A DNA stretch of 64,000 bases from Hydrogenimonas sp. SS33 (GTDB lineage Bacteria; Campylobacterota; Campylobacteria; Campylobacterales; Hydrogenimonadaceae), in assembly GCF_040436365.1 (NCBI RefSeq), contig NZ_AP026369.1:434001-498000 (forward strand), written 5' to 3'. The notes beneath the pieces were generated by a model. The model was not told where the DNA came from, did not search any database, and saw only the letters and a list, made by a program, of their open reading frames with translations. Below are positions 1-64,000 of this stretch, in pieces (the first letter of the stretch is position 1; every line of letters starts with the position of its first letter). The position numbers and the translations under genes were made by a program.

Positions 1-298
1 CCACCAGAAGGGCGAAGAAGCGTTTGACGCGGCCGGTGAAGACGAGCTTCTTGTCGATCTTCTTCCACCAGAGCCACAGGGAAGGCAGGTAGGCGAAGTA
101 GAAGTAGATCCAGTAGTAGATGCCGGTGAAATAGTAAGCAAACAGCGGGATGAAGAAGTAGATGAGATGCCAGACCCACCTTGTATGGTGCAGCACCACC
201 CGTTCGATTTTGTAGGAGAACCACTGCATGTTGGTGATGAAGTAAAAGCCCAGGGCCAGAACCAGCAGAATGTGGGATATCAGTTGAAACCAGATCAT
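1..298 (-). CDS. murF: MurF N-terminal membrane extension (partial)
   Basis: About 99 codons read leftward off the window edge, beginning MIWFQLISHILLVLALGFYF. The visible part is hydrophobic and aromatic, with two or three predicted membrane segments and a basic stretch (KKIDKKLVF, GRVKRFF). No catalytic domain is visible. The call rests on gene order: Campylobacterota place murF (UDP-MurNAc-tripeptide:D-Ala-D-Ala ligase) after ddl and a hydrolase, and their MurF carries a membrane N-terminus. The start ATG overlaps the acylphosphatase stop (ATGA). MurF would use the D-Ala-D-Ala made by the upstream ddl. Confidence 0.65.
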   Translation of the reverse strand, partial: MIWFQLISHILLVLALGFYFITNMQWFSYKIERVVLHHTRWVWHLIYFFIPLFAYYFTGIYYWIYFYFAYLPSLWLWWKKIDKKLVFTGRVKRFFALLV

Positions 299-570
299 CG
301 GACCACCTCGAAACTTTCAAAGGGGCGACCCGGCGGAATCTCTTCGCACTGCACGTCGAGGACCATGGACATGGGAGAGCCTTTGTAGAGAATTTTTTTG
401 AACGCTTCCAGCGCCGCCTCGTCTGAGACGTCGACGACGCTTTCGACGGTGCCGTCGGGAAGGTTGCGTACCGTCCCTTTGAAGCCGGCGGCTTCGGCCA
501 TCTCCCGGACGCTGCGCCGGTACCACACCCCCTGGACCTTGCCTTTGGAGATACATCTATACCGTTTCAA
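295..570 (-). CDS. acyP: Acylphosphatase
   Basis: Small cytosolic enzyme hydrolysing acyl phosphates. The protein has the family's phosphate loop GKVQGVWYRRSV with its catalytic Arg and GTVRNLPDGTVE with the catalytic Asn, and ends in the usual beta strand (PFESFEVVR). I place the start at TTG (570), giving 91 residues, the family's normal length. A GGAGG lies 5 bases upstream of it, while the in-frame ATG at 600 lies far inside the hydrolase gene and would add ten unconserved residues. The gene overlaps the hydrolase by 14 bp and murF by 4 bp, so all three are probably cotranslated. Confidence 0.88.
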   Translation of the reverse strand: MKRYRCISKGKVQGVWYRRSVREMAEAAGFKGTVRNLPDGTVESVVDVSDEAALEAFKKILYKGSPMSMVLDVQCEEIPPGRPFESFEVVR

Positions 571-1282
571 GAAAGGCCTCCATTTTCGCGATGGTTTCAT
601 CGGGATGTTTCAGAAAGAAGTAGTGGTCGCCCTCCATCAGATGCAACCGGGCGTCGGGCATCAGGGAAGCGATCGTTTCGCCCGTTTTCGGAGGGGTGGC
701 GGTGTCCTCTTTGCCCCACAGCAGCAGCGCGGGGCGGCGGTAGGCGGCGAAACGGGCGCTGAAATCTTCGTCGACGACGTTTTTGAAGGTTTCGTACATG
801 TTTTGCGGCATGCCGGCAGCGTCTTGGGAGACGAAAAGCCGCCGGACTCTGGCGCCGCCGAAGGGTTTGAGGAGTTTGAAAAGGGCGATTTTGAAGCGGA
901 CGTCCCAGGGTTTGGGAAGCACGATGCCGGCGCTGGAGAGAAGCACGAGCCTATCAGGTGCCAGCAGCGTCGCCACCTTGCCGCCGAAGGAGTGTCCCAC
1001 CGCCGCATCCTTTTTCGCGCCGATTGCTTTCAAAAAGGCGTCAACGATGCCGGCGTAGTCTGAAGTCGTCAAAACCCGATCGTTTTCGCTTTTGCCGAAC
1101 CCCGGCAGGTCGATGTAGATGTGCCGCCACGAGGGGAAAGCTTTTGAAAAGGCCTGTCGCATCAACGCCTTGTCGCTCCCCCATCCGTGGAGGAAAACGA
1201 GATCCCTTTCCCCTTCGGGGTTGAAAATGTCGTAGGCGATGCGGAAGGTGGTGCCGTCGTATCGTACCGGTTTGATTGCCAT
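557..1282 (-). CDS. Alpha/beta-fold hydrolase
   Basis: 241 residues with the complete alpha/beta-hydrolase signature: oxyanion loop FLHGWGS (~30), nucleophile elbow VGHSFGG (Ser ~97), acid in LLWGKEDTATPP (~195) and base in EGDHYFF (~221). The substrate is unknown; bioH-like carboxylesterase or lactonase activity is possible. The gene lies between the phosphatase gene and acyP/murF, and a hydrolase in this position is typical of Campylobacter murF operons, which suggests an envelope role but does not prove one. No signal peptide, so cytosolic. Confidence 0.85.
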   Translation of the reverse strand: MAIKPVRYDGTTFRIAYDIFNPEGERDLVFLHGWGSDKALMRQAFSKAFPSWRHIYIDLPGFGKSENDRVLTTSDYAGIVDAFLKAIGAKKDAAVGHSFGGKVATLLAPDRLVLLSSAGIVLPKPWDVRFKIALFKLLKPFGGARVRRLFVSQDAAGMPQNMYETFKNVVDEDFSARFAAYRRPALLLWGKEDTATPPKTGETIASLMPDARLHLMEGDHYFFLKHPDETIAKMEAFLETV

Positions 1283-1285
1283 GGT

Positions 1286-1990
1286 CTACTCTCTGTGCAG
1301 AATCTTTTCGAAAAAAAAGTCGGCCAGGTGGCTGCGGCCCTCTTTTCGGAAAGAGTCTTCGAAAGCTTTGCGGTGATCCCGGTCGCGCCACTGCTTCGAC
1401 CAGGCGATGAGGTCCGCGCCGGGATGCTTCTTTTCGTAGGCCACAAAGGCTTCGAAATAGGCCCCGATCACCCCTGCCCCCGACGCGGCGATATAGCCGT
1501 AGGGCCAGAACCTGAGTTGGCTCTTCATCGCCTCCCGGACGGGCATCTTCTTCATCCAGTGCAGATAGAGCGTCGAAGCCAGAGAGCTTCGGTCCGCCCC
1601 TGCCTTGCAGTGCATCAGGGCCGGGTATTCGACCGTTTCAAACAGCGTTTTCAGCTCCCGCAACATCAGATCGTCGGGAATGCGCCTGGAAAAGAGGCTG
1701 ATGTCGGCCATCGTCACGCCCAGTTCGTCGCAGGTGCGCCGCTCCAGGGCGTAGACGGGCCGGTGGGGTTTGCTGCCTCTGAGGTTGATGACGGTTTTGA
1801 AGCCGTACTTTTTCACCAGCTTTTTGAGCTGCCACGGCGTCGGCTGGGCGCTGCGCCAGAGCTTCCCCTCGTCAACGGGATGGAGGTTGAGCCAGAGGGT
1901 GTTGACCAGGTTGTGCTCAACGATCAGGGAGCGGTACCAGGCCCGGGCGCGCCGGGCGGGGGTGTCGAGGCGGACGGCCGGTTTGCTCAC
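1286..1990 (-). CDS. Tyrosine/dual-specificity phosphatase-like protein
   Basis: 234 residues. The P-loop HCKAGADRS (~135) matches the CX5R signature of cysteine-based phosphatases. An upstream FKTVINLRGSKP strand is typical of Siw14/DUF442-like dual-specificity phosphatases of bacteria. No signal peptide. The open frame runs further upstream, but that part is antisense-frame readthrough of msbA. The GTG at 1990 overlaps the msbA stop (GTGA) behind a GGGAGCAGG ribosome site, so I start there. It may act on a phosphorylated envelope intermediate, an inference from the neighbouring msbA and murein genes; the substrate cannot be read from the sequence. Confidence 0.75.
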   Translation of the reverse strand: MSKPAVRLDTPARRARAWYRSLIVEHNLVNTLWLNLHPVDEGKLWRSAQPTPWQLKKLVKKYGFKTVINLRGSKPHRPVYALERRTCDELGVTMADISLFSRRIPDDLMLRELKTLFETVEYPALMHCKAGADRSSLASTLYLHWMKKMPVREAMKSQLRFWPYGYIAASGAGVIGAYFEAFVAYEKKHPGADLIAWSKQWRDRDHRKAFEDSFRKEGRSHLADFFFEKILHRE

Positions 1991-3702
1991 GCGCCCTGCT
2001 CCCTGCGGTAGAGATTTTGGAAGGTGACACAGCTCTTTTCGAGGGCCTCTTTCGGCCCGCGGCAGACGATTTTTCCATGTTGAAACACCAGGATCGTATC
2101 GGCCCGCTCGATCGTGGAGAGGCGGTGGGCCACGATGAAGACGATGAGGTCCTTCTTGAGCCGGTAGATCGTCTCCATGATCGCCGCTTCGCTTTTGTTG
2201 TCCAGCGCGCTGGTCGCTTCGTCGAGGATCAGGATGTCGGGCTCCTTGTAGAGCGCCCGGGCGATGGCGATGCGTTGCCGCTGGCCGCCGGAGAGGTTGG
2301 TACCCCCCTCCTGCAGCACCGTGTCGATCCCTTCGGGCAGGGTTTCGACGAAGGACCACAAGTTCGCCTTTTTCAACGCTTCGATCGCCCGCTTCCGGTC
2401 GGGGTGGAAGTCGCCGTAGGCGACATTGGCGAGCACCGTGTCGTTGGCGATGTAGATGCGCTGGGTGACGATGGCCATGTGATCGCGCAGGGATTTGAGG
2501 TCGATCTCTTTTAGATCGGTCCCGTTGACCCGCACGACCCCTTCGGCAGGGTCGTAGAAGCGCAGAATCAGGTTGACCATGGAGCTTTTGCCGCCGCCGC
2601 TGTCGCCGACCATTCCGATGACCTCCCCGCGCCTGGCCAGCAGGGAGATCCCCTCCAGCGCCGTCGTCTCCCCGTAGCGGAGGGTGACGTTGCGGAATTC
2701 GATCGTATCGATGCGGCCGATTTGCTTTTCGCCGCTTTTGATGGCGGGTTTGAAGTGCATGATCTGCTCGATCCGCTCGTGGGCGGCGATGGCGTTCTGG
2801 AACTGGCTGTAGAGGTTGGAGATGCGCCGTACAGGGTCGATGAGCAGCGAGAGGGCGGTCAGAAAGGAGAAGAACTGCCCCGTGGTCATCGTATGGTGCA
2901 CCAGCACCTCCCTGCCCCCCAGAATGATGAAGATGGTGATGGCGACGGCCGCCACCAGCTCCAGAATGGGGGTGAGCATCAGCTGCACCTTCACCGTCTT
3001 CATGTTGGTTTCGAAAAAGGAGCGGTTGTAGGCTTCGAACTGCGCCATTTCGTAATCCTGGGCATTGTAGGACTGGATCATTTCGTAGTTGGCGAAGTTT
3101 TCGCTCAGGCGGCTCATCAGGTCGGCGTTTTTTTCCTGGGAGCGGTGGGAGAGGCGTTTGATCTTTTTGGAGAGAAAGTCGACGGGAAAGGCGACCATCG
3201 GGACGATGATGAGGGTGTAAAGTGCCAGTTTGGGGCTCTGGTAGATGACGACGCCCAGCAAGACGACGGCGGTGAGGCTTTCACGCAAAAAGGTGGCCAT
3301 CTGGCTGGAGATGGCGGACTGGATGCGCGCGATGTCGTTGTTGATGCGGCTCATCAGCTCGCCGCTGTGAAAAGCGGTATGAAAGTCCATATCCAGATGC
3401 ATCATATGCCGCAGCATCCGGTCGCGAATCTGCCGGACGATATCCTGCCCAACGAAACCCATGGCGTAGCTCTGCATATAGGTACCCAGCCCCTTGGCGA
3501 CGAAGGCGGCGATGATGAAAACGGGCACGATGTAGAGCATCTGGAGATCTTTTTCGATGAAGATTCGGTCCATCAGGGGTTTGACCATATAGGCGATGGC
3601 CCCCGTGGCGGCGGAGGTGAGCACCATGCCCACCACCGCCATGACCACCTGCTTTTTGTAGGCTTTGTAGAGGGGAAAATAGGTCTTGAAGAAGGCTTTC
3701 AC
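1987..3702 (-). CDS. msbA: Lipid A/lipid flippase-type ABC exporter (MsbA family)
   Basis: 571-residue half-transporter: an N-terminal six-helix exporter domain (residues ~15-310), then one nucleotide-binding domain with Walker A GDSGGGKSS (~375), signature NLSGGQRQR (~480), Walker B ILILDEATSALD and H-loop VAHRLSTIE. Length and layout match MsbA, which flips lipid A-core across the inner membrane as a homodimer. Other type IV exporters share the fold, so the substrate is inferred. It starts 3 bp after the ddl stop and overlaps the phosphatase start, fitting an envelope-biogenesis operon. In Campylobacter msbA lies after cysS, so its place here is a local rearrangement. Confidence 0.85.
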   Translation of the reverse strand: MKAFFKTYFPLYKAYKKQVVMAVVGMVLTSAATGAIAYMVKPLMDRIFIEKDLQMLYIVPVFIIAAFVAKGLGTYMQSYAMGFVGQDIVRQIRDRMLRHMMHLDMDFHTAFHSGELMSRINNDIARIQSAISSQMATFLRESLTAVVLLGVVIYQSPKLALYTLIIVPMVAFPVDFLSKKIKRLSHRSQEKNADLMSRLSENFANYEMIQSYNAQDYEMAQFEAYNRSFFETNMKTVKVQLMLTPILELVAAVAITIFIILGGREVLVHHTMTTGQFFSFLTALSLLIDPVRRISNLYSQFQNAIAAHERIEQIMHFKPAIKSGEKQIGRIDTIEFRNVTLRYGETTALEGISLLARRGEVIGMVGDSGGGKSSMVNLILRFYDPAEGVVRVNGTDLKEIDLKSLRDHMAIVTQRIYIANDTVLANVAYGDFHPDRKRAIEALKKANLWSFVETLPEGIDTVLQEGGTNLSGGQRQRIAIARALYKEPDILILDEATSALDNKSEAAIMETIYRLKKDLIVFIVAHRLSTIERADTILVFQHGKIVCRGPKEALEKSCVTFQNLYRREQGA

Positions 3703-3705
3703 CCT

Positions 3706-4755
3706 TTACGACCCCATCTTCGGCCCTTTGGCCGACTGGACTTTGTGGATGTAGGCGTAATCGGGCCGGATGCGCCTGGGTTTGGGCAGGGCCCGTGCCA
3801 CTTTTTCGAGGGTTGCGGGAAAGTCGTCGAAGAGGTAGTTGGCCATGGAACCGGGGATAGGGTTGATCTCGTTGAGCAGGATTTCCCCGCTGGCGAAAAA
3901 GAAGTCGCAGCGGATGACGGCGCCTTCGAAAGCGGTGTTATAGACCTTTTTGAAGCTTTCTACCAGGTCATTGGCCAGGGTCTCGTCGATCTTCGCCTCC
4001 TGGACCGAGTCGGTGCGGGCGAAGTCGAGGTATTTCTGGTCGAAGTCGAGAAACTCCTTTTTCCGGGGCGCTTCGATGCGGCCGATGACCCACCCCTCGT
4101 CGGTTTTGCAGCCGGCGACGTTGTACTCTTCGATTCCCTCGATAAAGGGCTCTACAAGCACTTCGTCGTCGAATTCGAAGGCGACATCCAGGGCGAAGTC
4201 GAGCTCTTCGGGCTTTTTCACGATGCTGACCCCGATGGAGCTGCCCAGCCGCACCGGTTTGACGATGACGGGATAGTCGAAGTCGATTTGCCGCTCCTCA
4301 TCGATGCGCAGCAGCTGGTAGTCGACGGTCAGGAGGGAGAGGCCCTCCGCGTAGAGTTTGGTCAGCCATTTGTTGAAACTGACCACCGAGGCTTCCTTGC
4401 GGGGGCCGATGTAGGGGATGGCGTAGAAATCGAGCAGGGCCGCCAGGGTTCCGTCCTCCCCCTGGGCGCCGTGGACCAGGTTGACGAGGGTACCCGTCTC
4501 CACCGTCTTGCTGCCGAGCATCCCCTTTTTCGCGAATCCGCCTTTGGCCAGATGAAGGCGGGGCTCCTTTTTGTAATCGCCGGAGCTGAAGAGGTTTGAC
4601 TTCATCTTTTCGGGCGCGATGTCGTAGAAGCCGCCCTCGGCATCGAGAAAGATGAACCCAGCGTTATCTTTCAAAACCTTTTTCAGTGCGATGGCGCTGA
4701 CGATGCTGATTTCATGTTCGTAACTGGCGCCGCCGAAGAGTATGGTGAATTTCAT
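3706..4755 (-). CDS. ddl: D-alanine--D-alanine ligase
   Basis: Makes the D-Ala-D-Ala dipeptide for peptidoglycan, which MurF then ligates. 349 residues with ATP-grasp architecture: N-terminal [64 protein letters not shown] (ATP lysine) and the metal-binding end [20 protein letters not shown]. The frame is open further upstream, but MKFTILFGG at 4755 is the family start and its ATGA overlaps the ruvA stop. One of the longer Ddl forms, as usual in Campylobacterota. Confidence 0.95.
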
Positions 4756-5333
4756 TTTCTTTTCGATCCTTGCGAGAGTTTTTTGAGTGCCTCCTTGATG
4801 AGGCCTTCGGTCGTGTCGGAGCCGCACCCTTTGAGCGCTTTGGCGATCTGCTCTTTTTTGAAGCCCAGGCTCTCCAGAGCCATGGCCGCCTCCTGGTGGG
4901 CCTTGGCGGCGGGGGCGGCCTCTTCTCCGGCCAGCTCCAGCGAAAAGCCGCTCAGCTCCACCAGAATGCGCCCCGCGCTTTTAGGGCCGATGCCGGGAAC
5001 CTGTTTGAGCATCCCCACATCTTTGCTTTCGACGATTTTGGCGAAAGAGAGGGGGCTGAAGGTGGAGCAGATGGCCATGGCCACCTTTGGGCCGACACCG
5101 CTGATTTTGATGAGGGTGTCGAACATCCGCTTTTCGTTGATGTCGCCAAAGCCGTAGAGCTGTTGGGCATCCTCCCTGACGATATGGGTCGTAAGCAGCT
5201 GCACCTCGTCGCTTTTGATCGAAGCGCTGCACTGCAGGGAGACGAAGACTTCATAGACGAGGCCGCCCGCCGTAAGGATATGGAGATGGGTCGGGTCTTT
5301 TTTGAGTACCTTGCCGTGGATACCGACGATCAT
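4752..5333 (-). CDS. ruvA: Holliday junction branch-migration subunit RuvA
   Basis: 193 residues. The OB-fold N-terminus ([23 protein letters not shown]) is followed by two helix-hairpin-helix motifs, [15 protein letters not shown] (~77) and [15 protein letters not shown] (~112), and a C-terminal three-helix domain that contacts RuvB ([16 protein letters not shown]). RuvA tetramers hold the junction for the RuvB motor; ruvB is not in this window. It overlaps fapA and ddl by 4 bp each, the same order as in Campylobacter. Confidence 0.95.
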
Positions 5334-7270
5334 GCCTCCTCCGCTCCTTTCACGGCGACCTCATATCCCTCGTCCTCCACCTTCTTTAAATAGACCGTCT
5401 GATTTTCGGCCCCCGGTGTGGGTGTGTATTCCAGAGTCATAAGGGGATAAAGGAGGTGAAATTCGATCTTCGTGTAATCCTGCCAGGCCCCCCGGTTGGT
5501 GACGGTGGCGTGGATGACCATATCCTGGTAGGCCAGCAGTCTGCTTTTCGTCTCTTCGAGCGATTGTTTGAGGCTGTTCAGACTCTCCTCCAGTTTTCCT
5601 ATCGTCTCTCTGAGTTTCTGAAACTGTTTGATCTTCGCCACAAAAGCGGGTTTGGGTTTGATTCCGCGTTTGCGGTCTTCGAGAATTTTCTGTTTCAGCG
5701 TCCTGACCGCCGATTCACTCTTCTCCTCCAGCTCCCTTTTTTCCGCTATCACCGCTTCCAGCTGTTCAATCTCTTTTTCGAGTCCCTGTACACGCTCTTC
5801 GAGAGAAAGGATTTCATTGTGATAGGCGTCGATCCGGGATGCGTCGATCATCAGTTTGTTGTTTTCTCCGAGCATCTTGCCGATCTCTATTTTCGAAACG
5901 GCGCAGAGAGTGGCGTTGGCGCCCAGGACATCGACCTCTATCTCCATGGCGCGGATCTCTCCACCGATCATCTGCCCCACTTTCGCACTCTTCGCTTCGA
6001 CGGTCCCGCTTTCAATACGGGTTACTTCGGCGCTCTCTTTTGCTTTCAGCGAACCGCGCAAAACGTTGACGGAGGCGCGGTCGGCTTCGATGCGGCTGCT
6101 TTGATGGGTCTGGCCGCCGATGACCACCTCTTCGGCCAGTACGACGGCGGAAGCACCTACATTGCCCTCCACTTTCACTTCCGTCGCTTCTACTTCCACC
6201 CCCGTTCCTATGGCATCTTTCATGACATCGGTTTCATTGATGTGAAGTTTCACCTCCGTCTCGACGCCCGCGTCGATGGAACCGGTCTTCTTGAAACTCA
6301 CCTCTTCGAGTTCCATCTCATCCTGAATGTCGTAGGTATTCTCTTTGAAGACGACGTAGCCGCCACGCCTGGCGATGTAGAGAATCCGTTCGTCGTTCTC
6401 TTCGACCGCGATATTCTCGGATACGCGGAAATCGGGCCTGTTGGTTTCACTCGGTTCTTTGACCGGTACATACTGACCCAAACAGTTGCGGCCCGGTTTG
6501 CCCGGTCGGGGTTTGATGTACTCGATAATGGTCTCCCCTTTCTCCACCGCCTGGATGAATCCGCGTTTGGAGTAGTCGACCCTGTCTTCGTCTTCAGGGG
6601 TTTCCTGCTTCTTTTTGTAGTGGAGAATCAGTTCATCGTCGACGGCGGGTTGGGAGGCGTAACAGACGGCTACGTCGAAGGTGTGGTCTTCCGGCACGAT
6701 GTACTGCCCCTCAACCCTCGCTTTGGCACAGAGTTCGTCCAGTTTTTTGTCGATATCCAGGTCCCAGAGGCCGATGAGTATGCGGGAGCGGACCATCTTT
6801 TTGTGGATGAGGCTTTTGATCTTTCCCACCAGGTCTTCCGTATCGCGGAGTATGGAACCGCTCTTGATCGTGCAGACGACCCGGTTCTTCTCCGTGTTGG
6901 AAGCGATATGAAGCAGCAGGTCGCTCATCCACGGTTCTTCTTTGTAGCGGTGGATTTCGATTTCGTAACTCTGTTTGACGACGAAGGAGGGACTCAACAA
7001 TATTTCGGCTTTGTTGAACTTTTCCCAGTCGTCCCCCTCCACTTCGATCCACTCCCCCTCTTTTTCGTCCATTTTGATATAGGTGACGGTATGGAGAATA
7101 CGCATATCCAGCGTGTTGACGCCGATTTTATACTTGAGTGCGGTTTCCTGGAGGGTTCTGGGTACATCCTCGGTCGTGACCACGACGGGTGTAAATCCCG
7201 CACTTTGCTTCTGTTCATTTTTTGACGACTCTTTCTTGTCGCCTTTGAATACTTTGTCGAAAAATCCCAT
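5330..7270 (-). CDS. fapA: FapA/DUF342 family protein
   Basis: 646 residues from [13 protein letters not shown]; an ATG two codons upstream is equally open. The N-terminal ~230 residues form the FapA region, the middle (~310-470) is a Val/Gly-rich right-handed beta-helix typical of DUF342 (repeats such as [20 protein letters not shown]), and residues ~480-570 form a long coiled coil ([20 protein letters not shown]). No signal peptide. Family members have been linked to flagellar or polar assembly, but the function is not established in this phylum. First gene of the minus-strand envelope operon. Confidence 0.8.
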
Positions 7271-7276
7271 ATGCAT

Positions 7277-7382
7277 CCGATGCTATTAAATAAAAATGAC
7301 CCTATTTTAATCTAATTAACGTTAAAATCCCATCAATTCAAAAAGCTTCTCCGTGTCAGATCCGAACAAAGGCCTCTTCTTC
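7277..7382. promoter_or_regulatory. Divergent promoter region fapA/murJ
   Basis: An AT-rich gap between the divergent fapA operon and murJ, the only non-coding stretch in the first 10 kb able to drive both. It contains TATTTTAAT and GTTAAAAT boxes resembling -10 elements; no clear -35 box is visible, which is common in Campylobacterota. An in-frame GTG at 7353 would extend murJ into it. Confidence 0.45.
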
Positions 7383-8792
7383 ATGCGTTTTGGCTCTATT
7401 TTCACCACCAGTGCCGGTATACTCACCTCCCGTATTTTCGGTTTCGTGCGGGACCTTCTGACCGCTTCGATTCTGGGGGCGAATCTCTGGTCGGACATCT
7501 TTTTCGTCGCTTTCAAACTGCCCAACCTCTTTCGGCGTATCTTCGCCGAGGGGGCTTTCGTGCAGAGCTTCATGCCCACCTTCATCGTCTCCCGCCACCG
7601 CAGCGTCTTCGCCGCCGCTATCTTGCTGCGATTCTCCTTCTTTTTGCTGGCGGTTTCGCTGCTGGTAACCCTTTTCGCCCCCCTGGTGACGAAGCTGGTG
7701 GCCATCGGCTTCGACGAAGCGACGGTGGCGGCCGCCGCGCCTCTGGTCGCCATCAACTTCTACTATCTGGACCTGATTTTTCTGGTCACCTTCCTCTCCG
7801 CCCTTCTGCAGTACAAAGAGCATTTCGCTACGACAGCCTTCGCGACCACGTTGCTGAACATCGCGATGATTTCGGCGCTGCTGCTCTTTCGCCACGAACC
7901 GCCCCAAACCATCGTCTACGCCCTGAGCTGGTCGGTCCTCGCCGGCGGAATCCTGCAGCTGCTGGTGCATCTGTGGATGGTACGAAAAAAGGGGCTTCAG
8001 AGGGTTATCCTGGGAGGGTTTGCCTACCTGAAGCGGAAAAAGGGAGCGATCGACGAGGATATCCGCCGTTTCAGCCGCGCCTTCTTCCCGTCGGTCATGG
8101 GCAACTCCACGGCCCAGCTCTCCTCCTTCATCGATACATGGCTCGCCTCTTTTCTGGCAAGCGGCGCCATCAGCTACCTCTTCTACGCCAACCGCCTCTT
8201 TCAGCTCCCCCTGGCGCTCTTCGCCACGGCGGCTTCCACCGCCCTCTTCCCCTCCATCAGCAAACTCCTGAAACAGGAGAAGAGGGAGAAGGCGAAGGGG
8301 CACACGAAAAAGGTCTTCTGGCTTCTTGTGGGGCTTCTGGGCGGCGCCTCCATGGTGGCGTGGATCCTCTCCGCCGAAATTGTCGCGCTCCTTTTCGAGC
8401 GGGGAGCGTTCAAGGCGGCAGATACCGCCAACACGGCCTCGGTGCTGGCCATGTACATCGTCGGCCTGCTCCCTTTCGGCCTGGCCAAACTCTTCTCGCT
8501 CTGGCTCTACGCCTCCCACCGGCAGGCCGAAGCCGCCAAAATCGCGGCGAAATCGCTGGGAGTCAACATACTGCTCTCTCTTCTTTTTATCGCGCCGCTT
8601 CAGGCCCCCGGCCTGGCATTGGCCAGCAGCCTGAGCGGATGGGTGCTACTTTTCTTAAGCGTCAGGGCCGTGGGCACCCCCCTCTTTTTCGATATAATGC
8701 GCTCAAAACACGCCCTTTCGGCCCTGCTCTTCATCCTTCTCTCGGCGGCGGCGGCATGGGGCATCAAGGCTCTGGTTCATGGTTATCTTTGA
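7383..8792 (+). CDS. murJ: Lipid II flippase MurJ
   Basis: Moves lipid II across the inner membrane for peptidoglycan polymerisation. 469 residues with about 14 hydrophobic segments and the MVF-family N-terminus GILTSRIFGFVRDLLTAS, followed by LPNLFRRIFAEGAFVQSFMP. I use ATG 7383 because homologues start there and AAAGG lies about 10 bases upstream; a GTG ten codons earlier is an alternative. The 3' end overlaps cysS by 14 bp. The divergent arrangement with fapA-ruvA-ddl is conserved in Campylobacter. Confidence 0.94.
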   Translation: MRFGSIFTTSAGILTSRIFGFVRDLLTASILGANLWSDIFFVAFKLPNLFRRIFAEGAFVQSFMPTFIVSRHRSVFAAAILLRFSFFLLAVSLLVTLFAPLVTKLVAIGFDEATVAAAAPLVAINFYYLDLIFLVTFLSALLQYKEHFATTAFATTLLNIAMISALLLFRHEPPQTIVYALSWSVLAGGILQLLVHLWMVRKKGLQRVILGGFAYLKRKKGAIDEDIRRFSRAFFPSVMGNSTAQLSSFIDTWLASFLASGAISYLFYANRLFQLPLALFATAASTALFPSISKLLKQEKREKAKGHTKKVFWLLVGLLGGASMVAWILSAEIVALLFERGAFKAADTANTASVLAMYIVGLLPFGLAKLFSLWLYASHRQAEAAKIAAKSLGVNILLSLLFIAPLQAPGLALASSLSGWVLLFLSVRAVGTPLFFDIMRSKHALSALLFILLSAAAAWGIKALVHGYL

Positions 8793-10182
8793 TTCGGTCA
8801 AAAAAGAGAAGGTCCCCTTCGTCCCCCTGCATGACAAAGAGGTGCGCATCTATGTCTGCGGTCCCACGGTCTACGACGACGCCCATCTGGGCCATGCCCG
8901 AAGCGCCATCGCTTTCGACCTGTTGCGGCGCACGCTGGAGGCCCTGGGCTACCGGGTCATCTTCACCCGCAACTTTACCGACATCGACGACAAGATCATC
9001 AACAAATCTTTCGAAACAGGCGAGCCGATCGAAGCGATCACCGAAAAATATACACAACACTATCTGCGGGACATGGAGGCCCTGGGGGTCCGGGATGCCG
9101 ACATCTCCCCGCGTGCCACCACCTCCCTCGACGCCATCGTGGAGATGATCGGCAAACTGCTGGAAAACGGCTGCGCCTACCGCAGCGACGACGGTACCGT
9201 ATGGTTCGACACCTCCAAAGATGCCGACTACTGCTCCCTCTCCCACCGCTGCGGCGACGAAGAGGAGGTCCAGGCCCGCATCGCCCACGAAGAGGGCAAA
9301 CGCCACCCCCGCGACTTCGCCCTCTGGAAGGCGTGCAAAGAGAAGGATGTCTGCTACGACTCCCCCTTCGGACGGGGACGGCCCGGCTGGCACATCGAAT
9401 GTTCGGCCATGATCGACCGCTATCTCGCCTATCACGACGAACCGTACGCCATCGACATCCACGGCGGCGGGGCGGACCTCTTTTTCCCCCACCATGAAAA
9501 CGAAGCGGCCCAGACCCGCTGCGCGACCCACCGGAAACTGGCCAAATACTGGATGCACAACGGCTTCGTCACCATCGACGGGGAGAAGATGAGCAAGAGC
9601 CTGGGCAACAGCTTTTTCGTCAAGGATGCGCTGAAAGTCTATGACGGGGAGATTTTGCGCTTCTACCTGCTCTCCACCCACTACCGGGCCAACTTCAATT
9701 TCAACGAAGAGGACCTGCTGGCGAGCAAAAAGCGCCTCGACAAGCTCTACCGGCTGAAGAAACGGGTCTACGGGGTCAAAGCGGGTCAGCCCGACAAGGA
9801 CTTTCACAAAGCGGTGCTGGAGGCGCTGAGCGACGACCTGAACATCTCCCGGGCCCTCGCCGCCGTCGACGAAATGATCGCCCAGGCCAACGAAAAGCTC
9901 GACGCCGATCCAAAAAACAAGGGCCTCAAACAGTCCGTGGCGGCCAACATCTCCTGGCTCGACGAACTGCTGGGCATCGGTGTGAAAGACCCCTTCCGCT
10001 ACTTCCAGCTCGGACTCGACGAGGAGACGATCCGACGCATCGAAACATTGATCGCCGAGCGCAACGAAGCGAAAAAGGCCAAAGATTTCCGGCGTGCCGA
10101 CGCCATCCGCGACGAACTGGCCGCCATGGGGGTCCAGCTGATGGATACCCCTGCGGGCACCATGTGGGAAAAGGCGGAGTGA
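8779..10182 (+). CDS. cysS: Cysteinyl-tRNA synthetase
   Basis: 467 residues, the normal length for this class I synthetase. The HIGH motif appears as DDAHLGHARSAI (~38) and the KMSKS loop as GEKMSKSLGNSF (~270). The active-site zinc ligands fit Cys in YVCGPTVYD (~29), Cys in GWHIECSAM (~209) and His/Glu in FPHHENEAAQ (~237). It charges tRNA-Cys in the cytosol. The start lies inside the end of murJ, and the stop TGA overlaps the GTG of the next gene. Confidence 0.97.
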   Translation: MVIFDSVKKEKVPFVPLHDKEVRIYVCGPTVYDDAHLGHARSAIAFDLLRRTLEALGYRVIFTRNFTDIDDKIINKSFETGEPIEAITEKYTQHYLRDMEALGVRDADISPRATTSLDAIVEMIGKLLENGCAYRSDDGTVWFDTSKDADYCSLSHRCGDEEEVQARIAHEEGKRHPRDFALWKACKEKDVCYDSPFGRGRPGWHIECSAMIDRYLAYHDEPYAIDIHGGGADLFFPHHENEAAQTRCATHRKLAKYWMHNGFVTIDGEKMSKSLGNSFFVKDALKVYDGEILRFYLLSTHYRANFNFNEEDLLASKKRLDKLYRLKKRVYGVKAGQPDKDFHKAVLEALSDDLNISRALAAVDEMIAQANEKLDADPKNKGLKQSVAANISWLDELLGIGVKDPFRYFQLGLDEETIRRIETLIAERNEAKKAKDFRRADAIRDELAAMGVQLMDTPAGTMWEKAE

Positions 10183-11585
10183 TACGCCCTCTTCTGCTTC
10201 TCCTTCTCCTTGCGGCCGGTCTTGCCGCCGATATTTTAGAGGAGGCCAAAGCCTTTACGGAGCAGATCCGGCACGACACGACCCTGCTGTGCGGGCTGCG
10301 GCGCTATGGTGTCGAAGATATCGAAACGCTCGCCCGGGCAGCTGCGGAGAATCCCGATCTCGGGCCGGAGCTGGAAAAGCTGCTCGATCAAAGCAGGCGC
10401 CGATATCGTCACGACCGTCTCTACGGATGTATGGACCCGGAGGCGCTCTATCCGGGCGCCGTGGGCATCGACCGCAAGGAGATCAACAGCACCGTTTCAG
10501 AAAACCTGCTGGTGCGCAGGCTCGAAAAGGCACTGCACCGCTACGAAGCGCTCGAAAAGGCGGGAGGCTGGTCTCCCATCCACGCCCGCTTCACCCTTCT
10601 GGAACCTGGCCAAAGCGATATTGCCGTGGCAGCTCTCAAGGCACGGCTCGCCGTGACCGGCGACTACAACGGTTCCTGCGACGCCAACCTCACCTACGGC
10701 GGTACGGTCGTCGAGGCGGTCAAAATCTTCCAGGGGCGTCATGGCCTGAAGGTCGACGGGGTCGTCGGTCCGCAGACCCTTCATGCACTCAACCTTCCCG
10801 TTTCCGCAAAGATCGAACGCCTGAAGATCAACATCGAACGGGCACGCTGGCTCGCCGCCCCGGCCAAAGATTTTCTCGCCGTCAATATTCCCGACTTCTC
10901 CCTCACCCTCTACTGCGACGAAAAACCGGCTTTGCATATGAAGTGCATCGTCGGCCGAAAGAGGCGGGCGACGCCGATGCTTTCGGATACGCTGACCTAT
11001 GCCGTCCTGAACCCCTACTGGCGCGCACCCGAGACGATCGTCTCCGAAGATATCCTCCCCAAACTGAAAGCGGGGCGGTACGAGGTGTTGAAGCGCAAAG
11101 GGATCGTCGCCGTCCGGGGCGGAGACGGCAATGAAACCGTCGACTTCGCCAAGATAGACTGGCGGCAATACGATGCTAAGCATATTCCTTTCATCTTCAT
11201 GCAGAAACCCGGCCGGTACAACTACCTGGGGCTCGTCAAATTCATGTTCCCAAACGATTTCGACGTCTACCTGCACGATACGCCCCACGACGAACTCTTC
11301 TCCCGGCGCATCAGAACCTTCAGCTCCGGATGCATCCGTGTCGAAAAACCGATCGAACTTTTTCACGCCTTGGCCAATCCGGGGAAAACGGAGCCGTGGA
11401 GCTACAAAACGATTGTCCGTACGTTCATGAATGGGAAAGAGAGGCTGGTAGGTTTCACGAAGCCGGTGCCGGTTTTTCTGCTCTACATGACCGCTTTCGT
11501 TGATGATGAGGGGAGAGTGGCATTTCGGCCGGATATCTACGGGTATGACCTTCGAATGCGCTCCTTTTTGAACCAGTATAAATAG
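10179..11585 (+). CDS. L,D-transpeptidase with peptidoglycan-binding domain (YcbB-like)
   Basis: 468 residues. A signal peptide (IRPLLLLLLLAAGLAA) sends it to the periplasm. A PG_binding_1 domain follows (~150-205, VKIFQGRHGLKVDGVVGPQT), then the YkuD catalytic domain ending in the motif HDTPHDELFSRR...SSGCIRVE, with catalytic Cys in SGCIR (~388) and its His. Such enzymes form 3-3 crosslinks or attach proteins to murein. I start at GTG 10179, which overlaps the cysS stop (GTGA). The neighbour encodes an M15 YcbK-like peptidase, as in the E. coli ycbB-ycbK pair. Confidence 0.85.
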   Translation: MIRPLLLLLLLAAGLAADILEEAKAFTEQIRHDTTLLCGLRRYGVEDIETLARAAAENPDLGPELEKLLDQSRRRYRHDRLYGCMDPEALYPGAVGIDRKEINSTVSENLLVRRLEKALHRYEALEKAGGWSPIHARFTLLEPGQSDIAVAALKARLAVTGDYNGSCDANLTYGGTVVEAVKIFQGRHGLKVDGVVGPQTLHALNLPVSAKIERLKINIERARWLAAPAKDFLAVNIPDFSLTLYCDEKPALHMKCIVGRKRRATPMLSDTLTYAVLNPYWRAPETIVSEDILPKLKAGRYEVLKRKGIVAVRGGDGNETVDFAKIDWRQYDAKHIPFIFMQKPGRYNYLGLVKFMFPNDFDVYLHDTPHDELFSRRIRTFSSGCIRVEKPIELFHALANPGKTEPWSYKTIVRTFMNGKERLVGFTKPVPVFLLYMTAFVDDEGRVAFRPDIYGYDLRMRSFLNQYK

Positions 11586-11666
11586 AGGCCGATGTCAGGG
11601 GTGTCGGTGGTAAAATAATCGCCAAATAGAACGATAGTATGTTAAAGAAACATAAAAGAGACAAAA

Positions 11667-12203
11667 ATGACGCGAAGAGATTTTCTGAAAAGAGGCGGTG
11701 TTGCCGTGGCGGCATGCGCCTTCCCCAATATCATCCTGGCAGACAGCGCCGTCAGCAGGCGGGAAAAACGGATCGAACTCTACAATATCCATACCGGTGA
11801 GCACGCCAGGGCGCTCTACTGGGCGGATGGAGAGTACATAGAAGAGGAGATGGCGGCGCTGGAACAGCTGCTGCGGGATTACCGCACGGGGGAGATTCAT
11901 TCCATCGACCGCAGGCTCTACGATCTGCTTCACGACCTTCAGGCCCGCATCGGCGTCCATCGCCCCTACCATGTCATTTCGGGATACCGCTCCCCTCTGA
12001 CCAATGCGATGCTCCGGCGGCACTCCCATGGCGTGGCGAAGCACAGCCTTCATATGGAGGGACGCGCCATCGACATCAATCTGCCGGGCGTCCACCTCCG
12101 GCACCTCCGCCATCTGGCGATGAAGATGCGCCGCGGCGGCGTCGGTTACTACCCGAAATCCGGTTTCGTCCACGTCGACACCGGCCGCGTCCGCTACTGG
12201 TAA
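11667..12203 (+). CDS. Tat-exported YcbK/MepK-type M15 peptidase (DUF882)
   Basis: 178 residues with a twin-arginine signal, MTRRDFLKRGGVAVAACAFP. The core holds the peptidase M15/DUF882 metal site: YHVISGYRSP, then HSLHMEGRAIDIN (HxxxxxxxD) and GFVHVDTG with the last His. E. coli MepK cleaves 3-3 crosslinks made by L,D-transpeptidases, so pairing with the upstream L,D-transpeptidase suggests matched synthesis and turnover of these links. The 81-bp gap before it has a short hairpin (TATGTT...AACATA). Confidence 0.85.
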   Translation: MTRRDFLKRGGVAVAACAFPNIILADSAVSRREKRIELYNIHTGEHARALYWADGEYIEEEMAALEQLLRDYRTGEIHSIDRRLYDLLHDLQARIGVHRPYHVISGYRSPLTNAMLRRHSHGVAKHSLHMEGRAIDINLPGVHLRHLRHLAMKMRRGGVGYYPKSGFVHVDTGRVRYW

Positions 12204-12227
12204 CGGCCCTCGCCGCAGAGGTGGCGT

Positions 12228-14180
12228 TCACTCCAGGTTGCAGGAGAGGATGGAACAGAATCCCTCTCCCGCGCCGTCCCCTCCTCCGAAAGCCGACCAG
12301 TCGATGGCCGGCATCTTCGCTTTCAACGCTTCGTAACGCTCTTTCGTGATCGGTTCGACGGGCATCTGTTCGTAGACCTCCTTTTTGCCCATGGGAAGCA
12401 TGGAGGCGGATTTGATGACCGGCGCGAACATGGAGAGCATCCGCTCGATCTGGCCGCCCTCCTTTTCGGGATCGAAGGTGATGGTACAGGAGACCATATT
12501 GTCCGACCATTCCCGCTGCAGCATCGCCAGCAGCGCGAACTGCTCCCAAGCACTCACCTCTTCGGCGCTTCGGGGGTTGTCGTAACGGATGGGAAATTCG
12601 AAAACCGTCGTATTTTCGCTGTAGAGGTCGGGCTGGTGGGGAACGCCGGCTTCGATGAGATAACGGGTGATGGCCTGGTTGTTGCCCGTGCGCAGGCGGC
12701 GGATGGCGTATCGTGCCGGCGGGAAGTGCATCCCCGGGCTGACACCTGCGAGGAGGCTGACGGTCCCGGAGGGTTTGACGGCGGTTACCTTGAGCGAGAC
12801 GGGAATGCCGGACTCCTTCGCCAACGATTTGTTGACACTGCGGACCAGCCGGTAGGCGTTGCGCAGTTTTCTCGTCACATGGGCCATGCCGATCTTTTCG
12901 ATCCAGTCGGTGATGCCTGAGATGCTGACGCCGGTTCTGCGGTTGCGGGCGACGATGGCGTTGGTTTCATCCCGGTGGGTCGGCAGCAAAGAGACGGTGA
13001 CGGCGTAGAAAGCGGCGAAAATAAGCGCCTCCTCGAACTCCTGTTCGCCCGGGCACCGGGTCGGGAAGGTTTCGGCGAGATTACAGAGTTCGAACCCCTC
13101 CAGGGCGATCTCTCCGCAGGGGTTGGTGAGCCAGGCTTTGTCGGGGATCTCCCGGCAGAAACGGCCGTATCGCCGTATGTTGACCAGATTGAGGATGCCC
13201 GGCTCGCCGTTTCGGCGGATCAGATCGGCGATCTTCGGAAGGGTTTCGAAATCTTCATGGGTTTCGAGTAGAACGGAGTTGTTGGACATCCAGCCTATCT
13301 CTTCCCGCTCCGGATAGCGGTCGTAGTCTTTGAGGTGCAGAAAGGTTTCGTCATGGGGAGAGCCGATGGCAATTTCGGCGGAGCGCCGGACATTGCCGGC
13401 GACGACGCAGACACCGATGGCGTTGAAAACGTCGGCGACACAGCGGGTCTCATCGATCTCTCCGTCGCAGTAGCGGTCCATGATCGCCTCCAACCGTCCG
13501 TGCAGCTCTTTGAGGGGACCGGGGCCCGAGGCGGTGCCGCCGAAACCGTGGATGGGAGAGCCCGCGGGTCGGATGCGGGAGTAGTCGAAACGGTACCAGG
13601 GCCCGCCGCTGCAGTAGCTCTCCAGCAGCAGCCGCACTGATGCGACCCACCCCTCCTTGCTGTCGTCGATGACATACAGCTTCGGGCGTCTTTTGTCCGG
13701 CATTTTGGCTCCGCCCTTCCAGGCGGTATTGAAGCCGACACCCACACCGCTCATGAGCATATCCATCGTCCAGTCCGCCGCATGGACCAGATCCGTCGTA
13801 TCGACGGCCCCGCAGTTGTACAGAGCCGCACTTCCCCGTTCGTAGATATAGTCCGTCCCCATGATCCAGAGCCCCCGGCCCGGCGGAAGCCAATGCATTC
13901 TGAAACAGGAGAGCGCCATCTTTTCGGCGAAGGCCTGCCATTTCTCCTCGTCCCAGGCCAGCCCTTCGTTAACGTAGTGCTGTTTGCGGATGGAGAGGGT
14001 CCCCTCCACGATCCGAATAACGGTGTCGTGCCACCGCTCCTGGCTGCCGTCGGGTTTTCGGCGGCTGTAGGTCCGGTAGTAGATCACTTCGCCGAATCCG
14101 TCGAAACCGAAGTCGGGACGCATGCCCAGCAGTTTCTCTTTGACCTTTTCGTCCAGGACGAACCGCTCCGTCACTTTCAT
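12228..14180 (-). CDS. nrdJ: Adenosylcobalamin-dependent (class II) ribonucleotide reductase
   Basis: 650 residues resembling the monomeric Lactobacillus-type triphosphate reductase, though about 90 shorter. Visible active-site parts are PPGRGLW (~100), the first redox cysteine in ALYNCGAVD (C123), the thiyl cysteine and glutamate in NPCGEI (C355, E357), the second redox cysteine in ELCNLAE (C366) and a C-terminal shuttle pair CSILSC (C642, C647). It reduces ribonucleotides using vitamin B12 and independently of oxygen. AAGGAGGT lies upstream of the ATG. The gene is on the strand opposite its neighbours; I see no obvious B12 riboswitch in the short upstream gap. Confidence 0.88.
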   Translation of the reverse strand: MKVTERFVLDEKVKEKLLGMRPDFGFDGFGEVIYYRTYSRRKPDGSQERWHDTVIRIVEGTLSIRKQHYVNEGLAWDEEKWQAFAEKMALSCFRMHWLPPGRGLWIMGTDYIYERGSAALYNCGAVDTTDLVHAADWTMDMLMSGVGVGFNTAWKGGAKMPDKRRPKLYVIDDSKEGWVASVRLLLESYCSGGPWYRFDYSRIRPAGSPIHGFGGTASGPGPLKELHGRLEAIMDRYCDGEIDETRCVADVFNAIGVCVVAGNVRRSAEIAIGSPHDETFLHLKDYDRYPEREEIGWMSNNSVLLETHEDFETLPKIADLIRRNGEPGILNLVNIRRYGRFCREIPDKAWLTNPCGEIALEGFELCNLAETFPTRCPGEQEFEEALIFAAFYAVTVSLLPTHRDETNAIVARNRRTGVSISGITDWIEKIGMAHVTRKLRNAYRLVRSVNKSLAKESGIPVSLKVTAVKPSGTVSLLAGVSPGMHFPPARYAIRRLRTGNNQAITRYLIEAGVPHQPDLYSENTTVFEFPIRYDNPRSAEEVSAWEQFALLAMLQREWSDNMVSCTITFDPEKEGGQIERMLSMFAPVIKSASMLPMGKKEVYEQMPVEPITKERYEALKAKMPAIDWSAFGGGDGAGEGFCSILSCNLE

Positions 14181-14223
14181 GGTACTACCTCCTTACACAT
14201 ATTCAAATTGTACTGAAATTTGG

Positions 14224-14237
14224 TTCATATATATGAA
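14224..14237. promoter_or_regulatory. Perfect palindrome TTCATATATATGAA between nrdJ and pyrD
   Basis: A 14-bp perfect palindrome 43 bp upstream of the nrdJ start, followed by a further TATGAATAT. It is in the position of an operator for the ribonucleotide reductase gene. Binding by any regulator is inference. Confidence 0.35.
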
Positions 14238-14285
14238 TATGAATATCGCCCCTAAGAATTAAGGGCCTCTCCAAGATCTTTTTTG

Positions 14286-14291
14286 TATAAT
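14286..14291 (+). promoter_or_regulatory. -10 box for pyrD
   Basis: A consensus TATAAT lies 58 bp upstream of the pyrD start after a T-rich tract; no convincing -35 is visible. A weak hairpin (GCCCCTAA/TTAAGGGC, 14248-14265) lies between the nrdJ and pyrD promoters. Confidence 0.5.
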
Positions 14292-14348
14292 CACCTCTAT
14301 TTGACGGGTCTGTGCCCGTATTCAATCCGACCGACAGGCGCTATTTTC

Positions 14349-15404
14349 ATGGATTACAACACGCTCAAATCGCTACTTTTCCGCTTCGACCCCGAAACGG
14401 CCCACCATCTCGCCACCGGCGCGATGCGGCTGGCCCAGGCCGTCCCTCCCCTACTTTCGGCTCTGCAGCGGCGCTACCGTTTCGATGACCCGCGCCTGGA
14501 ACAGGAGATTTTCGGATGCCGGTTCGCCAACCCGGTCGGCCTCGCCGCGGGGTTCGACAAAGATGCGCAGCTCATACCGGCGATGTACGCCCTCGGATTC
14601 GGCTTTACCGAAGTGGGCACCGTCACGCCGCGCCCCCAGCCCGGCAATCCCCGCCCCCGCCTCTGGCGACATGTGAAAGAGGAGGCGCTGCAAAACGCCA
14701 TGGGGTTCAACAACGAAGGGATGGAGGCGATGCGCAAACGCCTCGAAACCGCCCGCCCCTACCCTCTGCCGGTGGGGGTCAACATCGGCAAGAACAAGAC
14801 AACCCCCGAGTCGGAAGCGCTGAAAGATTACGAAACCCTTATCCGCACCTTCCGGGACCTGGCCGACTATCTGGTGGTCAATATCTCCTCTCCCAACACG
14901 CCGGGCCTGCGCGACCTGCAGAACGAAGCTTTCATCGAAGCGCTCTTCGAGATGGCCAAAGGCATCACCGATCGCCCCATTCTGCTGAAAATCGCACCGG
15001 ACATGGAGGTTCAGGCGGCGGTGGAGCTCTGCGCCAAGGCGGTCGAGTCGGGTGCCGACGGTATTATCGCCACCAATACCAGCGTCGACTATTCGCTGGT
15101 GCGCCGCCCCGAAGCCGTCGGCGGCATCAGCGGGCGTCCCATCCGCCAAAAGAGTTTCGAGATATTCGAGGCGGTGGCGAAGGCGCTTTTCGGCAAAACC
15201 CTCCTCGTCTCCGTCGGCGGCATCGACAGCGGTTACGAAGCCTACCGGCGCATCAAAGCGGGCGCGAGCCTCGTGCAGGTCTACAGCGGCTTCATCTACC
15301 GCGGGCCCGAGCTGCCCTCTCTCATCAACCGTACCCTCCTGCATCTGCTGGAAAAAGATGGTTTCAACCACATCAGCGAAGCGATAGGAGCCGACCGGAA
15401 ATGA
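14349..15404 (+). CDS. pyrD: Dihydroorotate dehydrogenase (quinone), class 2
   Basis: Oxidises dihydroorotate to orotate at the inner membrane, passing electrons to quinone. 351 residues. The N-terminal amphipathic helix (FDPETAHHLATGAMRLA) is the class 2 quinone-binding extension. Core motifs are NPVGLAAGFDKDAQ, NAMGFNNEG, NISSPNTPGLRDLQ with the class 2 catalytic Ser, and FMN-binding VSVGGIDSG. An open frame continues upstream, but MDYNTLKSLLF is the family start. The stop overlaps the start of the M16 protease (ATGA). Confidence 0.95.
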   Translation: MDYNTLKSLLFRFDPETAHHLATGAMRLAQAVPPLLSALQRRYRFDDPRLEQEIFGCRFANPVGLAAGFDKDAQLIPAMYALGFGFTEVGTVTPRPQPGNPRPRLWRHVKEEALQNAMGFNNEGMEAMRKRLETARPYPLPVGVNIGKNKTTPESEALKDYETLIRTFRDLADYLVVNISSPNTPGLRDLQNEAFIEALFEMAKGITDRPILLKIAPDMEVQAAVELCAKAVESGADGIIATNTSVDYSLVRRPEAVGGISGRPIRQKSFEIFEAVAKALFGKTLLVSVGGIDSGYEAYRRIKAGASLVQVYSGFIYRGPELPSLINRTLLHLLEKDGFNHISEAIGADRK

Positions 15405-16726
15405 AATCCTTTCTCAAACTGTTCACTGTTCACTGTTCACTGTTCACACTATTCACAGGAGTTCTGATGGCAAGCAGCCTTCCCAAGTACTACACCCGTA
15501 CCCTGGACAACGGCCTTCAGGTCGTTGCCATTCCCCTCAAGAACGATAGCGGCGTCATCACCACCGACATCTTTTACAAAGTCGGCAGCCGCAACGAGGT
15601 GATGGGCAAGAGCGGCATCGCCCACATGCTCGAACACATGAACTTCAAATCGACCAAAAACATGCCCGCGGGCATGTTCGACAAGATCGTCAAGCGCATG
15701 GGCGGGGTCGACAACGCCTCCACGGGATTCGACTACACCCACTACTTCATCAAGAGCGCGGCGCAGCATCTGGATCGCTCCATGGAGCTCTTCGCGGACA
15801 TGATGGCCAACCTGAGCCTCAAGGACGAGGAGTTCCAGCCCGAGCGGAAGGTGGTGGCCGAAGAGCGCCGCTGGCGGACCGACAACAATCCGGTGGGGTA
15901 CCTCTATTTCCGCCTCTTCAACAACGCCTACCTCTACCACTCCTACCACTGGACCCCCATCGGGTTCATGGACGACATTCAGCACTGGACGATCGACGAT
16001 ATCCGCAACTTCCATAAAACCTATTACCAGCCCAAGAACGCCATCGTCGTCGTTGCCGGCGACATCGACCCCGAAGCGGTCTTCTCGGCAGCGAAAAAGC
16101 ACTTCGGCGCCATCAAGAACTGCTGCGACATTCCGAAAGTGCACCAGGTGGAACCGCCCCAGGACGGTCCCAAGCGGGTCCTCATCCACCGCGACAGCGA
16201 AGTGGAGATCGTCGCCGTCGCTTTTCACATTCCCAATTTCCAACACCCCGACCAACCTGCCCTGTCGGCCCTTTCCGAACTGCTCAGCCACGGCAAGAGC
16301 AGCCGGCTCATCGAGGATCTGGTCGATAAAAAGAAGATGGTCAACCAGGTCTACGCCTACAACATGGAGCTCAAAGACCCGGGTATCTTCCTCTTCATGG
16401 CGGTCTGCAACCCCGGTGTCAAGGCCGAAGAGGTCGAAAAGGAGTTCTGGGCGCAGATCGACAGGATCAAGAAAGAGGGTGTCAGCAAAGAGGAGCTGAA
16501 GAAGGTGCAGGTCAACACCAAAGCCGACTTCATCTTCAGCATGGAGAACTCCAGCAACGTTGCCGACCTCTTCGGCGGCTACCTGGCCCGCGGCGACATC
16601 GAACCGCTCCTGCACTACGAAGAGAATATCGACAAACTGACACCCGAAACGATCAAAGCGGTGACGGAGAAATACCTCGACCCGCAGAGAGCAACGACCG
16701 TGATTCTACGCAAAGGGGAACAATAA
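15401..16726 (+). CDS. Zinc-dependent M16 family peptidase, probably secreted
   Basis: 441 residues. The inverted zinc motif HxxEH is present as HMLEHMNF (~75), and the downstream glutamate fits [11 protein letters not shown] (~152). A hydrophobic N-terminus ([20 protein letters not shown]) looks like an export signal, but part of it is encoded by a GTTCACT heptanucleotide tandem repeat, so an internal start at MASSLPKYY (residue 23) is possible. The gene sits between pyrD and dapA as in Campylobacter. The single-chain half-size form suggests homodimers or a periplasmic partner. Confidence 0.85.
15420..15446 (+). repeat. GTTCACT heptanucleotide tandem repeat
   Basis: Four successive GTTCAC(T) units at the 5' end of the M16 peptidase gene, encoding part of its apparent signal peptide. 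The reverse complement of the same heptad (AGTGAAC) recurs at about 17630-17655. Confidence 0.7.
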
Positions 16727-17616
16727 TGCGAAACGCCATCATCGGCGCCATGACGGCGCTTATTACGCCGTTTAAAAACGGCGAAGTGGACCATGCGCAG
16801 TTTGCAAAGCTGATCGAGAGGCAGATCGCCAACGGCATCGACGCGGTCGTTCCGGTGGGTACCACGGGCGAGAGCGCCACGCTCAGCCATGCCGAACACC
16901 GGGAGTGCATCGAAACCGCCGTGGCGGTCTGCAAAAACAGCGGCGTCAAAGTAGTCGCCGGCGCGGGAAGCAACTGTACCCGGGAGGCGGTGGATCTGGC
17001 ACAGTTCGCCCAGAAGGCCGGGGCGGATGCAATCCTTTCGGTCTGCCCATACTACAACAAGCCGACCCAGGAGGGGATCTTCCGCCACTACAAAGCGATC
17101 GCCGAAGCGGTGGAGATACCGGTCATGCTCTACAACGTGCCCGGACGCACCGCTTTGGACATTGCCCCCGACACGGTTTTCAGACTCTTCGACGAAGTGC
17201 CCAACATCTACGCCATCAAAGAGGCGACCGGCTCCATGGAGCGGACGCTGATGCTCAAAGCCAAACGCCCCAACCTGGCGGTCATCAGCGGCGACGACGC
17301 CATCAACTACCCCATCATGGCCACCGGTGGCAACGGCTGCATCTCCGTTACCTCCAACCTGCTTCCCAATCTCATCGCCGACCTGGTTCATTCGGCCCAG
17401 ATGGAGGATTTCGCTGCCTCCAAGGCGATCAGCGACCGCCTTTACGACATCAACAAGGTCCTCTTCATCGAAAGCAACCCCATTCCGATCAAAGCGGCCA
17501 TGTATATCGCGGGCCTGCTGGAGACGCTGGAGTACCGCCTGCCCCTGACACCGCCTTCGGCCGAACATATGCGGCAGATCGAAACAGTGGTGAAGCAGTA
17601 TGCGGTTCCCGCGTGA
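16726..17616 (+). CDS. dapA: 4-hydroxy-tetrahydrodipicolinate synthase
   Basis: Condenses pyruvate with aspartate semialdehyde in the lysine/diaminopimelate pathway. 296 residues, the usual length, with the pyruvate-binding loop [13 protein letters not shown] (~45), catalytic Tyr in [11 protein letters not shown] (~134), Schiff-base Lys in YAIKEATGS (~163) and GGNGCIS. The ATG overlaps the M16 stop codon by one base (TAATG), indicating translational coupling. Confidence 0.97.
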
Positions 17617-17683
17617 CATGGGAAACGGTAAACAGTGAACGGTGAACAGTGAAAAGTGGACGGAAAACTGTAAATTACAAGCT

Positions 17684-17804
17684 GACGTTACGCAAAAGCG
17701 TAACATCTTCTCGAAATCTACGATTTCGAAGCTTTAGGGGGGTGTAGGGGACACTTGTGTCCCCGCCAGAACATGGGCTTTGCTCATGTTCTACGTAACA
17801 TCAG
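17684..17804 (+). repeat. Compound hairpin repeat, copy A
   Basis: About 121 bp made of four consecutive stem-loops: GTTACGC/GCGTAAC, TTCTCGAAATC/GATTTCGAA, GGGGACA/TGTCCCC and AACATG/CATGTT. It ends in ACGTAACATCAG. It is nearly identical, in reverse orientation, to 62103-62223. It fills most of the 210-bp gap between dapA and the SDR gene, and is preceded by AGTGAAC-type heptads. Confidence 0.9.
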
Positions 17805-17826
17805 ACAGTAAATTTAAAGGAGTGTC

Positions 17827-18612
17827 ATGAGTCAGTGTGAAAGTATGAAAGGAAAAACCCTCGTCATCAGCGGTGCGACCCGGGGTATCGGAAAGGCGAT
17901 CCTCTACCGTTTCGCCAAGGCGGGTGCGAATGCCGCCTTTACCTACAATTCCAATGCCGAAGAGGCGCAGAAGATTGTCGAGGACCTGGAGACCAACTAC
18001 GGCATCAAGGCGAAAGCCTACCCCCTCAACATTCTGGAACCCGAAACCTACAAAGACCTTTTCAAGCAGATTGACGAAGATTTCGACCGGGTCGACTACT
18101 TCATCTCCAACGCCATCATATCCGGCCGTTCCGTCGTCGGCGGGTTCGGTCCCTTCATGCGCCTCAAGCCCAAGGGGCTCTGCAACATCTACACCGCCAC
18201 GGTCAGCGCCTTCGTGGTGGGAGCCCAGGAGGCGGCCAAACGGATGGAGAAAGTGGGCGGCGGTTCCATCATCTCCCTCAGCTCCACCGGAAACCTGGTC
18301 TACACCCCCAACTACGCCGGCCACGGCACTAACAAAGCGGCGGTGGAGACGATGGTCAAATACGCCGCGGCGGAGCTTGGTGAAAAGGGTATCCGTGTCA
18401 ATGCCGTCAGCGGCGGCCCCATCGACACCGACGCACTGAAGAAGTTCCCCAACTACGAGGAGGTGAAGGCGGAAGTGGTGGCGCGCTCGCCCCTCAACCG
18501 CATGGGTCAGCCCGAAGACCTGGCGGGCATGTGCTGGTTTCTGTGTACCGACGAGTGCTCCTGGCTCACCGGTCAGACCATTGTCATCGACGGAGGGACC
18601 AGCTTTCAATGA
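17827..18612 (+). CDS. SDR oxidoreductase, FabL-like enoyl-ACP reductase
   Basis: 261 residues with the Rossmann motif GATRGIGKA (~16) and an active site in which Tyr and Lys are six residues apart (YAGHGTNK, ~162-169). Ordinary SDRs use YxxxK; the Y-x6-K spacing is shared by FabI and FabL, which reduce enoyl-ACP in fatty acid synthesis. The C-terminus SWLTGQTIVIDGGTSF is standard SDR. The position after dapA matches Campylobacter. The stop overlaps pgsA (ATGA), linking it to phospholipid synthesis. Another SDR activity cannot be excluded. Confidence 0.78.
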   Translation: MSQCESMKGKTLVISGATRGIGKAILYRFAKAGANAAFTYNSNAEEAQKIVEDLETNYGIKAKAYPLNILEPETYKDLFKQIDEDFDRVDYFISNAIISGRSVVGGFGPFMRLKPKGLCNIYTATVSAFVVGAQEAAKRMEKVGGGSIISLSSTGNLVYTPNYAGHGTNKAAVETMVKYAAAELGEKGIRVNAVSGGPIDTDALKKFPNYEEVKAEVVARSPLNRMGQPEDLAGMCWFLCTDECSWLTGQTIVIDGGTSFQ

Positions 18613-19157
18613 CCAGAGGGGCCCTGAACCTTCCCAACATTCTCGCCTTCATCCGGCTTCTGATGGGGCCGCTGATGCTCTGGCTTCTGGCCTACCGCGA
18701 CAGCGCCCCGCTGGCGGGCATCGACGCCAGCTGGCTCGACTACTTCGCGGCACTGGCTTTTGTGCTGGCCAGCGTCACCGACTTTTTCGACGGCTACATC
18801 GCCCGCATGTGCGACCAGATCACGACACTGGGAAAGGTTATTGACCCCCTGGCGGACAAGATGCTGATGCTGGCCGCTTTTCTGGGGCTCGTGGTCCTCG
18901 GCCGCGCCGATGTTTTCGCCGTCTTCCTCATTCTCAGCCGCGAGTTTTTTATCACGGGGCTGCGGGTGATGATCGTCGGGGAAGGGAGGGATGTGAGCGC
19001 TTCCTGGATGGGCAAGGTCAAAACCGTGGCCCAGATGTTCGCCATCGGTTTTCTGACGATGGACTGGCCCGGCGGGACGCTCCTTCTCTGGATCGCCGTC
19101 GCCATCACCCTCTACAGCGGCTATGAGTATGTCCGCGACTATCTGAAAGGAAAATGA
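18609..19157 (+). CDS. pgsA: CDP-diacylglycerol--glycerol-3-phosphate 3-phosphatidyltransferase
   Basis: 182-residue inner-membrane enzyme committing CDP-diacylglycerol to phosphatidylglycerol. The CDP-alcohol phosphotransferase motif DGx2ARx8Gx3Dx3D reads DGYIARMCDQITTLGKVIDP then LADK (~60). About five hydrophobic segments. The open frame runs upstream, but MTRGALNLPNILAFIR fits the family and overlaps the SDR stop. Its own stop overlaps rseP. Confidence 0.92.
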   Translation: MTRGALNLPNILAFIRLLMGPLMLWLLAYRDSAPLAGIDASWLDYFAALAFVLASVTDFFDGYIARMCDQITTLGKVIDPLADKMLMLAAFLGLVVLGRADVFAVFLILSREFFITGLRVMIVGEGRDVSASWMGKVKTVAQMFAIGFLTMDWPGGTLLLWIAVAITLYSGYEYVRDYLKGK

Positions 19158-20212
19158 TGGGGATTCTCGTATCGCTTCTCGTTCTCTCGTTTCTCATCTT
19201 TTTCCACGAGCTTGGCCACTTCCTCTTCGCCCGCCTTTTCGGCGTCCATGTGGAGCGTTTCTCCATCGGATTCGGAAAGGTCCTCTGCGCCAAACGGGTG
19301 GGCGGGACCGAGTATGCCCTCAGCGCCGTTCCGCTGGGCGGTTACGTCAAAATGAAGGGGCAGGACGACACCGACCCGACCAAAGTGAGCTACGATGCGG
19401 ACAGTTACAATGTCAAACCGCCGTGGCAGCGCATTCTCATTCTGCTGGGCGGCCCCCTCTTCAATTTCCTCCTCGCCTTTTTCCTCTACTACGCCATCGC
19501 CCTGATGGGCGCCAACGCCTATCAGCCCGTCATCGGCATGGTGCAGCCGGGCTCCCCGGCGAAGGAGGCGGGGCTGACCAAAGGGGACCGCATTCTGGCC
19601 ATCAACGACCAAAAAATCAGAACCTGGGACGACCTGAGCGGAATGATCTCCCACTCCTCGGGAGCCATCGAAATGCTCGTCGACCACAACGGAACCCTCA
19701 AAGACATCGTCATCGCCCCCAGGGAGCTGGAGGCGAAAAACATCTTCGGCGAAACGGTCCGTAAAAGGATGATCGGCATCGGCCCCAGCGGTGCCGTCAC
19801 GACGGTGAATTACGACCCCCTTTCCGCCTTCGGCTACGCCTGGGAGCAGACGTTGGCGGCGAGCAAGATGATCGTCGTCAGCGTCGAGAAGCTGATCGAA
19901 GGGGTGGTGCCCGCCAAAGAGATGGGCGGGGTCATCGCCATCGTCCAGGTCACCGCCGACGCGGCCCAACACGGCCTGGTGGCGCTTTTCGCCCTGACTG
20001 CCCTCATCTCCGTCAACCTCGGGGTGCTGAACCTCCTTCCGATTCCGGCGCTCGACGGCGGGCATATCGTCTTCACCCTCTACGAAATGCTCTTCCGCCG
20101 CCCCCCCAACGAAGAGGTGGTCTACCGCCTCACCGTGGCGGGATGGGGCATTCTGATGGCCCTGATGGTTTTTACGATTTACAACGACATTGCAAGGATA
20201 GCCCATGGATAG
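19154..20212 (+). CDS. rseP: Intramembrane site-2 metalloprotease RseP
   Basis: 352 residues, M50 family. Zinc motif in the first helix (FHELGHFLFA, ~17) and the third ligand in LLPIPALDGGHIVF (~293). One PDZ domain (VQPGSPAKEAGLTKGDRILA, ~122) lies between, and four membrane helices are expected. It cleaves single-pass membrane proteins, classically anti-sigma factors, after a first periplasmic cut. Two start codons (ATGATG) are possible. Pairing with pgsA is common. Confidence 0.94.
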   Translation: MMGILVSLLVLSFLIFFHELGHFLFARLFGVHVERFSIGFGKVLCAKRVGGTEYALSAVPLGGYVKMKGQDDTDPTKVSYDADSYNVKPPWQRILILLGGPLFNFLLAFFLYYAIALMGANAYQPVIGMVQPGSPAKEAGLTKGDRILAINDQKIRTWDDLSGMISHSSGAIEMLVDHNGTLKDIVIAPRELEAKNIFGETVRKRMIGIGPSGAVTTVNYDPLSAFGYAWEQTLAASKMIVVSVEKLIEGVVPAKEMGGVIAIVQVTADAAQHGLVALFALTALISVNLGVLNLLPIPALDGGHIVFTLYEMLFRRPPNEEVVYRLTVAGWGILMALMVFTIYNDIARIAHG

Positions 20213-20882
20213 AGCCCAAATGCAGCAACGGCTGGACGAACTGATCTGGCGCGTGGAAGAGGCGCGCATCAAAAGAAGCGAACACCACATCGTCAAGATC
20301 GTGGCGGTGAGCAAATATGCCACACTGGAGCAGATCCGCATGCTCTACGACCTGGGCCAGCGCGCCTTCGGGGAGAACAAGGTGCAGATGCTGCAGGAGC
20401 GTGTCGACGCACTGGAAGATCTGCCCATCGAGTGGCACTTCATCGGACGTCTGCAGAAGAACAAGATCAACCATCTCATCCGTGCCAACCCCTTTCTGAT
20501 GCAGTCGCTCGACTCGCTGGAGCTGGCGGAAGCGATGCAGGCGCGCCTGGAGCGGGAGGGGATGACGATGGAGTGCCTGATGCAGGTCAACAGCGCCCGG
20601 GAAGAGAGCAAAGCGGGTGTCGACCCCGATGCGGCGGTGGAAACCTATCAACAGATAAAGGAGCGATGCCCCAACATCGAACTACGGGGCGTCATGACCA
20701 TCGGCGCCCATGTCGACGACGAAGCGGTGATTAGAAAGAGTTTCGAAACGACCTACGCCATCTTCGACCGCCTCAGGAGCAATGGGGCAGACATCTGCTC
20801 CATGGGCATGAGCGGCGACTTCGAACTCGCCATCGAATGCGGCTCCAATATGATACGGGTCGGGTCGCTGCTATTCAAATAG
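20205..20882 (+). CDS. YggS/PROSC family PLP-binding protein
   Basis: 225 residues with the family's pyridoxal phosphate lysine in IVAVSKYATLEQI (~36), FGENKVQ (~60), WHFIGRLQKNK (~82) and SMGMSGDFELAIECGSNMIR (~200). These proteins buffer free PLP and have no known enzymatic reaction. The start overlaps the 3' end of rseP by 8 bp. Confidence 0.93.
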   Translation: MDRAQMQQRLDELIWRVEEARIKRSEHHIVKIVAVSKYATLEQIRMLYDLGQRAFGENKVQMLQERVDALEDLPIEWHFIGRLQKNKINHLIRANPFLMQSLDSLELAEAMQARLEREGMTMECLMQVNSAREESKAGVDPDAAVETYQQIKERCPNIELRGVMTIGAHVDDEAVIRKSFETTYAIFDRLRSNGADICSMGMSGDFELAIECGSNMIRVGSLLFK

Positions 20883-20949
20883 TTCTCTGGCGAAGGTCTG
20901 CCGCAAAAGACCCACTTCCTGGCCGAAGAGGAAACGCGAGGAGGAAACA

Positions 20950-21606
20950 ATGGTATTCAAAGACCGCAGGGATGCGGGCGAACACCTCGCCCGCGCCCTT
21001 CTTCACTACAAAAGAGAGCACCCGCTGGTGCTGGCCATCCCGCGGGGCGGTACGGAGGTGGGCCTGGAAGTGGCCAAAGCCCTCGATGCCGATTTCGACC
21101 TCCTGATCGCCCGCAAACTTCCCTTCCCCGACAATCCCGAATCGGGGTTCGGAGCCGTCGCCGAGGACGGCTCTTTGTACATCATCCCCTACTACGCCCA
21201 AATGCTGCCCCCCGAACTCATCGAAAGCATCGTCGTCTATCAGAAAGAGGAGATTGCGCGGCGTATCAGGAGGCTTCGGGGCGGCCGTCCCGTCACGCCG
21301 ATTGCGGGGCGCACTGTCATTCTCGTAGACGACGGCATCGCCATGGGTTCGACGATGCATGCGGCCATCGAACTTTGCAAGCACCAGGGTGCTTCAAAGA
21401 TCGTCGTGGCGGCACCGGTGGGAAGCCCGAGAGTCAAAGAGGAGCTGCAGCAGATCGTGGACGATGTGGTCATACTCTCCACCCCGCCCTGGTTCCGTGC
21501 CGTCGCCGATGCCTACGAAAACTGGTACGACGTGAGCGACGAGGAGGTCTTGGCGCTCATGGCGGAGTGGGAGCGGTGGAGAGCCTCACACCGCAGTGAG
21601 GGTTAA
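20950..21606 (+). CDS. Phosphoribosyltransferase-domain protein
   Basis: 218 residues with a type I PRTase fold. The PRPP-binding motif is VILVDDGIAMGSTMHAAI (~117). The N-terminus FKDRRDAGEHLARAL...LVLAIPRGGTEVG matches a PRTase-like group often fused or adjacent to hydrolases. The substrate base is unknown. A strong GAGGAGG ribosome site precedes the ATG. It is unlike the nucleotide salvage enzymes with named motifs. Confidence 0.8.
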   Translation: MVFKDRRDAGEHLARALLHYKREHPLVLAIPRGGTEVGLEVAKALDADFDLLIARKLPFPDNPESGFGAVAEDGSLYIIPYYAQMLPPELIESIVVYQKEEIARRIRRLRGGRPVTPIAGRTVILVDDGIAMGSTMHAAIELCKHQGASKIVVAAPVGSPRVKEELQQIVDDVVILSTPPWFRAVADAYENWYDVSDEEVLALMAEWERWRASHRSEG

Positions 21607-21610
21607 GTTT

Positions 21611-22192
21611 TCAGAAACGGTAGTTGTCGATCTCTTCGACGACCATGTTCACCACCTGGTCGAGGGTCTCCTGCAGATACTCTTTGACGGCCGTTTCGCC
21701 GCTGAGAGGCGGCACCCATTTCCGCTGGGTCAGGCCGATCTTCTTGATGATACGCTCTGATTTTCCCTGCCGCATGAAGAGGGTGACATAGACGCCCGCT
21801 TCCAGGTTCTCTCCCGTCAGCTTGTCCCGGTCCAGTTTCGCGGAAACCTTGTCGATGCGCACATAGACCCTGGCGATGTTGGAGGCGTGGGTGCTTTTGG
21901 GCGTGATTTTGCACCCCTCCTCTTTGAGTGCGGCACGAAGGGCGTCCTTGAACCACGCTTTCATATCCTGGGCGCTTTTGACGACGGTCACGGGTTTGCC
22001 CTCTTTGACGATCTCACCGATGACGTCAGGCTGCTTCCGTTTGTCGGAAATGCCGGAGATGTAGATGGTACCGCACTTCTGAAACGCCGCGGGCGACGGA
22101 ACGTAGGGGTCCAGAACCACCGTCGCCACCGGTTTGGTTGCGCAGCCCGCAAGCAGCAGTATCGATACCGGGATGATGAAAAAACGGAACAT
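21611..22192 (-). CDS. Predicted outer- or inner-membrane lipoprotein
   Basis: 193 residues with a lipoprotein signal ending in the lipobox LLAGC (Cys 16). The mature part has alternating strands and helices (TIYISGISDKRKQPDVIG, KAWFKDALRAALKEEG) loosely reminiscent of YajG-type lipoproteins; I do not recognise a specific family. It is convergent with the PRTase gene, with an AGGAGAA ribosome site and a repeat element upstream. Confidence 0.65.
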   Translation of the reverse strand: MFRFFIIPVSILLLAGCATKPVATVVLDPYVPSPAAFQKCGTIYISGISDKRKQPDVIGEIVKEGKPVTVVKSAQDMKAWFKDALRAALKEEGCKITPKSTHASNIARVYVRIDKVSAKLDRDKLTGENLEAGVYVTLFMRQGKSERIIKKIGLTQRKWVPPLSGETAVKEYLQETLDQVVNMVVEEIDNYRF

Positions 22193-22261
22193 GGTTTCTC
22201 CTGAGGGATACCTCGTACGACTGTGACCGAAGGGTATCCGAAATATTTGAGGATTTTATCA

Positions 22262-22530
22262 CTGATGTTACGCAGTATATACCATCCTCCGCGGCATCAG
22301 CGCCGTGCGAGCACAAGGCGCGGCGGCGAGGCGTAGCCTTAGCTACGCCGATGCCGTCGCAACGCCGTGATCGTTCGGCGATGGTGCCGCCCCTTTGGGG
22401 TCCAACGATAACGCACACGCTGACATCGTTGAAAAGAACCGAACGTAGCTTCGGCTACGCCCGAACCTTTTCGCCTCGCATCGCATGCGTTCTCGTTGGA
22501 CGGATGACGGCATATACTGCGTAACATCAG
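22262..22530. repeat. 269-bp element with terminal inverted repeats
   Basis: Ends are CTGATGTTACGCAGTATAT and its exact complement, continuing imperfectly to about 27 bp. The interior is GC-rich and highly self-complementary (GGCGTAGC/GCTACGCC, CGTAGC/GCTACG). No open frame of note. The outermost bases, CTGATGTTACG, also end the hairpin repeats at 17.7 and 62.1 kb. It occupies most of the 354-bp gap between the lipoprotein and the cytochrome gene and looks like a non-coding miniature transposable element. Confidence 0.75.
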
Positions 22531-22546
22531 TTTATCAGAAAAAGGT

Positions 22547-23194
22547 TTACTGTTTATTACTGTTTTGTAAACCCATAATATATTCGGCAAGCATCGTGAC
22601 CTGGTAGGGGGCCAGAGAGGCATAGGAGGGCATGCGCCCCAGGATGCCGAACTTGCCGTTTTTGAGAATGGCAGCGATGGTTTCGAGGTCGAACTGACGG
22701 ATATTGGGGGCACGGTAGCGTTTGCCCCTCCCCTCTTTTCCGTGGCATCGGGCGCAGTGGGCTTTTTCATAGAGGGCTTCGCCGGGGTGGCCTTTGATGA
22801 ATCCGGAAGCGACATAGTCCGCGATGATTTCCGCCCTTTTCCTGTCCGGAACCATCGGCGGCATGCCTCCGGGAAAGCTGTGAACGAAATTGCGGGCACC
22901 TTTCTGGATATTGAGCAGAGCCCTCTCTTTGGAGATGCGACGGGTCAGGTCGGCGGCGAAGCCGTTTCGGCCCCGGGCGTCCCTGCCGTGACAGAATGCG
23001 CACTTTTCGACAAAAAGCTCCTTTCCCATCTCCGCCAGTCTCTTTTTGTCGATTTTTTGCATTAGGCGTTCCAACTGCCTCAGATACTTTTTCTCCTCGG
23101 CCATGACTCTCTTCTCATCTGAAGTTGAGTCATCACTGCCAAAAAGATGTGCCGCAAGCAGGAGAGCCAAAAGCAGAGTTTTTACGTTTCCCAT
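22547..23194 (-). CDS. Periplasmic diheme cytochrome c
   Basis: 215 residues with a signal peptide (TLLLALLLAAHLFGS) and two class I cytochrome c domains. The first has CAFCH (~66) and a probable Met ligand in GGMPPM (~109); the second has CARCH (~147) and GRMPSY (~187). A charged helical segment (~25-55) precedes the first heme. It resembles small electron carriers feeding terminal oxidases or reductases; the partner is not identifiable here. Confidence 0.85.
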   Translation of the reverse strand: MGNVKTLLLALLLAAHLFGSDDSTSDEKRVMAEEKKYLRQLERLMQKIDKKRLAEMGKELFVEKCAFCHGRDARGRNGFAADLTRRISKERALLNIQKGARNFVHSFPGGMPPMVPDRKRAEIIADYVASGFIKGHPGEALYEKAHCARCHGKEGRGKRYRAPNIRQFDLETIAAILKNGKFGILGRMPSYASLAPYQVTMLAEYIMGLQNSNKQ

Positions 23195-23251
23195 GACTTA
23201 TCATATAAAAAAAATTCATACAGCCCATTGATTTGCATCAAATGCGCTACA

Positions 23252-23851
23252 ATGAGCCTCATGAAAAAAAGGTCGACAATCCTGGGCCCCTGCCCCGCCT
23301 GTGGGGAAGCGGTGGTAGCCAGGGAAGGTTTTTACGGCTGCAGCGGCTGGAGAGACGGATGCGACTTCACCGTCTCCGTATCCGCCCTCGCCGGCCTGGG
23401 CCATGCCACCCTCTCCCCCAGGCAGATGCGAAAACTTCTCAAAGGCCCGGTTCAGCTCAGGTTCCGCATGGCCAACGGGACGGAACGCCTCTTCTGGGTG
23501 GAGCTGAAGCGCATAGAGGGACGATGGCGCCCCTGGATCGATTTCGAGGCGGGGGCCGAAGCCGAAACGCTGGGCTCCTGCCCCCTCTGTGGGGCGGACG
23601 TGGTGGAGAGCCCGCTCAGTTACGGCTGCAGCCGTTGGGAAGAGGGGTGCGAATTCGCCATATTCAAAAATTGCGTTAAGCGATTCGGCGGTAAAATGCT
23701 GAGTGTTCAAAAGGCCAGAGAACTGCTGGCCAAAGGGGAAACCCTCGTCGAAATCCGGGCATTCGACGGCAGCCTCAGAAAGCTGCCCCTGCGGCTCGAC
23801 AAAACCTATGGAACGAAAATCGATTTTGGAGGAGATGAGTGTGAAACCTGA
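23252..23851 (+). CDS. Tandem topoisomerase-type zinc-ribbon protein
   Basis: 199 residues from MSLMKKRS (an ATG three codons later is also possible). It contains two copies of the zinc-ribbon found at the C-terminus of topoisomerase I: GPCPACGEAVV...YGCSGWRDGCDF (~14-40) and GSCPLCGADVV...YGCSRWEEGCEF (~108-134). Each is followed by a similar alpha/beta segment, so the protein is an internal duplication. No catalytic domain. A nucleic-acid binding role is inferred. Confidence 0.7.
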   Translation: MSLMKKRSTILGPCPACGEAVVAREGFYGCSGWRDGCDFTVSVSALAGLGHATLSPRQMRKLLKGPVQLRFRMANGTERLFWVELKRIEGRWRPWIDFEAGAEAETLGSCPLCGADVVESPLSYGCSRWEEGCEFAIFKNCVKRFGGKMLSVQKARELLAKGETLVEIRAFDGSLRKLPLRLDKTYGTKIDFGGDECET

Positions 23852-24272
23852 ATTGAAAGAGCGCCTGGAAAAGGCCAAAACTTCCTATAGTGGCGAAGCG
23901 GAAAACGAAACGGCGGACGTCGCCGCGGCCCTCGATCGGCTTCTTCGGGATATCGAAGACAACGGCTTGTCCAACATTATGCATCTGGACCCCTATTTCG
24001 GTGAAATTTCCATGCCGCTGGAAGGGGAGCTCGCACTGTTGCAGGAGCGGTACGGGGAGGATTTCGCATTTTTCACCACCCTCCTCAAGGAGCTTCAAGA
24101 AGAGATCGAATCGCATTTTGAGATCACGGACCTCTATGAAGACGAAGAGTTCGAGCAGTGTGCGGAGGATATCGAAGCGATCAAAGCGGAGTATACGGCA
24201 CTCTTCCAAAAAGAGCATGCCGCGGCCATGGAAGCCTTTACGGAAAAAGTGCTTTCAGACCTGGGCGTCTAG
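23841..24272 (+). CDS. Conserved acidic helical protein, function unknown
   Basis: 143 residues, strongly acidic and predicted mostly helical (LLKELQEEIESHFEITDLYEDEEFEQC). I do not recognise the family. A GGAGG lies 8 bases before GTG 23841 but only 2 bases before ATG 23835, so GTG is the better start. It overlaps the zinc-ribbon gene. Its stop TAG and that of radC share the palindrome CTAG, so the two genes converge with a 4-bp overlap. Confidence 0.65.
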   Translation: MKPELKERLEKAKTSYSGEAENETADVAAALDRLLRDIEDNGLSNIMHLDPYFGEISMPLEGELALLQERYGEDFAFFTTLLKELQEEIESHFEITDLYEDEEFEQCAEDIEAIKAEYTALFQKEHAAAMEAFTEKVLSDLGV

Positions 24273-24928
24273 AGCAGCCCCGCGTCGGCGAAGCTGTAAT
24301 AGCCCGTTTTCGTCAGGATCAGGTGGTCGAGCAGTTCGATGCCGACCAGCCTGCCCACTTCGGCGAGGCGGTTCGTTATCTGGATGTCGGCGCGGCTCGG
24401 TTCCGGAGTGCCGCTTGGATGGTTGTGGGCGACGATGATACCCGCCGCCCTGTCGGCGATGGCATCGGCGAAGACCTCCCTGGGGTGCACCAGGGACTGG
24501 TTGAGAATGCCGATGGTGACGACCCGCGTCTCGATGAGGCGGGAGGCACCGTCGAGTGTCACCGCCAGAAAATGCTCCCGGTTTTTGCCGGCATAGGGCT
24601 TCAGCAGCTCGTAAGCCTCCCCGGAGGAGGTGATTTTATGGCTGCCGCAGGCCGGGTAGCGCTTCGAGAGTTCGACGGCGGCGAGAATCTGTGAGGCTTT
24701 GGCCTTCCCGAGCCCGTGGATTGCAAGGAGCTTCTCCAGGGTCAGGGTTTCGAACTCTCCATCCAGCAAGAGGGCGATCTCTTTCGCAAGTTTTCGTACA
24801 TCCTTGCCCCGCACTCCCGAACCGAGCAAAACGGCGATGAGCTCTTCGTTTTTCAGCGCTTTCGGACCCTTGGCGGCCAGCTTCTCTCTCGGCCTGTCTC
24901 CGTCGTAGAGCTCCTTGATCCGTTTCAT
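24269..24928 (-). CDS. radC: RadC/JAB-domain protein
   Basis: 219 residues. A helix-hairpin-helix region (LLAIHGLGKAKASQI, ~78) is followed by a JAMM/MPN+ metal-binding domain with the motif IIVAHNHPSGTPEPSRAD (~170) and an upstream Glu. Despite the name, a role in DNA repair is not established for RadC, and the JAMM motif suggests a metallopeptidase-like activity. Start MKRIKELYDGD; its ATG overlaps the stop of the protease gene. Confidence 0.9.
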   Translation of the reverse strand: MKRIKELYDGDRPREKLAAKGPKALKNEELIAVLLGSGVRGKDVRKLAKEIALLLDGEFETLTLEKLLAIHGLGKAKASQILAAVELSKRYPACGSHKITSSGEAYELLKPYAGKNREHFLAVTLDGASRLIETRVVTIGILNQSLVHPREVFADAIADRAAGIIVAHNHPSGTPEPSRADIQITNRLAEVGRLVGIELLDHLILTKTGYYSFADAGLL

Positions 24929-27309
24929 CCGCGTTTTTCGCTTTCCGGCTGCAGGACGATTTTTCTGATCTCCTCTCCTTCGATCACCTCCTCTTTGAGA
25001 AGCCGTTTCGCTATTTTCTCGATGATTTTCCAGTTTTCGTCTATGACCGCCTGGGCCTTTTTCGTCCCACGGCCGATCCATTCGGTTACCCTCCGTTCGA
25101 TCTCGTCCCTGAAGAGGGTATTGCTGACATTCTGCAGCAGGATTTCCATCTGAAGGTTCGGAAACTCTTCATCCATTCCGAACTGGGCCACGGCACTGTA
25201 GGCATAGAGGGCGGCCTCCTGCAGGTCGCTGTAGGCACCGGTCTCCACGCCTTTCTCCCTGCCGAACTTTTTCACGGTGGCGAGGCGGCCGGCCAGCAGC
25301 ACCGCGATATTGGCTTCGATCTCCTCTTTGCTCATATTGGTTTCAATGGCATCCTGCATATAGGAGACCAGTCCCAGGGCTTCGCTTCGGGGAATGACCG
25401 TCACCTGCTCGATCTGGACATCGGGCAGAAGCCGCAGGGAGGTGACGGCGTGGGCCGCTTCGTGCCAGGCGCTCTTCCTGAGGTCCTCCTCGAAATTCTT
25501 GAAACGCTTTTTCTCCAGCTTGTGGCCGTATTTGATGGTATTGATCCTGTCGATGATGATCGTTTCCGTCAATCTCTCCCTGCCCTCTTTCAGTGCATCC
25601 AGGGCCGCCTCTTTGGCGATGCGCCCCAATTCGTACCCGTTCATGCCCGACATATAGCGCGTGATGCGCTGAATGTCTATCCCCTCTTCGTGGGGTTTTT
25701 CGAGAATCTTTCTGGCGAAGAAGAGGCGTGCTTCCCTGTCCAGTTCGGGTACTTCCACCGTTTCGTCGATCCTGCCGGGACGGGTGAGCTCTTCGGGAAC
25801 TTCGTCGACCTCTCTTGCGGTAGCGACGGTGAAGATGTAGTCGTCCGGCTCCGCCGGCGCCCGGTCGATCATGTCGCAGAGGGCGCCGGTGGGGATGTGG
25901 GTATAGTTGTTTTCGATGATTCCTTTGGTATCGACCCCCTCCAGTACCACGATGACGGGCGCGGCGATGCGTGCCCTGGCGTAGACCTCCCGAATGAGGG
26001 TTTCGTCGAAGAGGTCGGTCTCCCGCAGGTAAATGTATGGCAGTGCCGCCTCTTTCGCGAAGGCTTTGACCAGCATCGTCTTGCCGACACCCTCCGGCCC
26101 GTAGAGCAGAAGCCCCTTGGGCAGGGTGATGCCGAAGCGCTTCAACCCCTCGTCGTTTTGAAGGAGGTCGATGACTGCTTTCAGCTCCTTTTTGACCCGC
26201 ACCTGCCCCGCTACATCCGAAAAGCCGATATGGGAGGCACGAATGGCGAGCCGGTCGGCGTAGGGGGAGCGTTCTTCATGGCGGGGGGCTTCCACCTCTT
26301 CGATCTTCGCGATTTCCAACACCGTGCCGCTTTTGCGCTCCCTGCGCTGCCAGGTGAGGCGGAAACGGCGCTCAAATTTGACGAAATATTTCAGGTCGAA
26401 GGAGAGGTCGAAGAAAGATTCGAGCCATTTGTGGGCTCTGGCGCCGAGGCGGATCGTGCAGGTAGGGGCATGGGCAGACTCCGAGGCAATTTTGTCGCTG
26501 ATGAATGCGGGGAGTTTGTGGGTGATCCGCTTGGCGTTGAGATAGGGGGAGAAGGAGAGCAGCAGCGCCAGGGCCAGGTTGTGTTCGTCCTCGACGACAA
26601 TCCGGCTCAAAGAGACGGCGTTGAGCTTTTCCACCGCCGCAAGGAGGGTCCGGCGTGTAATCTCGTGCAGGGCGTCCAGTTCGAGGCTTTCGAAAAGGAC
26701 CAGGTCCCCTTCGCTCATGACGCTGAGGATCTCCGCATCGAAGAGGGGCACCACATTCCCCTCTTCGTCGGTGGACGCGACTTTGGCGATCTCTTCGTAG
26801 AATTTGCCCTGGCGCAAAAGAGGGTCTTCGTAGTAAGCCTCTATGAAACTCTTTTCGTACCAGGTGGGGTCGCCGAGGTTGAAGGTGAAGAGAAAAAGGT
26901 TCTGCCGATAGCGCCGCCGGTCATCGGGAGCCCCGTCGGCGACGATCGCCGCGATGGAGCGCTGGATGGAGCGGTCGCTCTTGTCGATATCTTCGAAAAT
27001 GACGACGCCGTCGGAGTGGGCGGAGGCCCATTTCTCCAGGACGCCGTGTTTCCCGACGAGGCGTTCGATGTCGTCGGAGTAGGAAAACTCTCCCATATGC
27101 AGAACGAGAATCTCCCGCTGCAGGTATTCACCGACGAGACGCGCCGCGAAATTCTTGCCGCAGGCGGGCGGCCCCGCCAGGGTGACGGCGCCCTGGACAC
27201 CCTGGAAACAGCCGATCCTCCCTACCCGCTCGACGACCAGGCCCAGGTGCTTCAGCGCTCTATCCTGCCCGACCAGCCTCTCTTGGGCAAATGTGGTAAA
27301 TCCGTTCAT
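24925..27309 (-). CDS. Double-AAA+ ATPase with C-terminal FtsH-type M41 peptidase
   Basis: 794 residues without a transmembrane segment. AAA 1 (~15-290) has ClpA/B-like order with Walker A GPPACGKN and Walker B VVIFEDIDK. AAA 2 (~370-570) begins FSDVAGQVRVKKELK like FtsH and has Walker A GPEGVGKT, a degenerate Walker B VIVVLEGVD in place of LDEID, and the arginine-finger helix ELTRPGRID. The M41 protease (~605-790) has HEAAH and the third ligand in GAYSDLQEA. Probably a soluble ATP-dependent protease; substrates unknown. It overlaps radC and truD by 4 bp. Confidence 0.82.
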   Translation of the reverse strand: MNGFTTFAQERLVGQDRALKHLGLVVERVGRIGCFQGVQGAVTLAGPPACGKNFAARLVGEYLQREILVLHMGEFSYSDDIERLVGKHGVLEKWASAHSDGVVIFEDIDKSDRSIQRSIAAIVADGAPDDRRRYRQNLFLFTFNLGDPTWYEKSFIEAYYEDPLLRQGKFYEEIAKVASTDEEGNVVPLFDAEILSVMSEGDLVLFESLELDALHEITRRTLLAAVEKLNAVSLSRIVVEDEHNLALALLLSFSPYLNAKRITHKLPAFISDKIASESAHAPTCTIRLGARAHKWLESFFDLSFDLKYFVKFERRFRLTWQRRERKSGTVLEIAKIEEVEAPRHEERSPYADRLAIRASHIGFSDVAGQVRVKKELKAVIDLLQNDEGLKRFGITLPKGLLLYGPEGVGKTMLVKAFAKEAALPYIYLRETDLFDETLIREVYARARIAAPVIVVLEGVDTKGIIENNYTHIPTGALCDMIDRAPAEPDDYIFTVATAREVDEVPEELTRPGRIDETVEVPELDREARLFFARKILEKPHEEGIDIQRITRYMSGMNGYELGRIAKEAALDALKEGRERLTETIIIDRINTIKYGHKLEKKRFKNFEEDLRKSAWHEAAHAVTSLRLLPDVQIEQVTVIPRSEALGLVSYMQDAIETNMSKEEIEANIAVLLAGRLATVKKFGREKGVETGAYSDLQEAALYAYSAVAQFGMDEEFPNLQMEILLQNVSNTLFRDEIERRVTEWIGRGTKKAQAVIDENWKIIEKIAKRLLKEEVIEGEEIRKIVLQPESEKRG

Positions 27310-28403
27310 TCCGCCTCTTTCGTTTCACGTATCGGCCGGTTGGCCAGCATCTCCAGCAAGACGGTGGCGTAACTCCCTTTGGGCAGGGTGAACGCCAGCT
27401 CGAAGTGCCATGTCTCTTTTTTGTAGTTTCCCTCCACCTCCTCGGGCCAGACCCAGGCGTAGCGCCTCGATCCCGGGGCGGGGATCTCCTCGATGAAATC
27501 CTTTTCGATCTCCCATGCGATGCCGCCCGCGTGTTTGCATTTGCCTCCCGGAAGCGGGCCGGTGGGGGCGATTTCCCGCGCCGCGAACCGTTTCGACTCC
27601 TCCCGCAGGTCGGCGGCAGTAAAGAGCCTGCCGTGGGGGTAGTGTTCCATCAGGTCGCCGGGAAGGAGCTTGAAGAAGTGGGTCTCTTTGTGAATCTCTT
27701 TGATGACCTCGTCATTCCAGACATAGACCTCTCTCAGCTCCTTGGGCTTCAGGGCATCGAAAAGACGGGAAATTTCGACCCGCTTGCTGAGCCAGAGGTT
27801 GAAGAGGTGCGACTGCCAGGCGCTCATGAGAAACTCCCTCTTTTTCCGGTTTCGCACCGTTTTTTCGCCTGCGGCCACCGCTTTGGCCAGTTCGAAATTC
27901 TCCCCTTCCCTGCCGAAGCGCTGCCATCCGAAATAGTTGGGCATGCCGTGCTCGCCGATCCACTGAAGAATATTCTGCAGTTTCGCCGCGTCGGTGGGGC
28001 TCACCTTTTTGAGGCGGATGAAGAAACGGTTGCCCTTGAGGTGCCCCATGCGGATCTTGTTGGTGTGTCTTGTCGTTTCGAGAATTTTGATCTGGGGGTG
28101 TTCGAAGGCGGCGAGGCGCGCTTCGGCCCTGGCCGGCAGAGAGACGGCCTGCACCGTCATGGCGTTTTTGTCCTTGAGGCCGGCGTAGCCGATCTCCCGG
28201 ACCCTGATGCCCAGGTGGGCGCTCAGGATTTCGAGCATCTGCCAGGTGGTGAGCCCTTTTTTCCGGACTTTGAGAACCAGGTGCTCGCCGCTGCCGGAAA
28301 AGGGGTAGAGGGGGATCTCGGTGACGACGAAGTCGGCGGGAGACTGGCGGAAATGGAAATGGACGGGCGCGTGGGATAGCGGATAGAGTCTGTCGGGTTT
28401 CAT
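27306..28403 (-). CDS. truD: tRNA pseudouridine(13) synthase TruD
   Basis: 365 residues. The family hallmark GYAGLKDKNAMTVQ (catalytic Asp, ~80) follows ADFVVTEIPLYPFSGSGEHLVL and precedes HTNKIRMGHLKGNRF and NYFGWQRFGREGENF. It isomerises U13 in tRNA-Glu. Start MKPDRLYPLSH rather than an upstream methionine because the added residues are unconserved. Confidence 0.94.
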   Translation of the reverse strand: MKPDRLYPLSHAPVHFHFRQSPADFVVTEIPLYPFSGSGEHLVLKVRKKGLTTWQMLEILSAHLGIRVREIGYAGLKDKNAMTVQAVSLPARAEARLAAFEHPQIKILETTRHTNKIRMGHLKGNRFFIRLKKVSPTDAAKLQNILQWIGEHGMPNYFGWQRFGREGENFELAKAVAAGEKTVRNRKKREFLMSAWQSHLFNLWLSKRVEISRLFDALKPKELREVYVWNDEVIKEIHKETHFFKLLPGDLMEHYPHGRLFTAADLREESKRFAAREIAPTGPLPGGKCKHAGGIAWEIEKDFIEEIPAPGSRRYAWVWPEEVEGNYKKETWHFELAFTLPKGSYATVLLEMLANRPIRETKEAE

Positions 28404-28475
28404 GGAGAAAGTATAGCGAAAAGGACCACTCCATGCGTATAAGAACGCAGGCAAGTGGCCTGTCGTTGCTCTCCT

Positions 28476-29306
28476 CTAAAAGTGGTGGGGTCTGCAGGGG
28501 TTTTTGTAGGAGGTGCGTGCCGCTTCGGCGAAGATGGTCAGCGGCGTTCTGCATTTTTGGGCGACGGCGCGGATGCGCGCTTCGTACCGGGGGTCGAAAG
28601 CGAAGAGAATCTCGAACTCCTCTCCGCTGCATCCGATTGCTTTGGGGATCGGGGAGAAAAAGCGGAAACCGAGGCGGTTGGCATCGTGGAGTCGCTGCAG
28701 GTCGGTGAAGAGCCCGTCGGAAATATCCATCGCGCACCGCATGAAGGGGGCGGCTTCGCAGAAAAACCGGTCTCTCAGGATGGGGTGGATAAAACGGGAA
28801 CGGCGCCCCACCCTGCCCCCGCGCAGCAACCTCTGAAGATCCAGCCGGACGGACCCAAGACGTCCGGTGTAGGCCAGCAGGTCCCCCTCTTTGAGTCCCG
28901 TACGGCGCAGCGGGTCGGGGCATTCGGCGAGGATGGTGACGGAGATGTCGAGTTTGACGTTTGCGATGGTATCGCCACCGACGATGGCGACCCCGTAGGC
29001 TTCCGCCGTCTCCCTGAGCCCCGCGGCGAGCTCTCTCATCTGCGCGCGGGTAAAGTCGCGGGGCATGGCGACGGTCAGCAGGGCGTATCTGGGCCTGGCG
29101 TTCATGACAATGGCGTCGGAGAGGTTGACGAGCATCGCTTTTCGGCCAATATCGTAAAGCGACATCCAGTCGCGCCGGAAGTGGACATTTTCGAAAAAGG
29201 CGTCCTGGCTGACGCATAATTGGTTCATATTTTCCAATATGACCGCATCGTCGCCGATCATTTTCTCATGACCGAACAGGGATATGAAATAGGCTTCTTT
29301 GTTCAT
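28476..29306 (-). CDS. thiL: Thiamine-monophosphate kinase
   Basis: 276 residues. Motifs of the ThiL/AIR-synthase fold: MIGDDAVI near the N-terminus, NLSDAIVMNARPRYALL (~56), VGGDTIANV (~105), DISDGLFTDL (~185) and EEFEILFAF near the C-terminus. It phosphorylates thiamine monophosphate to the diphosphate cofactor. The start MNKEAYFISL lies 42 bases inside a longer frame. Divergent from sdhA. Confidence 0.9.
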   Translation of the reverse strand: MNKEAYFISLFGHEKMIGDDAVILENMNQLCVSQDAFFENVHFRRDWMSLYDIGRKAMLVNLSDAIVMNARPRYALLTVAMPRDFTRAQMRELAAGLRETAEAYGVAIVGGDTIANVKLDISVTILAECPDPLRRTGLKEGDLLAYTGRLGSVRLDLQRLLRGGRVGRRSRFIHPILRDRFFCEAAPFMRCAMDISDGLFTDLQRLHDANRLGFRFFSPIPKAIGCSGEEFEILFAFDPRYEARIRAVAQKCRTPLTIFAEAARTSYKNPCRPHHF

Positions 29307-29407
29307 TGTATAGTGATTATAACGCACAAATGCATCCAACGGTAACATTTTTTTGCTTCCAGCCAGGCTCTTTTTCGTTGCTTAAACTCTTTCATAGGGT
29401 AGCGTTG

Positions 29408-29413
29408 TATAAT
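29408..29413 (+). promoter_or_regulatory. -10 box of the sdhABE operon
   Basis: Consensus TATAAT 38 bp before the sdhA start, within the 145-bp divergent gap between thiL and sdhA. No standard -35 is seen. Confidence 0.5.
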
Positions 29414-29451
29414 TTTTCCATATCGTTATGCCAAACAAAGGATGCGTCCAC

Positions 29452-31170
29452 ATGAGTGTACAGATACATAAATACGATGTTGTAATTGTCGGTGCCGGGC
29501 TTGCGGGCCTGGCGGCTGCCCGGGAACTGCAGCGTGCCGGCAAGTCGGTCGCCGTGCTGACGAAGCTCCATCCGCTTCGCAGCCACTCCGGCGCCGCCCA
29601 GGGCGGTGTCAACGCCGCACTGAGCGAAGACGACGATATCGAACTCCACATGTTCGATACGGTCAAGGGTAGCGACTACCTGGCGGACCAGGATGCGGTG
29701 GAGCTGATGTGTTCCAAAGCCCCCGAGACGATCCGCTGGATCGCCAACGCCGGCGCCGCTTTCAGCCGAAAGCCCGACGGCACCATCGCCCAGCGCCCCT
29801 TCGGCGGACAGTCCAAGCCCCGCGCCTGCTACGCCAAGGACCGTACGGGCCTGACGCTGCTGCAGACCATCTACGAGCAGGCAGACCGCGAAAACGTCAA
29901 ATTTTTCGACGAGTGGTACGTCGCCGACCTCGTTTACGAAGAGGGCCTAGTCAAGGGCGTCGTCGCCTACAACATCCGTGACCTGGAACCCGCCATCTTC
30001 AACGCCAAGGCGGTCATGTTCGCCACCGGCGGTTACGCCCGCGCCTTCAAGATCAGCTCCAACGCCCACGCCAACACCGGCGACGGTCTCTCCATCGTCG
30101 CCCGCCACGGCCTGCCGCTGGAAGATATGGAGTTCGTCCAGTTCCACCCCACCGGCCTGGCCGGCAGCGGTATCCTCATCTCCGAAGCGGCCCGGGGCGA
30201 AGGTGGACGCCTCTACAACAGCCTCGGCGAACGTTTCATGGAGAAATATGCGCCAGAAAAGATGGAGCTGGCTCCCCGTGACGTGGTTTCCCGCGCCATC
30301 ACCAAGGAGATCCTCGAAGGGCGCGGCGTCGGCCCCAACAAAGACGCCGTCGCCATCGACCTGACCCACCTGGGTGAAAAGATCATCATGGAGCGCCTCC
30401 CCGAACTGCGCGACCTGGCCATCACCTTCCTGGGACAGGATATGATCAAGGAGCCGATCCATATCGCCGCCACGGCCCACTACTCCATGGGCGGCATTCC
30501 CGTCGACATCGACGGCCATGTCCGCAAGAACCCCGACGAGATCGTCCGCGGCTTCTACGCTGCCGGCGAGTGCGCCTGCGTCAGCGTCCACGGCGCCAAC
30601 CGCCTGGGAGCCAACTCGCTGCTTGAAGCCCTCTTCTTTGGCCGCCATGTGGGCAAACATATTGCCGAGGACCTGGAGAACGGTGTTCTCGAATGCCACG
30701 ACGTGAACGAAGAGGATGCCAACACGATGCTGGAGGAGATCGCCTTCTGCATGAACAACAACGGCAACGAACGCGTCCCCGCCATCCGCAGCGAGCTGCA
30801 GCAGACGATGATGGAGAACGCCGGCGTCTTCCGTACCGAAGAGACGATGCTCAAGCAGCGCAAGATCCTCAAGAAGCTGCGGGAGCGTTACAAAAACATC
30901 CGCATCGACGACAAGAGCAAAACCTTCAACACCGACCTGCAGGAGGCGATCGAGCTGGGGCACATGCTCGACTACGCCACCTTCATCGTCGAAGGGGCCA
31001 TCGCCCGCAAAGAGAGCCGGGGCGCCCACTACCGCGAAGACTACCCCGACCGGGATGACGAAAACTTCCTCAAACACACTTTCGCGACGATGGATGCCGA
31101 AGGGAACATCGACATTCAGTATGCCGACGTCACACTGGGCAAATTCGAGCCGCAAGAGCGAAAATATTAA
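29452..31170 (+). CDS. sdhA: Succinate dehydrogenase/fumarate reductase flavoprotein subunit
   Basis: 572 residues. FAD-binding [17 protein letters not shown]; the flavinylation His in [15 protein letters not shown] (~47); substrate loop [11 protein letters not shown] with [18 protein letters not shown] (~340); active-site Arg region around [21 protein letters not shown]. No Tat signal, unlike the periplasmic MfrA subunit of Campylobacter, so the complex should face the cytoplasm. AAAGGA precedes ATG 29452; an ATG eight codons upstream lacks one. Followed by sdhB and sdhE in an operon, giving the non-classical SdhABE type. Confidence 0.92.
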
Positions 31171-31179
31171 GGATTGGGT

Positions 31180-32163
31180 ATGAGTACTGAACGCATTACG
31201 AAAAAACTGACATTCAAAACCTTCCGCTTCAATGCGGAGACCGATTTCCTGCCCTACTTCAAAACCTACGAGATGGAGGTGGGCAAAGACGAACTGGTCC
31301 TGGACATTCTCAACCGCATCAAATGGGAATTCGACGGAAGCTTCAGTTACCGTAGAAGCTGCCGCCACGGCATCTGCGGAAGCTGTTCCATCAAGGTCAA
31401 CGGCAAACCCGTGCTCTCCTGCAAACAAAATGTTTGGGAGCTGGTCGACATCTTTAAGACCGACACCCTGCTGCTGGAACCCCAGAGCAAAAAACGGGTC
31501 GTTAAAGATATGATCATCGACAAGAAGGATTTCTGGGACAAACACGCCCGGCTCAAGCCCTATCTTGAAGCGGAGATCGACGAACATCCCGAAAAAGAGA
31601 TCCTCGTCTCCCCCGAAGAGGCGGAGGAGCTTCTGGAGGCCGACTACTGCATCCAGTGCGGCAACTGCTACTACGCCTGCCCGGTCGTGGAGGTGAACGA
31701 AGAGTATTTCGGCCCGGCCCAGTTTGCCAAAGCCTACCGTTTCAATGCCGATGTCCGCGACACCGCCAAAAGGGAGCGCCTCGAAGCGGTGCGCCCCATG
31801 GGCCCCGGCGTCTGGGACTGCGTCAAGTGTTTCGAGTGTGCCGAAGCGTGCCCCAAAGATGTCAATCCCATCGAAAAAATCACCAAGCTCCATAACCAGC
31901 TCTTCGAAGAGGGGATGGCCGAAGACAATGTGGCCACACGCCACGCCGTCGGCTTCAAGCACTCCATCAAGAAGCACGGCCTGCTGGACGAAGGGGAACT
32001 GGTGCGCTATTCCGAAGGGAACATCGGGGTACTCAAACACCTTCCCGAAGCGATCGCCATGTTCAAGAAAGGCAAGATCGTCATGCCCTGGAACATGCCC
32101 AAGAGTAAAAATCTCGACGAGATCAAAACCCTCGTCAAATCTTCATCGAAAGTCAAATTTTAA
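31180..32163 (+). CDS. sdhB: Succinate dehydrogenase/fumarate reductase iron-sulfur subunit
   Basis: 327 residues. A plant-type [2Fe-2S] domain with SCRHGICGSCSIKVNG...LSC (~59-80), then two C-terminal cluster motifs, CIQCGNCYYACP (~157) and CVKCFECAEACPKDVNP (~213), for the 4Fe and 3Fe/4Fe centres. It carries electrons from SdhA to the membrane-associated SdhE. The C-terminus extends about 80 residues beyond the last cluster, longer than classical SdhB. AAGGA lies 6 bases before the ATG. Confidence 0.93.
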   Translation: MSTERITKKLTFKTFRFNAETDFLPYFKTYEMEVGKDELVLDILNRIKWEFDGSFSYRRSCRHGICGSCSIKVNGKPVLSCKQNVWELVDIFKTDTLLLEPQSKKRVVKDMIIDKKDFWDKHARLKPYLEAEIDEHPEKEILVSPEEAEELLEADYCIQCGNCYYACPVVEVNEEYFGPAQFAKAYRFNADVRDTAKRERLEAVRPMGPGVWDCVKCFECAEACPKDVNPIEKITKLHNQLFEEGMAEDNVATRHAVGFKHSIKKHGLLDEGELVRYSEGNIGVLKHLPEAIAMFKKGKIVMPWNMPKSKNLDEIKTLVKSSSKVKF

Positions 32164-32174
32164 GGGGAACGAAC

Positions 32175-33134
32175 ATGGCAGAACTGAAATATGCACTCTA
32201 CACCGGATGTACCGCGCGGGAATCGACCCCCGAACTGCTGATGTCGACGATGGCCGTGGCCAAAAAGCTCGGCATCGAACTGATCCTGCTGGACGAAGCG
32301 AGCTGCTGCGGCGCCAGCCATCTCCAGGATTTTGACGATTTCCTCTCCCTGGTTCTCAACGCCCGCAACATCTGTTATGCCGAAAAGCTGGGCCTGCCGA
32401 TGGTCACCATCTGCAACACCTGCCAGCTCAATACGGTCATGACCAAAGAGCGCCTCGACAGCGACGAAGACCTGAAATCCCAGGTCAATGAAAAACTGGC
32501 GGAAGTGGGGCTGGAGTACAAGGGCACCAGCAGCGTGCGCCACTTCCTCTATGCGCTCATCGACGACTACGGCCTCGACAAACTGGCTGAAAAGGTGGAG
32601 AAGCCGCTCAGTGACTTCAATGTCGCGGCTTTCTACGGCTGCCACAACATCCGCCCCAGCCACATCCACCACAAACACAACTCGAAAGTCATCGAAAAGG
32701 ATGTCGGCGAAGGCGGCGGTGAAGAGGGGTTCACCACCGATCCCATGATGGCGAAATACAACAACAACGAAAACCCCTACAATCCCAACTCCCTCGACCG
32801 GCTCATCGAAGCGCTCCAGGGCAAGAGTGTCGACTACGACAGCAAAAACAAATGCTGCGGCTTCCATGCCGACCTGCAGGCGCCCAAAACCGCCAACCGA
32901 CTTACCGGTACGGCGCTGCTGGACGCTATCGACAACGATGCGGACATGATGGTCACCCCCTGCCCGCTCTGCCATCTCAACATGGATGTCAAACAGCATG
33001 CGGTCGCCAAAGAGATGGGCCGGGACATCGCCCTGCCCGTCCTGCACCTGCCCCAGCTCGTCGGACTGGCACTGGGGATCGACCCCAAAGAGCTCGGACT
33101 TCAGCACAACGTCTCCGAAGCCACTTTCGTCTAA
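32175..33134 (+). CDS. sdhE: HdrB-like CCG-domain subunit SdhE
   Basis: 319 residues. Two cysteine-rich CCG domains as in heterodisulfide reductase HdrB: first YTGCTARES...SCCGASHLQ...CNTC (~10-78), second FYGCHN...NKCCGFHADL...TPCPLCHLN (~155-270). Each could bind a non-cubane [4Fe-4S] cluster. In E-type succinate dehydrogenases and methylmenaquinol:fumarate reductases this subunit replaces the heme-b anchor and transfers electrons to or from quinone. No transmembrane segment, so peripheral attachment is expected. Confidence 0.9.
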   Translation: MAELKYALYTGCTARESTPELLMSTMAVAKKLGIELILLDEASCCGASHLQDFDDFLSLVLNARNICYAEKLGLPMVTICNTCQLNTVMTKERLDSDEDLKSQVNEKLAEVGLEYKGTSSVRHFLYALIDDYGLDKLAEKVEKPLSDFNVAAFYGCHNIRPSHIHHKHNSKVIEKDVGEGGGEEGFTTDPMMAKYNNNENPYNPNSLDRLIEALQGKSVDYDSKNKCCGFHADLQAPKTANRLTGTALLDAIDNDADMMVTPCPLCHLNMDVKQHAVAKEMGRDIALPVLHLPQLVGLALGIDPKELGLQHNVSEATFV

Positions 33135-33139
33135 GCCGG

Positions 33140-33159
33140 TTTCCGGCTTCGGCCGGAAA
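33140..33159 (+). terminator. Hairpin after sdhE
   Basis: Perfect 8-bp stem TTTCCGGC/GCCGGAAA closed by a TTCG tetraloop, 5 bases after the sdhE stop. There is no T tract, so it may act as an mRNA-stabilising 3' end rather than an intrinsic terminator. Confidence 0.55.
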
Positions 33160-33254
33160 TTGATATGACCTTCCTCAATCATCTTTATGTCTTAAAATTA
33201 ACTGAAGCAAACGGTTAAATCGGACAAATCTTATCTTCTTTAATCCCACTCTGA

Positions 33255-33260
33255 TACAAT
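33255..33260 (+). promoter_or_regulatory. -10 box of the superoxide reductase gene
   Basis: GATACAAT, an extended Campylobacterota-type -10, 43 bp upstream of the start codon in a locally AT-rich gap. Confidence 0.45.
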
Positions 33261-33302
33261 ACAGATAACAAAAACCAATCCAAAACCAAAAAGGAGGCCA
33301 CC

Positions 33303-33689
33303 ATGCCTAAGATCAACCGATATGTCGACATCGACACGGTAGAACGCGAAGCCAAAAAAGATTACATCGACCGCCATTCTCCCTTCATTCACTGTGCGGA
33401 GACGGCGAAAAAGGGGGAGAAATTCCCCGTCACCGTCAAAATGGGTAACGAGTACAGCCACCCCGACGATTTCGACCACTACATCGCCTACATCCAGCTC
33501 TGGAACGGTGAAACCCTGCTGGCGCAGGCAACCTTCACTCCCGGATCTCTGGGCAACCAGAAAGATCATGCGGAAGTGACATTCAACATCGTTCCCACCG
33601 GCAGCAAGCTCAAGCTGACCGCCATGGCCTACTGCACCAAGCACGGCCTGTGGGAGAGCGATCCCAAAGAGGTCGCCGTTACCGAGTAA
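33303..33689 (+). CDS. sor: Superoxide reductase (class II, neelaredoxin type)
   Basis: 128 residues. It lacks the N-terminal desulforedoxin domain, so it is the one-iron class. Ligands of the Fe(His)4(Cys) centre are in DRHSPFIHC (~22-27), NEYSHPDDFDHYIAY (~50-57) and YCTKHGLWES (Cys/His ~112-115). It reduces superoxide to peroxide without making oxygen, typical for microaerophiles and anaerobes. Own promoter and a strong downstream terminator make it monocistronic. AAGGAGG precedes the ATG. Confidence 0.9.
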   Translation: MPKINRYVDIDTVEREAKKDYIDRHSPFIHCAETAKKGEKFPVTVKMGNEYSHPDDFDHYIAYIQLWNGETLLAQATFTPGSLGNQKDHAEVTFNIVPTGSKLKLTAMAYCTKHGLWESDPKEVAVTE

Positions 33690-33750
33690 TCTTCCTCTAC
33701 CCTGCCCCTTCGACGGGGCGCTTTACCTTCCAATAAATTTGCACACAGAC

Positions 33751-33784
33751 GGTTGGAATCCTGACGGATTCTAACCTCTTTTTA
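33751..33784 (+). terminator. Rho-independent terminator after sor
   Basis: An 11-bp stem GGTTGGAATCC/GGATTCTAACC with one G-T pair and a TGAC loop, followed by TCTTTTT. A smaller GC hairpin (GCCCC/GGGGC, 33704-33719) precedes it. It ends 27 bp before the uracil-DNA glycosylase start. Confidence 0.8.
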
Positions 33785-33810
33785 ACCCCCTTTTCCCTAA
33801 ACTACCTCTC

Positions 33811-34467
33811 ATGAATCGCCTTTATCACGCGTTGCAGCTCAAACGGCTCCATCAACTCAAACAGATCGGCTTTCGCTATGTCCCTCTCGTCGAAAAAAAG
33901 ACGGCACCGGCGGCGACCCTGCCCGACGACCTCAAAGCCCTGGAGCAGATCGTCTCCCAGTGCCAACTCTGTGCCCTGAGCAAGACGCGGACCAAAACGG
34001 TCTTCGGGGAGGGGAACCCCCATGCCGCCCTGATGTTCGTAGGCGAAGGCCCCGGGGCGCAGGAGGATATGACGGGACGCCCCTTCGTGGGCCGTGCGGG
34101 AGAGCTTTTGACGAAGATGATAGAGAATGTCCTGGAGATTCCCCGCAGCGAAGTCTACATCGCCAACATCGTCAAGTGCCGCCCTCCCAACAACCGGGTG
34201 CCGACACCCGAAGAGGCCTATACCTGCCTACCCTATCTGCAGAAACAGATGGAGCTGGTCGCGCCGCGAATCGTCGTGGCTCTCGGGGCGACCGCCTACC
34301 ACTACCTGACCGGTGACAAAAGCGGCATCACGAAAGTGCGGGGCGAAGTGATAGACATGGGCGTCTACCGGTTGGTTCCCACCTACCATCCCAGCTATCT
34401 GCTGAGAAACCCTTCCGCCAAAAAAGAGGTCTATCAGGACCTTCTGAAAATCAAAGGGATGTTATGA
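33811..34467 (+). CDS. Uracil-DNA glycosylase, family 4 (Fe-S type)
   Basis: 218 residues. Cluster cysteines are CQLC (~50) plus VKCRPPNNR and YTCLPYL. Motif A is FVGEGPGAQEDMTGRPFVGRAG (active-site loop GEGPGAQED) and motif B is the C-terminal PTYHPSYLLRN. It removes uracil from DNA in base excision repair. The N-terminal ~45 residues (YHALQLKRLHQLKQIGF) are a basic extension found in several Campylobacterota members. The ATG of the next gene overlaps its stop. Confidence 0.9.
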   Translation: MNRLYHALQLKRLHQLKQIGFRYVPLVEKKTAPAATLPDDLKALEQIVSQCQLCALSKTRTKTVFGEGNPHAALMFVGEGPGAQEDMTGRPFVGRAGELLTKMIENVLEIPRSEVYIANIVKCRPPNNRVPTPEEAYTCLPYLQKQMELVAPRIVVALGATAYHYLTGDKSGITKVRGEVIDMGVYRLVPTYHPSYLLRNPSAKKEVYQDLLKIKGML

Positions 34468-35771
34468 AAAAAATCTGGCTCCTGCTCTTTTGTTCCATGC
34501 TCCTCCTGGCCCAGGGAAGGATGCTCTCACCCATTCCCCTGCCCACCTGGCATATCGTCGACCTCGATACCGAGAACTACGACGAATACGACCTTCAGCG
34601 GCTGCTCGACGAGGGGCAGGTCTTCACCTTCCTCGCCAAATCTGCCCATGTCAGCAACCCGCGACTCAAAACCCTCCGGCAAACCTACATGGCCATGTTC
34701 AATATCGCCGGAGGCACGGCGGGGGCGACGGTGCGCATCGCATTCATCGTCCCGAAAATCATCGGGAAATATGCCCGCACCACGACCCGTTCCGCTCTGG
34801 GCTATCTGATCGACCGCGGCACCCCTTTCGAGATGGATGTCTACCCCCTCTCCGATGAAGGGAATGCCACGATCGACGAAGCGCTTGCCCAAATCGGCAG
34901 CCGCCTCTACGACCTGGTGGTCGCTCCCGTCACCACGAAAGGGGCGGCCTATCTCTGCAGCCGGAGTTTGAACCATCGGCTCTACATTCCAACCCTCCAC
35001 AAATCACGTAGCGAGTGCGGCAACGACATGGTCACCTTCGGCGGCATCGATTACGAAAAACAGGTCGAGACCCTCTCCTATCTGGTGGAGTCCAATGCCA
35101 CGACCGTGAGCGTCACCGACGGCTCCCCTCTTTCGCAAAGGCTCGATGCGATGGTCAGGATGCATCTGGATGTCGACGACATGCTGACCCTGCCCCGCAA
35201 CGGATACTACAAAAATATCATTGCCAGGCATGAGGACCTGAACCAATCCACCCTCTTCCTCAATACCCCCATCCTCAAAAGCAGCCTCTTTCTGACGCAG
35301 CTGACTCTGGCCGACTTCAAACCGGCGCTGGTTCTCAGTACCCAGCTCAACTATTCGCCGCTGCTGCTGACCCTGACCCAGTACCACGACCGGGAAAATA
35401 TGGTGCTGGCGAGTTCCATCGGCAAGATGGATGCCTTCGCCGGCGAAAATATTGCCCTGCTGGGTGAGGATGTGCGCTTCAACTGGCTCAACTACGCTAC
35501 CGTCGTCGGCATCGACACCGCCTATATGCAGGCGACCGGAAACCGCCGCCTGACGGAAGAGTCGACGATCGACGGAGCCGTCGACTACTCCCTCCGGCTC
35601 TACGAGGCCGGCCTTTACCGTTTCATCCCCAGGGCACTGCCCGAGCCTCCGGAAAATCGGATAGAAGAGAACCCTATGAACGATGAGGGTGAAAATGGTG
35701 TGGATTCAAATGGCTTGGAGGAGGAGCCTTCGGTCTACGACTCCGAGTTCCAGAGTGAGATGATTGAGTAA
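34464..35771 (+). CDS. Exported protein of unknown function, periplasmic-binding-like fold
   Basis: 435 residues with a clear signal peptide (MKKIWLLLFCSMLLLAQG). The body has alternating beta-alpha units such as VRIAFIVPKIIGKYARTT, LYDLVVAPVTTKGAAYLC and ATTVSVTDGSPLSQRL, reminiscent of type I periplasmic-binding (LpoA/LivJ-like) folds; no family is recognised with certainty. The acidic C-tail (ENPMNDEGENGVDSNGLEEE) looks disordered. Its 3' end overlaps the antiparallel ybgC 3' end by 37 bp. Coupled to the glycosylase gene by ATGA. Confidence 0.6.
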   Translation: MKKIWLLLFCSMLLLAQGRMLSPIPLPTWHIVDLDTENYDEYDLQRLLDEGQVFTFLAKSAHVSNPRLKTLRQTYMAMFNIAGGTAGATVRIAFIVPKIIGKYARTTTRSALGYLIDRGTPFEMDVYPLSDEGNATIDEALAQIGSRLYDLVVAPVTTKGAAYLCSRSLNHRLYIPTLHKSRSECGNDMVTFGGIDYEKQVETLSYLVESNATTVSVTDGSPLSQRLDAMVRMHLDVDDMLTLPRNGYYKNIIARHEDLNQSTLFLNTPILKSSLFLTQLTLADFKPALVLSTQLNYSPLLLTLTQYHDRENMVLASSIGKMDAFAGENIALLGEDVRFNWLNYATVVGIDTAYMQATGNRRLTEESTIDGAVDYSLRLYEAGLYRFIPRALPEPPENRIEENPMNDEGENGVDSNGLEEEPSVYDSEFQSEMIE

Positions 35772-36115
35772 AGACTCTCCGGAATCTTCGCCGGCCGCCC
35801 CTCTTTGACGAAAGCGAGACGTATCCCCATCTCAAAAAGCAGGGTATCCTCCCGCACGACGCGCTGTAGCAGCCGGATGGAGGCCCTTTTCCGCTCCGCC
35901 AGTTTCGTCTCCACCTCTACCATGTCCCCCAGCTTCGCGGGTTCGTAATAGTCGGCCTGCAACCCCTTCACCACGAAATAGCCCTCCTCCGTCTGGGGAG
36001 ACAACCCCGCCGAAAAGAAGATCTCCGACCGGGCCCTTTCGCAGAATTTGAGATAGTTGGCGTAGTAGACGATGCCTGCCGCGTCGGTGTCCTCATAATA
36101 GACCCGTATTTTCAC
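35735..36115 (-). CDS. ybgC: YbgC-type acyl-CoA thioesterase, 5' end rebuilt by the integrated element
   Basis: 126 residues with the hotdog-fold thioesterase motif YYEDTDAAGIVYYANYLKF (catalytic Asp and Tyr). It hydrolyses short acyl-CoA or acyl-ACP. I start at GTG 36115 (KIRVYYEDTDA) because GGGGG lies 7 bases upstream; TTG 36121 is also open. Codons 3-10 lie in the left att repeat, while the start codon, next codon and ribosome site come from the integrated element. The displaced original start (MNRFNIRVYYEDT) can be reconstructed from sequence beyond the right att site and the IS3 copy. Confidence 0.85.
   Translation of the reverse strand: MKIRVYYEDTDAAGIVYYANYLKFCERARSEIFFSAGLSPQTEEGYFVVKGLQADYYEPAKLGDMVEVETKLAERKRASIRLLQRVVREDTLLFEMGIRLAFVKEGRPAKIPESLYSIISLWNSES
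36085..36109. other. attL, left copy of 25-bp att repeat
   Basis: CGGTGTCCTC...AGACCCGTAT, identical to 54556-54580. It lies inside the ybgC reading frame (residues 3-10), next to the integrase gene. The identity stops abruptly on both sides, marking the crossover region. Confidence 0.88.
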
Positions 36116-36141
36116 TCTCAAACCCCCATATTACGGGCATT

Positions 36142-37317
36142 TTATAGGCTCTCATCTTCGAGTGTGCCCATAAGTGTGCCCATTTTTTCTATTTTCTTAA
36201 GCCGTATCTCGTCGTTTTCTTCAATGAATTTGGTGTAGATTTTGAGGGTGATGCTCACATCTTTATGCCCCAACATCTTCGACACCCAAACAATATCCGC
36301 ACCTTTGCTGATTAGCTGTGATGCAAATGTATGTCTTAGATTATACAAAACACGGGCTTTGACCCCGGCGTTTCTAAGGATCCGTTGAAAATTGACTCCA
36401 ATAACATCATGGGAGTAGAAAGGCTGCCTTTTGGAATTGATAAAGACATGCTCATACTCTTGGGTCTGTTCATATTGGTCTCTGAGCGCTTTTTCAGCCA
36501 GGGGTAGCATATCGATGAAACGGTTGGATGCTCTGGTCTTGGTGGCTCCATCCTCGTTACGGATCCTTGTTTTTGTTACTTGGATCGTTTTGCGTTCAAA
36601 GTCGATATCGCTCCAGCGAAGTGCCACGATCTCTCCGGGGCGCATACCGGTGGCATACATCAGCCGGATGATGTTTTTCATATAGGTATTTCGCTTGTAT
36701 TCATTGGCATGTTCCAGGATCTTTTGCAGCTCCTCTTCGGTAAAGGGATCTACGCCGTTTTCATCCTCTTGGAGGTTGAGCATCACTTTTGGGGCGGTGA
36801 CTCTTTCCAGGGGATTTTTTCGGATGATGTCGTTATCGACGGCTTTTTCCAGGATGCTATAGAGGATCGATCGAAACTTCTGTACGGTACTTGGTTTGTA
36901 TTTTTGCAGCAGATCGTTTTGCCACCGCTCCAGCTCGATGGGTTTGAGGGTCTCGATGAGCCGGGTACCGAAATAGGGAAACACATGGTTTTTGTAGTGC
37001 GCTTTGCTGCGCTCTAGGGTGTGCTTTCGTATTTTGGTAGCCTGCAAGATAAAAAACTCCTGCGCCAGCTCATCAAGGATCCACTCTTTCTCTTCATAAG
37101 GCGGCACGACGTTATCCAGGAGCGATGCGGCGATATCGGGTATCAAGACGCGTTTTACCTCAATGATTCCTTCTTTGGAAGCCAAGATATCCGTGGATCT
37201 TCTGATCCTTTTCCCATCAAAGTAAAAGTCGATATAGAGCTTGCCGGATTCGGGTCGGGTCTTGATGGTAAACTTGATACCGCTGTAGTTGTATTTGACC
37301 GCTTTGACTTTAGCCAT
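36142..37317 (-). CDS. int: Tyrosine-recombinase integrase
   Basis: 391 residues: an N-terminal arm-binding part, SAM-like core-binding domain (~110-190, KYKPSTVQKFRSILYSIL) and catalytic domain with Arg in ATGMRPGEIVALRW (~232), LYNLRHTFASQL (second Arg-His; the usual first His of HxxR is Asn), LGHKDVSITLKIYTKF with the Tyr nucleophile (~368). The last residues (MGTLMGTLEDESL) are encoded by a duplicated GTGTGCCCA-type sequence that recurs at the right end of the element, suggesting arm-type binding sites inside the gene. Overlaps the upstream xis-like gene. Confidence 0.95.
   Translation of the reverse strand: MAKVKAVKYNYSGIKFTIKTRPESGKLYIDFYFDGKRIRRSTDILASKEGIIEVKRVLIPDIAASLLDNVVPPYEEKEWILDELAQEFFILQATKIRKHTLERSKAHYKNHVFPYFGTRLIETLKPIELERWQNDLLQKYKPSTVQKFRSILYSILEKAVDNDIIRKNPLERVTAPKVMLNLQEDENGVDPFTEEELQKILEHANEYKRNTYMKNIIRLMYATGMRPGEIVALRWSDIDFERKTIQVTKTRIRNEDGATKTRASNRFIDMLPLAEKALRDQYEQTQEYEHVFINSKRQPFYSHDVIGVNFQRILRNAGVKARVLYNLRHTFASQLISKGADIVWVSKMLGHKDVSITLKIYTKFIEENDEIRLKKIEKMGTLMGTLEDESL
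36162..36188 (+). repeat. Left arm-type repeat pair (GTGTGCCCA x2)
   Basis: GTGTGCCCATAAGTGTGCCC followed by ATTTTTT, two GTGCCCA units 12 bp apart, 53 bp inside the left att repeat. The same pair, with nearly the same T tract and in the same orientation, lies at 54448-54473. Candidate integrase arm sites. Confidence 0.65.
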
Positions 37318-37669
37318 TGCTCACCTTCTTGATCCCGGCGACGATGCGTTTTGCCGTGGGATTGACGGGCTCCGCTTTCATCTTTACCGGTTTACTCTCC
37401 TGCATCCGCCTTTTTTCGGGGTGATGCTTAAACTCGATGATGGCATCGGGGATAAACTCCAGTCTCTTGCCGTTTCGGTGAAAATGCACTCCTTCTTTGA
37501 GGATCCCTTTGCGCACCCAGCCTTCGATCGTTCGGGGAGAGACGTTGAGAAAGGTCGCCACCTGCTTGCTGGTGGTCAACGAGGTCAAGACAATCCTCAA
37601 CAGCTCCTTTTGAGCCTGCATCTCCTGCAAAATACGCTTGAGGGTAGTTTCGAGTTCTTCAAACATCAT
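37310..37669 (-). CDS. Helix-turn-helix protein, excisionase-like
   Basis: 119 residues. The N-terminus is an amphipathic helix (FEELETTLKRILQEMQAQKELL). A MerR/AlpA-type helix-turn-helix (TSKQVATFLNVSPRTIEGWVRKG, ~33-55) is followed by a wing (VHFHRNGKRLEFIPDAIIEF) and a basic tail. Next to int and overlapping it by 8 bp, so a directionality factor is the likely role, though a regulator is possible. GGAG precedes the first of two adjacent ATGs. Confidence 0.7.
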   Translation of the reverse strand: MMFEELETTLKRILQEMQAQKELLRIVLTSLTTSKQVATFLNVSPRTIEGWVRKGILKEGVHFHRNGKRLEFIPDAIIEFKHHPEKRRMQESKPVKMKAEPVNPTAKRIVAGIKKVSNG

Positions 37670-38058
37670 GTTCTCCTTTTGGATGTCATAAGTGTTTTGG
37701 CTATTTCGATCAGCTCATTCTCTTTCGCCGTAAGGTCATCAACGAGTCTCTCCACGCCTTCGTAGTCATGCTTGCCAAGTTTCGCCTCTGCTCTAAAATC
37801 TTCATTTTTGGTAAGCCACAACTTGAAAAGCCCTCCAAGTCGCCCAAGATCGGCTTTGGCTTTCAATAGTTGATCAACCGTATATTGATCCACTAGGCTT
37901 TGCAGCGGATAGCCCAAAGCAAGCCTACGGATATAGGAGGGCGTTTTGCATCCGCACATTGCCGCTTTAAGTCGCAGGCGTTCTTTTTCTTCACGGGTGA
38001 CTCGCACCATGATGTGTTCCTGGCGTTGCCTTGTCTCCGATTTACGACGCTTTGCCAT
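37666..38058 (-). CDS. TraJ/MobC-like relaxosome protein
   Basis: 130 residues. A basic ribbon-helix-helix N-terminus (MAKRRKSETRQRQEHIMVRVTREEKERL) and KTPSYIRRLALGYPL resemble IncP TraJ and MobC-type oriT-binding proteins. The C-terminal helical part (LLKAKADLGRLGGLFKLWL) fits the same family. In IncP plasmids TraJ recruits the relaxase TraI; no relaxase gene is in the element. The frame is open upstream, but that stretch is opposite-frame parA sequence. Confidence 0.72.
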   Translation of the reverse strand: MAKRRKSETRQRQEHIMVRVTREEKERLRLKAAMCGCKTPSYIRRLALGYPLQSLVDQYTVDQLLKAKADLGRLGGLFKLWLTKNEDFRAEAKLGKHDYEGVERLVDDLTAKENELIEIAKTLMTSKRRT

Positions 38059-38806
38059 TACACGCCTTTTGCTCAATGACCGAAAATGCCGGATTGAGGA
38101 TCTTTTCGACATACGTTTCACATTCATCATAGATTTGCAGCAGGGTGCTAAACTGGGCAATGCGGCGGTTATCGTCATCATCAAATGCTTCATCCAGCAT
38201 CTCTTCAAGTATCTTTTTCTCCTCTGCATCAAAAGCGATCTCATAGATACTCTTTTTGTTCCGGCGACTGAGATCCACCACGTCCGATTCGGTGAGTATC
38301 AGATACTCCGCCTCCGGAAACGCCCGGAAAAAGTCTCCATACTGGAATTGCAAACGCTTAGGGTTTCTTACACGGGAGAGAGCGAAGATCACCGGCACCC
38401 CAAAGCTCTTGATCATCTCATAAGTCTTTTCGGCGTTTTTGAGGTCTTGGTAGCCTCCACTCATCGGGATGATGAAAAGATCGATCTTGCGATAGAGCCG
38501 TGTCTTTTTCAGCCCCTCGATGATGATCGTGGTGGTTTTGTTACCGCCGACATCGATCACGATATTTTTATCCTTGGGTACCAGGATCGTATCTTTCAAG
38601 ACTTCATCCACATCCGTACCGTCTCCGATCTCCACCTGGGATGATTTGATTTTGGAGTTTGAGAATGTTTCGCTATCTTTATTCTCATCGTCAAACTCAA
38701 TGAGCTGCACTTCCTGCTTTTTTGCCAGGAATGAAGCTGCCGCCACTTGAAATGCCACGGTGCTTTTGCTTGCACCACCTTTGGTGTTTACTACTGCTAT
38801 TGTCAT
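38042..38806 (-). CDS. parA: ParA-family ATPase
   Basis: 254 residues with the deviant Walker A motif KGGASKST at the N-terminus (AVVNTKGGASKSTVAF), the switch strand NIVIDVGGNK (~82) and IIPMSGGYQDLKNA. No ParB partner is found. It lies between trbL and the TraJ-like gene, where ParA-like proteins often position transfer machinery or stabilise the element. A good AGGAG ribosome site precedes the ATG. Confidence 0.88.
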   Translation of the reverse strand: MTIAVVNTKGGASKSTVAFQVAAASFLAKKQEVQLIEFDDENKDSETFSNSKIKSSQVEIGDGTDVDEVLKDTILVPKDKNIVIDVGGNKTTTIIIEGLKKTRLYRKIDLFIIPMSGGYQDLKNAEKTYEMIKSFGVPVIFALSRVRNPKRLQFQYGDFFRAFPEAEYLILTESDVVDLSRRNKKSIYEIAFDAEEKKILEEMLDEAFDDDDNRRIAQFSTLLQIYDECETYVEKILNPAFSVIEQKACNGKAS

Positions 38807-38820
38807 TTTTACTTCTCCTG

Positions 38821-40092
38821 TTATGCTTGTTTGATCTCACCGGTGCTGCTGCCGGATTCACTTTTGAGTAGGCTCGTATCGAAGCCGTTTCGGTCTTTCG
38901 TGGATGAGACGCTTTTACCGCTAGTGCTGCCGCCGGTTGCCATCTTTACTGCTCCTTTGGCGACATTGAATCCGGCTTTCGCCACGCCTCCGGCAACTTT
39001 TGAGGTGCCGATACCGCTAAGTTGCCCGGTACCCTGACCGGCTCTACCGGTTGCACCTTTTGCCGCACCGGTGATTGCTCCGCCGATACTGCCTGCCAGT
39101 CCGGCACCGGCAGCTCTTCCGATATTTGCCATTCTCCCGCCGCCTTCACCGGCTGCCGCTGCCGCTTTGGCTGCGGCAAAGCCTCCGCCGGCTGCGCCTT
39201 TTGCCATGCCTGAAGCCGCTCCCACGGCTGCTTGCTGCACGGTTGAGGCGGAGCGCTGCATATAGCCGGTAATCACCGATCCGCCGCTGCTGCCCATACC
39301 GCTAAAGATCCCGTCCACAAAGCCTTCTACCCCTTCGGCGATCTCTTTGATGACAATCACGGCAAAGAGGGTCATCGCCAGATCCTTGATCTTGGCGTCA
39401 CTGCTAAGGGCATTGCCCAGGATGATCAAGCCGAGATCGACTACCAGGAGCATAAAGAGATACTTCGCCCCGTAGCGGAAGATATTCACAAAGGCGTTGA
39501 TGGCATACTGACGGGTTTGGCTAAAGGCTCCAAAGGCAAAGAATAGGCTGCTTCCATAGAGCGAAATGATCGAAAAGATATAGTTTTTGATGATCTGCCC
39601 GAGTAGGATAAAAAAGACGCCGGCACTTACAAGGATGATCAATGAGAGCAGTATCGCTTCGCCCGGTTTCCAGATCGATGCCTTTTTCCAGAGCTTGATG
39701 ACCATATTGACGATCTTTTTAAAGGCTTCATCCACATCTACGCCCCCGCCGACTTGGTGCGCCATCCAGGTGTAGCCCTGGAGAATCTTGCTTAGGTCAT
39801 AGGTGGCATAGATCAGCCAGGAGAAAAAGCCGAAGATCAGCACGATACGGATCAGATCGCCCATCACCGATCCAAACTCAAAATCTCCTTTGAGGAATTT
39901 CATGCTAAAAAGGAGAATCACTTCAAAGAACATCAGGTATCGAAAGACGCTCCAGCTGATATTGACAAACTGCCCGTGCCAATGCTCGATGGGGGTTTTC
40001 ACCAGGCGGATCACATCGCTGGGCATGATCGTCGAGGAGGCGGCATAAGTTGCGGCTGTCGCCAAAAACAGTAAAATCAAAATCTTCTTCAT
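38821..40092 (-). CDS. trbL: Conjugal transfer protein TrbL (VirB6-like)
   Basis: 423 residues. Signal-like start MKKILILLFLATAATYAAS, then five to six membrane helices (~45-300) and a Gly/Ala-rich C-terminal third (AAAKAAAAAGEGGGRMANIGRAAGAG, ~300-390) typical of TrbL. It would form part of an inner-membrane translocation channel. The frame's first 30 residues overlap the upstream gene out of frame, so I start at MKKILIL, which overlaps that gene's stop by 4 bp. Confidence 0.9.
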   Translation of the reverse strand: MKKILILLFLATAATYAASSTIMPSDVIRLVKTPIEHWHGQFVNISWSVFRYLMFFEVILLFSMKFLKGDFEFGSVMGDLIRIVLIFGFFSWLIYATYDLSKILQGYTWMAHQVGGGVDVDEAFKKIVNMVIKLWKKASIWKPGEAILLSLIILVSAGVFFILLGQIIKNYIFSIISLYGSSLFFAFGAFSQTRQYAINAFVNIFRYGAKYLFMLLVVDLGLIILGNALSSDAKIKDLAMTLFAVIVIKEIAEGVEGFVDGIFSGMGSSGGSVITGYMQRSASTVQQAAVGAASGMAKGAAGGGFAAAKAAAAAGEGGGRMANIGRAAGAGLAGSIGGAITGAAKGATGRAGQGTGQLSGIGTSKVAGGVAKAGFNVAKGAVKMATGGSTSGKSVSSTKDRNGFDTSLLKSESGSSTGEIKQA

Positions 40093-40298
40093 CGCTGCGC
40101 CTCTTTTCTCTTCGCCCTCCGGCGGCGATAGCTCCAGTTGGCATATCCTATGATCACCACGCCCACAATCAGTATCATCCAATCTCCCAGGCTGCTTGGA
40201 TCGGCAACGATCCGAAAAAGGGCATAGACGATGATCCAGGCGGCGATAAAGACCTGGACGAGGTTTTCAACGGTATTTGAGAATTCTTTACTTGTCAT
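40089..40298 (-). CDS. Small two-helix membrane protein
   Basis: 69 residues from MTSKEFSNTVENL with two hydrophobic segments (VFIAAWIIVYALF and DWMILIVGVVIIGYANW) and a basic tail. It sits between the TrbK-like and trbL genes, coupled to trbL by ATGA. I do not recognise a family; a conjugation-pore accessory is likely from context. AGG lies 9 bases upstream of this ATG, and an ATG two codons earlier is possible. Confidence 0.65.
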   Translation of the reverse strand: MTSKEFSNTVENLVQVFIAAWIIVYALFRIVADPSSLGDWMILIVGVVIIGYANWSYRRRRAKRKEAQR

Positions 40299-40308
40299 AA
40301 CCATCCAC

Positions 40309-40482
40309 CTAAAACATCGGCATTTTTTTGCCGCCGCCTTCCGGTAAAAGCTCACTATCCATTGCTTTGGCAGCATCGGATCGTTGGACGGTGCTATTTT
40401 GCTCTTTGGCTTTGCTCTTGCCGTTACAACCGCTCAATACCAGTGTCAGGGTGATAAACGCCAAAATAGAAACTCTTTTCAT
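40309..40482 (-). CDS. TrbK-like small lipoprotein
   Basis: 57 residues with lipobox LVLSGC (Cys 18) after MKRVSILAFITLTL. Its place between trbJ and trbL matches the IncP order trbJ-trbK-trbL, where TrbK is the entry-exclusion lipoprotein. The last 19 residues (AMDSELLPEGGGKKMPMF) closely match the end of the element's TrbJ. AGGAGCAATGAG precedes the ATG. The longer open frame upstream has no support. Confidence 0.72.
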   Translation of the reverse strand: MKRVSILAFITLTLVLSGCNGKSKAKEQNSTVQRSDAAKAMDSELLPEGGGKKMPMF

Positions 40483-40554
40483 CTCATTGCTCCTACTAAT
40501 AAAGTTGCTAAAATAGCTCAAGAGATAAGCAGGGAAGACCACATTTTACTTAGA

Positions 40555-40722
40555 TCCCTGTCCTTCTATCGAAGGACAAATCTCAAAGGAGTCTGTCACC
40601 TGCTTGCAATCCCGATAGGTTGATTGGGCGCCAAGCTCCCGTCATGATGGAGACAGGATCATGGCAGGTGCCTGCTTATCTGTTGAGCTTTCGTTCGGTT
40701 CTTGAAAGAGGAGGAATGCAAG
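40555..40722 (+). ncRNA. Candidate bridge-RNA region of the IS110 element
   Basis: Non-coding left end of an IS110 element, where the family encodes its bridge RNA. A perfect hairpin TGTCCTTC/GAAGGACA (40559-40578) is followed by a larger stem CACCTGC (40597-40603)/GCAGGTG (40664-40670) enclosing a ~60-nt internal loop region. The size (~170 nt) fits. Guide loops were not matched to the flanks, so this is positional inference. Confidence 0.45.
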
Positions 40723-41922
40723 ATGCGATACTTTCTTGGAATCGACGTCTCCAAGAGCAGTTTCGATATCGCGCTTCTTGATGGACAAAGCGGCCAGATC
40801 CGTCACGAGAAGCTCTCCATGGACAAAGAGGGCTTTAATGCGCTGATGGCGCATCTGAAACCTCTTGAGAAGGAGGAGCTCTTTGTCGTGATGGAGTCGA
40901 CCGGCATCTACCATCTGCCCCTGCTTTCGTTTCTGCTGGAGTGTGGCTTTGTCTGCAGCGTGGTCAACCCCACGCTGCTAAAGCATCACATCCAATCCTC
41001 TACACTCAGAAAGAGCAAGACCGACCGCAAGGACGCCCTGGCCATCGCGCGCTTCGCTTCGCTACACTACAGGGAGCTCAAGCCCATCGAGGGCACGCAG
41101 GCTCTGCAGAGCATCCGGCCCCTGCTCAAAGAGCGCGAAGCGCTCAGCAAGGAGGTGGCCAGGCTGAAAACCGACATCAAGGCGTTGGTCGATCAGCTCT
41201 TTCCCGAACTTTCAAAGAACACCAATATCTATACCCGGAGCATATTACATCTGCTCCTGCAAGCCCCTTCACGCAAGCGCGTGAGGAACTTGAAGGAGAA
41301 GAAGATCCAGCGCATTTTGGACGAAGCCAGCGGCAACAAGGCGACGCTTTCGGCCAAAGAGATCCTGGCCTGGGCCAAAGGCTCCATCGGCCTCAACAAC
41401 CCCCATCTCGAAACCGTGCTGCAATCGAAAATCCGACGGCTCCAGCATGTCCAGGCGGAGATCGAAACCCTCGAAAAGGCCATCGCCGAAGCGGTGAGAG
41501 ATGAGCATCTCGACGACTCCATCGATACACTCACCTCCATTCCCGGTGTCGGCTCCACCACCGCTACCCACTTCGTCGCCCACATCGGCTCCATTGAACG
41601 TTTCACCTCGGTCAAACAGCTTTGTGCCTTCGTCGGTTTCGATCCCTCCATTCGCCAAAGCGGCAGCTCCATCGATGGCAGAGGACACATCTCCAAAAGA
41701 GGACACGCCTCACTCAGGCGTACTCTTTGGCAGATGAGCCTGGGTGTCATTCGCCACATTCCCAAATACAGGGCCTACTACGAAAAAAAGCGCAAAGAAG
41801 GCAAAGCCTTCAAGCAGGCTGTCGTCGCTGTGGGCAATAAACTGCTTCGTCTCATATTCACGCTGTTAAAGAACCAAACCCAATTCGACCACAAATTGGC
41901 CGAAGTCGGTGTCACTTCGTGA
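40723..41922 (+). CDS. IS110-family transposase (DEDD/RuvC-like)
   Basis: 399 residues. The N-terminal DEDD domain shows YFLGIDVSKSSFDIA (Asp 7), VVMESTGIYHLPL (Glu ~55) and KTDRKDALAIARFA (Asp-Asp ~99). The C-terminal Tnp20 domain has SIPGVGSTTATHFVAHIG and GSSIDGRGHISKRGHASLRR, including the conserved Ser. ATG 40723 is preceded by GAGGAGG; a slightly earlier start is open. Looks intact. Confidence 0.93.
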   Translation: MRYFLGIDVSKSSFDIALLDGQSGQIRHEKLSMDKEGFNALMAHLKPLEKEELFVVMESTGIYHLPLLSFLLECGFVCSVVNPTLLKHHIQSSTLRKSKTDRKDALAIARFASLHYRELKPIEGTQALQSIRPLLKEREALSKEVARLKTDIKALVDQLFPELSKNTNIYTRSILHLLLQAPSRKRVRNLKEKKIQRILDEASGNKATLSAKEILAWAKGSIGLNNPHLETVLQSKIRRLQHVQAEIETLEKAIAEAVRDEHLDDSIDTLTSIPGVGSTTATHFVAHIGSIERFTSVKQLCAFVGFDPSIRQSGSSIDGRGHISKRGHASLRRTLWQMSLGVIRHIPKYRAYYEKKRKEGKAFKQAVVAVGNKLLRLIFTLLKNQTQFDHKLAEVGVTS

Positions 41923-41971
41923 CATCCAAACTCTTTATTTGGGGGTGGGTTTGTTTATAGTTGACTCCTTT

Positions 41972-42775
41972 TTAAAATCCGGGCATCTCATGCCCGCCGC
42001 CTTCGGGAAGCAGGTCACTGTCCATCGCTTTGATTTCAGCCTGGCGGGCTGCCTCGGTGTCGTTTTGGTGGGCGATCCACTCCGCTTGCAGGTTGGCTTG
42101 GGTCATTACGGTCTTTTGCAGCTTTTGGATCGATTCTGTTTGATGGTAAGCCAGCTGATTAGCAACGGCAATAGCGGCTTCGGTACCTTTGGCGCTGTTC
42201 ATGGCATTACGCAAACGCCCCATGAAGTGCTGATCGTTTTGCAAGTCACGCTCCTGGATCCCCAACGACTTAAGCGCATTGAGTGCGGTATCTTTGGTGG
42301 TTCGGTAGATGTTTTTATACACAGAGGAAAAATCCAGGTTGCCGCCCTGGGCTTGTTGCAGATATTGATCGTAACCTTTGAAGGATCGCTCAAAGCGTTG
42401 ATTGATATTGGCGGCGGTGTAGGCGATAGCCTGCCCCTGCTCAAGTGACTGCTTCATCTGCTGCGCCATATTGAGAAACTGGTTTTTCATATTCTCAGGC
42501 AACTGACGGATATTTTGAGCCATTAAACGAAGTCCCATAACTTTACGCTGCCACTCCTGCCACTGGATGGCATATTGTTGCAGTTGGGTGTAATATTGCT
42601 GCAACTGCTTTGTATAAGATGCCGCACGATCTCCAATGTCCGCCGCCCATTGAGCATCTTGTGTTACCTCCAACGCCCCGCCGAAGCCGCCGACACTTCC
42701 GGCATTTGCCGAAGTGGTAAAAAGCATCGCTACCGCTGCTGCCGAAAGTCCGAGTTTTTTCATTGTGTTTTTCAT
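41972..42775 (-). CDS. trbJ: Conjugal transfer protein TrbJ
   Basis: 267 residues with a cleavable signal (LSAAAVAMLFTTSANAG), then TrbJ-type helices: QWAADIGDRAASYTKQLQQY, NIRQLPENMKNQF, LQNDQHFMGRLRNAM, ANQLAYHQTESIQKLQ. TrbJ/VirB5-like proteins act in the periplasm in pilus or pore assembly. GGAG lies upstream of ATG 42775; the earlier in-frame start is unsupported. The C-terminus AMDSDLLPEGGGHEMPGF is shared with the TrbK-like lipoprotein. Confidence 0.88.
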   Translation of the reverse strand: MKNTMKKLGLSAAAVAMLFTTSANAGSVGGFGGALEVTQDAQWAADIGDRAASYTKQLQQYYTQLQQYAIQWQEWQRKVMGLRLMAQNIRQLPENMKNQFLNMAQQMKQSLEQGQAIAYTAANINQRFERSFKGYDQYLQQAQGGNLDFSSVYKNIYRTTKDTALNALKSLGIQERDLQNDQHFMGRLRNAMNSAKGTEAAIAVANQLAYHQTESIQKLQKTVMTQANLQAEWIAHQNDTEAARQAEIKAMDSDLLPEGGGHEMPGF

Positions 42776-42806
42776 CGTTTGTTTATCTCCTTTCTTGTTT
42801 GATGAA

Positions 42807-43085
42807 TTAAAGATCCAGGATCGGATCCATGCTGGTGATAGACTGATATGCCCTTGTGAGCTTTGCGTTAGCTCTGTGTAGGGCGATACGAAGCGCATCT
42901 TCTTTGCTCTGCGGCTGGTACTGGCTGAATAGATAATTAGCCAGGCGATTGGAATAGGTATCCAATATTTGGTCATACTCGATCATCTCATTGAGCCGGT
43001 CTTGAGATACGTTCAAGATTGATGCCGCCGCATCCCGGTCGCCGCAGCACCAGCCGATAAACTGCTTGGTTGTGATTTGTTTCAA
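42807..43085 (-). CDS. Hypothetical protein of the element operon
   Basis: 92 residues, soluble and mainly helical (CCGDRDAAASILNVSQDRLNEMI, KEDALRIALHRANAKLTRAY). The first part could be a small DNA-binding helix-turn-helix. I do not recognise it. It overlaps the upstream gene by 4 bp and precedes trbJ by 31 bp. Confidence 0.55.
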   Translation of the reverse strand: MKQITTKQFIGWCCGDRDAAASILNVSQDRLNEMIEYDQILDTYSNRLANYLFSQYQPQSKEDALRIALHRANAKLTRAYQSITSMDPILDL

Positions 43086-43783
43086 GATTTTTCTCCTTTT
43101 TGTTGATTTAGGAAGTCGATAGGGAGTTTCCCTTTGCTTGCAAGATCATATAGCCCGCTCCATATCTCTTTGGCTCTTGTTCCAGGAAACGTTTTGCCGG
43201 TACGACGGTCATAGAGCATCCCATCACTGCTTATGCCAATTTCCAATAGTTGACCTGTATATTTGGAATTGGTCAATGCAATTGTCTGGTTTGTGAAAGC
43301 TTCTCGCATATAGTTAACAAAGGATTCTTGAGATTTCAAAAAATCAGTATTCTTAGAGAGAGTTTTTTCTTTTTTATCTTTTCTTTTGTTCTCTTTTATT
43401 ATTTGTGTTGGTTTTGCCGCCTCCGGTATCACCGCCTCCGGTTTTTCCGCCTCCGGCATTTCAGTAGTCGGTAAAACATCCCGTGAAACGGCACCTTCTG
43501 AGTCAAAAACCCAAATTGTTTCAAATTTACCACTTTGATTCCTAGTCTGTACTGTAATGAGAAAGTCTTCTTCACGAAGTTCTTTGAGTGCCTTTCTTAA
43601 TGTGTCACGCCCTTCTTTCATATTTTGCAAGATAAATTCAAAGTTAAGTTCAAATCCATCTTGATGTAATTCAAGCCAAGCACCTAAGCCTTTAGCGCGT
43701 AAAGATATTTTTGGATTAGATAACAGTTTGCGGCTTACTGTTGCATAGCGAACTTTTTTCTTTTTCAATCGTATTTTCGCCAT
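43082..43783 (-). CDS. Helix-turn-helix replication-initiator-like protein
   Basis: 233 residues. Residues ~10-85 form a winged-helix (YATVSRKLLSNPKISLRAKGL...LQNMKEGRDTLRKALKEL) as in plasmid and phage replication or primosome-loading proteins. A Pro/Glu-rich linker with imperfect PEAxxPEA repeats (~108-125) leads to a C-terminal DnaD-like helical part. It could support replication of the excised element. Overlaps both neighbours by 4 bp. Confidence 0.6.
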   Translation of the reverse strand: MAKIRLKKKKVRYATVSRKLLSNPKISLRAKGLGAWLELHQDGFELNFEFILQNMKEGRDTLRKALKELREEDFLITVQTRNQSGKFETIWVFDSEGAVSRDVLPTTEMPEAEKPEAVIPEAAKPTQIIKENKRKDKKEKTLSKNTDFLKSQESFVNYMREAFTNQTIALTNSKYTGQLLEIGISSDGMLYDRRTGKTFPGTRAKEIWSGLYDLASKGKLPIDFLNQQKGEKS

Positions 43784-43971
43784 CAGTCAACCTTTGGCTC
43801 TCTGATATTATTATTAATGTAGTCTTCGATCCATTCCAACTTATAGACCACCCGTCTACCTATCTTCGCATACTTTATTTTTCTTTTTGAACGCAATGTG
43901 TTTTGCGTTTTAACGGGAATCGGCGGCAAACCATTAATCCCCATAGCTACTTCTTGAGGAGAAATCCACAT
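43783..43971 (-). CDS. AlpA/MerR-type small DNA-binding protein
   Basis: 62 residues with a compact winged helix (SPQEVAMGING...RSKRKIKYAKIGRRVVYKLEWIEDYI). First gene of the leftward transfer operon, downstream of a palindromic promoter region, so probably its regulator or an excision activator. Confidence 0.65.
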   Translation of the reverse strand: MWISPQEVAMGINGLPPIPVKTQNTLRSKRKIKYAKIGRRVVYKLEWIEDYINNNIREPKVD

Positions 43972-43995
43972 TTCAAGTCCCTCCAGTTCTATATA

Positions 43996-44082
43996 TTAGA
44001 ATATAATTCTAAATAGCATTGTATCTTCCAAAACTTGAATATATTCTTAAATATTCCATATTTTTCGATATAATTCTAAATA
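43996..44082. promoter_or_regulatory. Operator region between divergent element genes
   Basis: Perfect inverted repeat TTAGAAT-ATA-ATTCTAA (43996-44012), and the 15-bp direct repeat ATATAATTCTAAATA at 44001-44015 and 44068-44082. The repeats include TATAAT-like boxes, so binding would occlude both divergent promoters. A phage-like control switch is inferred. Confidence 0.6.
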
Positions 44083-44103
44083 TTGATCGATATGGAGATT
44101 TGT

Positions 44104-44643
44104 ATGGCTGTCAAAAAAGGGAAAGAGTATAAAGAGGTAGCTTCTAAAATTTTAGGGTGCACTTTGGCAAGTTACTATAATTGGGATAAGCAGAACCGTC
44201 CAATCATTGCTCTTCTGGAGAAATATTTTTCCAAAGAAGACCTTGAAGAGTTTTTATTGTATGGCAAAGTAAGAAAATTGGAAGACAGTACAATAGATCC
44301 AACAATTATAGATCATGCTTACTATTCTCTCAAGCCCAAACTAAAAGAAGTTTTTGGAGGTCCTATATTAGGCCCAAACAAGATATACACCAAAGGAGCC
44401 AAAGAGATACTCATCGACGTGTTGAAAAAAATCTCTCCAAAGGACACTTTTTTTACTATCGAAAATGCCAAAGATAGATTGCTGGATCGTATTAGCGAAG
44501 AAGAGCTCAAGTGGCTTGCCATTAAAAACTCTGCCAAAAGGGATCTACTTAGCCACTACATCAAAGAGAACTTTTCAAATGCCGAGATTCTTGCGATGGT
44601 TCAAAGAAGCGATGAGACTGTAGAGTTTTTAAAGAAAATTTGA
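44104..44643 (+). CDS. Probable HTH regulator of the element
   Basis: 179 residues. The N-terminal ~55 residues (YKEVASKILGCTLASYYNWDKQNRPIIALLEKYF) form a helix-turn-helix of the type in the element's other small regulators, where a Trp-Lys/Asp follows the recognition helix. The rest is helical and unrecognised. GGAG lies 8 bases before ATG 44104. It is transcribed away from the transfer operon across the shared operator, so a repressor role is likely. Confidence 0.55.
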   Translation: MAVKKGKEYKEVASKILGCTLASYYNWDKQNRPIIALLEKYFSKEDLEEFLLYGKVRKLEDSTIDPTIIDHAYYSLKPKLKEVFGGPILGPNKIYTKGAKEILIDVLKKISPKDTFFTIENAKDRLLDRISEEELKWLAIKNSAKRDLLSHYIKENFSNAEILAMVQRSDETVEFLKKI

Positions 44644-44650
44644 TTAACTT

Positions 44651-45916
44651 TTATTTCTTTTCTAATATGATCACACTCTCTCGTAATGTATCAATATCTG
44701 GACTATACTTAGTTTTTCTTTTTCTGATTTCACGCAATACACCTATTTCTTTTAATTTCCATCCATGTTTGGTTGCTATGTCTGCCAAAATTAAATCTAC
44801 CGGTATTTCTGCATTAGCATATGCTGAATTGGAAACCACCATCCATAAGTGTGCATACTTATTAGCTTTTTGACTTAATTGATAAAAAACCCCCTTCATA
44901 TCTTCAAAATAAGCCAAAACCATTTGAGGTATTCGTGGATGCATTAAGGACTCTTTGTTAGACATTAATCTTTGGTAAACATCTTTTAAAATCAAACTAT
45001 CTATATAGTCACTCTTTGGAGTTTTCCATTTTGCCTGGACATGAGAACGCACAGTTTTCAATCTTAATTTGTATAACTCCTCTGAAGAGGAAATAAACTT
45101 GCCTAGAAATAATTCAGGTCTATATATATCTGTATAATCAAATGTATTTAAATATGGTGGAGATGTAACAATAAGATCAAAATATGAACTTTGTTTTTTT
45201 AAAATTGATCTTGAATCTGAATTGTATATTTTAGAACTGCTCCTAATTATTGTATGTTCTATATCTTCTACAATCTTCTTGTAATGCTTTTCAAATTCAA
45301 TGAGAAAATCGTTTTTAGAAAACTTTAATTCTTTCCAAGCACTTTTATACCGCAAGCATTTACCATCCTTCCTTGCATTGGATACATTCATAATTGAGTT
45401 AATAAGTGCAAGGCGTAACATCTTAGATGCATTCGACCTATGGTTTTCTAAATAGCTATACCCTCCATAAAAAGAGCGTAATACATCAAGATTAAAAAGC
45501 CATTTGTCTTTTCCTGATAACTCAGTAAAAGTTGAATACTTTTCTAATTGGCTATATTCTCTACCTAATATAGCATTTTCATATGTTTCCTCAAAGAGCT
45601 TTGAAAGAACTTTAGGATTTGTATTTAGTGTTTTGGTTTTGGCAACAAATGCAGTAAAGGGATTAACCTCTATACCAACGGAAGGTATGTTTTGTTCTGC
45701 AGCCGTTAAAGTAACTGTACCACTACCATTAAATGGGTCTAATATCATATGCTCTGAAGTAAGTTCTCTACTTTCTATTGCAGATCTTACTAAATTTGGA
45801 GAAAACCCCTCCTTATAATAATACCAACGATGCCTTGCAAAGTTATCCGATTCTACAAAATTTGAAGTTCCTTGATCTTTAAGCTCAAAATTATGGTTTA
45901 TATATTTAGCTGTCAT
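44651..45916 (-). CDS. DNA methyltransferase (N4/N6 type) of the SMC cluster
   Basis: 421 residues. SAM-binding motif I MILDPFNGSGTVTL (~57) precedes catalytic motif IV LIVTSPPYLNTFDY (~245), so this is not the beta-class order. TSPPY is common in N4-cytosine enzymes. The region between (~100-240) would hold target recognition. Last gene of a four-gene operon with nuclease, middle component and SMC ATPase, 3 bp after the nuclease stop. Probably protects host DNA from the neighbouring nuclease; the site cannot be predicted. Confidence 0.85.
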   Translation of the reverse strand: MTAKYINHNFELKDQGTSNFVESDNFARHRWYYYKEGFSPNLVRSAIESRELTSEHMILDPFNGSGTVTLTAAEQNIPSVGIEVNPFTAFVAKTKTLNTNPKVLSKLFEETYENAILGREYSQLEKYSTFTELSGKDKWLFNLDVLRSFYGGYSYLENHRSNASKMLRLALINSIMNVSNARKDGKCLRYKSAWKELKFSKNDFLIEFEKHYKKIVEDIEHTIIRSSSKIYNSDSRSILKKQSSYFDLIVTSPPYLNTFDYTDIYRPELFLGKFISSSEELYKLRLKTVRSHVQAKWKTPKSDYIDSLILKDVYQRLMSNKESLMHPRIPQMVLAYFEDMKGVFYQLSQKANKYAHLWMVVSNSAYANAEIPVDLILADIATKHGWKLKEIGVLREIRKRKTKYSPDIDTLRESVIILEKK

Positions 45917-45919
45917 CGA

Positions 45920-46978
45920 TTACTCACAAATAGGTTCTGCAAACATTCTGAATGGCTTTTCTATATTTGTATAAGTTTCCCAGTATTTTCTATCATCTTG
46001 TATGTCAAGTTTTTTATTTTCATAATATAGACCATCTTCACGATTTATGCTATGCTTAATTTCCAAAGATATATTTCTTCTACGACAATCTATTACCACT
46101 AAATAGCCTTTTGTTATAATATCCGGGCTATCTGAATTATCATAATCTATATATTCTTTTATCTGACTCATACCATCATTTGCACGACCATTTGAGTAAC
46201 TTGTACCAATCGTTTCCTCTTCTTTTACAGATTGCCCCATCCATTTTATTTCAATTAACGCAGCACGATTTGCTTCTTTCCAAAAAACTCTTATATCTAC
46301 AGGTTTACTTGCATTTAAATTATATTCACGAACAACATTGATTCCACGAATTCTACTAGATAAAAACTCTTTCAATGATATTTGCATACACGCTTCAGGT
46401 TTATTTTTTAAATATATCCTCTTATCATCAAACCAACATTGCTTTAAGAGTTCACACGATGTATGTCTTACTTTGTTATTTTTGTAATCAAGCAGAGCCT
46501 CTTGCAAATCATGATACTGTAGTGCATATATACTTGGGCAACTAAAACTATTTTGAATCCTGATCACATTCCCATTTACTGAATAATATTCATTTTTATT
46601 AGATCCATCATATACATAAGCAATAAAGTCATTATTTGTATTTATAAGTTCATCAATATCTTTATTGTTCCAAATTACAGGCAAGGAGGCTTCATCATCA
46701 GTTAATTTAAAAATCAGAGTAGCATATTCATGACCTAATATGGAAGGATCATAATATCTATTTCCATCAGACTCATCAAATAAAATTCTTCCTTCTGAGA
46801 AGTCAATAAAAACAACTATTTGTCCATTGTAATGAGATGGTTCAATATTTCTATATAAATCTTTTACAAATTTAACTATATTATTTGTTGCTGATAAATA
46901 TTTACTATCTCCTCCTGTCTGTTTTACTATATCCATAATATAAGTTTCTCTTGAAACTGCTAAACGTTCTTCTGGCAT
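45920..46978 (-). CDS. PD-(D/E)XK-type nuclease candidate
   Basis: 352 residues, no named family recognised. Residues ~235-262 (KPVDIRVFW...RAALIEIKWMG) fit the PD-(D/E)XK core: Asp in a strand, then E-x-K in the next. The N-terminal half has mixed alpha/beta structure with a conserved-looking FIDFSEGRILFD. It is one base after the 193-residue gene and just before the methyltransferase gene, consistent with the cutting subunit of the system. Confidence 0.6.
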   Translation of the reverse strand: MPEERLAVSRETYIMDIVKQTGGDSKYLSATNNIVKFVKDLYRNIEPSHYNGQIVVFIDFSEGRILFDESDGNRYYDPSILGHEYATLIFKLTDDEASLPVIWNNKDIDELINTNNDFIAYVYDGSNKNEYYSVNGNVIRIQNSFSCPSIYALQYHDLQEALLDYKNNKVRHTSCELLKQCWFDDKRIYLKNKPEACMQISLKEFLSSRIRGINVVREYNLNASKPVDIRVFWKEANRAALIEIKWMGQSVKEEETIGTSYSNGRANDGMSQIKEYIDYDNSDSPDIITKGYLVVIDCRRRNISLEIKHSINREDGLYYENKKLDIQDDRKYWETYTNIEKPFRMFAEPICE

Positions 46979-46979
46979 T

Positions 46980-47561
46980 TTAATTCTCCATATGAACTTG
47001 CTTTAAGAGATAATCCACCCATGAAACGGCTGGTAGCAGTAATTCATCTGATGGAGCTCCTATCTTAGTGGTTATTTCTTTTAGTTTTTCATTACTATAT
47101 GTCACCCAATCTTGATTGTTTGTTTGTTGTTCTTTTTTTAAGCCAGGATCATTTAGAAGAGCCTCTTTGGTTTCTTTGTATGGAATCAAAATGCTTGTAG
47201 AACATGCAGCATCAAGATATTTCTCTCTTTTTTTATTTGTAGGAAGTTTTTTAAACTTGTTAAATTCATCTGTACCTCTACCGGTAATAATCAAAAAACT
47301 TCCTGTATCTTCAAAATAACCATTTTTTTCATTATTTTTAATAGCGTCACTTAATACCTTTGCATGAGGATAGCCATCGCTATCTATAGTAAATTTATAC
47401 CCCCAATTAGCAGTTGGAGCCCCTTTGTAGTGAAATAAAATAGCTGAAAAATATGCGAACAAGTGAATCTCTTTTTCTTCAAAACCATCTAAAAAGTTAT
47501 CTAATTTATGCGCTATCGAAAGGCAGTCAAAATATGCCTCTGGTAAAATTTGGTTGAACAT
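46980..47561 (-). CDS. Middle component of SMC/ABC three-component-like system
   Basis: 193 residues, unrecognised by motif. Mostly helical N-terminus (ILPEAYFDCLSIAHKLDNFLDGF) and a mixed centre (LFHYKGAPTANWGYKFTID, GSFLIITGRGTDEF). Its size and place between an SMC-like ATPase gene and a nuclease gene match the middle component of ABC-three-component and Lamassu (LmuC) systems. ATG directly abuts the ATPase stop (TAAATG). Confidence 0.55.
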   Translation of the reverse strand: MFNQILPEAYFDCLSIAHKLDNFLDGFEEKEIHLFAYFSAILFHYKGAPTANWGYKFTIDSDGYPHAKVLSDAIKNNEKNGYFEDTGSFLIITGRGTDEFNKFKKLPTNKKREKYLDAACSTSILIPYKETKEALLNDPGLKKEQQTNNQDWVTYSNEKLKEITTKIGAPSDELLLPAVSWVDYLLKQVHMEN

Positions 47562-49550
47562 TTATTTCCCCCTTAATGCTCTATCTATATTCTCATATAC
47601 TTCATTAAATAGAACTTCCCCTTCTTTTTGTATCTCCGTCATATCCGTCCATTCAAGCATTCTTCTAAAATACATTTTTTCTTCACCACATCTTTTTGCC
47701 AATGCTACCAATAATTGAGACGCATTGATATTTGCAGTCATAATAATATTTTGATTGTAATCTACCACAAAATCAGCAAACATTTGACCTACTCGATTTT
47801 CATAAGCTATATCCAACGATCCTTCAGGTGTATCTATTAGAAGTGTGGCTTCATTTCCTTTTTTTGACAAATAGATTGCCAATGTCATTCTAAGAGCAAT
47901 ATCTAAAAAAAATCTTTGGCTCTCAGAAAGCTGATAAGATTCTGTCCTTCTTGTCCCTAAAAGCTCAAAGTTAAGTTTAATATTTTTTGCACCTTTTTTT
48001 TGAAAGTATATATTTAAATCGAGCCCAATAAAGCTTTTTGACAATTTTTTAAATAATGGAACAAAATATGTTTCAGCTCTTTTGTAGTTTTCCTCAACAT
48101 TTTTTAAAAGGTTTTCATATTCAGGCTTAAGTTGATCTCTTTGCTTGTAATAGTCATCTGCTTTTTTATCTTCTTTTTCAAATCTATCTTTATATTCACT
48201 AAGAAGAGAGTCTGTTATTGTATCTCCTGTTGATTTGAAACTTATAGAAGAATTTTCTTTTTCAAACTTCTCTAATTTTTCTTTTGACGAGATATAATTA
48301 TATTCAGCTTTTTCAAGTTCTACTTTTTTTGCATCAGATTCAAAAATCAGACTTTCCAAATCTTTATTTTTCCCTTCAATCTTCTTATCTATCTCTTCTA
48401 GTTGATGTAAAATTTGATTTTGAACCTTATTTTTATCGTTGTCTATCTTGGTATCACAAATAGGGCATTGATCCTGATATAAGTTCTTTTCAATTTTTTC
48501 AATAATATGATGACCTTTTGCACCACATAGGAAACATTCATGATTTGCTTTAGAAAATTGAACATATTGGTTATTCAATAATCTTGATCTTGGCTCAGAG
48601 TATTGAGAAAACAATCTTTTGTATTGAATTTTGTATTGAAGTATTTCCGAATTAATGATATTTTGTCTTTTCAGTAGTGTGTCATACTCAGATTCTATAT
48701 TATGGAATTTCTTTTCGGACTCCTCAACAATATTTATTAGCAGATCATATTCTTTTTTAAGATCATCCCAGTTGAGCAACTCCATTTCTTTTTTTGTATT
48801 TAAAAGCATTTCCATTTCTTTTTTGATTTGGGTGGCTTGCCACCTGGCGTTTCTAGCGTGAGATTCAAGAACTTCCATCTCTTTTTTTAGTTCCAGAATC
48901 CTTTCTGTATCATCCAAAGAATCATTAAATGCCATTGAAAGTGTGTTGGTCGATGCTTTTTCATTCCAAAATAACATCCGTCTATTTTCATCAAATGTCA
49001 AAACATAAAGTTGAAAGAAAACAAAATTTTCAAAGCTTCCAATACCCATATCATTAGCTAATGATGATTGGTATATACGATTTAACTCTTCTGAACTTGA
49101 GTTTGTTTCGTTTAGTATAGATTCAGTTTTATTTTTATCTAAATTGTTGTAAATTTCAAAAGATCTAAGAGCATTTCTATTATCAAATCCACGAACTATT
49201 CTATATGTCTTTTTATTGATTTCAAAAGTGATTTCTATTTCAGCCTTATCGTAATCTCTGACATTTATTCTACCTTTAAAATAGTCTTCTGTGTAACTTT
49301 TATTTTCTGTTTCAATCTCTTTTGGCAATAAAACATCTTTATTTGGTGCCAAAACCAAACCGGTCAAACCATAGTTAATAATATTTAAGAATGTTGTTTT
49401 TCCAAGCCCATTTGCACCTGCTAAACAATAGACCCCATTGTTGATATTCTCTTCTACTTCCGTAGTTTTTTCATTTTTAGAATATAGAGAAAAATTTCGT
49501 ATTTTTATTTTTTGGATATTTATAAAATTAAATCTCCCTTTACTTTTCAA
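47562..49550 (-). CDS. Rad50/SMC-like ATPase with zinc-finger hook
   Basis: 662 residues. Walker A GANGLGKTTFLN (~44) after the IKIRNFSLYS start typical of RecF/Rad50 ATPases; two coiled coils (~225-320 and ~375-490) flank a hook-like turn with CFLCGAKGHH and QCPICDTKID (four cysteines). The C-terminal lobe has signature YQLSESQRFFLDIALRM (~545) and Walker B with D-loop TLLIDTPEGSLD (~585). Start is TTG with GGGGA upstream. First gene of the operon; expected to sense or load on DNA and license the nuclease. Very AT-rich compared with the core genome. Confidence 0.85.
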   Translation of the reverse strand: MKSKGRFNFINIQKIKIRNFSLYSKNEKTTEVEENINNGVYCLAGANGLGKTTFLNIINYGLTGLVLAPNKDVLLPKEIETENKSYTEDYFKGRINVRDYDKAEIEITFEINKKTYRIVRGFDNRNALRSFEIYNNLDKNKTESILNETNSSSEELNRIYQSSLANDMGIGSFENFVFFQLYVLTFDENRRMLFWNEKASTNTLSMAFNDSLDDTERILELKKEMEVLESHARNARWQATQIKKEMEMLLNTKKEMELLNWDDLKKEYDLLINIVEESEKKFHNIESEYDTLLKRQNIINSEILQYKIQYKRLFSQYSEPRSRLLNNQYVQFSKANHECFLCGAKGHHIIEKIEKNLYQDQCPICDTKIDNDKNKVQNQILHQLEEIDKKIEGKNKDLESLIFESDAKKVELEKAEYNYISSKEKLEKFEKENSSISFKSTGDTITDSLLSEYKDRFEKEDKKADDYYKQRDQLKPEYENLLKNVEENYKRAETYFVPLFKKLSKSFIGLDLNIYFQKKGAKNIKLNFELLGTRRTESYQLSESQRFFLDIALRMTLAIYLSKKGNEATLLIDTPEGSLDIAYENRVGQMFADFVVDYNQNIIMTANINASQLLVALAKRCGEEKMYFRRMLEWTDMTEIQKEGEVLFNEVYENIDRALRGK

Positions 49551-49887
49551 AATTTCCCCTTATCTATTTACTATTATAGTATTTTGGCTTATATAGACTT
49601 CAATCTTCTTGAGCATCTCAAGATGCGAATACCCTTCAGGACGTTAATGCTATGGCTTCGGCTTGCCGACGGTATAGCATTCACACTTCCTGCCTTTTGA
49701 TTCAAACACACATTAGAACATTTTAGCAAACTTTGGCTAAACCCTCTACCTCAATGGGCTAAAATCGGCTATAGCCGCCTAAAATCGTAATAAGGTGCAA
49801 TACCATTTGCCTTAGTTTGCTTAAATTTGCTAAGATTTGATATAATGTGCTAAAATGAACTAAAATGCAATATAGGGGAGCTAAAGC
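49551..49887. promoter_or_regulatory. 337-bp gap: candidate oriT, promoters and GCTAAAAT repeats
   Basis: Contains a -10-like ATTATA (49573-49578, minus strand) for the SMC operon and an inverted repeat AATGCTAT/ATAGCATT (49646-49653, 49674-49681) with a GC-rich interior. It is followed after 6 bases by TCCTGCC, resembling IncP-type nick regions. Then a series of (G)CTAAAAT motifs near 49757, 49778, 49849 and 49860 leads to the TraK-like gene. As IncP oriT lies beside traK, this is the best oriT candidate. Confidence 0.45.
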
Positions 49888-50289
49888 ATGGCGGCGATGC
49901 GTGGAATGCACAAAGTGGAGTTTTTTACCCATCTCGATGAGATAAAAACGATGTATCAAAACGGCTATGTCGTCTTGAAAATTCTCTATGAAGAGCTAAA
50001 GAAAAAATATAACTGGTCAATGTCGTATTGGTCATTTTGTAAGTACATGAAAGAAGAGGTACTTGCCACAGATTCTGACACCACGCCAAAGAGCAGGGGA
50101 GAGACCCAGGCTAAAAAAGAGGCTGAAATTTATATGAAAAATTTAGAGGCAAAGGAACCCGTATCAGCTGAAAAATCTGAGACAGTTACAAAACCAGTTG
50201 AGCCGGACTCTGAGAAAGAGCGTAAACGCCGTATCTCCCAGGAACTATTGGAACGCAATGATGCTTTCATTGGAGACAAGTGGAAATAA
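49888..50289 (+). CDS. TraK-like oriT-binding protein
   Basis: 133 residues. The N-terminus (VEFFTHLDEIKTMYQNGYVVLKILYEELKKKY...MSYWSFCKYMKE) matches the TraK/DUF5338 pattern: helices followed by an SMSYxxFxxY recognition segment. The C-terminal half is charged and probably disordered. IncP TraK binds and bends oriT DNA; the repeats just upstream could be its sites. GGGGAGC precedes ATG 49888; later ATGs at codons 4 and 7 are possible. Confidence 0.65.
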   Translation: MAAMRGMHKVEFFTHLDEIKTMYQNGYVVLKILYEELKKKYNWSMSYWSFCKYMKEEVLATDSDTTPKSRGETQAKKEAEIYMKNLEAKEPVSAEKSETVTKPVEPDSEKERKRRISQELLERNDAFIGDKWK

Positions 50290-50317
50290 CTCCACAGTTT
50301 TGTAGTCATATAAAACA

Positions 50318-50563
50318 CTACATCTTTTCCTCAAGGTCCGTCCAGGGCTTGGCTGCATCTTTTAATTTCTTTGCAGCCGCTTGATAGTCTATATCTTTGA
50401 GGTCTAAGCCTTGAACTTCATTTATCCATACCTGGACAAATTTGTTTTTGGCAGCCTCAAACTGTTTTGTGTCGATTCCATATTTGACTCTCAATCTTGA
50501 GAGAGATGCCCTCTCAGAGCTGTATATCTCTCTTAGTACATCATATTCCATCGGTGTTGCCAT
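50318..50563 (-). CDS. Hypothetical protein, tandem paralogue 2
   Basis: 81 residues beginning MATPMEYDVLREIYSSERASLSRL. It shares about half its residues with the gene immediately upstream: both start MATPMEYD, and both have EVK/EVQ..DLKDIDYQAA and DAAKPW. Helical, soluble, unknown function. A product of tandem duplication in the element. Confidence 0.65.
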   Translation of the reverse strand: MATPMEYDVLREIYSSERASLSRLRVKYGIDTKQFEAAKNKFVQVWINEVQGLDLKDIDYQAAAKKLKDAAKPWTDLEEKM

Positions 50564-50574
50564 TCGGACTCCTT

Positions 50575-50814
50575 TTAGATATTAAGACTCATCCAGGGCT
50601 TAGCCGCATTTCTCATATTTTGGGCAGCTGCTTGGTAGTCAATCTCTTTAAGATCCTTTCGTTTGACTTCATTGAGCCATATCTGGACAAAGTTGTTTTC
50701 AGCCTCTTTGAATTGTGCTGCATCGATAACTTGTTGTGTCTCTACTCTTGTGAGTGCTGCCATCGCAGAGCTATAAATCTCTCTTAGCGTGTCGTATTCC
50801 ATCGGTGTTGCCAT
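50575..50814 (-). CDS. Hypothetical protein, tandem paralogue 1
   Basis: 79 residues (MATPMEYDTLREIYSSAMAALTRV...DLKEIDYQAAAQNMRNAAKPW), paralogous to the next gene 11 bp downstream. Function unknown. Its ATG overlaps the stop of the upstream RHH gene by one base (TAATG). Confidence 0.65.
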   Translation of the reverse strand: MATPMEYDTLREIYSSAMAALTRVETQQVIDAAQFKEAENNFVQIWLNEVKRKDLKEIDYQAAAQNMRNAAKPWMSLNI

Positions 50815-51218
50815 TACCGCTCCTTCTGTTGAAATTGATCCAAAAGCAAACTCACCATTTGCGATAGATTCAGCCCCAGGGCTTTGGCTTGAGCTGAGAG
50901 CCGTTCATGCACTGCTTTATCCAACGTTACCTGAGTACGCTTGTGCCGGTTGCGAGATTTGCCCACCCGCATAGCTACCCGCAGCTTTCCAAGCTGATCT
51001 GCGTCGATATAGGTTGTGATCCAATCATTGAGGGCTTCAAGTTGGGATTCATCCACCGGCAGAGCATCGTCAAACTTCTCTAACGCTTCACGGGCTTGCT
51101 CTTTATGTTTAGATTCACGCCAAAAAGAGGGGCTTTTCTCAAAGCTGCGACGTAGATACGCCAGGGCAATGGTGTATTCCTCTTCGTCTCTGATCCGCCA
51201 CCGGTTGGATCGCTGCAT
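50814..51218 (-). CDS. Ribbon-helix-helix protein
   Basis: 134 residues from MQRSNRWRIRDEEEY. The C-terminal ~45 residues (KRTQVTLDKAVHERLSAQAKALGLNLSQMVSLLLDQF) form a ribbon-helix-helix DNA-binding domain; the N-terminal part is helical. It may regulate its own operon via the palindrome at 51235-51251 or act in mobilisation (MobC-like). Confidence 0.65.
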   Translation of the reverse strand: MQRSNRWRIRDEEEYTIALAYLRRSFEKSPSFWRESKHKEQAREALEKFDDALPVDESQLEALNDWITTYIDADQLGKLRVAMRVGKSRNRHKRTQVTLDKAVHERLSAQAKALGLNLSQMVSLLLDQFQQKER

Positions 51219-51234
51219 TGTCACTCCTATATTA

Positions 51235-51251
51235 ATGTTACATTGTAACAT
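51235..51251. promoter_or_regulatory. 17-bp palindrome ATGTTACATTGTAACAT
   Basis: Perfect odd palindrome directly upstream of the RHH gene, 16 bp before its start codon; likely operator. Confidence 0.55.
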
Positions 51252-51276
51252 ATCATCCTTTATGAATTTATAAGTC

Positions 51277-51314
51277 GTCAATTTGACTATTTTTTAAAAA
51301 GTCGTTAAAATGAC
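51277..51314. promoter_or_regulatory. Operator pair of nucleotidyltransferase module 1
   Basis: GTCAATTTGAC, 16 bp, GTTAAAATGAC, just upstream of the HTH gene at 51341. The same two sequences with the same 16-bp spacing occur at 53242-53279. Confidence 0.7.
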
Positions 51315-51340
51315 GATAATTGAGGAATAAAAGGAAAGTT

Positions 51341-51760
51341 ATGCAAAAGATAGATCACACACTTTTTATCCATACGCTTAAAGCCCACGGTATTACCCAA
51401 AAAGCATTTGCCGAATATGCGAAGATTCCCTACGATACCGTAACCGGTTGGAAGAAAAAAGGCAAAGTGCCTGCATACGCTATGGTCATCGCCAAAGATA
51501 TGGCGTATCGTATGCGACTCGATGAGCAAACACGTAAAACGCTTCAACGTCGGCATAAACGAAGCAATCTTGAAGTCATAGGGCTTGACAAAACTGAGCA
51601 AAAGCGTATAGAAGCAGCATTTTGGGGCACAAACTATACCGCCGGTGAAATCATCGAAAATGCCAAAAAAGGTGACAAACGCTTCATGCAAAGGCTCAAA
51701 GAGAATCTACCCGAAACATTGCAACGAAAAGCATTGAGTGCTCAAGTGAAACACTGTTGA
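51341..51760 (+). CDS. HTH antitoxin-like regulator, module 1
   Basis: 139 residues from MQKIDHTLFIHTLKAHG. The N-terminal domain (ITQKAFAEYAKIPYDTVTGWKKKGKVPAYAM) is a helix-turn-helix nearly identical in pattern to the first gene of module 2. The C-terminal half differs. It precedes a small gene and an AbiEii-type nucleotidyltransferase gene; antitoxin or repressor is inferred. ATG 51341 follows AAAGGAAAG. Confidence 0.65.
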   Translation: MQKIDHTLFIHTLKAHGITQKAFAEYAKIPYDTVTGWKKKGKVPAYAMVIAKDMAYRMRLDEQTRKTLQRRHKRSNLEVIGLDKTEQKRIEAAFWGTNYTAGEIIENAKKGDKRFMQRLKENLPETLQRKALSAQVKHC

Positions 51761-51823
51761 AAAATTATCCATTCACTTAGAATATGCTATAATAGTAAAA
51801 AATAATGATGAAAGGAGGCGGTC

Positions 51824-52129
51824 ATGCTGCACTATAGACGACGCAACTCAACCGAACCGGCACCGGCAAGACGCATGAACCGTCATCCGTTGCTAACCTA
51901 TCTCAACTGGTCTTATGATCGGAGCAGACATCTTAATGCACAGCAGCTGCGGGAGATACTGACACAGTATGATGAGCGGTATGCCCATCTGTATATGAGA
52001 CTTTTTAATGAAGTGCCCAGAGATGTTGTCTCTTCCTATTTACGTCAGGAGAGGATAGATAGCAGCGTACTTGCAGATATTTACCGGGCGATGAGCCGGT
52101 TGGGGATCGATCTACGCCCCTTTGAGTAA
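51824..52129 (+). CDS. Small protein of module 1
   Basis: 101 residues, basic N-terminus (MLHYRRRNSTEPAPARRMNRH) and a helical body (LNAQQLREILTQYDERYAHLYMRLF). Not recognised. Its stop overlaps the nucleotidyltransferase ATG (TAATG), so it is cotranslated and may be the direct antitoxin. AAGGAGG precedes the start. Confidence 0.6.
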   Translation: MLHYRRRNSTEPAPARRMNRHPLLTYLNWSYDRSRHLNAQQLREILTQYDERYAHLYMRLFNEVPRDVVSSYLRQERIDSSVLADIYRAMSRLGIDLRPFE

Positions 52130-53007
52130 TGCGTTACGACTTCTCCGAACAATCCGAACTTTTCCATATTGCACTTGCGATCCTCGAAGATTACACGATT
52201 GAGAGTTGGTCATTTGGTGGGGGAACGGCACTCTCATCGCTTTATTACCGGCATCGTATGTCCTACGATATTGATATATTTGTTGAGGAGTATGGTGAGA
52301 TTCAACGTCTTTTGGCGTTTCAAGAAGAGATCGCCGGGAACCTTGCTATTGATAGTAGCCATATCCAAGCCTCGCCAACCGGCGTGACCTTCATTCTCGA
52401 AGATGAATCGCACGGCTTGAAACTCGATTTTGTCTATTCTCCGGCATTGACTGAGGATCCTTTTGTAGTCAAAGAGGTATTTGGGGTGTCCGATGTCAAA
52501 GCCCAAACACCCCAGGAGATAATCGCCAAAAAGTTGAAATTTCGGGAAAAGGCGACGATCCGGGATTTTGTCGATTATGCGATTGCCGAGGAGAGAGATC
52601 GGGTTTTGAGCCGGCTCAAAAGCCAGGGGATCGTGGATATAGATCGCTACTTTGATGTCATTAACAAATTTGATTCACTTGCGAAGCATATTTTTGATGA
52701 AGAGCTTCGATGGCTCATGCCGAAAGTGAAACGAAGCAAAGATGACTTTGCCCGAACGATACATGGCGTTATGCAGCCGGGAGAAACCATCACTGTAGCA
52801 GTGGATCATACCGGAGAGGTTGTTGCGTTTGACGAGTTTATCGAGCCTTATCGAGCACTTTATGCCGAACTTGGAGATTTCAAGATCTATACAATCCCCA
52901 ACACCGGCTTGGAGTATCGGGATCTATTGGAGATGGATGAGAGTCAAATCGATGCGTTGGCGTCATTGGAGAAAGCTTCTGAGAAGTCATATGGATTGAA
53001 TATTTAA
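52129..53007 (+). CDS. AbiEii/AbiGii-type nucleotidyltransferase, module 1
   Basis: 292 residues. The nucleotidyltransferase motif WSFGGGTALSSLYYRHRMSYDIDIFV (GGTxL, DxD, ~24-49) and a later catalytic Asp in LKLDFVYSP match AbiEii toxins, which transfer nucleotides to tRNA and arrest growth. A C-terminal extension (~190-292) goes beyond the core. Probably the toxin of a toxin-antitoxin or abortive-infection pair. Confidence 0.8.
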   Translation: MRYDFSEQSELFHIALAILEDYTIESWSFGGGTALSSLYYRHRMSYDIDIFVEEYGEIQRLLAFQEEIAGNLAIDSSHIQASPTGVTFILEDESHGLKLDFVYSPALTEDPFVVKEVFGVSDVKAQTPQEIIAKKLKFREKATIRDFVDYAIAEERDRVLSRLKSQGIVDIDRYFDVINKFDSLAKHIFDEELRWLMPKVKRSKDDFARTIHGVMQPGETITVAVDHTGEVVAFDEFIEPYRALYAELGDFKIYTIPNTGLEYRDLLEMDESQIDALASLEKASEKSYGLNI

Positions 53008-53093
53008 TTTGATGTAAATATTCCCCCTACTATAAATCATTCTTCACCGGATCGCCTACTTACCGAGCCAATTTAACTATTCTCGACGAAAAC

Positions 53094-53125
53094 TTTCTAG
53101 AAAAAAGTATCTTTTTTTCTAGAAA
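53094..53125 (+). terminator. Hairpin with T tract after module 1
   Basis: TTTCTAGAAAAAAG and its complement separated by TAT form a ~14-bp stem with a T-rich descending arm, in the 293-bp gap between the two modules. Probably a bidirectional terminator. The rest of the gap is AT-rich with no gene visible. Confidence 0.5.
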
Positions 53126-53241
53126 ACGCTAAGTTATGGTAGAAGAAGGTGTAAAAGTTAGTCCAAAATCTTGAAATATAATGCTGGCAATCTTTGAAAT
53201 GTAAAGAGTGATGAATTTCTATTTTGAGACTTGCATTAGTT

Positions 53242-53279
53242 GTCAATTTGACAAGTAAAATGAAATTGGTTAAAATGAC
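53242..53279. promoter_or_regulatory. Operator pair of nucleotidyltransferase module 2
   Basis: GTCAATTTGAC (within a 15-bp perfect palindrome TTGTCAATTTGACAA), 16 bp, GTTAAAATGAC, 22 bp before the HTH gene. Same sequences and spacing as in module 1. Confidence 0.7.
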
Positions 53280-53300
53280 AACTAGAAAAGGATGATTGTC

Positions 53301-53756
53301 ATGATGAATGTATCCCACAAAAATATCTCCAACCAATACTTTGAATCGGTCTTAAAACGCAAAGGTCTTAGTAAAAAAGCCTTTGCCGAATATGCCGGTA
53401 TCCCATATTTCACTGTCGCCGGCTGGAAGAAAAAGGGCGAGGTGCCTACTTATGCGATGGTGATCCTAAATCAGATGCCGACTCACAAAAAGAGTGTGAC
53501 CGCGGCTGATCTCATCAAGGCAGGGCTTCCGAGAGCGGTATTATGGAATAACCAGAGTGACAAGGAAGTACCGGTCGATATCTTCATCGTTTCAACCCTT
53601 CAAAAAGCCTACAATGATTTCGTCATCGACAAGCTTACTGAATACTTCGGCAAAGAGAGTGTATTGACTGCACTTTTGAAGTATAAGGATCGCATCTCGG
53701 AACGTTTAATCAACCAAGTGACAAAATATCTCCAAGAACTGCCGAGATCTGCATGA
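53301..53756 (+). CDS. HTH antitoxin-like regulator, module 2
   Basis: 151 residues. N-terminal helix-turn-helix (LSKKAFAEYAGIPYFTVAGWKKKGEVPTYAM) parallels module 1 almost word for word; the C-terminal part (STLQKAYNDFVIDKLTEYF) differs. AAGGA lies 9 bases upstream of ATG 53301; an ATG follows directly. The stop overlaps the nucleotidyltransferase gene (ATGA). Confidence 0.65.
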   Translation: MMNVSHKNISNQYFESVLKRKGLSKKAFAEYAGIPYFTVAGWKKKGEVPTYAMVILNQMPTHKKSVTAADLIKAGLPRAVLWNNQSDKEVPVDIFIVSTLQKAYNDFVIDKLTEYFGKESVLTALLKYKDRISERLINQVTKYLQELPRSA

Positions 53757-54433
53757 TAAACCGGCAAACAAAAAGCGTTCTGCAAAGGTTTTCAAAGATT
53801 CCCCTCTTTGAAGAGCATCGTGCGATACTTATCGGCGGTACTGCGTTGGCGTATCATCTGGGGCATCGTGAGAGTTTTGATCTTGATATCTGTTTTCCCT
53901 TTGCTGAGGCATTACCCCCTTTGGCGTTTTTGGAAGAGTTTGATGAAGTGATTCCCATCGCCTTTGATCAAGGCATTATTGATACAGCCATCAATGAGGG
54001 CGGGGATATCGAAGAGGTAATGCAGCGTTACATCGTTGATGGAGTCAAAGTTGATTTTGTGATCAATCCCTCAAGCAACATCTATGAAAGTGAAATACTC
54101 CAAAATGATGAGGGACTACGGTTTGGGACATTGAGAATCGCCTCGATAGATGCGGTCTTCAAGCTCAAATCATTACTGCTTCTCGATCGTAATAAAGTAA
54201 GGGATCTATACGATATCGTCTATTTGTTGAGAGAACGGGACTTTCAAGGCAAACAGATTCTTGATACGATACGGCATTACCGCATTACCTATCTTCCTAA
54301 ACATATTATCCAGCTCATTGAGGCAAAAGAGGAGGATCCTTTCGACATGGAAGGGATTGAAAATCCAAAGATGGACTTAACCGAATATGATGAGCTAAAA
54401 ACTTATCTTTTGCAGGCAATCTTAAAAGAGTAA
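53753..54433 (+). CDS. AbiEii-type nucleotidyltransferase, module 2
   Basis: 226 residues. Motif AILIGGTALAYHLGHRESFDLDICF (~24-48) and the third Asp in VKVDFVINPSS (~100), then ASIDAVFKLKSLLLLDRNKVRDLYDIVYLL, typical of AbiEii-family proteins. Shorter than the module 1 protein. Toxin role inferred from family and pairing. Confidence 0.8.
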   Translation: MINRQTKSVLQRFSKIPLFEEHRAILIGGTALAYHLGHRESFDLDICFPFAEALPPLAFLEEFDEVIPIAFDQGIIDTAINEGGDIEEVMQRYIVDGVKVDFVINPSSNIYESEILQNDEGLRFGTLRIASIDAVFKLKSLLLLDRNKVRDLYDIVYLLRERDFQGKQILDTIRHYRITYLPKHIIQLIEAKEEDPFDMEGIENPKMDLTEYDELKTYLLQAILKE

Positions 54434-54447
54434 TAGACAACTTGCGG

Positions 54448-54473
54448 GTGTGCCCAAAACTGTGCCCATTTTT
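54448..54473 (+). repeat. Right arm-type repeat pair (GTGCCCA x2)
   Basis: GTGTGCCCAAAACTGTGCCC then ATTTTT, matching the repeat at the 3' end of int in sequence, orientation and T tract. It lies 82 bp inside the right att repeat. Confidence 0.65.
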
Positions 54474-54555
54474 GCGCTTAAAACTTCATTTTGTCAAAAT
54501 TTCTAAAACATGAAATGCCCATAGCACGGGGCTTTGAGGGAAATTGATACTCTAA

Positions 54556-54580
54556 CGGTGTCCTCATAATAGACCCGTAT
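54556..54580. other. attR, right copy of 25-bp att repeat
   Basis: Exact copy of 36085-36109. Immediately outside it lies GTTGAACCTATTCAT, the complement of the original ybgC start region (ATGAATAGGTTCAAC). Confidence 0.88.
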
Positions 54581-54621
54581 GTTGAACCTATTCATGTAAT
54601 GACCCCTCCATTTCTGCACAC

Positions 54622-55440
54622 CTAAGCTGCTAAACGAAACACTTCAGCTGGTGTTTTGTATCGCAGTGCCGAGTGCTTTCGTTCCCTGTTATAGAAATCG
54701 ATCCATTCTCCAATAATCCGATGAGCCTCCTTGAGTGATGTGAAGTTGTAGTGCCAAATACACTCTTCCTTGATGGTGCGGAAGAAGCGCTCGATCATGC
54801 CGTTCTGTTCCGGGGTGTAGGGCGTAATGAATTCCTGGGTGAAATTGTAATCCTTGATCGTCTTGGCGAATGATTTACTGCTAAAGACCAGACCGTTATC
54901 GCTTCGAAGGATTATGGGCTTTTCCAGTCGTTTGAGTCTGCCGAAACGGTAGATCAGCCCCTCTTGCAAAGCCGCCTCCACCGTCTTGGCTTTGCCGCTA
55001 GAAGAGAGCCTCCAACCCACGATTTCTCTGGTGCAGGTATCGATGACGGCGGCCAGGGTGCTCCAGCCATCCTTGCCACTGTAGACACGGGTCATATCGA
55101 TGGCCCATCTTTGATCGGGACGTTGTGAGCGTGAAGGCATCGCCTTGGCTCTAGGTCTGTGCCCTTTGGAGCGTTTTCTCACCTGCCAACCTTTGATCTG
55201 GAGGATCCGCTGCACTGCTTTCTTGTTCATACCCAATAGCAGGGCGAGGCGCCGGTAGCCGTAGGTCGGAAACGTTTCCATCTTCTCTTTGACCTTTTGG
55301 ACGCGCTCTTCATCCAGTTTGGGGGTTCTTCGGGTCGGCTTGTAATAGAAACTCCTGCGAGCAATGCCGAACAGGCGACAGAGTTTCGTGATGCTGATGG
55401 AATGGCCCTCGTTTCTCATTTCGCTCTGAACCTGCATCAC
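54622..55440 (-). CDS. IS3-family transposase OrfB
   Basis: 272 residues. An HTH_21 region (FPTYGYRRLALLLGMNKKAVQRIL) is followed by the rve integrase core with DDE residues in WAIDMTRVYS (Asp ~115), LRSDNGLVFSS (Asp ~178) and GMIERFFRTIKEECIW (Glu ~213). The GTG start overlaps the OrfA stop (GTGATG), so expression could be by coupling or frameshift. Appears intact. Confidence 0.92.
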   Translation of the reverse strand: MMQVQSEMRNEGHSISITKLCRLFGIARRSFYYKPTRRTPKLDEERVQKVKEKMETFPTYGYRRLALLLGMNKKAVQRILQIKGWQVRKRSKGHRPRAKAMPSRSQRPDQRWAIDMTRVYSGKDGWSTLAAVIDTCTREIVGWRLSSSGKAKTVEAALQEGLIYRFGRLKRLEKPIILRSDNGLVFSSKSFAKTIKDYNFTQEFITPYTPEQNGMIERFFRTIKEECIWHYNFTSLKEAHRIIGEWIDFYNRERKHSALRYKTPAEVFRLAA

Positions 55441-55748
55441 TTCTTCTCTTCCCCGAACAGAGCGTCGTACTTTTTTAGCGCGATGTTCTCCAGTGTCAGT
55501 TCCCCGATCACCTCTTTCATCGATTTGATCTTCTCTTCATACATGGCAGCGACATCTTTGGGTCTGGCCCGCAGCTGGTTCTCCATCCCCGCTCGGGCCT
55601 CCTCCATCCACTCTTCGATGGCAGCGGGTGTCAGATCGTACTTGCGCGACACTTCGGCCACGGTCGTCTTGCCCTGGAATATATCCATCACGATATCCGC
55701 CTTCTTTTTGGCGGTAAAGCGTTTGATTGGTGGTTGCTGTTCTTCCAA
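55437..55748 (-). CDS. IS3-family transposase OrfA (HTH)
   Basis: 103 residues: helix-turn-helix (FTAKKKADIVMDIFQGKTTVAEVSRKYDLTPAAIEEW) and a leucine-zipper-like C-terminus (MKEVIGELTLENIALKK), the standard OrfA layout that binds IS ends and oligomerises. Overlaps OrfB by 4 bp. Confidence 0.9.
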   Translation of the reverse strand: MEEQQPPIKRFTAKKKADIVMDIFQGKTTVAEVSRKYDLTPAAIEEWMEEARAGMENQLRARPKDVAAMYEEKIKSMKEVIGELTLENIALKKYDALFGEEKK

Positions 55749-55823
55749 TTTTCTGCTCCTGTATTTCCTGTATTATACATTGTGCAGTCGGGCTGGGGGT
55801 CACTATATTCATATCTTAAATCC

Positions 55824-57116
55824 TCAATAGTTAACGCTGAAGTAGAGATCGGTTGTCGTTTTGTTGTTGCCGACCTCCGGAACCGGGTTGTCGTCGTTGA
55901 CGATGCGGTAGACCCACTTGAGCGACAGCATCTCGCTGATGGGTATTTCGATGCCGAAAATCATGCGGGAAAGCCAGTCGGTTTTCGGGTCTTTGAAGGA
56001 GGGCATGTAGAAGATGTTGCCGGTGAGGATCAACTCCTCGACGAGCCAAAGGTTCTTGATATGGTCTTTTGCACCGATACCCAGAAAGAGCGCGCTGTAG
56101 TCGTTGTTCTCGACGTAGCTCTCCCCTGCCGGCGGGTCGTAGGGGTAGAACGACTCGTAGACATACCCGCCGCCCCCTTTGAACTGTACCCAGGCGTCGT
56201 TGCTGAAGATATGGCGGTAGCCGTACCCGGCGGCGGGATAGAGCCTGTATTTGATGCCCCGGGGCTGGTCGAAGTCGTATCCGAGCTGGGCGAAGTAGAA
56301 CCGTTTTTTGTCGAGCAGGTAGTTCTCTTCGGCGGTGATGTGCAGCTCCTTCTTGTCCAGGCTCTTGATGTCCCCTTCCGGCCTGGAGGTGGTGGTCGTC
56401 TCGTAGGCGTAGTGGATGTCGAGGATCTGCCGCTGGTTCATCTTCTTCCGCGTCATGTGGTAGTCGATGGTGATCTTGCGGTTGTACTTGACCCCGGTCT
56501 CGGTCTCGATGCCGATGTCGAGGCTCCCACGCGTGTAGGGGAAGAGGTTTCTGAGCCTGTTTTCGATGGTGCTGTTCTCTTTGACCGAAAGGACCAGGCG
56601 GTCGATATTCTCGATCTTGATCAGCTCTTTGATGTCGTTGTGCAGCACCACGAGGAATGCGTGGTCCTTGATGCCGACGATCCTACCCACCGTCTCCTTG
56701 CCGTTGTAGAAGATATGGTATTCGTGCTCCGTTGTCATCTGGTCGATGTTCTTGTAGTCGATGCGGATGCTGCCCGTTCCGTAGACGAGAGAGAACTGCA
56801 CATACTTGCTGGTCAGCTCGGTAATGCGCCCCTGCAGCACCGTCCCTTTGACCACGATCGTGTCGATCTGTTTCGCCTGTTTCTTGAGCTTCAGCTCCTC
56901 TTTCTGGCTGGACTGCTCCGCCTTCTTCTTCAGATCATTCTGGCGGGCTTTGAGAACGTCTTTGCGTGACACGTCGTCCAGGCGTTCCCCGGGCGCCAGT
57001 TTTCCCTTCTCCTGCCGGGTCGCATTGGCGTCGGAACCGTCCGCGGCGGTCTCAGCCTCAAGTACGGCAGATCCGAGCAGTGAGAGAACCAGAAGGGAGG
57101 AGAGAAGCTTCGTCAT
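55824..57116 (-). CDS. DUF481-family outer-membrane protein
   Basis: 430 residues. A signal peptide (LLSSLLVLSLLGSAVLEAE), a charged helical segment (~45-85), a beta-rich domain (~88-185), then a C-terminal porin-like barrel with alternating strands ending in LYFSVNY, the aromatic terminus of outer-membrane proteins. DUF481/YdiY-like barrel of unknown function. Before the insertions, ybgC followed directly downstream with an AGGA ribosome site. Upstream lies ribBA at 13 bp spacing. Confidence 0.78.
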   Translation of the reverse strand: MTKLLSSLLVLSLLGSAVLEAETAADGSDANATRQEKGKLAPGERLDDVSRKDVLKARQNDLKKKAEQSSQKEELKLKKQAKQIDTIVVKGTVLQGRITELTSKYVQFSLVYGTGSIRIDYKNIDQMTTEHEYHIFYNGKETVGRIVGIKDHAFLVVLHNDIKELIKIENIDRLVLSVKENSTIENRLRNLFPYTRGSLDIGIETETGVKYNRKITIDYHMTRKKMNQRQILDIHYAYETTTTSRPEGDIKSLDKKELHITAEENYLLDKKRFYFAQLGYDFDQPRGIKYRLYPAAGYGYRHIFSNDAWVQFKGGGGYVYESFYPYDPPAGESYVENNDYSALFLGIGAKDHIKNLWLVEELILTGNIFYMPSFKDPKTDWLSRMIFGIEIPISEMLSLKWVYRIVNDDNPVPEVGNNKTTTDLYFSVNY

Positions 57117-57129
57117 CGGTACTTATAAA

Positions 57130-58161
57130 TTATGGAAGTGCTATCTCTTCGACGATATCGAGGCCGAAACCTCCGAGCCCCACGAACTCCTTCCCTTTGG
57201 AAGTAACCAGCAGGCGGATATTGCGGATGCCCAGCTCCGCCAGGATCTGGGCGCCGATGCCGTACTCTTTCATGGCATCGCCGACCCCGGCGGTTTCATC
57301 GGCATCCACGAAGACCAGCACCCCGCCGTTTTTCTTCAGGTAGTCGATGGATGCCATCAGTTGCCTGAACTTGCTCTGGTTGAGCAGCAGATCCCTGTCA
57401 AGCCCTATATTATGAAACCTGACATTCTCCGTCTCATGCAGTTTGTAGAAGATGATGGCCGTATGCTCCTTGCCCCTGTGGTCGGTAAAGACCTTCTTCT
57501 CCACATTTGTGTCGAAAAAGTCGATCTCCTCCTCCGAAGTCAGGCGTACCAGCCGTTCGTTGCGGAGGCGGTACTCCACCAGGTCGGAGATGTAGACGAT
57601 ATGAAGGCCGTGTTTTTTGGCGAAGACCTCCAGGTCGTCCCGGCGGGCCATCTGGCCGTCTTCGCGCATGATTTCGCAGATGACGGCACTGGGGGCGAGC
57701 CCCGCCAGCTTGCACAGGTCCACCGAACCTTCGGTATGGCCGGTTCTGACCAGCACGCCCCCCTCTTTGGCGATGAGGGGAAAGATATGTCCCGGCCGAA
57801 CGAAATCTTCCGGCGTGCTGATGGGGCTGGCCAGCAGTTTGATGGTCATGTCCCGCTCAAAAGCGGAAATGCCCGTCGTCGCCTCTTTCGCATCCACTGA
57901 GACGGTGAAGGCGGTCTCGTGCTGGGAGTCGTTCTTCTGGACCATCGGTTGAAGGTCGAGCCTCTGGGCGATCTCCCCGGAGATGGCGACGCAGATGAGT
58001 CCCTTTGCTTCCGTCGCCATGAAATTGACATGCTCCGGTGTCGAAAAGGTGGCGGCGTAGACCAGGTCGCCTTCGTTTTCGCGGTCCTCGTCGTCGATCA
58101 TCACCACCATCTTTCCATGTTTGATATCTTCGATGGCCTGTTCTACACGATGGTTGGGCAT
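57130..58161 (-). CDS. ribBA: 3,4-dihydroxy-2-butanone 4-phosphate synthase with degenerate GTP cyclohydrolase II domain
   Basis: 343 residues. The N-terminal RibB domain has the catalytic MIDDEDRENEGDLV (~21), HVNFMATEAKGLICV and GHTEGSVDLCKLAG (~140), giving riboflavin precursor synthesis from ribulose 5-phosphate. The C-terminal ~140 residues resemble RibA (KEYGIGAQILAELGIRNIRLL) but lack its zinc cysteines and the GDxFGSxRCDC signature. This domain is therefore probably inactive for GTP cyclohydrolase, as known for other Campylobacterota RibBA proteins. Confidence 0.9.
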   Translation of the reverse strand: MPNHRVEQAIEDIKHGKMVVMIDDEDRENEGDLVYAATFSTPEHVNFMATEAKGLICVAISGEIAQRLDLQPMVQKNDSQHETAFTVSVDAKEATTGISAFERDMTIKLLASPISTPEDFVRPGHIFPLIAKEGGVLVRTGHTEGSVDLCKLAGLAPSAVICEIMREDGQMARRDDLEVFAKKHGLHIVYISDLVEYRLRNERLVRLTSEEEIDFFDTNVEKKVFTDHRGKEHTAIIFYKLHETENVRFHNIGLDRDLLLNQSKFRQLMASIDYLKKNGGVLVFVDADETAGVGDAMKEYGIGAQILAELGIRNIRLLVTSKGKEFVGLGGFGLDIVEEIALP

Positions 58162-58210
58162 GGTATCCTGTCCTGACTGATAATTTGGGATCGATTATAT
58201 CCAAAAACTC

Positions 58211-58239
58211 TTGACATCCCATTCGTTTTGCACTATAAT
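58211..58239 (+). promoter_or_regulatory. Sigma70 promoter of the tRNA pair
   Basis: TTGACA, 17 bp, TATAAT: exact consensus in both boxes with optimal spacing, 37 bp before tRNA-Gln. The strongest promoter seen in the window. Confidence 0.9.
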
Positions 58240-58275
58240 TCTGCCCGTAAACAGGCAAATGCCTCTCCGAAAGAT

Positions 58276-58350
58276 TGGGGTGTCGCCAAGTGGTAAGGCA
58301 GCAGGTTTTGGTCCTGCCATTCGGGGGTTCGAGTCCCTCCACCCCATCCA
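58276..58350 (+). tRNA. tRNA-Gln (anticodon TTG), CCA encoded
   Basis: Acceptor stem TGGGGTG/CACCCCA, D arm CGCCAAGTGGTAAGGCA, anticodon stem GCAGG-TTTTGGT-CCTGC with TTG at positions 34-36, T arm GGGGGTTCGAGTCCCTC-type, discriminator T and encoded CCA. Confidence 0.95.
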
Positions 58351-58363
58351 CATTTTCTTCTGT

Positions 58364-58440
<77 letters not shown>

Positions 58441-58649
58441 AATCACATCAAATACTACCATCCACGCATACTTCACCAAATGCACCGTTACAGTATCCGG
58501 ATCTCTACGCAATCCCCCTATAATCAATTCTTTCGATGATTCAATTCATCATCATTCATAATTTGAATTTTTTATCAAATTTTCATTGGATAAAAAGATG
58601 AATTTATGAATTTTGGCTTCATTTAAGTAATCATTTAAACAAGCGGGAT

Positions 58650-58655
58650 TATAAT
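58650..58655 (+). promoter_or_regulatory. -10 box of sqr
   Basis: GATTATAATC, 32 bp before the sqr start, followed by an AAGGAG ribosome site. The rest of the 247-bp gap after the tRNAs is AT-rich with no other recognised feature. Confidence 0.55.
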
Positions 58656-58687
58656 CATCTTGATTCACAAATCTACAAGGAGTTGAT

Positions 58688-60160
58688 ATGGCAAGAGTTG
58701 TCGTTCTTGGCGCCGGGGTATCCGGACACACCGCCTCTACATTTTTGAGACACTGGCTGGGAAAAGAGCACGAAGTGGTCGTGGTCACTCCCAACAGCAA
58801 ATGGAACTGGATCCCCTCCAACATCTGGGTTGGTTGTGGGGAGATGTCCAAAGAGGAAGTCGTATTCGAGCTGGCTCCCGTCTATGAAAAAGCGGGCATC
58901 GACTATCGGCAGGCGAAAGCCGTCTCCATCCATCCCGAAGGCGGTGAAAACGAGGACAAACCCTACGTCACCATCGAATATACCGGACAGGGAAAAGAGG
59001 GGCAGACCGAAACCGTCACCTATGACTACCTGATCAACGCAACGGGACCGAAACTGAACTTTGACGCGACGCCGGGACTGGGTAATGGAAAAGGCGGACT
59101 GGGCGACTATACCGTTTCCGTTTGTACCGCCGACCACGCGGAGCACGCCAACGAAGAGCTTCAGAAGCTGATCTCCCAGATGAAAGCGGGCCAGAAGAAG
59201 AAGATCGTCGTCGGAACCGGCCACGGCATGTGTACCTGCCAGGGTGCGGCGTTCGAATATATCTTCAACATCGACTTCGAACTGAACAAAGCGGGTGTCC
59301 GCGACATGGCGGAAATCACCTGGATCTCCAACGAATCCTTCCTCGGTGACTTCGGTATCGGCGGTCTGCACCTCAAAAGGGGCGGTTATGCAGCCAGCTC
59401 ACGACTCTTCGCCGAATCGCTCTATGCCGAAAAAGGGATTCCCTGGGTCATCGGCGCCCACGTCAACAAAGTGGAAGAAGGCAAACTCTCCTACGAACAG
59501 CTCGACGGGACGGAAGGCGAACTCGAGTTCGACTTCGCAATGCTCATTCCCCCCTTCGCCGGTGTCGGCCTCAAGGCCTACGACAAGAAAGGCGAAGATA
59601 TCACCGGCAAACTCTTCGCTCCCAACGGCTTCCTGAAAGTCGACGCGGATTACACGGCGAAACCCTACGAAGAGTGGAAAGCGAGCGACTGGCCGCGCAC
59701 CTACCAGAACCCCGACTACTCCAACATCTTCGCCGTCGGTATCGCCTTCGCGCCGCCGCACCTGATCTCCAAACCGATGAAGAGCCCCAAAGGCACGCCC
59801 ATCAACCCGACACCTCCGCGAACCGGTATGCCCTCCGGTATCATCGGAAAGACCGTCGCCATGTCCATCCGTGACATGATCGAAAAAGGTGCCGACAAGC
59901 CGACCCATCACGCTTCCATGGCGGAAATGGGTGCCGCCTGTGTCGCCTCTGCCGGTAAACACCTCACTCAGGGTATGGCAGCCGCACTGACCGTCTATCC
60001 CGTCGTTCCCGACTTCGAGAAGTACCCGGGCATCGGCCGCGACCTCGACTACACCTTCGGTGAAATCGGTCTGGCGGGACACTGGATCAAGCATATCCTG
60101 CACCACATGTTCCTCTACAAAGCGAAACTGAAGCCGGGCTGGACACTGATTCCCGAATAA
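58688..60160 (+). CDS. sqr: Sulfide:quinone oxidoreductase
   Basis: 490 residues. FAD-binding VVVLGAGVSGHTAS at the N-terminus; redox cysteine candidates in WVGCGEM (C50), SVCTADHA (~148) and HGMCTCQGA (~180); second dinucleotide motif KKIVVGTGHG; FAVGIAFAPP and the C-terminal membrane-attaching helices (GLAGHWIKHILHHMFLYKAKLKPG). It oxidises sulfide and reduces quinone at the inner membrane. The exact SQR type needs phylogeny. Followed by two genes likely cotranscribed. Confidence 0.9.
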   Translation: MARVVVLGAGVSGHTASTFLRHWLGKEHEVVVVTPNSKWNWIPSNIWVGCGEMSKEEVVFELAPVYEKAGIDYRQAKAVSIHPEGGENEDKPYVTIEYTGQGKEGQTETVTYDYLINATGPKLNFDATPGLGNGKGGLGDYTVSVCTADHAEHANEELQKLISQMKAGQKKKIVVGTGHGMCTCQGAAFEYIFNIDFELNKAGVRDMAEITWISNESFLGDFGIGGLHLKRGGYAASSRLFAESLYAEKGIPWVIGAHVNKVEEGKLSYEQLDGTEGELEFDFAMLIPPFAGVGLKAYDKKGEDITGKLFAPNGFLKVDADYTAKPYEEWKASDWPRTYQNPDYSNIFAVGIAFAPPHLISKPMKSPKGTPINPTPPRTGMPSGIIGKTVAMSIRDMIEKGADKPTHHASMAEMGAACVASAGKHLTQGMAAALTVYPVVPDFEKYPGIGRDLDYTFGEIGLAGHWIKHILHHMFLYKAKLKPGWTLIPE

Positions 60161-60191
60161 TCGAAAAAAGAAAGCAAAAGGAGAGTAAAGA

Positions 60192-60356
60192 ATGGAACAT
60201 ATCGAAAAAAATATCAAACCCTATGAGCCGAACTTCACGACGATGGTGCCGACAAACATTGTCCGGTTCTTCCGAACCTGCGTGATCTGGCAGTTCATCC
60301 GCTTCATCATCATCAACATCAAGATGCTGGCGGTCGTCCGCAAAAGTCACCACTGA
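60192..60356 (+). CDS. 54-residue single-pass membrane protein next to sqr
   Basis: Begins MEHIEKNIKPYEPNF and contains one hydrophobic helix (CVIWQFIRFIIINIKMLAVV) with basic flanks ending RKSHH. A strong AAAAGGAGAG ribosome site lies upstream, and the codon use resembles sqr. It lies 31 bp after the sqr stop and is followed by a hairpin, so it is probably a small accessory or membrane anchor of the oxidoreductase. Confidence 0.7.
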   Translation: MEHIEKNIKPYEPNFTTMVPTNIVRFFRTCVIWQFIRFIIINIKMLAVVRKSHH

Positions 60357-60362
60357 CCAACT

Positions 60363-60384
60363 GCCCGTGCCTTCCGGCGCGGGC
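60363..60384 (+). terminator. Hairpin after the small sqr-associated gene
   Basis: Stem GCCCGTGCC/GGCGCGGGC around TTCC; nine pairs including one G-T. There is no T tract, so it may only attenuate transcription into the next gene. Confidence 0.5.
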
Positions 60385-60430
60385 CCTCTGTCCGCTTCCC
60401 ACCCGACAAATCATTTCCAAAAGGTTTTCG

Positions 60431-61267
60431 ATGTCCGACAAATCCGTCAAGAAAGAGCTCATTGTCTACCCGGATACGCGTATCAACATCCCCTGTACCG
60501 ATGTCCGAAAATTCGACGAAACGCTTTTTGAAGTGATAGACATGATGAAAGAGGTGATCGAAGAGAACGATGCGGAAGGGTTGGCGGCGATCCAGACCGG
60601 CTACCCCTACAACATCGTCGTCATCAGGCAGGAGGACGGCTCCTATCTGGAACTGATCAACCCCCGCATTCTCAGTGCGGAGGGCAGCGTGACCGAAAAG
60701 GAGAAGACCCTCTACTATCCAAAAATCGAGATCGACGTTCCCCGTTACGAAAAGATCAGGCTCGTCTACGAAGACAGGCACGGCAACTCCCACCACCTGA
60801 TAGCGGAAGGAAAACTGGCACGGACCATTCAGAGAAAAATCGACTACACCTTCGGCGGCACCTTTCTCGCCAAAGTCTCCAAAGAGACCCGCGAAGCGGT
60901 CGAAAAAGCGCTGGCGGAAGATGGCCTCGTTCCGGAGGTGGAGCTCTGCCCCACCTTCTCCAAACGGGTCTATTTTCTCAGCGTCGCCGACAAACTTCTC
61001 TTCTTCATGTTCCTGACCCTCTTCGCCAAACTTTTCAACCCCGCGCCCGAAACCCTGGCTACTTTCTACACCTTCGACAAGATCGGAGGCGTGGCTGTCG
61101 TGCTGTTGATGATAGGCTACTTCATCTACGGGCAGTGGGAAGCGAAAAAGTATACGAGCTGCACCAGCTGCCAGGTCGGCAACATGATAGGCTCCATGGC
61201 AAAACGACTCCTCGCCGCCGTGGTCATCGGTACCGCCGGTTATTTTCTCGTCAATCCTGCCGGCTAA
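60431..61267 (+). CDS. Deformylase-like pseudoenzyme with C-terminal membrane domain
   Basis: 278 residues. The first ~165 follow the peptide deformylase fold with motif 1 EGLAAIQTG (~50) and NPRIL. The metal/catalytic motifs are lost: the EGCLS segment reads EKTLYYPKI and the HExDH segment reads QRKIDYTFGG, so the zinc Cys, both His and the Glu are replaced. Two or three membrane helices follow (FFMFLTLFAKLF, VAVVLLMIGYFIYG, LLAAVVIGTAGYFLV) with a CTSC motif between. It follows sqr and its small partner; a scaffold or sensor role is possible. Confidence 0.75.
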   Translation: MSDKSVKKELIVYPDTRINIPCTDVRKFDETLFEVIDMMKEVIEENDAEGLAAIQTGYPYNIVVIRQEDGSYLELINPRILSAEGSVTEKEKTLYYPKIEIDVPRYEKIRLVYEDRHGNSHHLIAEGKLARTIQRKIDYTFGGTFLAKVSKETREAVEKALAEDGLVPEVELCPTFSKRVYFLSVADKLLFFMFLTLFAKLFNPAPETLATFYTFDKIGGVAVVLLMIGYFIYGQWEAKKYTSCTSCQVGNMIGSMAKRLLAAVVIGTAGYFLVNPAG

Positions 61268-61314
61268 ATGAATGCTTTCATTCCCCTTTAAAGCTTCTGC
61301 ACTACAATGACCCC

Positions 61315-61905
61315 ATGAAACCTGTCATAGCACTCCTGGTCATTCTCTGGCTGGGCATAGAAGGATATGCGATGGAGCCGAAATACGAGAAGGCGACACT
61401 GGGCGGCGGCTGTTTCTGGTGCCTGGAAGCGGTCTACGAAGAGGTCAAAGGTGTCAAGGATGTGGTGAGCGGTTATGCCGGCGGCCATGTGGAGAACCCC
61501 GACTACCGGCAGGTCTGCACCGGAACGACGGGGCATGCGGAGGTGGTGCAGATCACCTACGACCCTTCCGTCGTCAGTTACGAAGCGCTGCTGGATATCT
61601 TCTGGAACATCCACGACCCGACCACCCTCAACCGCCAGGGTGCCGACGTGGGGACTCAGTACCGCTCCGTCATCTTCACCCATAACGACGAGCAGAGAAA
61701 GATCGCCGAGCGCTCCAAAGAGGAGGCGCAGAAACGGTTTCATGCCCCCATCGTGACGGAGATCGTCCCTTTGCAGAAGTTCTGGCCCGCCGAAGATTAC
61801 CATCAGGACTATTTCCGCAATAATCCCCATCAGGGTTACTGCCGGGCCGTTGTCGCCCCGAAGGTGGAGAAGTTCAAAACACACCATAAAGGATGGGTCA
61901 AATGA
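61315..61905 (+). CDS. msrA: Peptide methionine sulfoxide reductase MsrA, exported
   Basis: 196 residues. Catalytic motif GGGCFWCLEAVY (~33), then GYAGG, HAEVVQITYDP, HDPTTLNRQGADVGTQYRS and AEDYHQDYF, with a resolving Cys in GYCRAVV. The signal peptide (MKPVIALLVILWLGIEGYAM) suggests it repairs periplasmic methionines. The open frame extends upstream, but ATG 61315 fits. Overlaps the BFD gene by 4 bp. Confidence 0.92.
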   Translation: MKPVIALLVILWLGIEGYAMEPKYEKATLGGGCFWCLEAVYEEVKGVKDVVSGYAGGHVENPDYRQVCTGTTGHAEVVQITYDPSVVSYEALLDIFWNIHDPTTLNRQGADVGTQYRSVIFTHNDEQRKIAERSKEEAQKRFHAPIVTEIVPLQKFWPAEDYHQDYFRNNPHQGYCRAVVAPKVEKFKTHHKGWVK

Positions 61906-62123
61906 CGCCCGATCCGGATCGATTGATCTGCTACTGCAACAACCTTACCGTCGCCGATATCGCGAAGGTCATCAAAGAGAACGGCATCGAAACGCTGGAG
62001 GAGCTGCTGGAGCAGGATGTTTGCCCGATGGGGGACATCTGCGAGGCGTGCAGGGAGGAAGGGTACGAAAATGACGGCTTCAACCTGCCGATGGTTTTCG
62101 CATCAGTATTACGCAAAACATGA
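61902..62123 (+). CDS. BFD-like [2Fe-2S] protein
   Basis: 73 residues. CYCN near the N-terminus and CPMGDICEAC later give four cysteines in the bacterioferritin-associated ferredoxin pattern; the helical middle is TVADIAKVIKENGIETLEELLEQ. ATG 61902 overlaps the msrA stop and is preceded by AAAGGA. The last ~7 codons and the stop lie inside the left end of a dispersed hairpin repeat, so the native C-terminus (around NLPM) may have been extended by that insertion. Confidence 0.75.
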   Translation: MTPDPDRLICYCNNLTVADIAKVIKENGIETLEELLEQDVCPMGDICEACREEGYENDGFNLPMVFASVLRKT

Positions 62124-62223
62124 GCGAAGCCCATGTTTTGGCGGGGACTGGCCGTCCCCTGCACCCCCCTAAAGCTTCGAAATCGAAGATTTCGAGAAGA
62201 CGTTACGCTCTTTGCGTAACGTC
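62103..62223 (-). repeat. Compound hairpin repeat, copy B
   Basis: Near-identical inverted copy of 17684-17804, with the same four hairpins and compensatory changes in some stems (GGGGAC/GTCCCC with a different loop; AAACATG/CATGTTT). Its left end overlaps the BFD gene. Confidence 0.9.
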
Positions 62224-62250
62224 TATAGGCAAAAACGTAAAGGATTTGAC

Positions 62251-62424
62251 ATGGCTGAAAAAACAATCGACCTGGAAGTGAAGGTCACGATGGAAGAGAT
62301 GAAGAAAATCGGCGAATACTGCCGTGAAAAAGGGGTCAATTTCTCCGAATGGATGCGGCAGCTCGCGCTTCGGGAAATCGAGCGCAACGAACAGGAGAAG
62401 AAGGAGGAAGAGAAGCCGGCCTAA
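62251..62424 (+). CDS. Small ribbon-helix-helix-like protein
   Basis: 57 residues: a short strand (IDLEVKVTMEEMKKIGEYCREKG) and helix (VNFSEWMRQLALREIERNEQ) arranged like CopG/Arc domains, and an acidic-basic tail. AAAGGA precedes the ATG. No partner toxin is seen nearby, so it is more likely a standalone regulator. Confidence 0.55.
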   Translation: MAEKTIDLEVKVTMEEMKKIGEYCREKGVNFSEWMRQLALREIERNEQEKKEEEKPA

Positions 62425-62517
62425 AATAGTCATTGGCCACTGGTCATTGGTCATTGGGAAAGAAAAACAAACCCCTCACTTCTCCCTTTCCGATTCCCGA
62501 TTCCTGCATTCCGGGCG

Positions 62518-62754
62518 CTAAAGCTTAAACTCCGCCTCCGCGGCCTGGGCGGCGGTAATGCCTTTGAAGGTGAGGCCCTCCTCTTCCAGATATCCCTCTT
62601 TGCGCAGTTTCCTCGCCAATCTTTTCCCCTCTTTCAGGGTAAAAACCCGGCTGTTTTCCAGCATCAGCAGAATATCCCTAACCGACTCCTGCGGTTCTCT
62701 TTTGAGCAGGGCCAGCAGCAGTACCCGCTCTTCGATGGAGAGTTCTTCGTTCAA
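62518..62754 (-). CDS. Small winged-helix-like protein
   Basis: 78 residues, helical with a possible winged helix (ESVRDILLMLENSRVFTLKEGKRLARKLRKEGYLEEEGLTFKGI). Not recognised. It overlaps the upstream ABC-2 permease stop by 4 bp and is therefore in its operon. Confidence 0.6.
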   Translation of the reverse strand: MNEELSIEERVLLLALLKREPQESVRDILLMLENSRVFTLKEGKRLARKLRKEGYLEEEGLTFKGITAAQAAEAEFKL

Positions 62755-63830
62755 AACAGTTTTCCTATCTTTTGAAATCCGTACCAGTATAGCATACCTC
62801 CCAGCACGATGACTCCCGCGAAATAGGGCCAGAGGTCCTCGAAGGAGGTGCCCCGGAAGAAGATGCTCTCGCTCCCTTCGATGTAGTAGCGCAGGGGTGA
62901 AATGAGCGAAAGCTCCTGCAGCATCGGGTGCATGGCGTGGATGGGGGTCCAGGCACCGCTGAGGAAAATGAGGGGCATCATGATGAGGATGGACAGCTGC
63001 GCCACCTGGAGCATGCTTTTGCTCACCGCCGCCACGAAAAGGCCGATGCCCGCGCTGGTGAAGGCATAGAAGAAGGAGAGCAGGAAAAAAGCCCAGAGCG
63101 ACTGGTTGATGGGGAGCCCGAAAGCGCCGAAGAGGACGATGCCGGTGGCGATGACGAGGCCGCCCATCAGAATGAGCACCTGGGAGAAGCTTTTGGCCAG
63201 GATGATCAGTTTGGGGTCGATGGGCATCAGCAGCATGATGTCCCAGGTGCCGTTCTCCTTCTCCCGCACGAAGACCGCGGCGGTGAGAATAACCCCCAGC
63301 AGGGTCGTGACCGAAAGCATCTCCGCCAGGGACATGAACCAGTCGGTCCTGGCGTTGGGGTTGAAGAGTTTGTGGATCTTCAGCTCCACCGGCACGGAGA
63401 TGTCGGAGAAGTTCAGAACGATGTTCTGCAGATACTGCAGCGCCTGGAAGCTCTGGGTGGAGGCGATAGCGTCGAGCAGCACATTGAGTTGTGCGTGGCC
63501 GTTCTTTTCGTAGGATTTTTCGAAATCGTGGTCGAAGAGGATCCCTACCATGATCTCCCGATTGCGGATAGCGTCGTAGAGTGCCTTTTGGGAGAGAAAG
63601 AGTACCGGTTTCTGAAACTGCGGCGCATGGAGCCGGCTGAGGATCTTTCGGCTGATCCCCCCGCCCGTCTCGTCCACATAGCCGACGGAGACGTTTTTCG
63701 CCTGCATCTCGATCCCCTTGCCCGCGATGTAGATGTCCAAAGTGAAGGAGTAGAGCACTACCGCCACCAGCCCCCAGGAGCGGAAAAAGGCGATGATCTC
63801 CTTCGTGACAAGTGCGCCGAAGAGTCTCAT
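62751..63830 (-). CDS. ABC-2 type transporter permease
   Basis: 359 residues. One N-terminal helix (WGLVAVVLYSFTLDIYIAG), a large periplasmic domain (~45-165), then five helices (~170-350) with the ABC-2 motif VREKENGTWDIMLLMPI and SGAWTPIHAMHPMLQ. Layout as in YhbS/YhhJ-DrrB-type exporter permeases. It overlaps a second permease (63827-64000) by 4 bp; the ATPase gene should lie beyond the window. Confidence 0.88.
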   Translation of the reverse strand: MRLFGALVTKEIIAFFRSWGLVAVVLYSFTLDIYIAGKGIEMQAKNVSVGYVDETGGGISRKILSRLHAPQFQKPVLFLSQKALYDAIRNREIMVGILFDHDFEKSYEKNGHAQLNVLLDAIASTQSFQALQYLQNIVLNFSDISVPVELKIHKLFNPNARTDWFMSLAEMLSVTTLLGVILTAAVFVREKENGTWDIMLLMPIDPKLIILAKSFSQVLILMGGLVIATGIVLFGAFGLPINQSLWAFFLLSFFYAFTSAGIGLFVAAVSKSMLQVAQLSILIMMPLIFLSGAWTPIHAMHPMLQELSLISPLRYYIEGSESIFFRGTSFEDLWPYFAGVIVLGGMLYWYGFQKIGKLF

Positions 63831-64000
63831 CGTATCTCCTTTTTCATGAGCATGGAGCCCAGCAGGACGATGCCCAGGGCGTAGAGAAAGAGGATGGCGA
63901 GATAGAGCTGGATCTTGGGCGAGGCGAGCCCCTGGCCGATCAGGAAGGTGTCGTAGATGATATGGTTGTAGTACATCACCGGGTAGATGTGGGCTTCGAT
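63827..64000 (-). CDS. ABC-2 type permease, C-terminal part (partial)
   Basis: The last 57 residues of a gene continuing past the window edge. It has one hydrophobic helix (LYLAILFLYALGIVLLGSMLM) ending MKKEIR, after a loop with YYNHIIYDTFLIGQG. By position and topology a second permease subunit of the same exporter. Its stop overlaps the next gene (ATGA). Confidence 0.6.
   Translation of the reverse strand: MEAHIYPVMYYNHIIYDTFLIGQGLASPKIQLYLAILFLYALGIVLLGSMLMKKEIR

Follow-up and report, generated by a model that had tools for sequence, protein, structure and literature searches.

A relaxase-less element carrying trbJ, trbK and trbL in Hydrogenimonas sp. SS33, a likely satellite of IncP/Trb-type conjugative elements

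Satellites that carry TrbJ, TrbK and TrbL have been known from a few proteobacterial islands. GISul2 encodes these three proteins and no relaxase, and no relaxosome proteins were reported for it; an IncP helper, remodelling of the helper's MPF_T and retrotransfer have been proposed (Guedon 2017, PMC5704250). The 'IncP island' of Burkholderia glumae encodes MobP, TraJ, TraK, TrbJ, TrbL and a TrbK candidate (Guedon 2017; Yoshii et al. cited there). Here we describe an element of Hydrogenimonas sp. SS33, found within a window of 64,000 nucleotides (the whole stretch of DNA analysed), together with its relatives, which extend the TrbJKL satellites to a varied family in another phylum, the Campylobacterota. 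The family ranges from relaxase-bearing to relaxase-less members, with matching of oriT sequences. We consider the SS33 element likely (probability roughly 0.75) to be a relaxase-less integrative mobilizable element (IME) that is a satellite of an IncP/Trb-type conjugative element; its transfer is inferred.

The SS33 element resembles GISul2 (for example in the Acinetobacter plasmid pAB3) in its int, AlpA and replication genes, in having TrbJ, TrbK and TrbL as its sole MPF genes, and in lacking a relaxase. It differs in that GISul2 is proteobacterial and has no reported relaxosome proteins, whereas the SS33 element keeps TraJ, TraK and StbB; because TraJ- and TraK-like genes are present, we file it as a variant of the GISul2 type. 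The IncP island, as described by Guedon 2017, likewise has TraJ, TraK, TrbJ, a TrbK-like protein and TrbL without other MPF genes, but it has its own MobP relaxase, as do most of the Campylobacterota siblings. The SS33 element is thus intermediate between the two, with no relaxase and with TraJ and TraK retained. The complete, self-transmissible IncP plasmids R751 and RP4 have the same kinds of TraJ, TraK, TrbJ, TrbK and TrbL; R751 served as the IncP reference for the oriT and TrbJ comparisons. An earlier note on this DNA had likened the locus to SGI1, which is likewise a relaxase-less satellite with genes for a few of its helper's mating-pore proteins. SGI1, however, uses F-type TraN, TraG and TraH with IncA/C helpers and shares no homologous transfer genes; the SS33 element gave no Pfam matches of those kinds and lies at ybgC rather than at trmE. 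GISul2 and the IncP island are the better comparison.

The element is integrated, spans about 18.5 kb (36085-54580) and is flanked by exact 25-bp direct repeats. The left repeat, attL (36085-36109), lies in the first codons of ybgC (35735-36121, minus strand), and the right repeat, attR (54556-54580), is an exact copy with an IS3 insertion just outside the element. The repeat reads CGGTGTCCTCATAATAGACCCGTAT, with a chance expectation of about 4e-9. The earlier note had placed the element at 37666-50289, and this extent is corrected by the repeats. As read from the sequence, an in-frame ATG is retained beside attR and would be an alternative start for the uninterrupted ybgC. The same gene borders the related elements L018/L045, L019/L050, L044 and L052. 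A clean empty ybgC site could not be proven within the genus, where G124 has an integrase fragment adjoining ybgC. Next to attL is a tyrosine integrase gene (int, 36142-37317, minus strand; PF00589, 111.7 bits) whose product has 66-67% identity to the integrases of ybgC-site elements. A site-specific integrase with att repeats, and an oriT with the mobilisation proteins TraJ and TraK without a complete T4SS, together meet the structural criteria for an IME, whose excision and helper-dependent transfer are inferred.

The transfer genes follow int on the minus strand. An HTH_17 excisionase-like gene (xis, 37310-37669; PF12728), with homologues beside int in L018, L019, L044 and L052, has its start overlapped by the stop of a traJ/nikA-like gene for a putative oriT-binding protein (37666-38058). 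The latter matches the Pfam NikA-like family at 68 bits (cut-off 27; E 7.5e-19), and its best NCBIfam match is TraJ (E 3.6e-25), under the equivalog cut-off. Adjoining traJ, in the position of TraL, is a gene for a StbB/ParA-family ATPase (38042-38806; StbB and ParA_partition matches), 60% identical to the StbB that follows traK in L020, a complete trb element. Then come a VirB6-like trbL (38821-40092; PF04610, 45.7 bits against a cut-off of 25.9, E 8.5e-12; TIGR02783, 9.6e-13), a small membrane ORF, orf95 (40089-40298), with homologues in L015 and L018, and a gene for a TrbK-like lipoprotein of 57 aa (40309-40482). No curated TrbK family matched in an HMM search with a 77-aa ORF, and the identification rests on position, the lipobox LSGC and a TrbJ-like tail. 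As a small lipoprotein encoded between trbJ and trbL it satisfies the description of a TrbK entry-exclusion lipoprotein, and its exclusion function is inferred. An IS110-family insertion on the plus strand (about 40495-41957; transposase 40702-41922, PF01548 and PF02371) separates trbK from the VirB5-like trbJ (41972-42775, minus strand), whose product scores 101.5 bits with TIGR02780, narrowly over the curated cut-off of 100.55. A TrbJ profile gave no VirB5 match among solved structures. In L036 and L052, trbJ and trbK are directly adjacent. Upstream of trbJ, orf92, an HTH replication-like gene (43082-43783) and an AlpA-like HTH gene (43783-43971) occupy 42807-43971 on the minus strand, in the same order as in L015, L018, L021 and others. 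A conserved regulator-like gene on the plus strand (44083-44643) has no Pfam match, and its homologues diverge from alpA in L018, L023 and L027. Beyond the cargo, a traK-like gene for a second putative oriT-binding protein (49888-50289, plus strand) sits just downstream of oriT; its match to DUF5338 is sub-threshold (E 7.7e-4), and it is 45% identical to its homologue in L019. As an observation apart, trbK and trbL have a small membrane ORF between them in most satellites of the family, and no such ORF separates trbJ and trbL in L020.

No protein of the element that was scanned matched the relaxase, VirB4, TraG or TrbB families, and PF03432 (relaxase), PF03135 (VirB4) and PF03743 (VirB10) had no match across the whole SS33 genome, so that no helper was found in the chromosome. 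The assembly is a single contig of 2,254,567 bp rated 100% complete; a plasmid outside it is not ruled out. The requirement of VirB4, a coupling protein and a relaxase for an autonomous ICE is not met, the coupling protein having been looked for only within the element. Two candidates for a hidden relaxase were rejected. The replication-like protein has only a sub-threshold Replic_Relax match (E 0.06) and is also present in relaxase-bearing siblings, and is therefore no substitute; a distal relaxase such as that of L045 (G218:C20) does not exist between the SS33 att repeats. The earlier note's inventory thus held: TraJ- and TraK-like proteins, TrbJ and TrbL are present (TraK weakly by HMM, TrbK by position, lipobox and tail), and the element proteins scanned gave no match to the TraI, TraG, TrbB and TrbE types. 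Its gene order trbJ-trbK-trbL held too, with the IS110 insertion and the intervening membrane ORF as corrections.

An oriT of IncP type is predicted at 49609-49700 on the plus strand, upstream of traK, with nic between 49692 and 49693, at the junction of CATTCACACTTCCTG and CCTTT. The placement is the same in relatives and in R751, and the plan is that of the R751 oriT, TTGAG...GCGAATA...CAGGA, an inverted repeat, and then TTCCTG/CC. Over the 20 nucleotides at nic, identity to SS33 is 20/20 in L036 and 19/20 in the complete trb element L020, while five further IMEs of the family reach 14-15/20. The motif was found in 5 of 397 genomes, and the reversed pattern, used as a control, in none. L020 carries trbB-C-D-E-J-L-F-G-I, and if its contig is circular it has traI-traJ to the left of oriT and traK-stbB to the right. 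The relaxase-less branch thus shares its oriT with a complete element, as would be expected if it depended on the relaxase of that element. The association rests on small numbers, namely one relaxase-less lineage (SS33 and L036) and one full element, plus GISul2. In pAB3 (L071, near 35154), the oriT of GISul2 is nearly identical to that of R751, which supports the proposed IncP helper. In a TrbJ tree with some long branches, GISul2 groups with R751 (100/100) and not with the Campylobacterota satellites, and this grouping implies that the trbJ-K-L trio was captured independently, more than once.

A TrbJ search gave matches in 12 of 397 Campylobacterota genomes, that of G124 being doubtful (E 7.5e-4). 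VirB4 is present in only three of the 12 (G249, G083 and G024), and of the 11 genomes in which trbJ is clear, 8 lack VirB4 entirely. A scan of the collection with five TrbJ sequences added 18 loci, some of them on the same contigs, most with trbJ-trbL and without adjacent trbB or trbE. Within the limits of contig ends, the typical locus comprises alpA, the replication-like gene, trbJ, trbK, trbL, traJ and an integrase. A MobP relaxase gene follows traJ in L015, L017, L019, L022, L024, L037, L040, L046, L047 and L052, whereas traJ is directly followed by xis or a similar small gene in SS33, L036, L039, L044 and L045, the last of which has its relaxase at the far end of the element instead. The loci L036, L039 and L044 run off the ends of their contigs, and because of this truncation a distal relaxase cannot be excluded for L036 and L039. 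Among the ybgC-site sisters whose junction is complete, L052 is the nearest; it encodes a relaxase of 539 aa in the interval from traJ to xis, so the absence in SS33 is probably derived. The relaxase-less state nevertheless looks old, because the TraJ proteins of SS33, L036 and L039 make up a separate group (53-59% identity). Two side observations concern other members: in L015 (9431-16084, a Nitratifractor MAG), int, stbB and trbJ are disrupted by frameshifts or stops, with relaxase, traJ and trbL intact, and the satellite contig L038 has been assigned to a MAG of the Archaeoglobaceae, most likely through misbinning. We found no earlier description of Campylobacterota IMEs in the open-access literature searched.

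The trb and tra genes of SS33 are under purifying selection. Compared with the closest relative, L036, dN/dS is 0.083 for TrbL, 0.092 for TrbJ, 0.106 for StbB, 0.122 for orf95 and 0.145 for TraJ, where relaxed decay would be expected to give about 1. These are NG86 estimates at high dS (about 1-2.5) and are approximate.

Over their final 8-20 residues, TrbJ and TrbK are alike within each element and unlike between elements. The tails of TrbJ and TrbK, respectively, are KAMDSDLLPEGGGHEMPGF and KAMDSELLPEGGGKKMPMF in SS33, DDRSPIRYQR and DDRSPIRYQK in L037, GEILDSTQYHYKY and GEILDSTKYNYKY in L021, RGGQTMEPRW and RGGQEMKPRW in pTiC58, YRASPARTW and FKPSPKREW in R751, and FRPSPADNY and FKPSPKDDY in GISul2; both proteins end in SIKGNEPNIKTW in L023 and in TKPTPIGTYQN in Sphingobium. 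Among 14 representatives with less than 40% TrbJ identity, the mean Smith-Waterman score was 49.4 for own pairs versus 14.5 for mismatched pairs, a value reached by 0 of 100,000 permutations; the null is not tree-aware. Three controls with neighbouring regions showed no matching. The pattern was spotted in part of the tested data, and plasmid pairs added later played no role in spotting it. It holds in most proteobacterial plasmids checked and is weak in R388, R46 and pKF707. The covariation of the tails spans SS33 (38821-42775), L020, L068, L071 and L072-L087, being seen in Trb-type systems and, weakly, between VirB5 and Eex of IncN and IncW; conceivably, tail mimicry extends from Trb-type to all VirB-type conjugation. 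The pattern may be a new observation, and an earlier description could exist in literature that was not searched.

The tails do not follow the rest of TrbJ. SS33 and L037 share 78% in the TrbJ body and 89% in StbB, but their J and K tails are unrelated and TrbL is only 34% identical; by comparison, SS33 and L036 share 79% in the TrbJ body, have matched tails and share 91% in TrbL, while L037 and L039 have tails in common and share 70% in TrbL. DNA similarity to SS33 ends at 42072 in L037, L038 and L041 and at 42062 in L039, about 90-100 bp before the trbJ stop. Because similarity of the TrbJ body and StbB is decoupled from the tails and TrbL, the J tail, K and L move as one unit.

Published work on exclusion is relevant here. 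Exclusion is lost when TrbK is truncated at its C terminus or has a premature stop there, and IncP TrbK is stated to be without an identified partner in the donor (PMC8923210); RP4 TrbK lacking its 8 C-terminal residues is also reported to lose exclusion (Haase 1996). Recipients that carry TrbJ or TrbK are protected from the RP4 apparatus (PMC11045733). VirB5 occupies the tip of the pilus and, until the pilus is assembled, rests on VirB6 (PMC12624023). The matched tails suggest a self-recognition code for exclusion, the function being inferred from sequence. An even bet is a bolder reading, that TrbK copies the TrbJ tail, that the incoming machine reads it, probably via TrbL, to distinguish self from non-self, and that the J tail, K and L form an exchangeable specificity cassette.

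We suggest the following sequence of events, all of it inferred. After excision, TraJ and TraK of SS33 would mark its own oriT, and the TraI relaxase, coupling protein and channel of a helper would process this oriT, which resembles that of the complete Campylobacterota element. TrbJ (pilus tip, VirB5) and TrbL (base, VirB6) of the satellite would join the helper's apparatus and alter the recipients entered, and its TrbK would exclude its own kind from the recipient. The matched tails would be the recognition code of this exclusion and TrbL its likely reader, and the J-K-L swap would let the satellite enter cells already immune to the helper. Through matched tails, mating elements may thus identify their own kind and keep it out. 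The covarying tails, together with the block exchanges seen in nature, point to specific residues and to a candidate reader for the unidentified donor partner of TrbK; a specificity cassette, if true, would explain why satellites of separate lineages carry exactly trbJ, trbK and trbL. Against the satellite reading, IS110 lies between trbJ and trbK-trbL, where it may have a polar effect, and the chromosome contains no identified helper.

Three alternative explanations deserve consideration. The one that survives best, and remains possible, concerns the tails only: their match may be mere copying of DNA between neighbouring genes, by gene conversion or duplication, without a recognition function. 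The tail DNA is 100% identical between trbJ and trbK in L023 and L025, and gene conversion therefore contributes. The protein match is nevertheless kept despite silent changes (identical residues use differing codons at 7 of 15 positions in SS33 and 7 of 8 in L039); trbJ and trbK of L020 have matching tails although they lie 5 kb apart; regions next to the tails show no match; and loss of the TrbK C terminus abolishes exclusion. Both fresh DNA copying (L023, L025) and long upkeep through silent changes (SS33, L039) occur.

A second alternative is that the SS33 element is a decaying remnant of a relaxase-bearing IME that has lost its relaxase and transfer. In favour of it are the relaxase of the sister L052 at the traJ-xis junction, the IS110 within the trb operon and IS3 beside attR, the disrupted int, trbJ and stbB of the related L015 element, and the SS33 genome without a helper. 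We regard it as unlikely, since all core ORFs of SS33 are intact, five genes have dN/dS of about 0.1 relative to L036, whose traJ-xis junction likewise lacks a relaxase, the TraJ grouping makes the relaxase-less state look old, and oriT is retained and matched to that of a full element. The weakest alternative, that the trb genes are an immunity module excluding incoming Trb-type elements without remodelling any helper, draws on the protection given by TrbJ or TrbK alone in a recipient and on the other defence-like cargo of the element, but is improbable given that TrbL, which is not known to have an exclusion role alone, is conserved (dN/dS 0.08), that GISul2 and the IncP island retain J, K and L as the same set, and that oriT with TraJ and TraK implies transfer.

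The satellite reading, which the earlier note had put forward as a question, is thus supported as the best one, with transfer and pore remodelling inferred; its view that decay was less likely is also supported, by the intact core ORFs, purifying selection and a conserved family. Of the checks it proposed, a search for the partial gene set elsewhere succeeded (about 15 related Campylobacterota loci), and one for an IncP-like helper in the SS33 genome did not. Neither of the findings it had named as refuting the idea was made: the scanned proteins of the element gave no match to a hidden relaxase or VirB4, and the close relatives are without a full trb set.

The middle third of the element (44651-49550, minus strand) encodes defence-like proteins: a DNA methyltransferase (MTase_II, 1.9e-62), two uncharacterised ORFs and an SMC-type, LmuB-like ATPase (LmuB, 7.5e-24). 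One of the uncharacterised ORFs has a possible PD-(D/E)XK-like stretch, as judged by eye. The cargo has 89-93% nucleotide identity to that of L015/L016 and L041, elements of another family, and identity of about 90% across families implies recent exchange. To the right of traK, at 50318-50814, are tandem small paralogous genes (81 and 79 aa, with an 80-nt repeat), which are paired in L037 too. Near attR, two modules (51320-53007 and 53292-54433) each consist of an HTH gene and an AbiEii-like nucleotidyltransferase gene, and the HTH genes are mutually related. A gene resembling these HTH genes lies beside a TTCCTG-type oriT in an island of G047 (L061, 9346-17842) that adjoins ybgC. This oriT has no trb genes in its vicinity, and the same is true of oriT sequences of that type in G010 (L062, 235) and in G203 (L064), which has two copies, at 18114 and 18242, 128 bp apart.

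Follow-up and report, generated by a model that had tools for sequence, protein, structure and literature searches.

Genes of the locus and their carrier element

The window analysed here is a 64,000-nt stretch of the Hydrogenimonas sp. SS33 genome. At 44651-49550 it carries four ORFs on the minus strand, separated by gaps of 0, 1 and 3 bp (Table 1). The gene order, 5' to 3', is an SMC/Rad50-like ATPase (SMC), a middle component (MC), a nuclease and a DNA methyltransferase (MTase). An earlier sequence-only reading had described four genes of one operon with 0-3 bp gaps, which the ORFs match exactly, and had called them AT-rich, which is borne out by a GC content of 0.30 against 0.48 for the surrounding element and 0.53 for the window. 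Their supposed position in a mobile element was also confirmed: two copies of a 28-nt repeat in direct orientation delimit an integrative element of ~18.5 kb that encodes a tyrosine integrase and a TrbL-like protein, and the four genes are its AT-rich cargo. Further genes of the element encode an IS110-type transposase and two AbiEii-type proteins. According to the ORF reading, the left repeat coincides with the beginning of a thioesterase-like gene. The 3' part (from 44329) of the gene convergent with the MTase gene is common to the locus of the Nitratifractor MAG G021, so that side of the cassette moves along with it.

Table 1 Features of the four-gene locus and its carrier element in the window.
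Feature	Coordinates	Strand	Basis or remark
Tyrosine integrase of carrier element	36142..37317	-	Pfam Phage_integrase 4.2e-32
Putative att repeat, element left end	36085..36112	.	28-nt direct repeat
Putative att repeat, element right end	54556..54583	.	96% identical to left copy
Convergent gene of unknown function	44083..44643	+	3' end 7 nt from MTase
N4/N6-type DNA methyltransferase, 421 aa	44651..45916	-	PADLOC + Pfam
MTase motif IV SPPY (within TSPPY), residues 252-255	45152..45163	-	
MTase motif I DPFNGSGT, residues 60-67	45716..45739	-	
PD-(D/E)XK-type nuclease, 352 aa, catalytic domain ~residues 190-300	45920..46978	-	motifs, model
Nuclease active-site stretch D228...E243-x-K245	46244..46297	-	
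MC, 193 aa, winged helix + C-terminal helices	46980..47561	-	AlphaFold model, Foldseek
SMC/Rad50-like ABC ATPase, 662 aa	47562..49550	-	Pfam, PADLOC, PHROG matches
Walker B/D-loop DTPEGSLD, residues 573-580	47811..47834	-	
Coiled-coil apex, two CxxC pairs (C339-C365)	48456..48536	-	invariant, 11 homologues
ATPase Walker A GANGLGKTT, residues 45-53	49392..49418	-	

The SMC ORF has a TTG start with GGGGA upstream, and its product matches Pfam AAA_23 (8e-9), the PADLOC LmuB model PDLC03859 (7.5e-24) and an SbcC-like PHROG (1.7e-14). Its homologues conserve a Walker A motif GxNGxGK(S/T)T, a SESQ signature and an SLD D-loop, and in all 11 of them Walker B reads D/E-T/A-P-E/D/S. The position after the Walker B Asp, which is the catalytic Glu in Rad50, is Thr in the window SMC and Thr or Ala in the family; loss of the usual catalytic Glu hints at slow hydrolysis. 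The four-cysteine hook proposed earlier is well founded, as C339, C342, C362 and C365 are unchanged across 11 divergent homologues.

No match to the MC was found in PADLOC, NCBIfam or PHROGs, and its Pfam matches were insignificant. The AlphaFold model (pLDDT 85) shows a winged helix plus helices. Its best Foldseek match was 7yk3_D of the DarTG complex (prob 1.00, TM 0.53, E 0.028), followed by PadR/MarR-type winged helices. No significant Pfam or NCBIfam match places it in a described ABC-3C MC family; a remote homology may lie below the sensitivity of HMMs. PDB sequence searches with the nuclease or the MC returned nothing useful.

The window nuclease is likewise matched by no PADLOC, NCBIfam or PHROGs model and by Pfam models only insignificantly. 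Twelve divergent homologues share without exception E195, D228, E243, K245, Q272, Y276 and R299, which give the pattern E...D...ExK...QxxxY. The AlphaFold model has a mean pLDDT of 68, mostly 78-91 over residues 200-290, and an alpha-beta-beta-beta-alpha-beta core. Of the invariant residues, E195 falls within a helix, D228 lies on one strand and E243/K245 on the following one, and the helix after these holds Q272/Y276. The layout predicted by the model is that of a PD-(D/E)XK nuclease with a RecB-like QxxxY. Pfam PDDEXK_9 is matched by 2 of the 12 members (best 8e-5). Foldseek matches were weak (best Kpn2I, E 0.063), and several of them are PD-(D/E)XK enzymes, namely Kpn2I, Bse634I, MunI, Card1 and Can2. 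The invariant pattern, the predicted core topology and the two PDDEXK_9 members thus uphold the candidate named in the sequence-only reading.

The MTase matches PADLOC MTase_II PDLC03224 (1.9e-62) and Pfam N6_N4_Mtase (1.1e-8), and possesses the motifs I and IV of type II restriction-modification (RM) MTases. Some same-family MTases outside the system are type II RM cognate enzymes encoded beside AvaI/BsoBI-type or other annotated endonucleases; other related ones are tandem MTases.

Purifying selection acts on all four genes in the comparison of the window with G021, with dN/dS values of 0.10 for the MTase, 0.17 for the nuclease, 0.16 for the MC and 0.05 for the C-terminal part of the SMC. 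Residues 60-150 are the fastest-evolving part of the nuclease in this comparison.

Linkage of the four genes and phylogeny of the MTase

Whether the MTase belongs to the locus, as had been claimed, was put to a test named beforehand. Loci were found via the SMC gene alone, blind to the MTase, which was then sought nearby. A member of the MTase family was present within ~4 kb at 12/12 evaluable loci, a number that counts loci found and not independent events, with widely differing taxa and carriers. The loci come from three Campylobacterota genomes (G000, G021, G294), Burkholderia and Azospirillum plasmids and seven IMG/VR contigs. The outcome speaks for the sequence-only reading: the four genes recur together in Campylobacterota, Burkholderia and phage-like contigs.

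Within the Campylobacterota, the SMC was found in 3 of 397 genomes, and a close MTase in the same three. The Nitratifractor MAG G021 has the same gene order (identities: nuclease 86%, MTase 95%, MC 97%). So does the Sulfurovaceae MAG G294 at 43-52% identity, where the locus adjoins genes for TnsA, TnsB, TniB/TnsC and TniQ. A tblastn search of plasmids with the SMC alone returned one record each from the betaproteobacterium Burkholderia stagnalis and the alphaproteobacterium Azospirillum brasilense, both with the MTase. In the former, two SMC-MC-nuclease sets flank one MTase inside a Tn7-like transposon; the latter has a frameshifted SMC, an MC and an MTase beside Tn7-like genes. IMG/VR scans with an SMC alignment yielded seven distinct evaluable contigs, the truncated contig L041 being left out, and the MTase was present in 7/7. 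Both GC-rich and AT-rich phage-like contigs are included, their phage or prophage context being taken from the collection itself and from neighbouring ORFs by eye; the GC-rich contig L014 shows the gene order of the window. Three loci lie in Tn7-like transposons, and the system also rides on prophages and on an integrative element. Every complete locus pairs the nuclease with an ABC ATPase.

Four arrangements were seen: SMC-MC-nuclease-MTase, MTase-SMC-MC-nuclease, a convergent MTase and a split form. The MTase is a separate transcription unit in Burkholderia, Azospirillum and the convergent loci. As the gene order varies, the linkage is not just one inherited block. A relative, L026, has the MTase beside a different three-gene set, and the tie between MTase and SMC arm is therefore not universal. 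Single-sequence searches gave no homologue of the MC or nuclease in plasmid records and none of the MC in IMG/VR, and phage records gave no SMC homologue. A scan of genome contigs recovered only two loci, both already in the set, and scans with SMC subclades added no new contig, so IMG/VR looks near saturated at this sensitivity.

The SMC and nuclease trees are congruent and resolve clades A (window, G294, L014, L020), B (Burkholderia 1 and 2, L019, L022) and C (L036, L037, L039), the last with weak support in the nuclease tree. In the MTase tree, L019 is sister to L014 (100/99) although its SMC belongs to clade B, and L020 groups with the clade B MTases although its SMC belongs to clade A. 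AU tests rejected congruence of MTase and SMC both ways (MTase p 4.8e-43 and 1.3e-7; SMC p 3.7e-4 and 7e-116). The hypothesis that the system MTases form one clade was neither rejected nor supported (p 0.44). The discordance and the AU rejection of congruence indicate that MTases were exchanged at least twice while the four-part complement was kept. Given this retention despite exchange, the varied gene order and the 12/12 linkage, we count the MTase as integral to the system. Its swap from one deep SMC lineage to another suggests that the target site is shared or that the MTase itself supplies the specificity. Such a swap is hard to reconcile with a simple type II logic, where the nuclease and the MTase would each recognise the one site on their own.

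Comparison with known defence systems

Lamassu follows a three-part plan of a Rad50/SMC-like ATPase, a middle protein and a nuclease effector, with a Glu-to-Gln substitution in Walker B (PMC10586767). The window locus resembles Lamassu and other ABC-3C systems (LmuA-LmuC-LmuB, DdmABC) in composition: its SMC/Rad50-like ATPase is small (~650 aa), as is the middle protein, and the effector is a nuclease. It is an ABC-3C locus in the broad sense, with an SMC/ABC ATPase, an MC and an effector in one operon. As a Lamassu control, we collected PDLC03859 matches across 298 Campylobacterota genomes and inspected 20 neighbourhoods. True LmuB proteins of the phylum scored 362-417 bits, at Lamassu-type loci of three genes that end with the ATPase and have no MTase of the window family, and Dnd-type ATPases scored 75-110 bits, a range made up mostly of Dnd-type loci. 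As the window SMC reaches 83 bits, its PADLOC label LmuB is no evidence of membership. Walker B reads DQP in four clear LmuB proteins but DTPE in the window SMC; LmuB has at most one CxxC, whereas the window SMC has two; and the Lamassu order effector-MC-LmuB is reversed in SMC-MC-nuclease. The window system also has a dedicated MTase, of a family that the true Lamassu loci of the phylum lack. No PADLOC match to LmuA or LmuC was obtained for the window nuclease or MC at E values up to 10. Membership of Lamassu was rejected on score, Walker B and CxxC motifs and gene order. The sequence-only reading had likened the first three genes to ABC-3C and Lamassu systems; the ATPase/middle/effector plan stood, but a kinship with Lamassu in particular was not supported. 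In plan the locus is ABC-3C/Lamassu-like, and in gene content it is RM-like.

Type II RM systems such as AvaI/BsoBI share the MTase family, and the partner of the window MTase likewise has a predicted PD-(D/E)XK active site. Type II enzymes do not require an ATPase, whereas an SMC-type ATPase and a winged-helix protein accompany the window nuclease. Dnd and Pbe also link a Rad50-like ABC ATPase (DndD, PbeC) to DNA modification, and the DTP Walker B of the window SMC occurs in Dnd-type ATPases too. Their modification is by sulfur, in contrast to the base methylation predicted here, and no DndC/DndE-type sulfur-modification genes are among the four genes; a Dnd-like identity was therefore dropped. 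The methylation-associated defence system MADS likewise has an ATPase and an MTase among its genes in one locus, mad3 being a shorter ATPase. Against the MADS models the window SMC gave a weak mad3 match (26 bits) and a weak mad8-like match, and the MC and nuclease matched no MADS model in PADLOC, which leaves the mad1-mad8 set incomplete. LlaJI/McrBC-type RM combines an AAA+ GTPase, a PD-(D/E)XK nuclease and an MTase, whereas the window system has an ABC/SMC ATPase.

The libraries PADLOC, Pfam, NCBIfam and PHROGs and the open papers searched, Krishnan et al. 2020 not among them, gave no name for the four-gene system, and these papers contain no account of an SMC-MTase-nuclease system. Krishnan et al. 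2020 (NAR 48:10045) is reported to state that ABC ATPases can cooperate with RM systems. A long 2025 RM review makes no mention of SMC, Lamassu or Rad50. The 352- and 193-residue proteins, which the sequence-only reading wanted compared with named systems, are accordingly unnamed in the family libraries and open papers.

Proposed function and alternatives

We read the recurrence of the four genes in distantly related bacteria and in prophages as a sign of an as yet unnamed defence system in which an SMC-type sensor is joined to RM. We consider it probable that the genes form one RM-like system, in which an ABC-ATPase three-component module is the restriction arm and the MTase protects self DNA. 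A dimer of the SMC/Rad50-like ATPase, with a zinc-binding apex, would load on DNA and scan or bridge it. The winged-helix MC, which probably contacts DNA too, would couple the ATPase to the nuclease and hold the latter in check until the complex has engaged foreign DNA. The host genome marked by the MTase would be spared, and unmethylated phage or plasmid DNA would be cut. Such a system may be a hybrid of DNA-structure sensing and restriction-modification. More tentatively, it could represent a new RM class in which an SMC/Rad50-type ATP-driven complex takes the place of a sequence-specific endonuclease or helicase translocase and performs methylation-gated cleavage with specificity given by an exchangeable MTase.

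The signal read by SMC-type defence systems such as Wadjet and Lamassu is believed to be DNA topology or ends; RM reads methylation. A conserved coupling of the two, if true, would be another route to license an SMC nuclease complex, and self-DNA avoidance by SMC sensors, which is unsettled for Lamassu, would become testable. In a methylation-licensed SMC complex, turning the MTase on or off would be a genetic switch for studying SMC activation.

The four genes might instead encode abortive infection of the Lamassu/ABC-3C type that senses DNA ends or structures, with a standalone or regulatory MTase that does not gate cleavage. The shared plan and protein sizes, the weak LmuB similarity, the two SMC sets per MTase in Burkholderia and the independent exchange of the MTase all fit such a function. 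We regard it as unlikely, as the MTase is found at every one of the 12 SMC-found loci, the true Lamassu loci of the phylum have no member of its family next to them, and the LmuB hallmarks are missing. It is somewhat more doubtful still that the MTase is a physical subunit of a type I/III-like complex, recognising the target and passing unmethylated sites to the SMC-MC-nuclease arm. This arrangement would account for MTase swaps between SMC lineages with function kept, but the MTase is closely similar to type II MTases that act autonomously, and it is a separate transcription unit at several of the loci. A chance meeting in defence islands of a three-gene SMC cassette and an independent orphan MTase, conceivable because both arms are mobile and defence genes cluster, is very improbable and was dismissed on the co-occurrence evidence, the linkage extending over several phyla and four arrangements and the window genes sharing one strand with almost no space between them.

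The carrier element and its boundary gene

The four genes are carried on an integrative element whose gene content includes a tyrosine integrase and ParA-like and TrbL-like genes, and which seems to have integrated where a thioesterase-like gene begins. Before each AbiEii-type gene lies a small ORF that may encode an HTH. The convergent gene adjoining the MTase is half the length of its version in the Nitratifractor MAG G021, and only the 3' part (from window 44329) is common to both; by this comparison the gene, which sits at the cassette boundary, is a mosaic.

Features of the window and compared loci
Feature	Position	Remarks
Integrative element	window 36085-54583	~18.5 kb; 28-nt terminal repeats
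Gene convergent to and adjoining MTase	window 44083-44643	counterpart L011 5618-6709
AbiEii-type nucleotidyl transferase toxin gene	window 52129-53007	right end of element
AbiEii-type nucleotidyl transferase toxin gene	window 53753-54433	right end of element
Double set with MTase, Burkholderia stagnalis plasmid	L017 1793-11916	within Tn7-like transposon
MTase relative with three-gene set, prophage-like contig	L026 8974-14410	
Lamassu-type locus and following genes, genome G329	L073 5012-8767	

Related arrangements in other loci

In the plasmid locus, one MTase lies between two divergent SMC-MC-nuclease sets, adjoined by an alpha/beta hydrolase and a caspase-VMAP-C protein. On the prophage-like contig, a relative of the MTase is convergent to genes for an 849-aa KaiC/AAA-type ATPase and two further proteins, for which Pfam gave no match; these three genes may form a further restriction arm of several genes that partners this MTase family. 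The Lamassu-type locus is followed by a 283-aa protein and a candidate 5-methylcytosine MTase, assigned by eye, and may represent another SMC and RM pairing.
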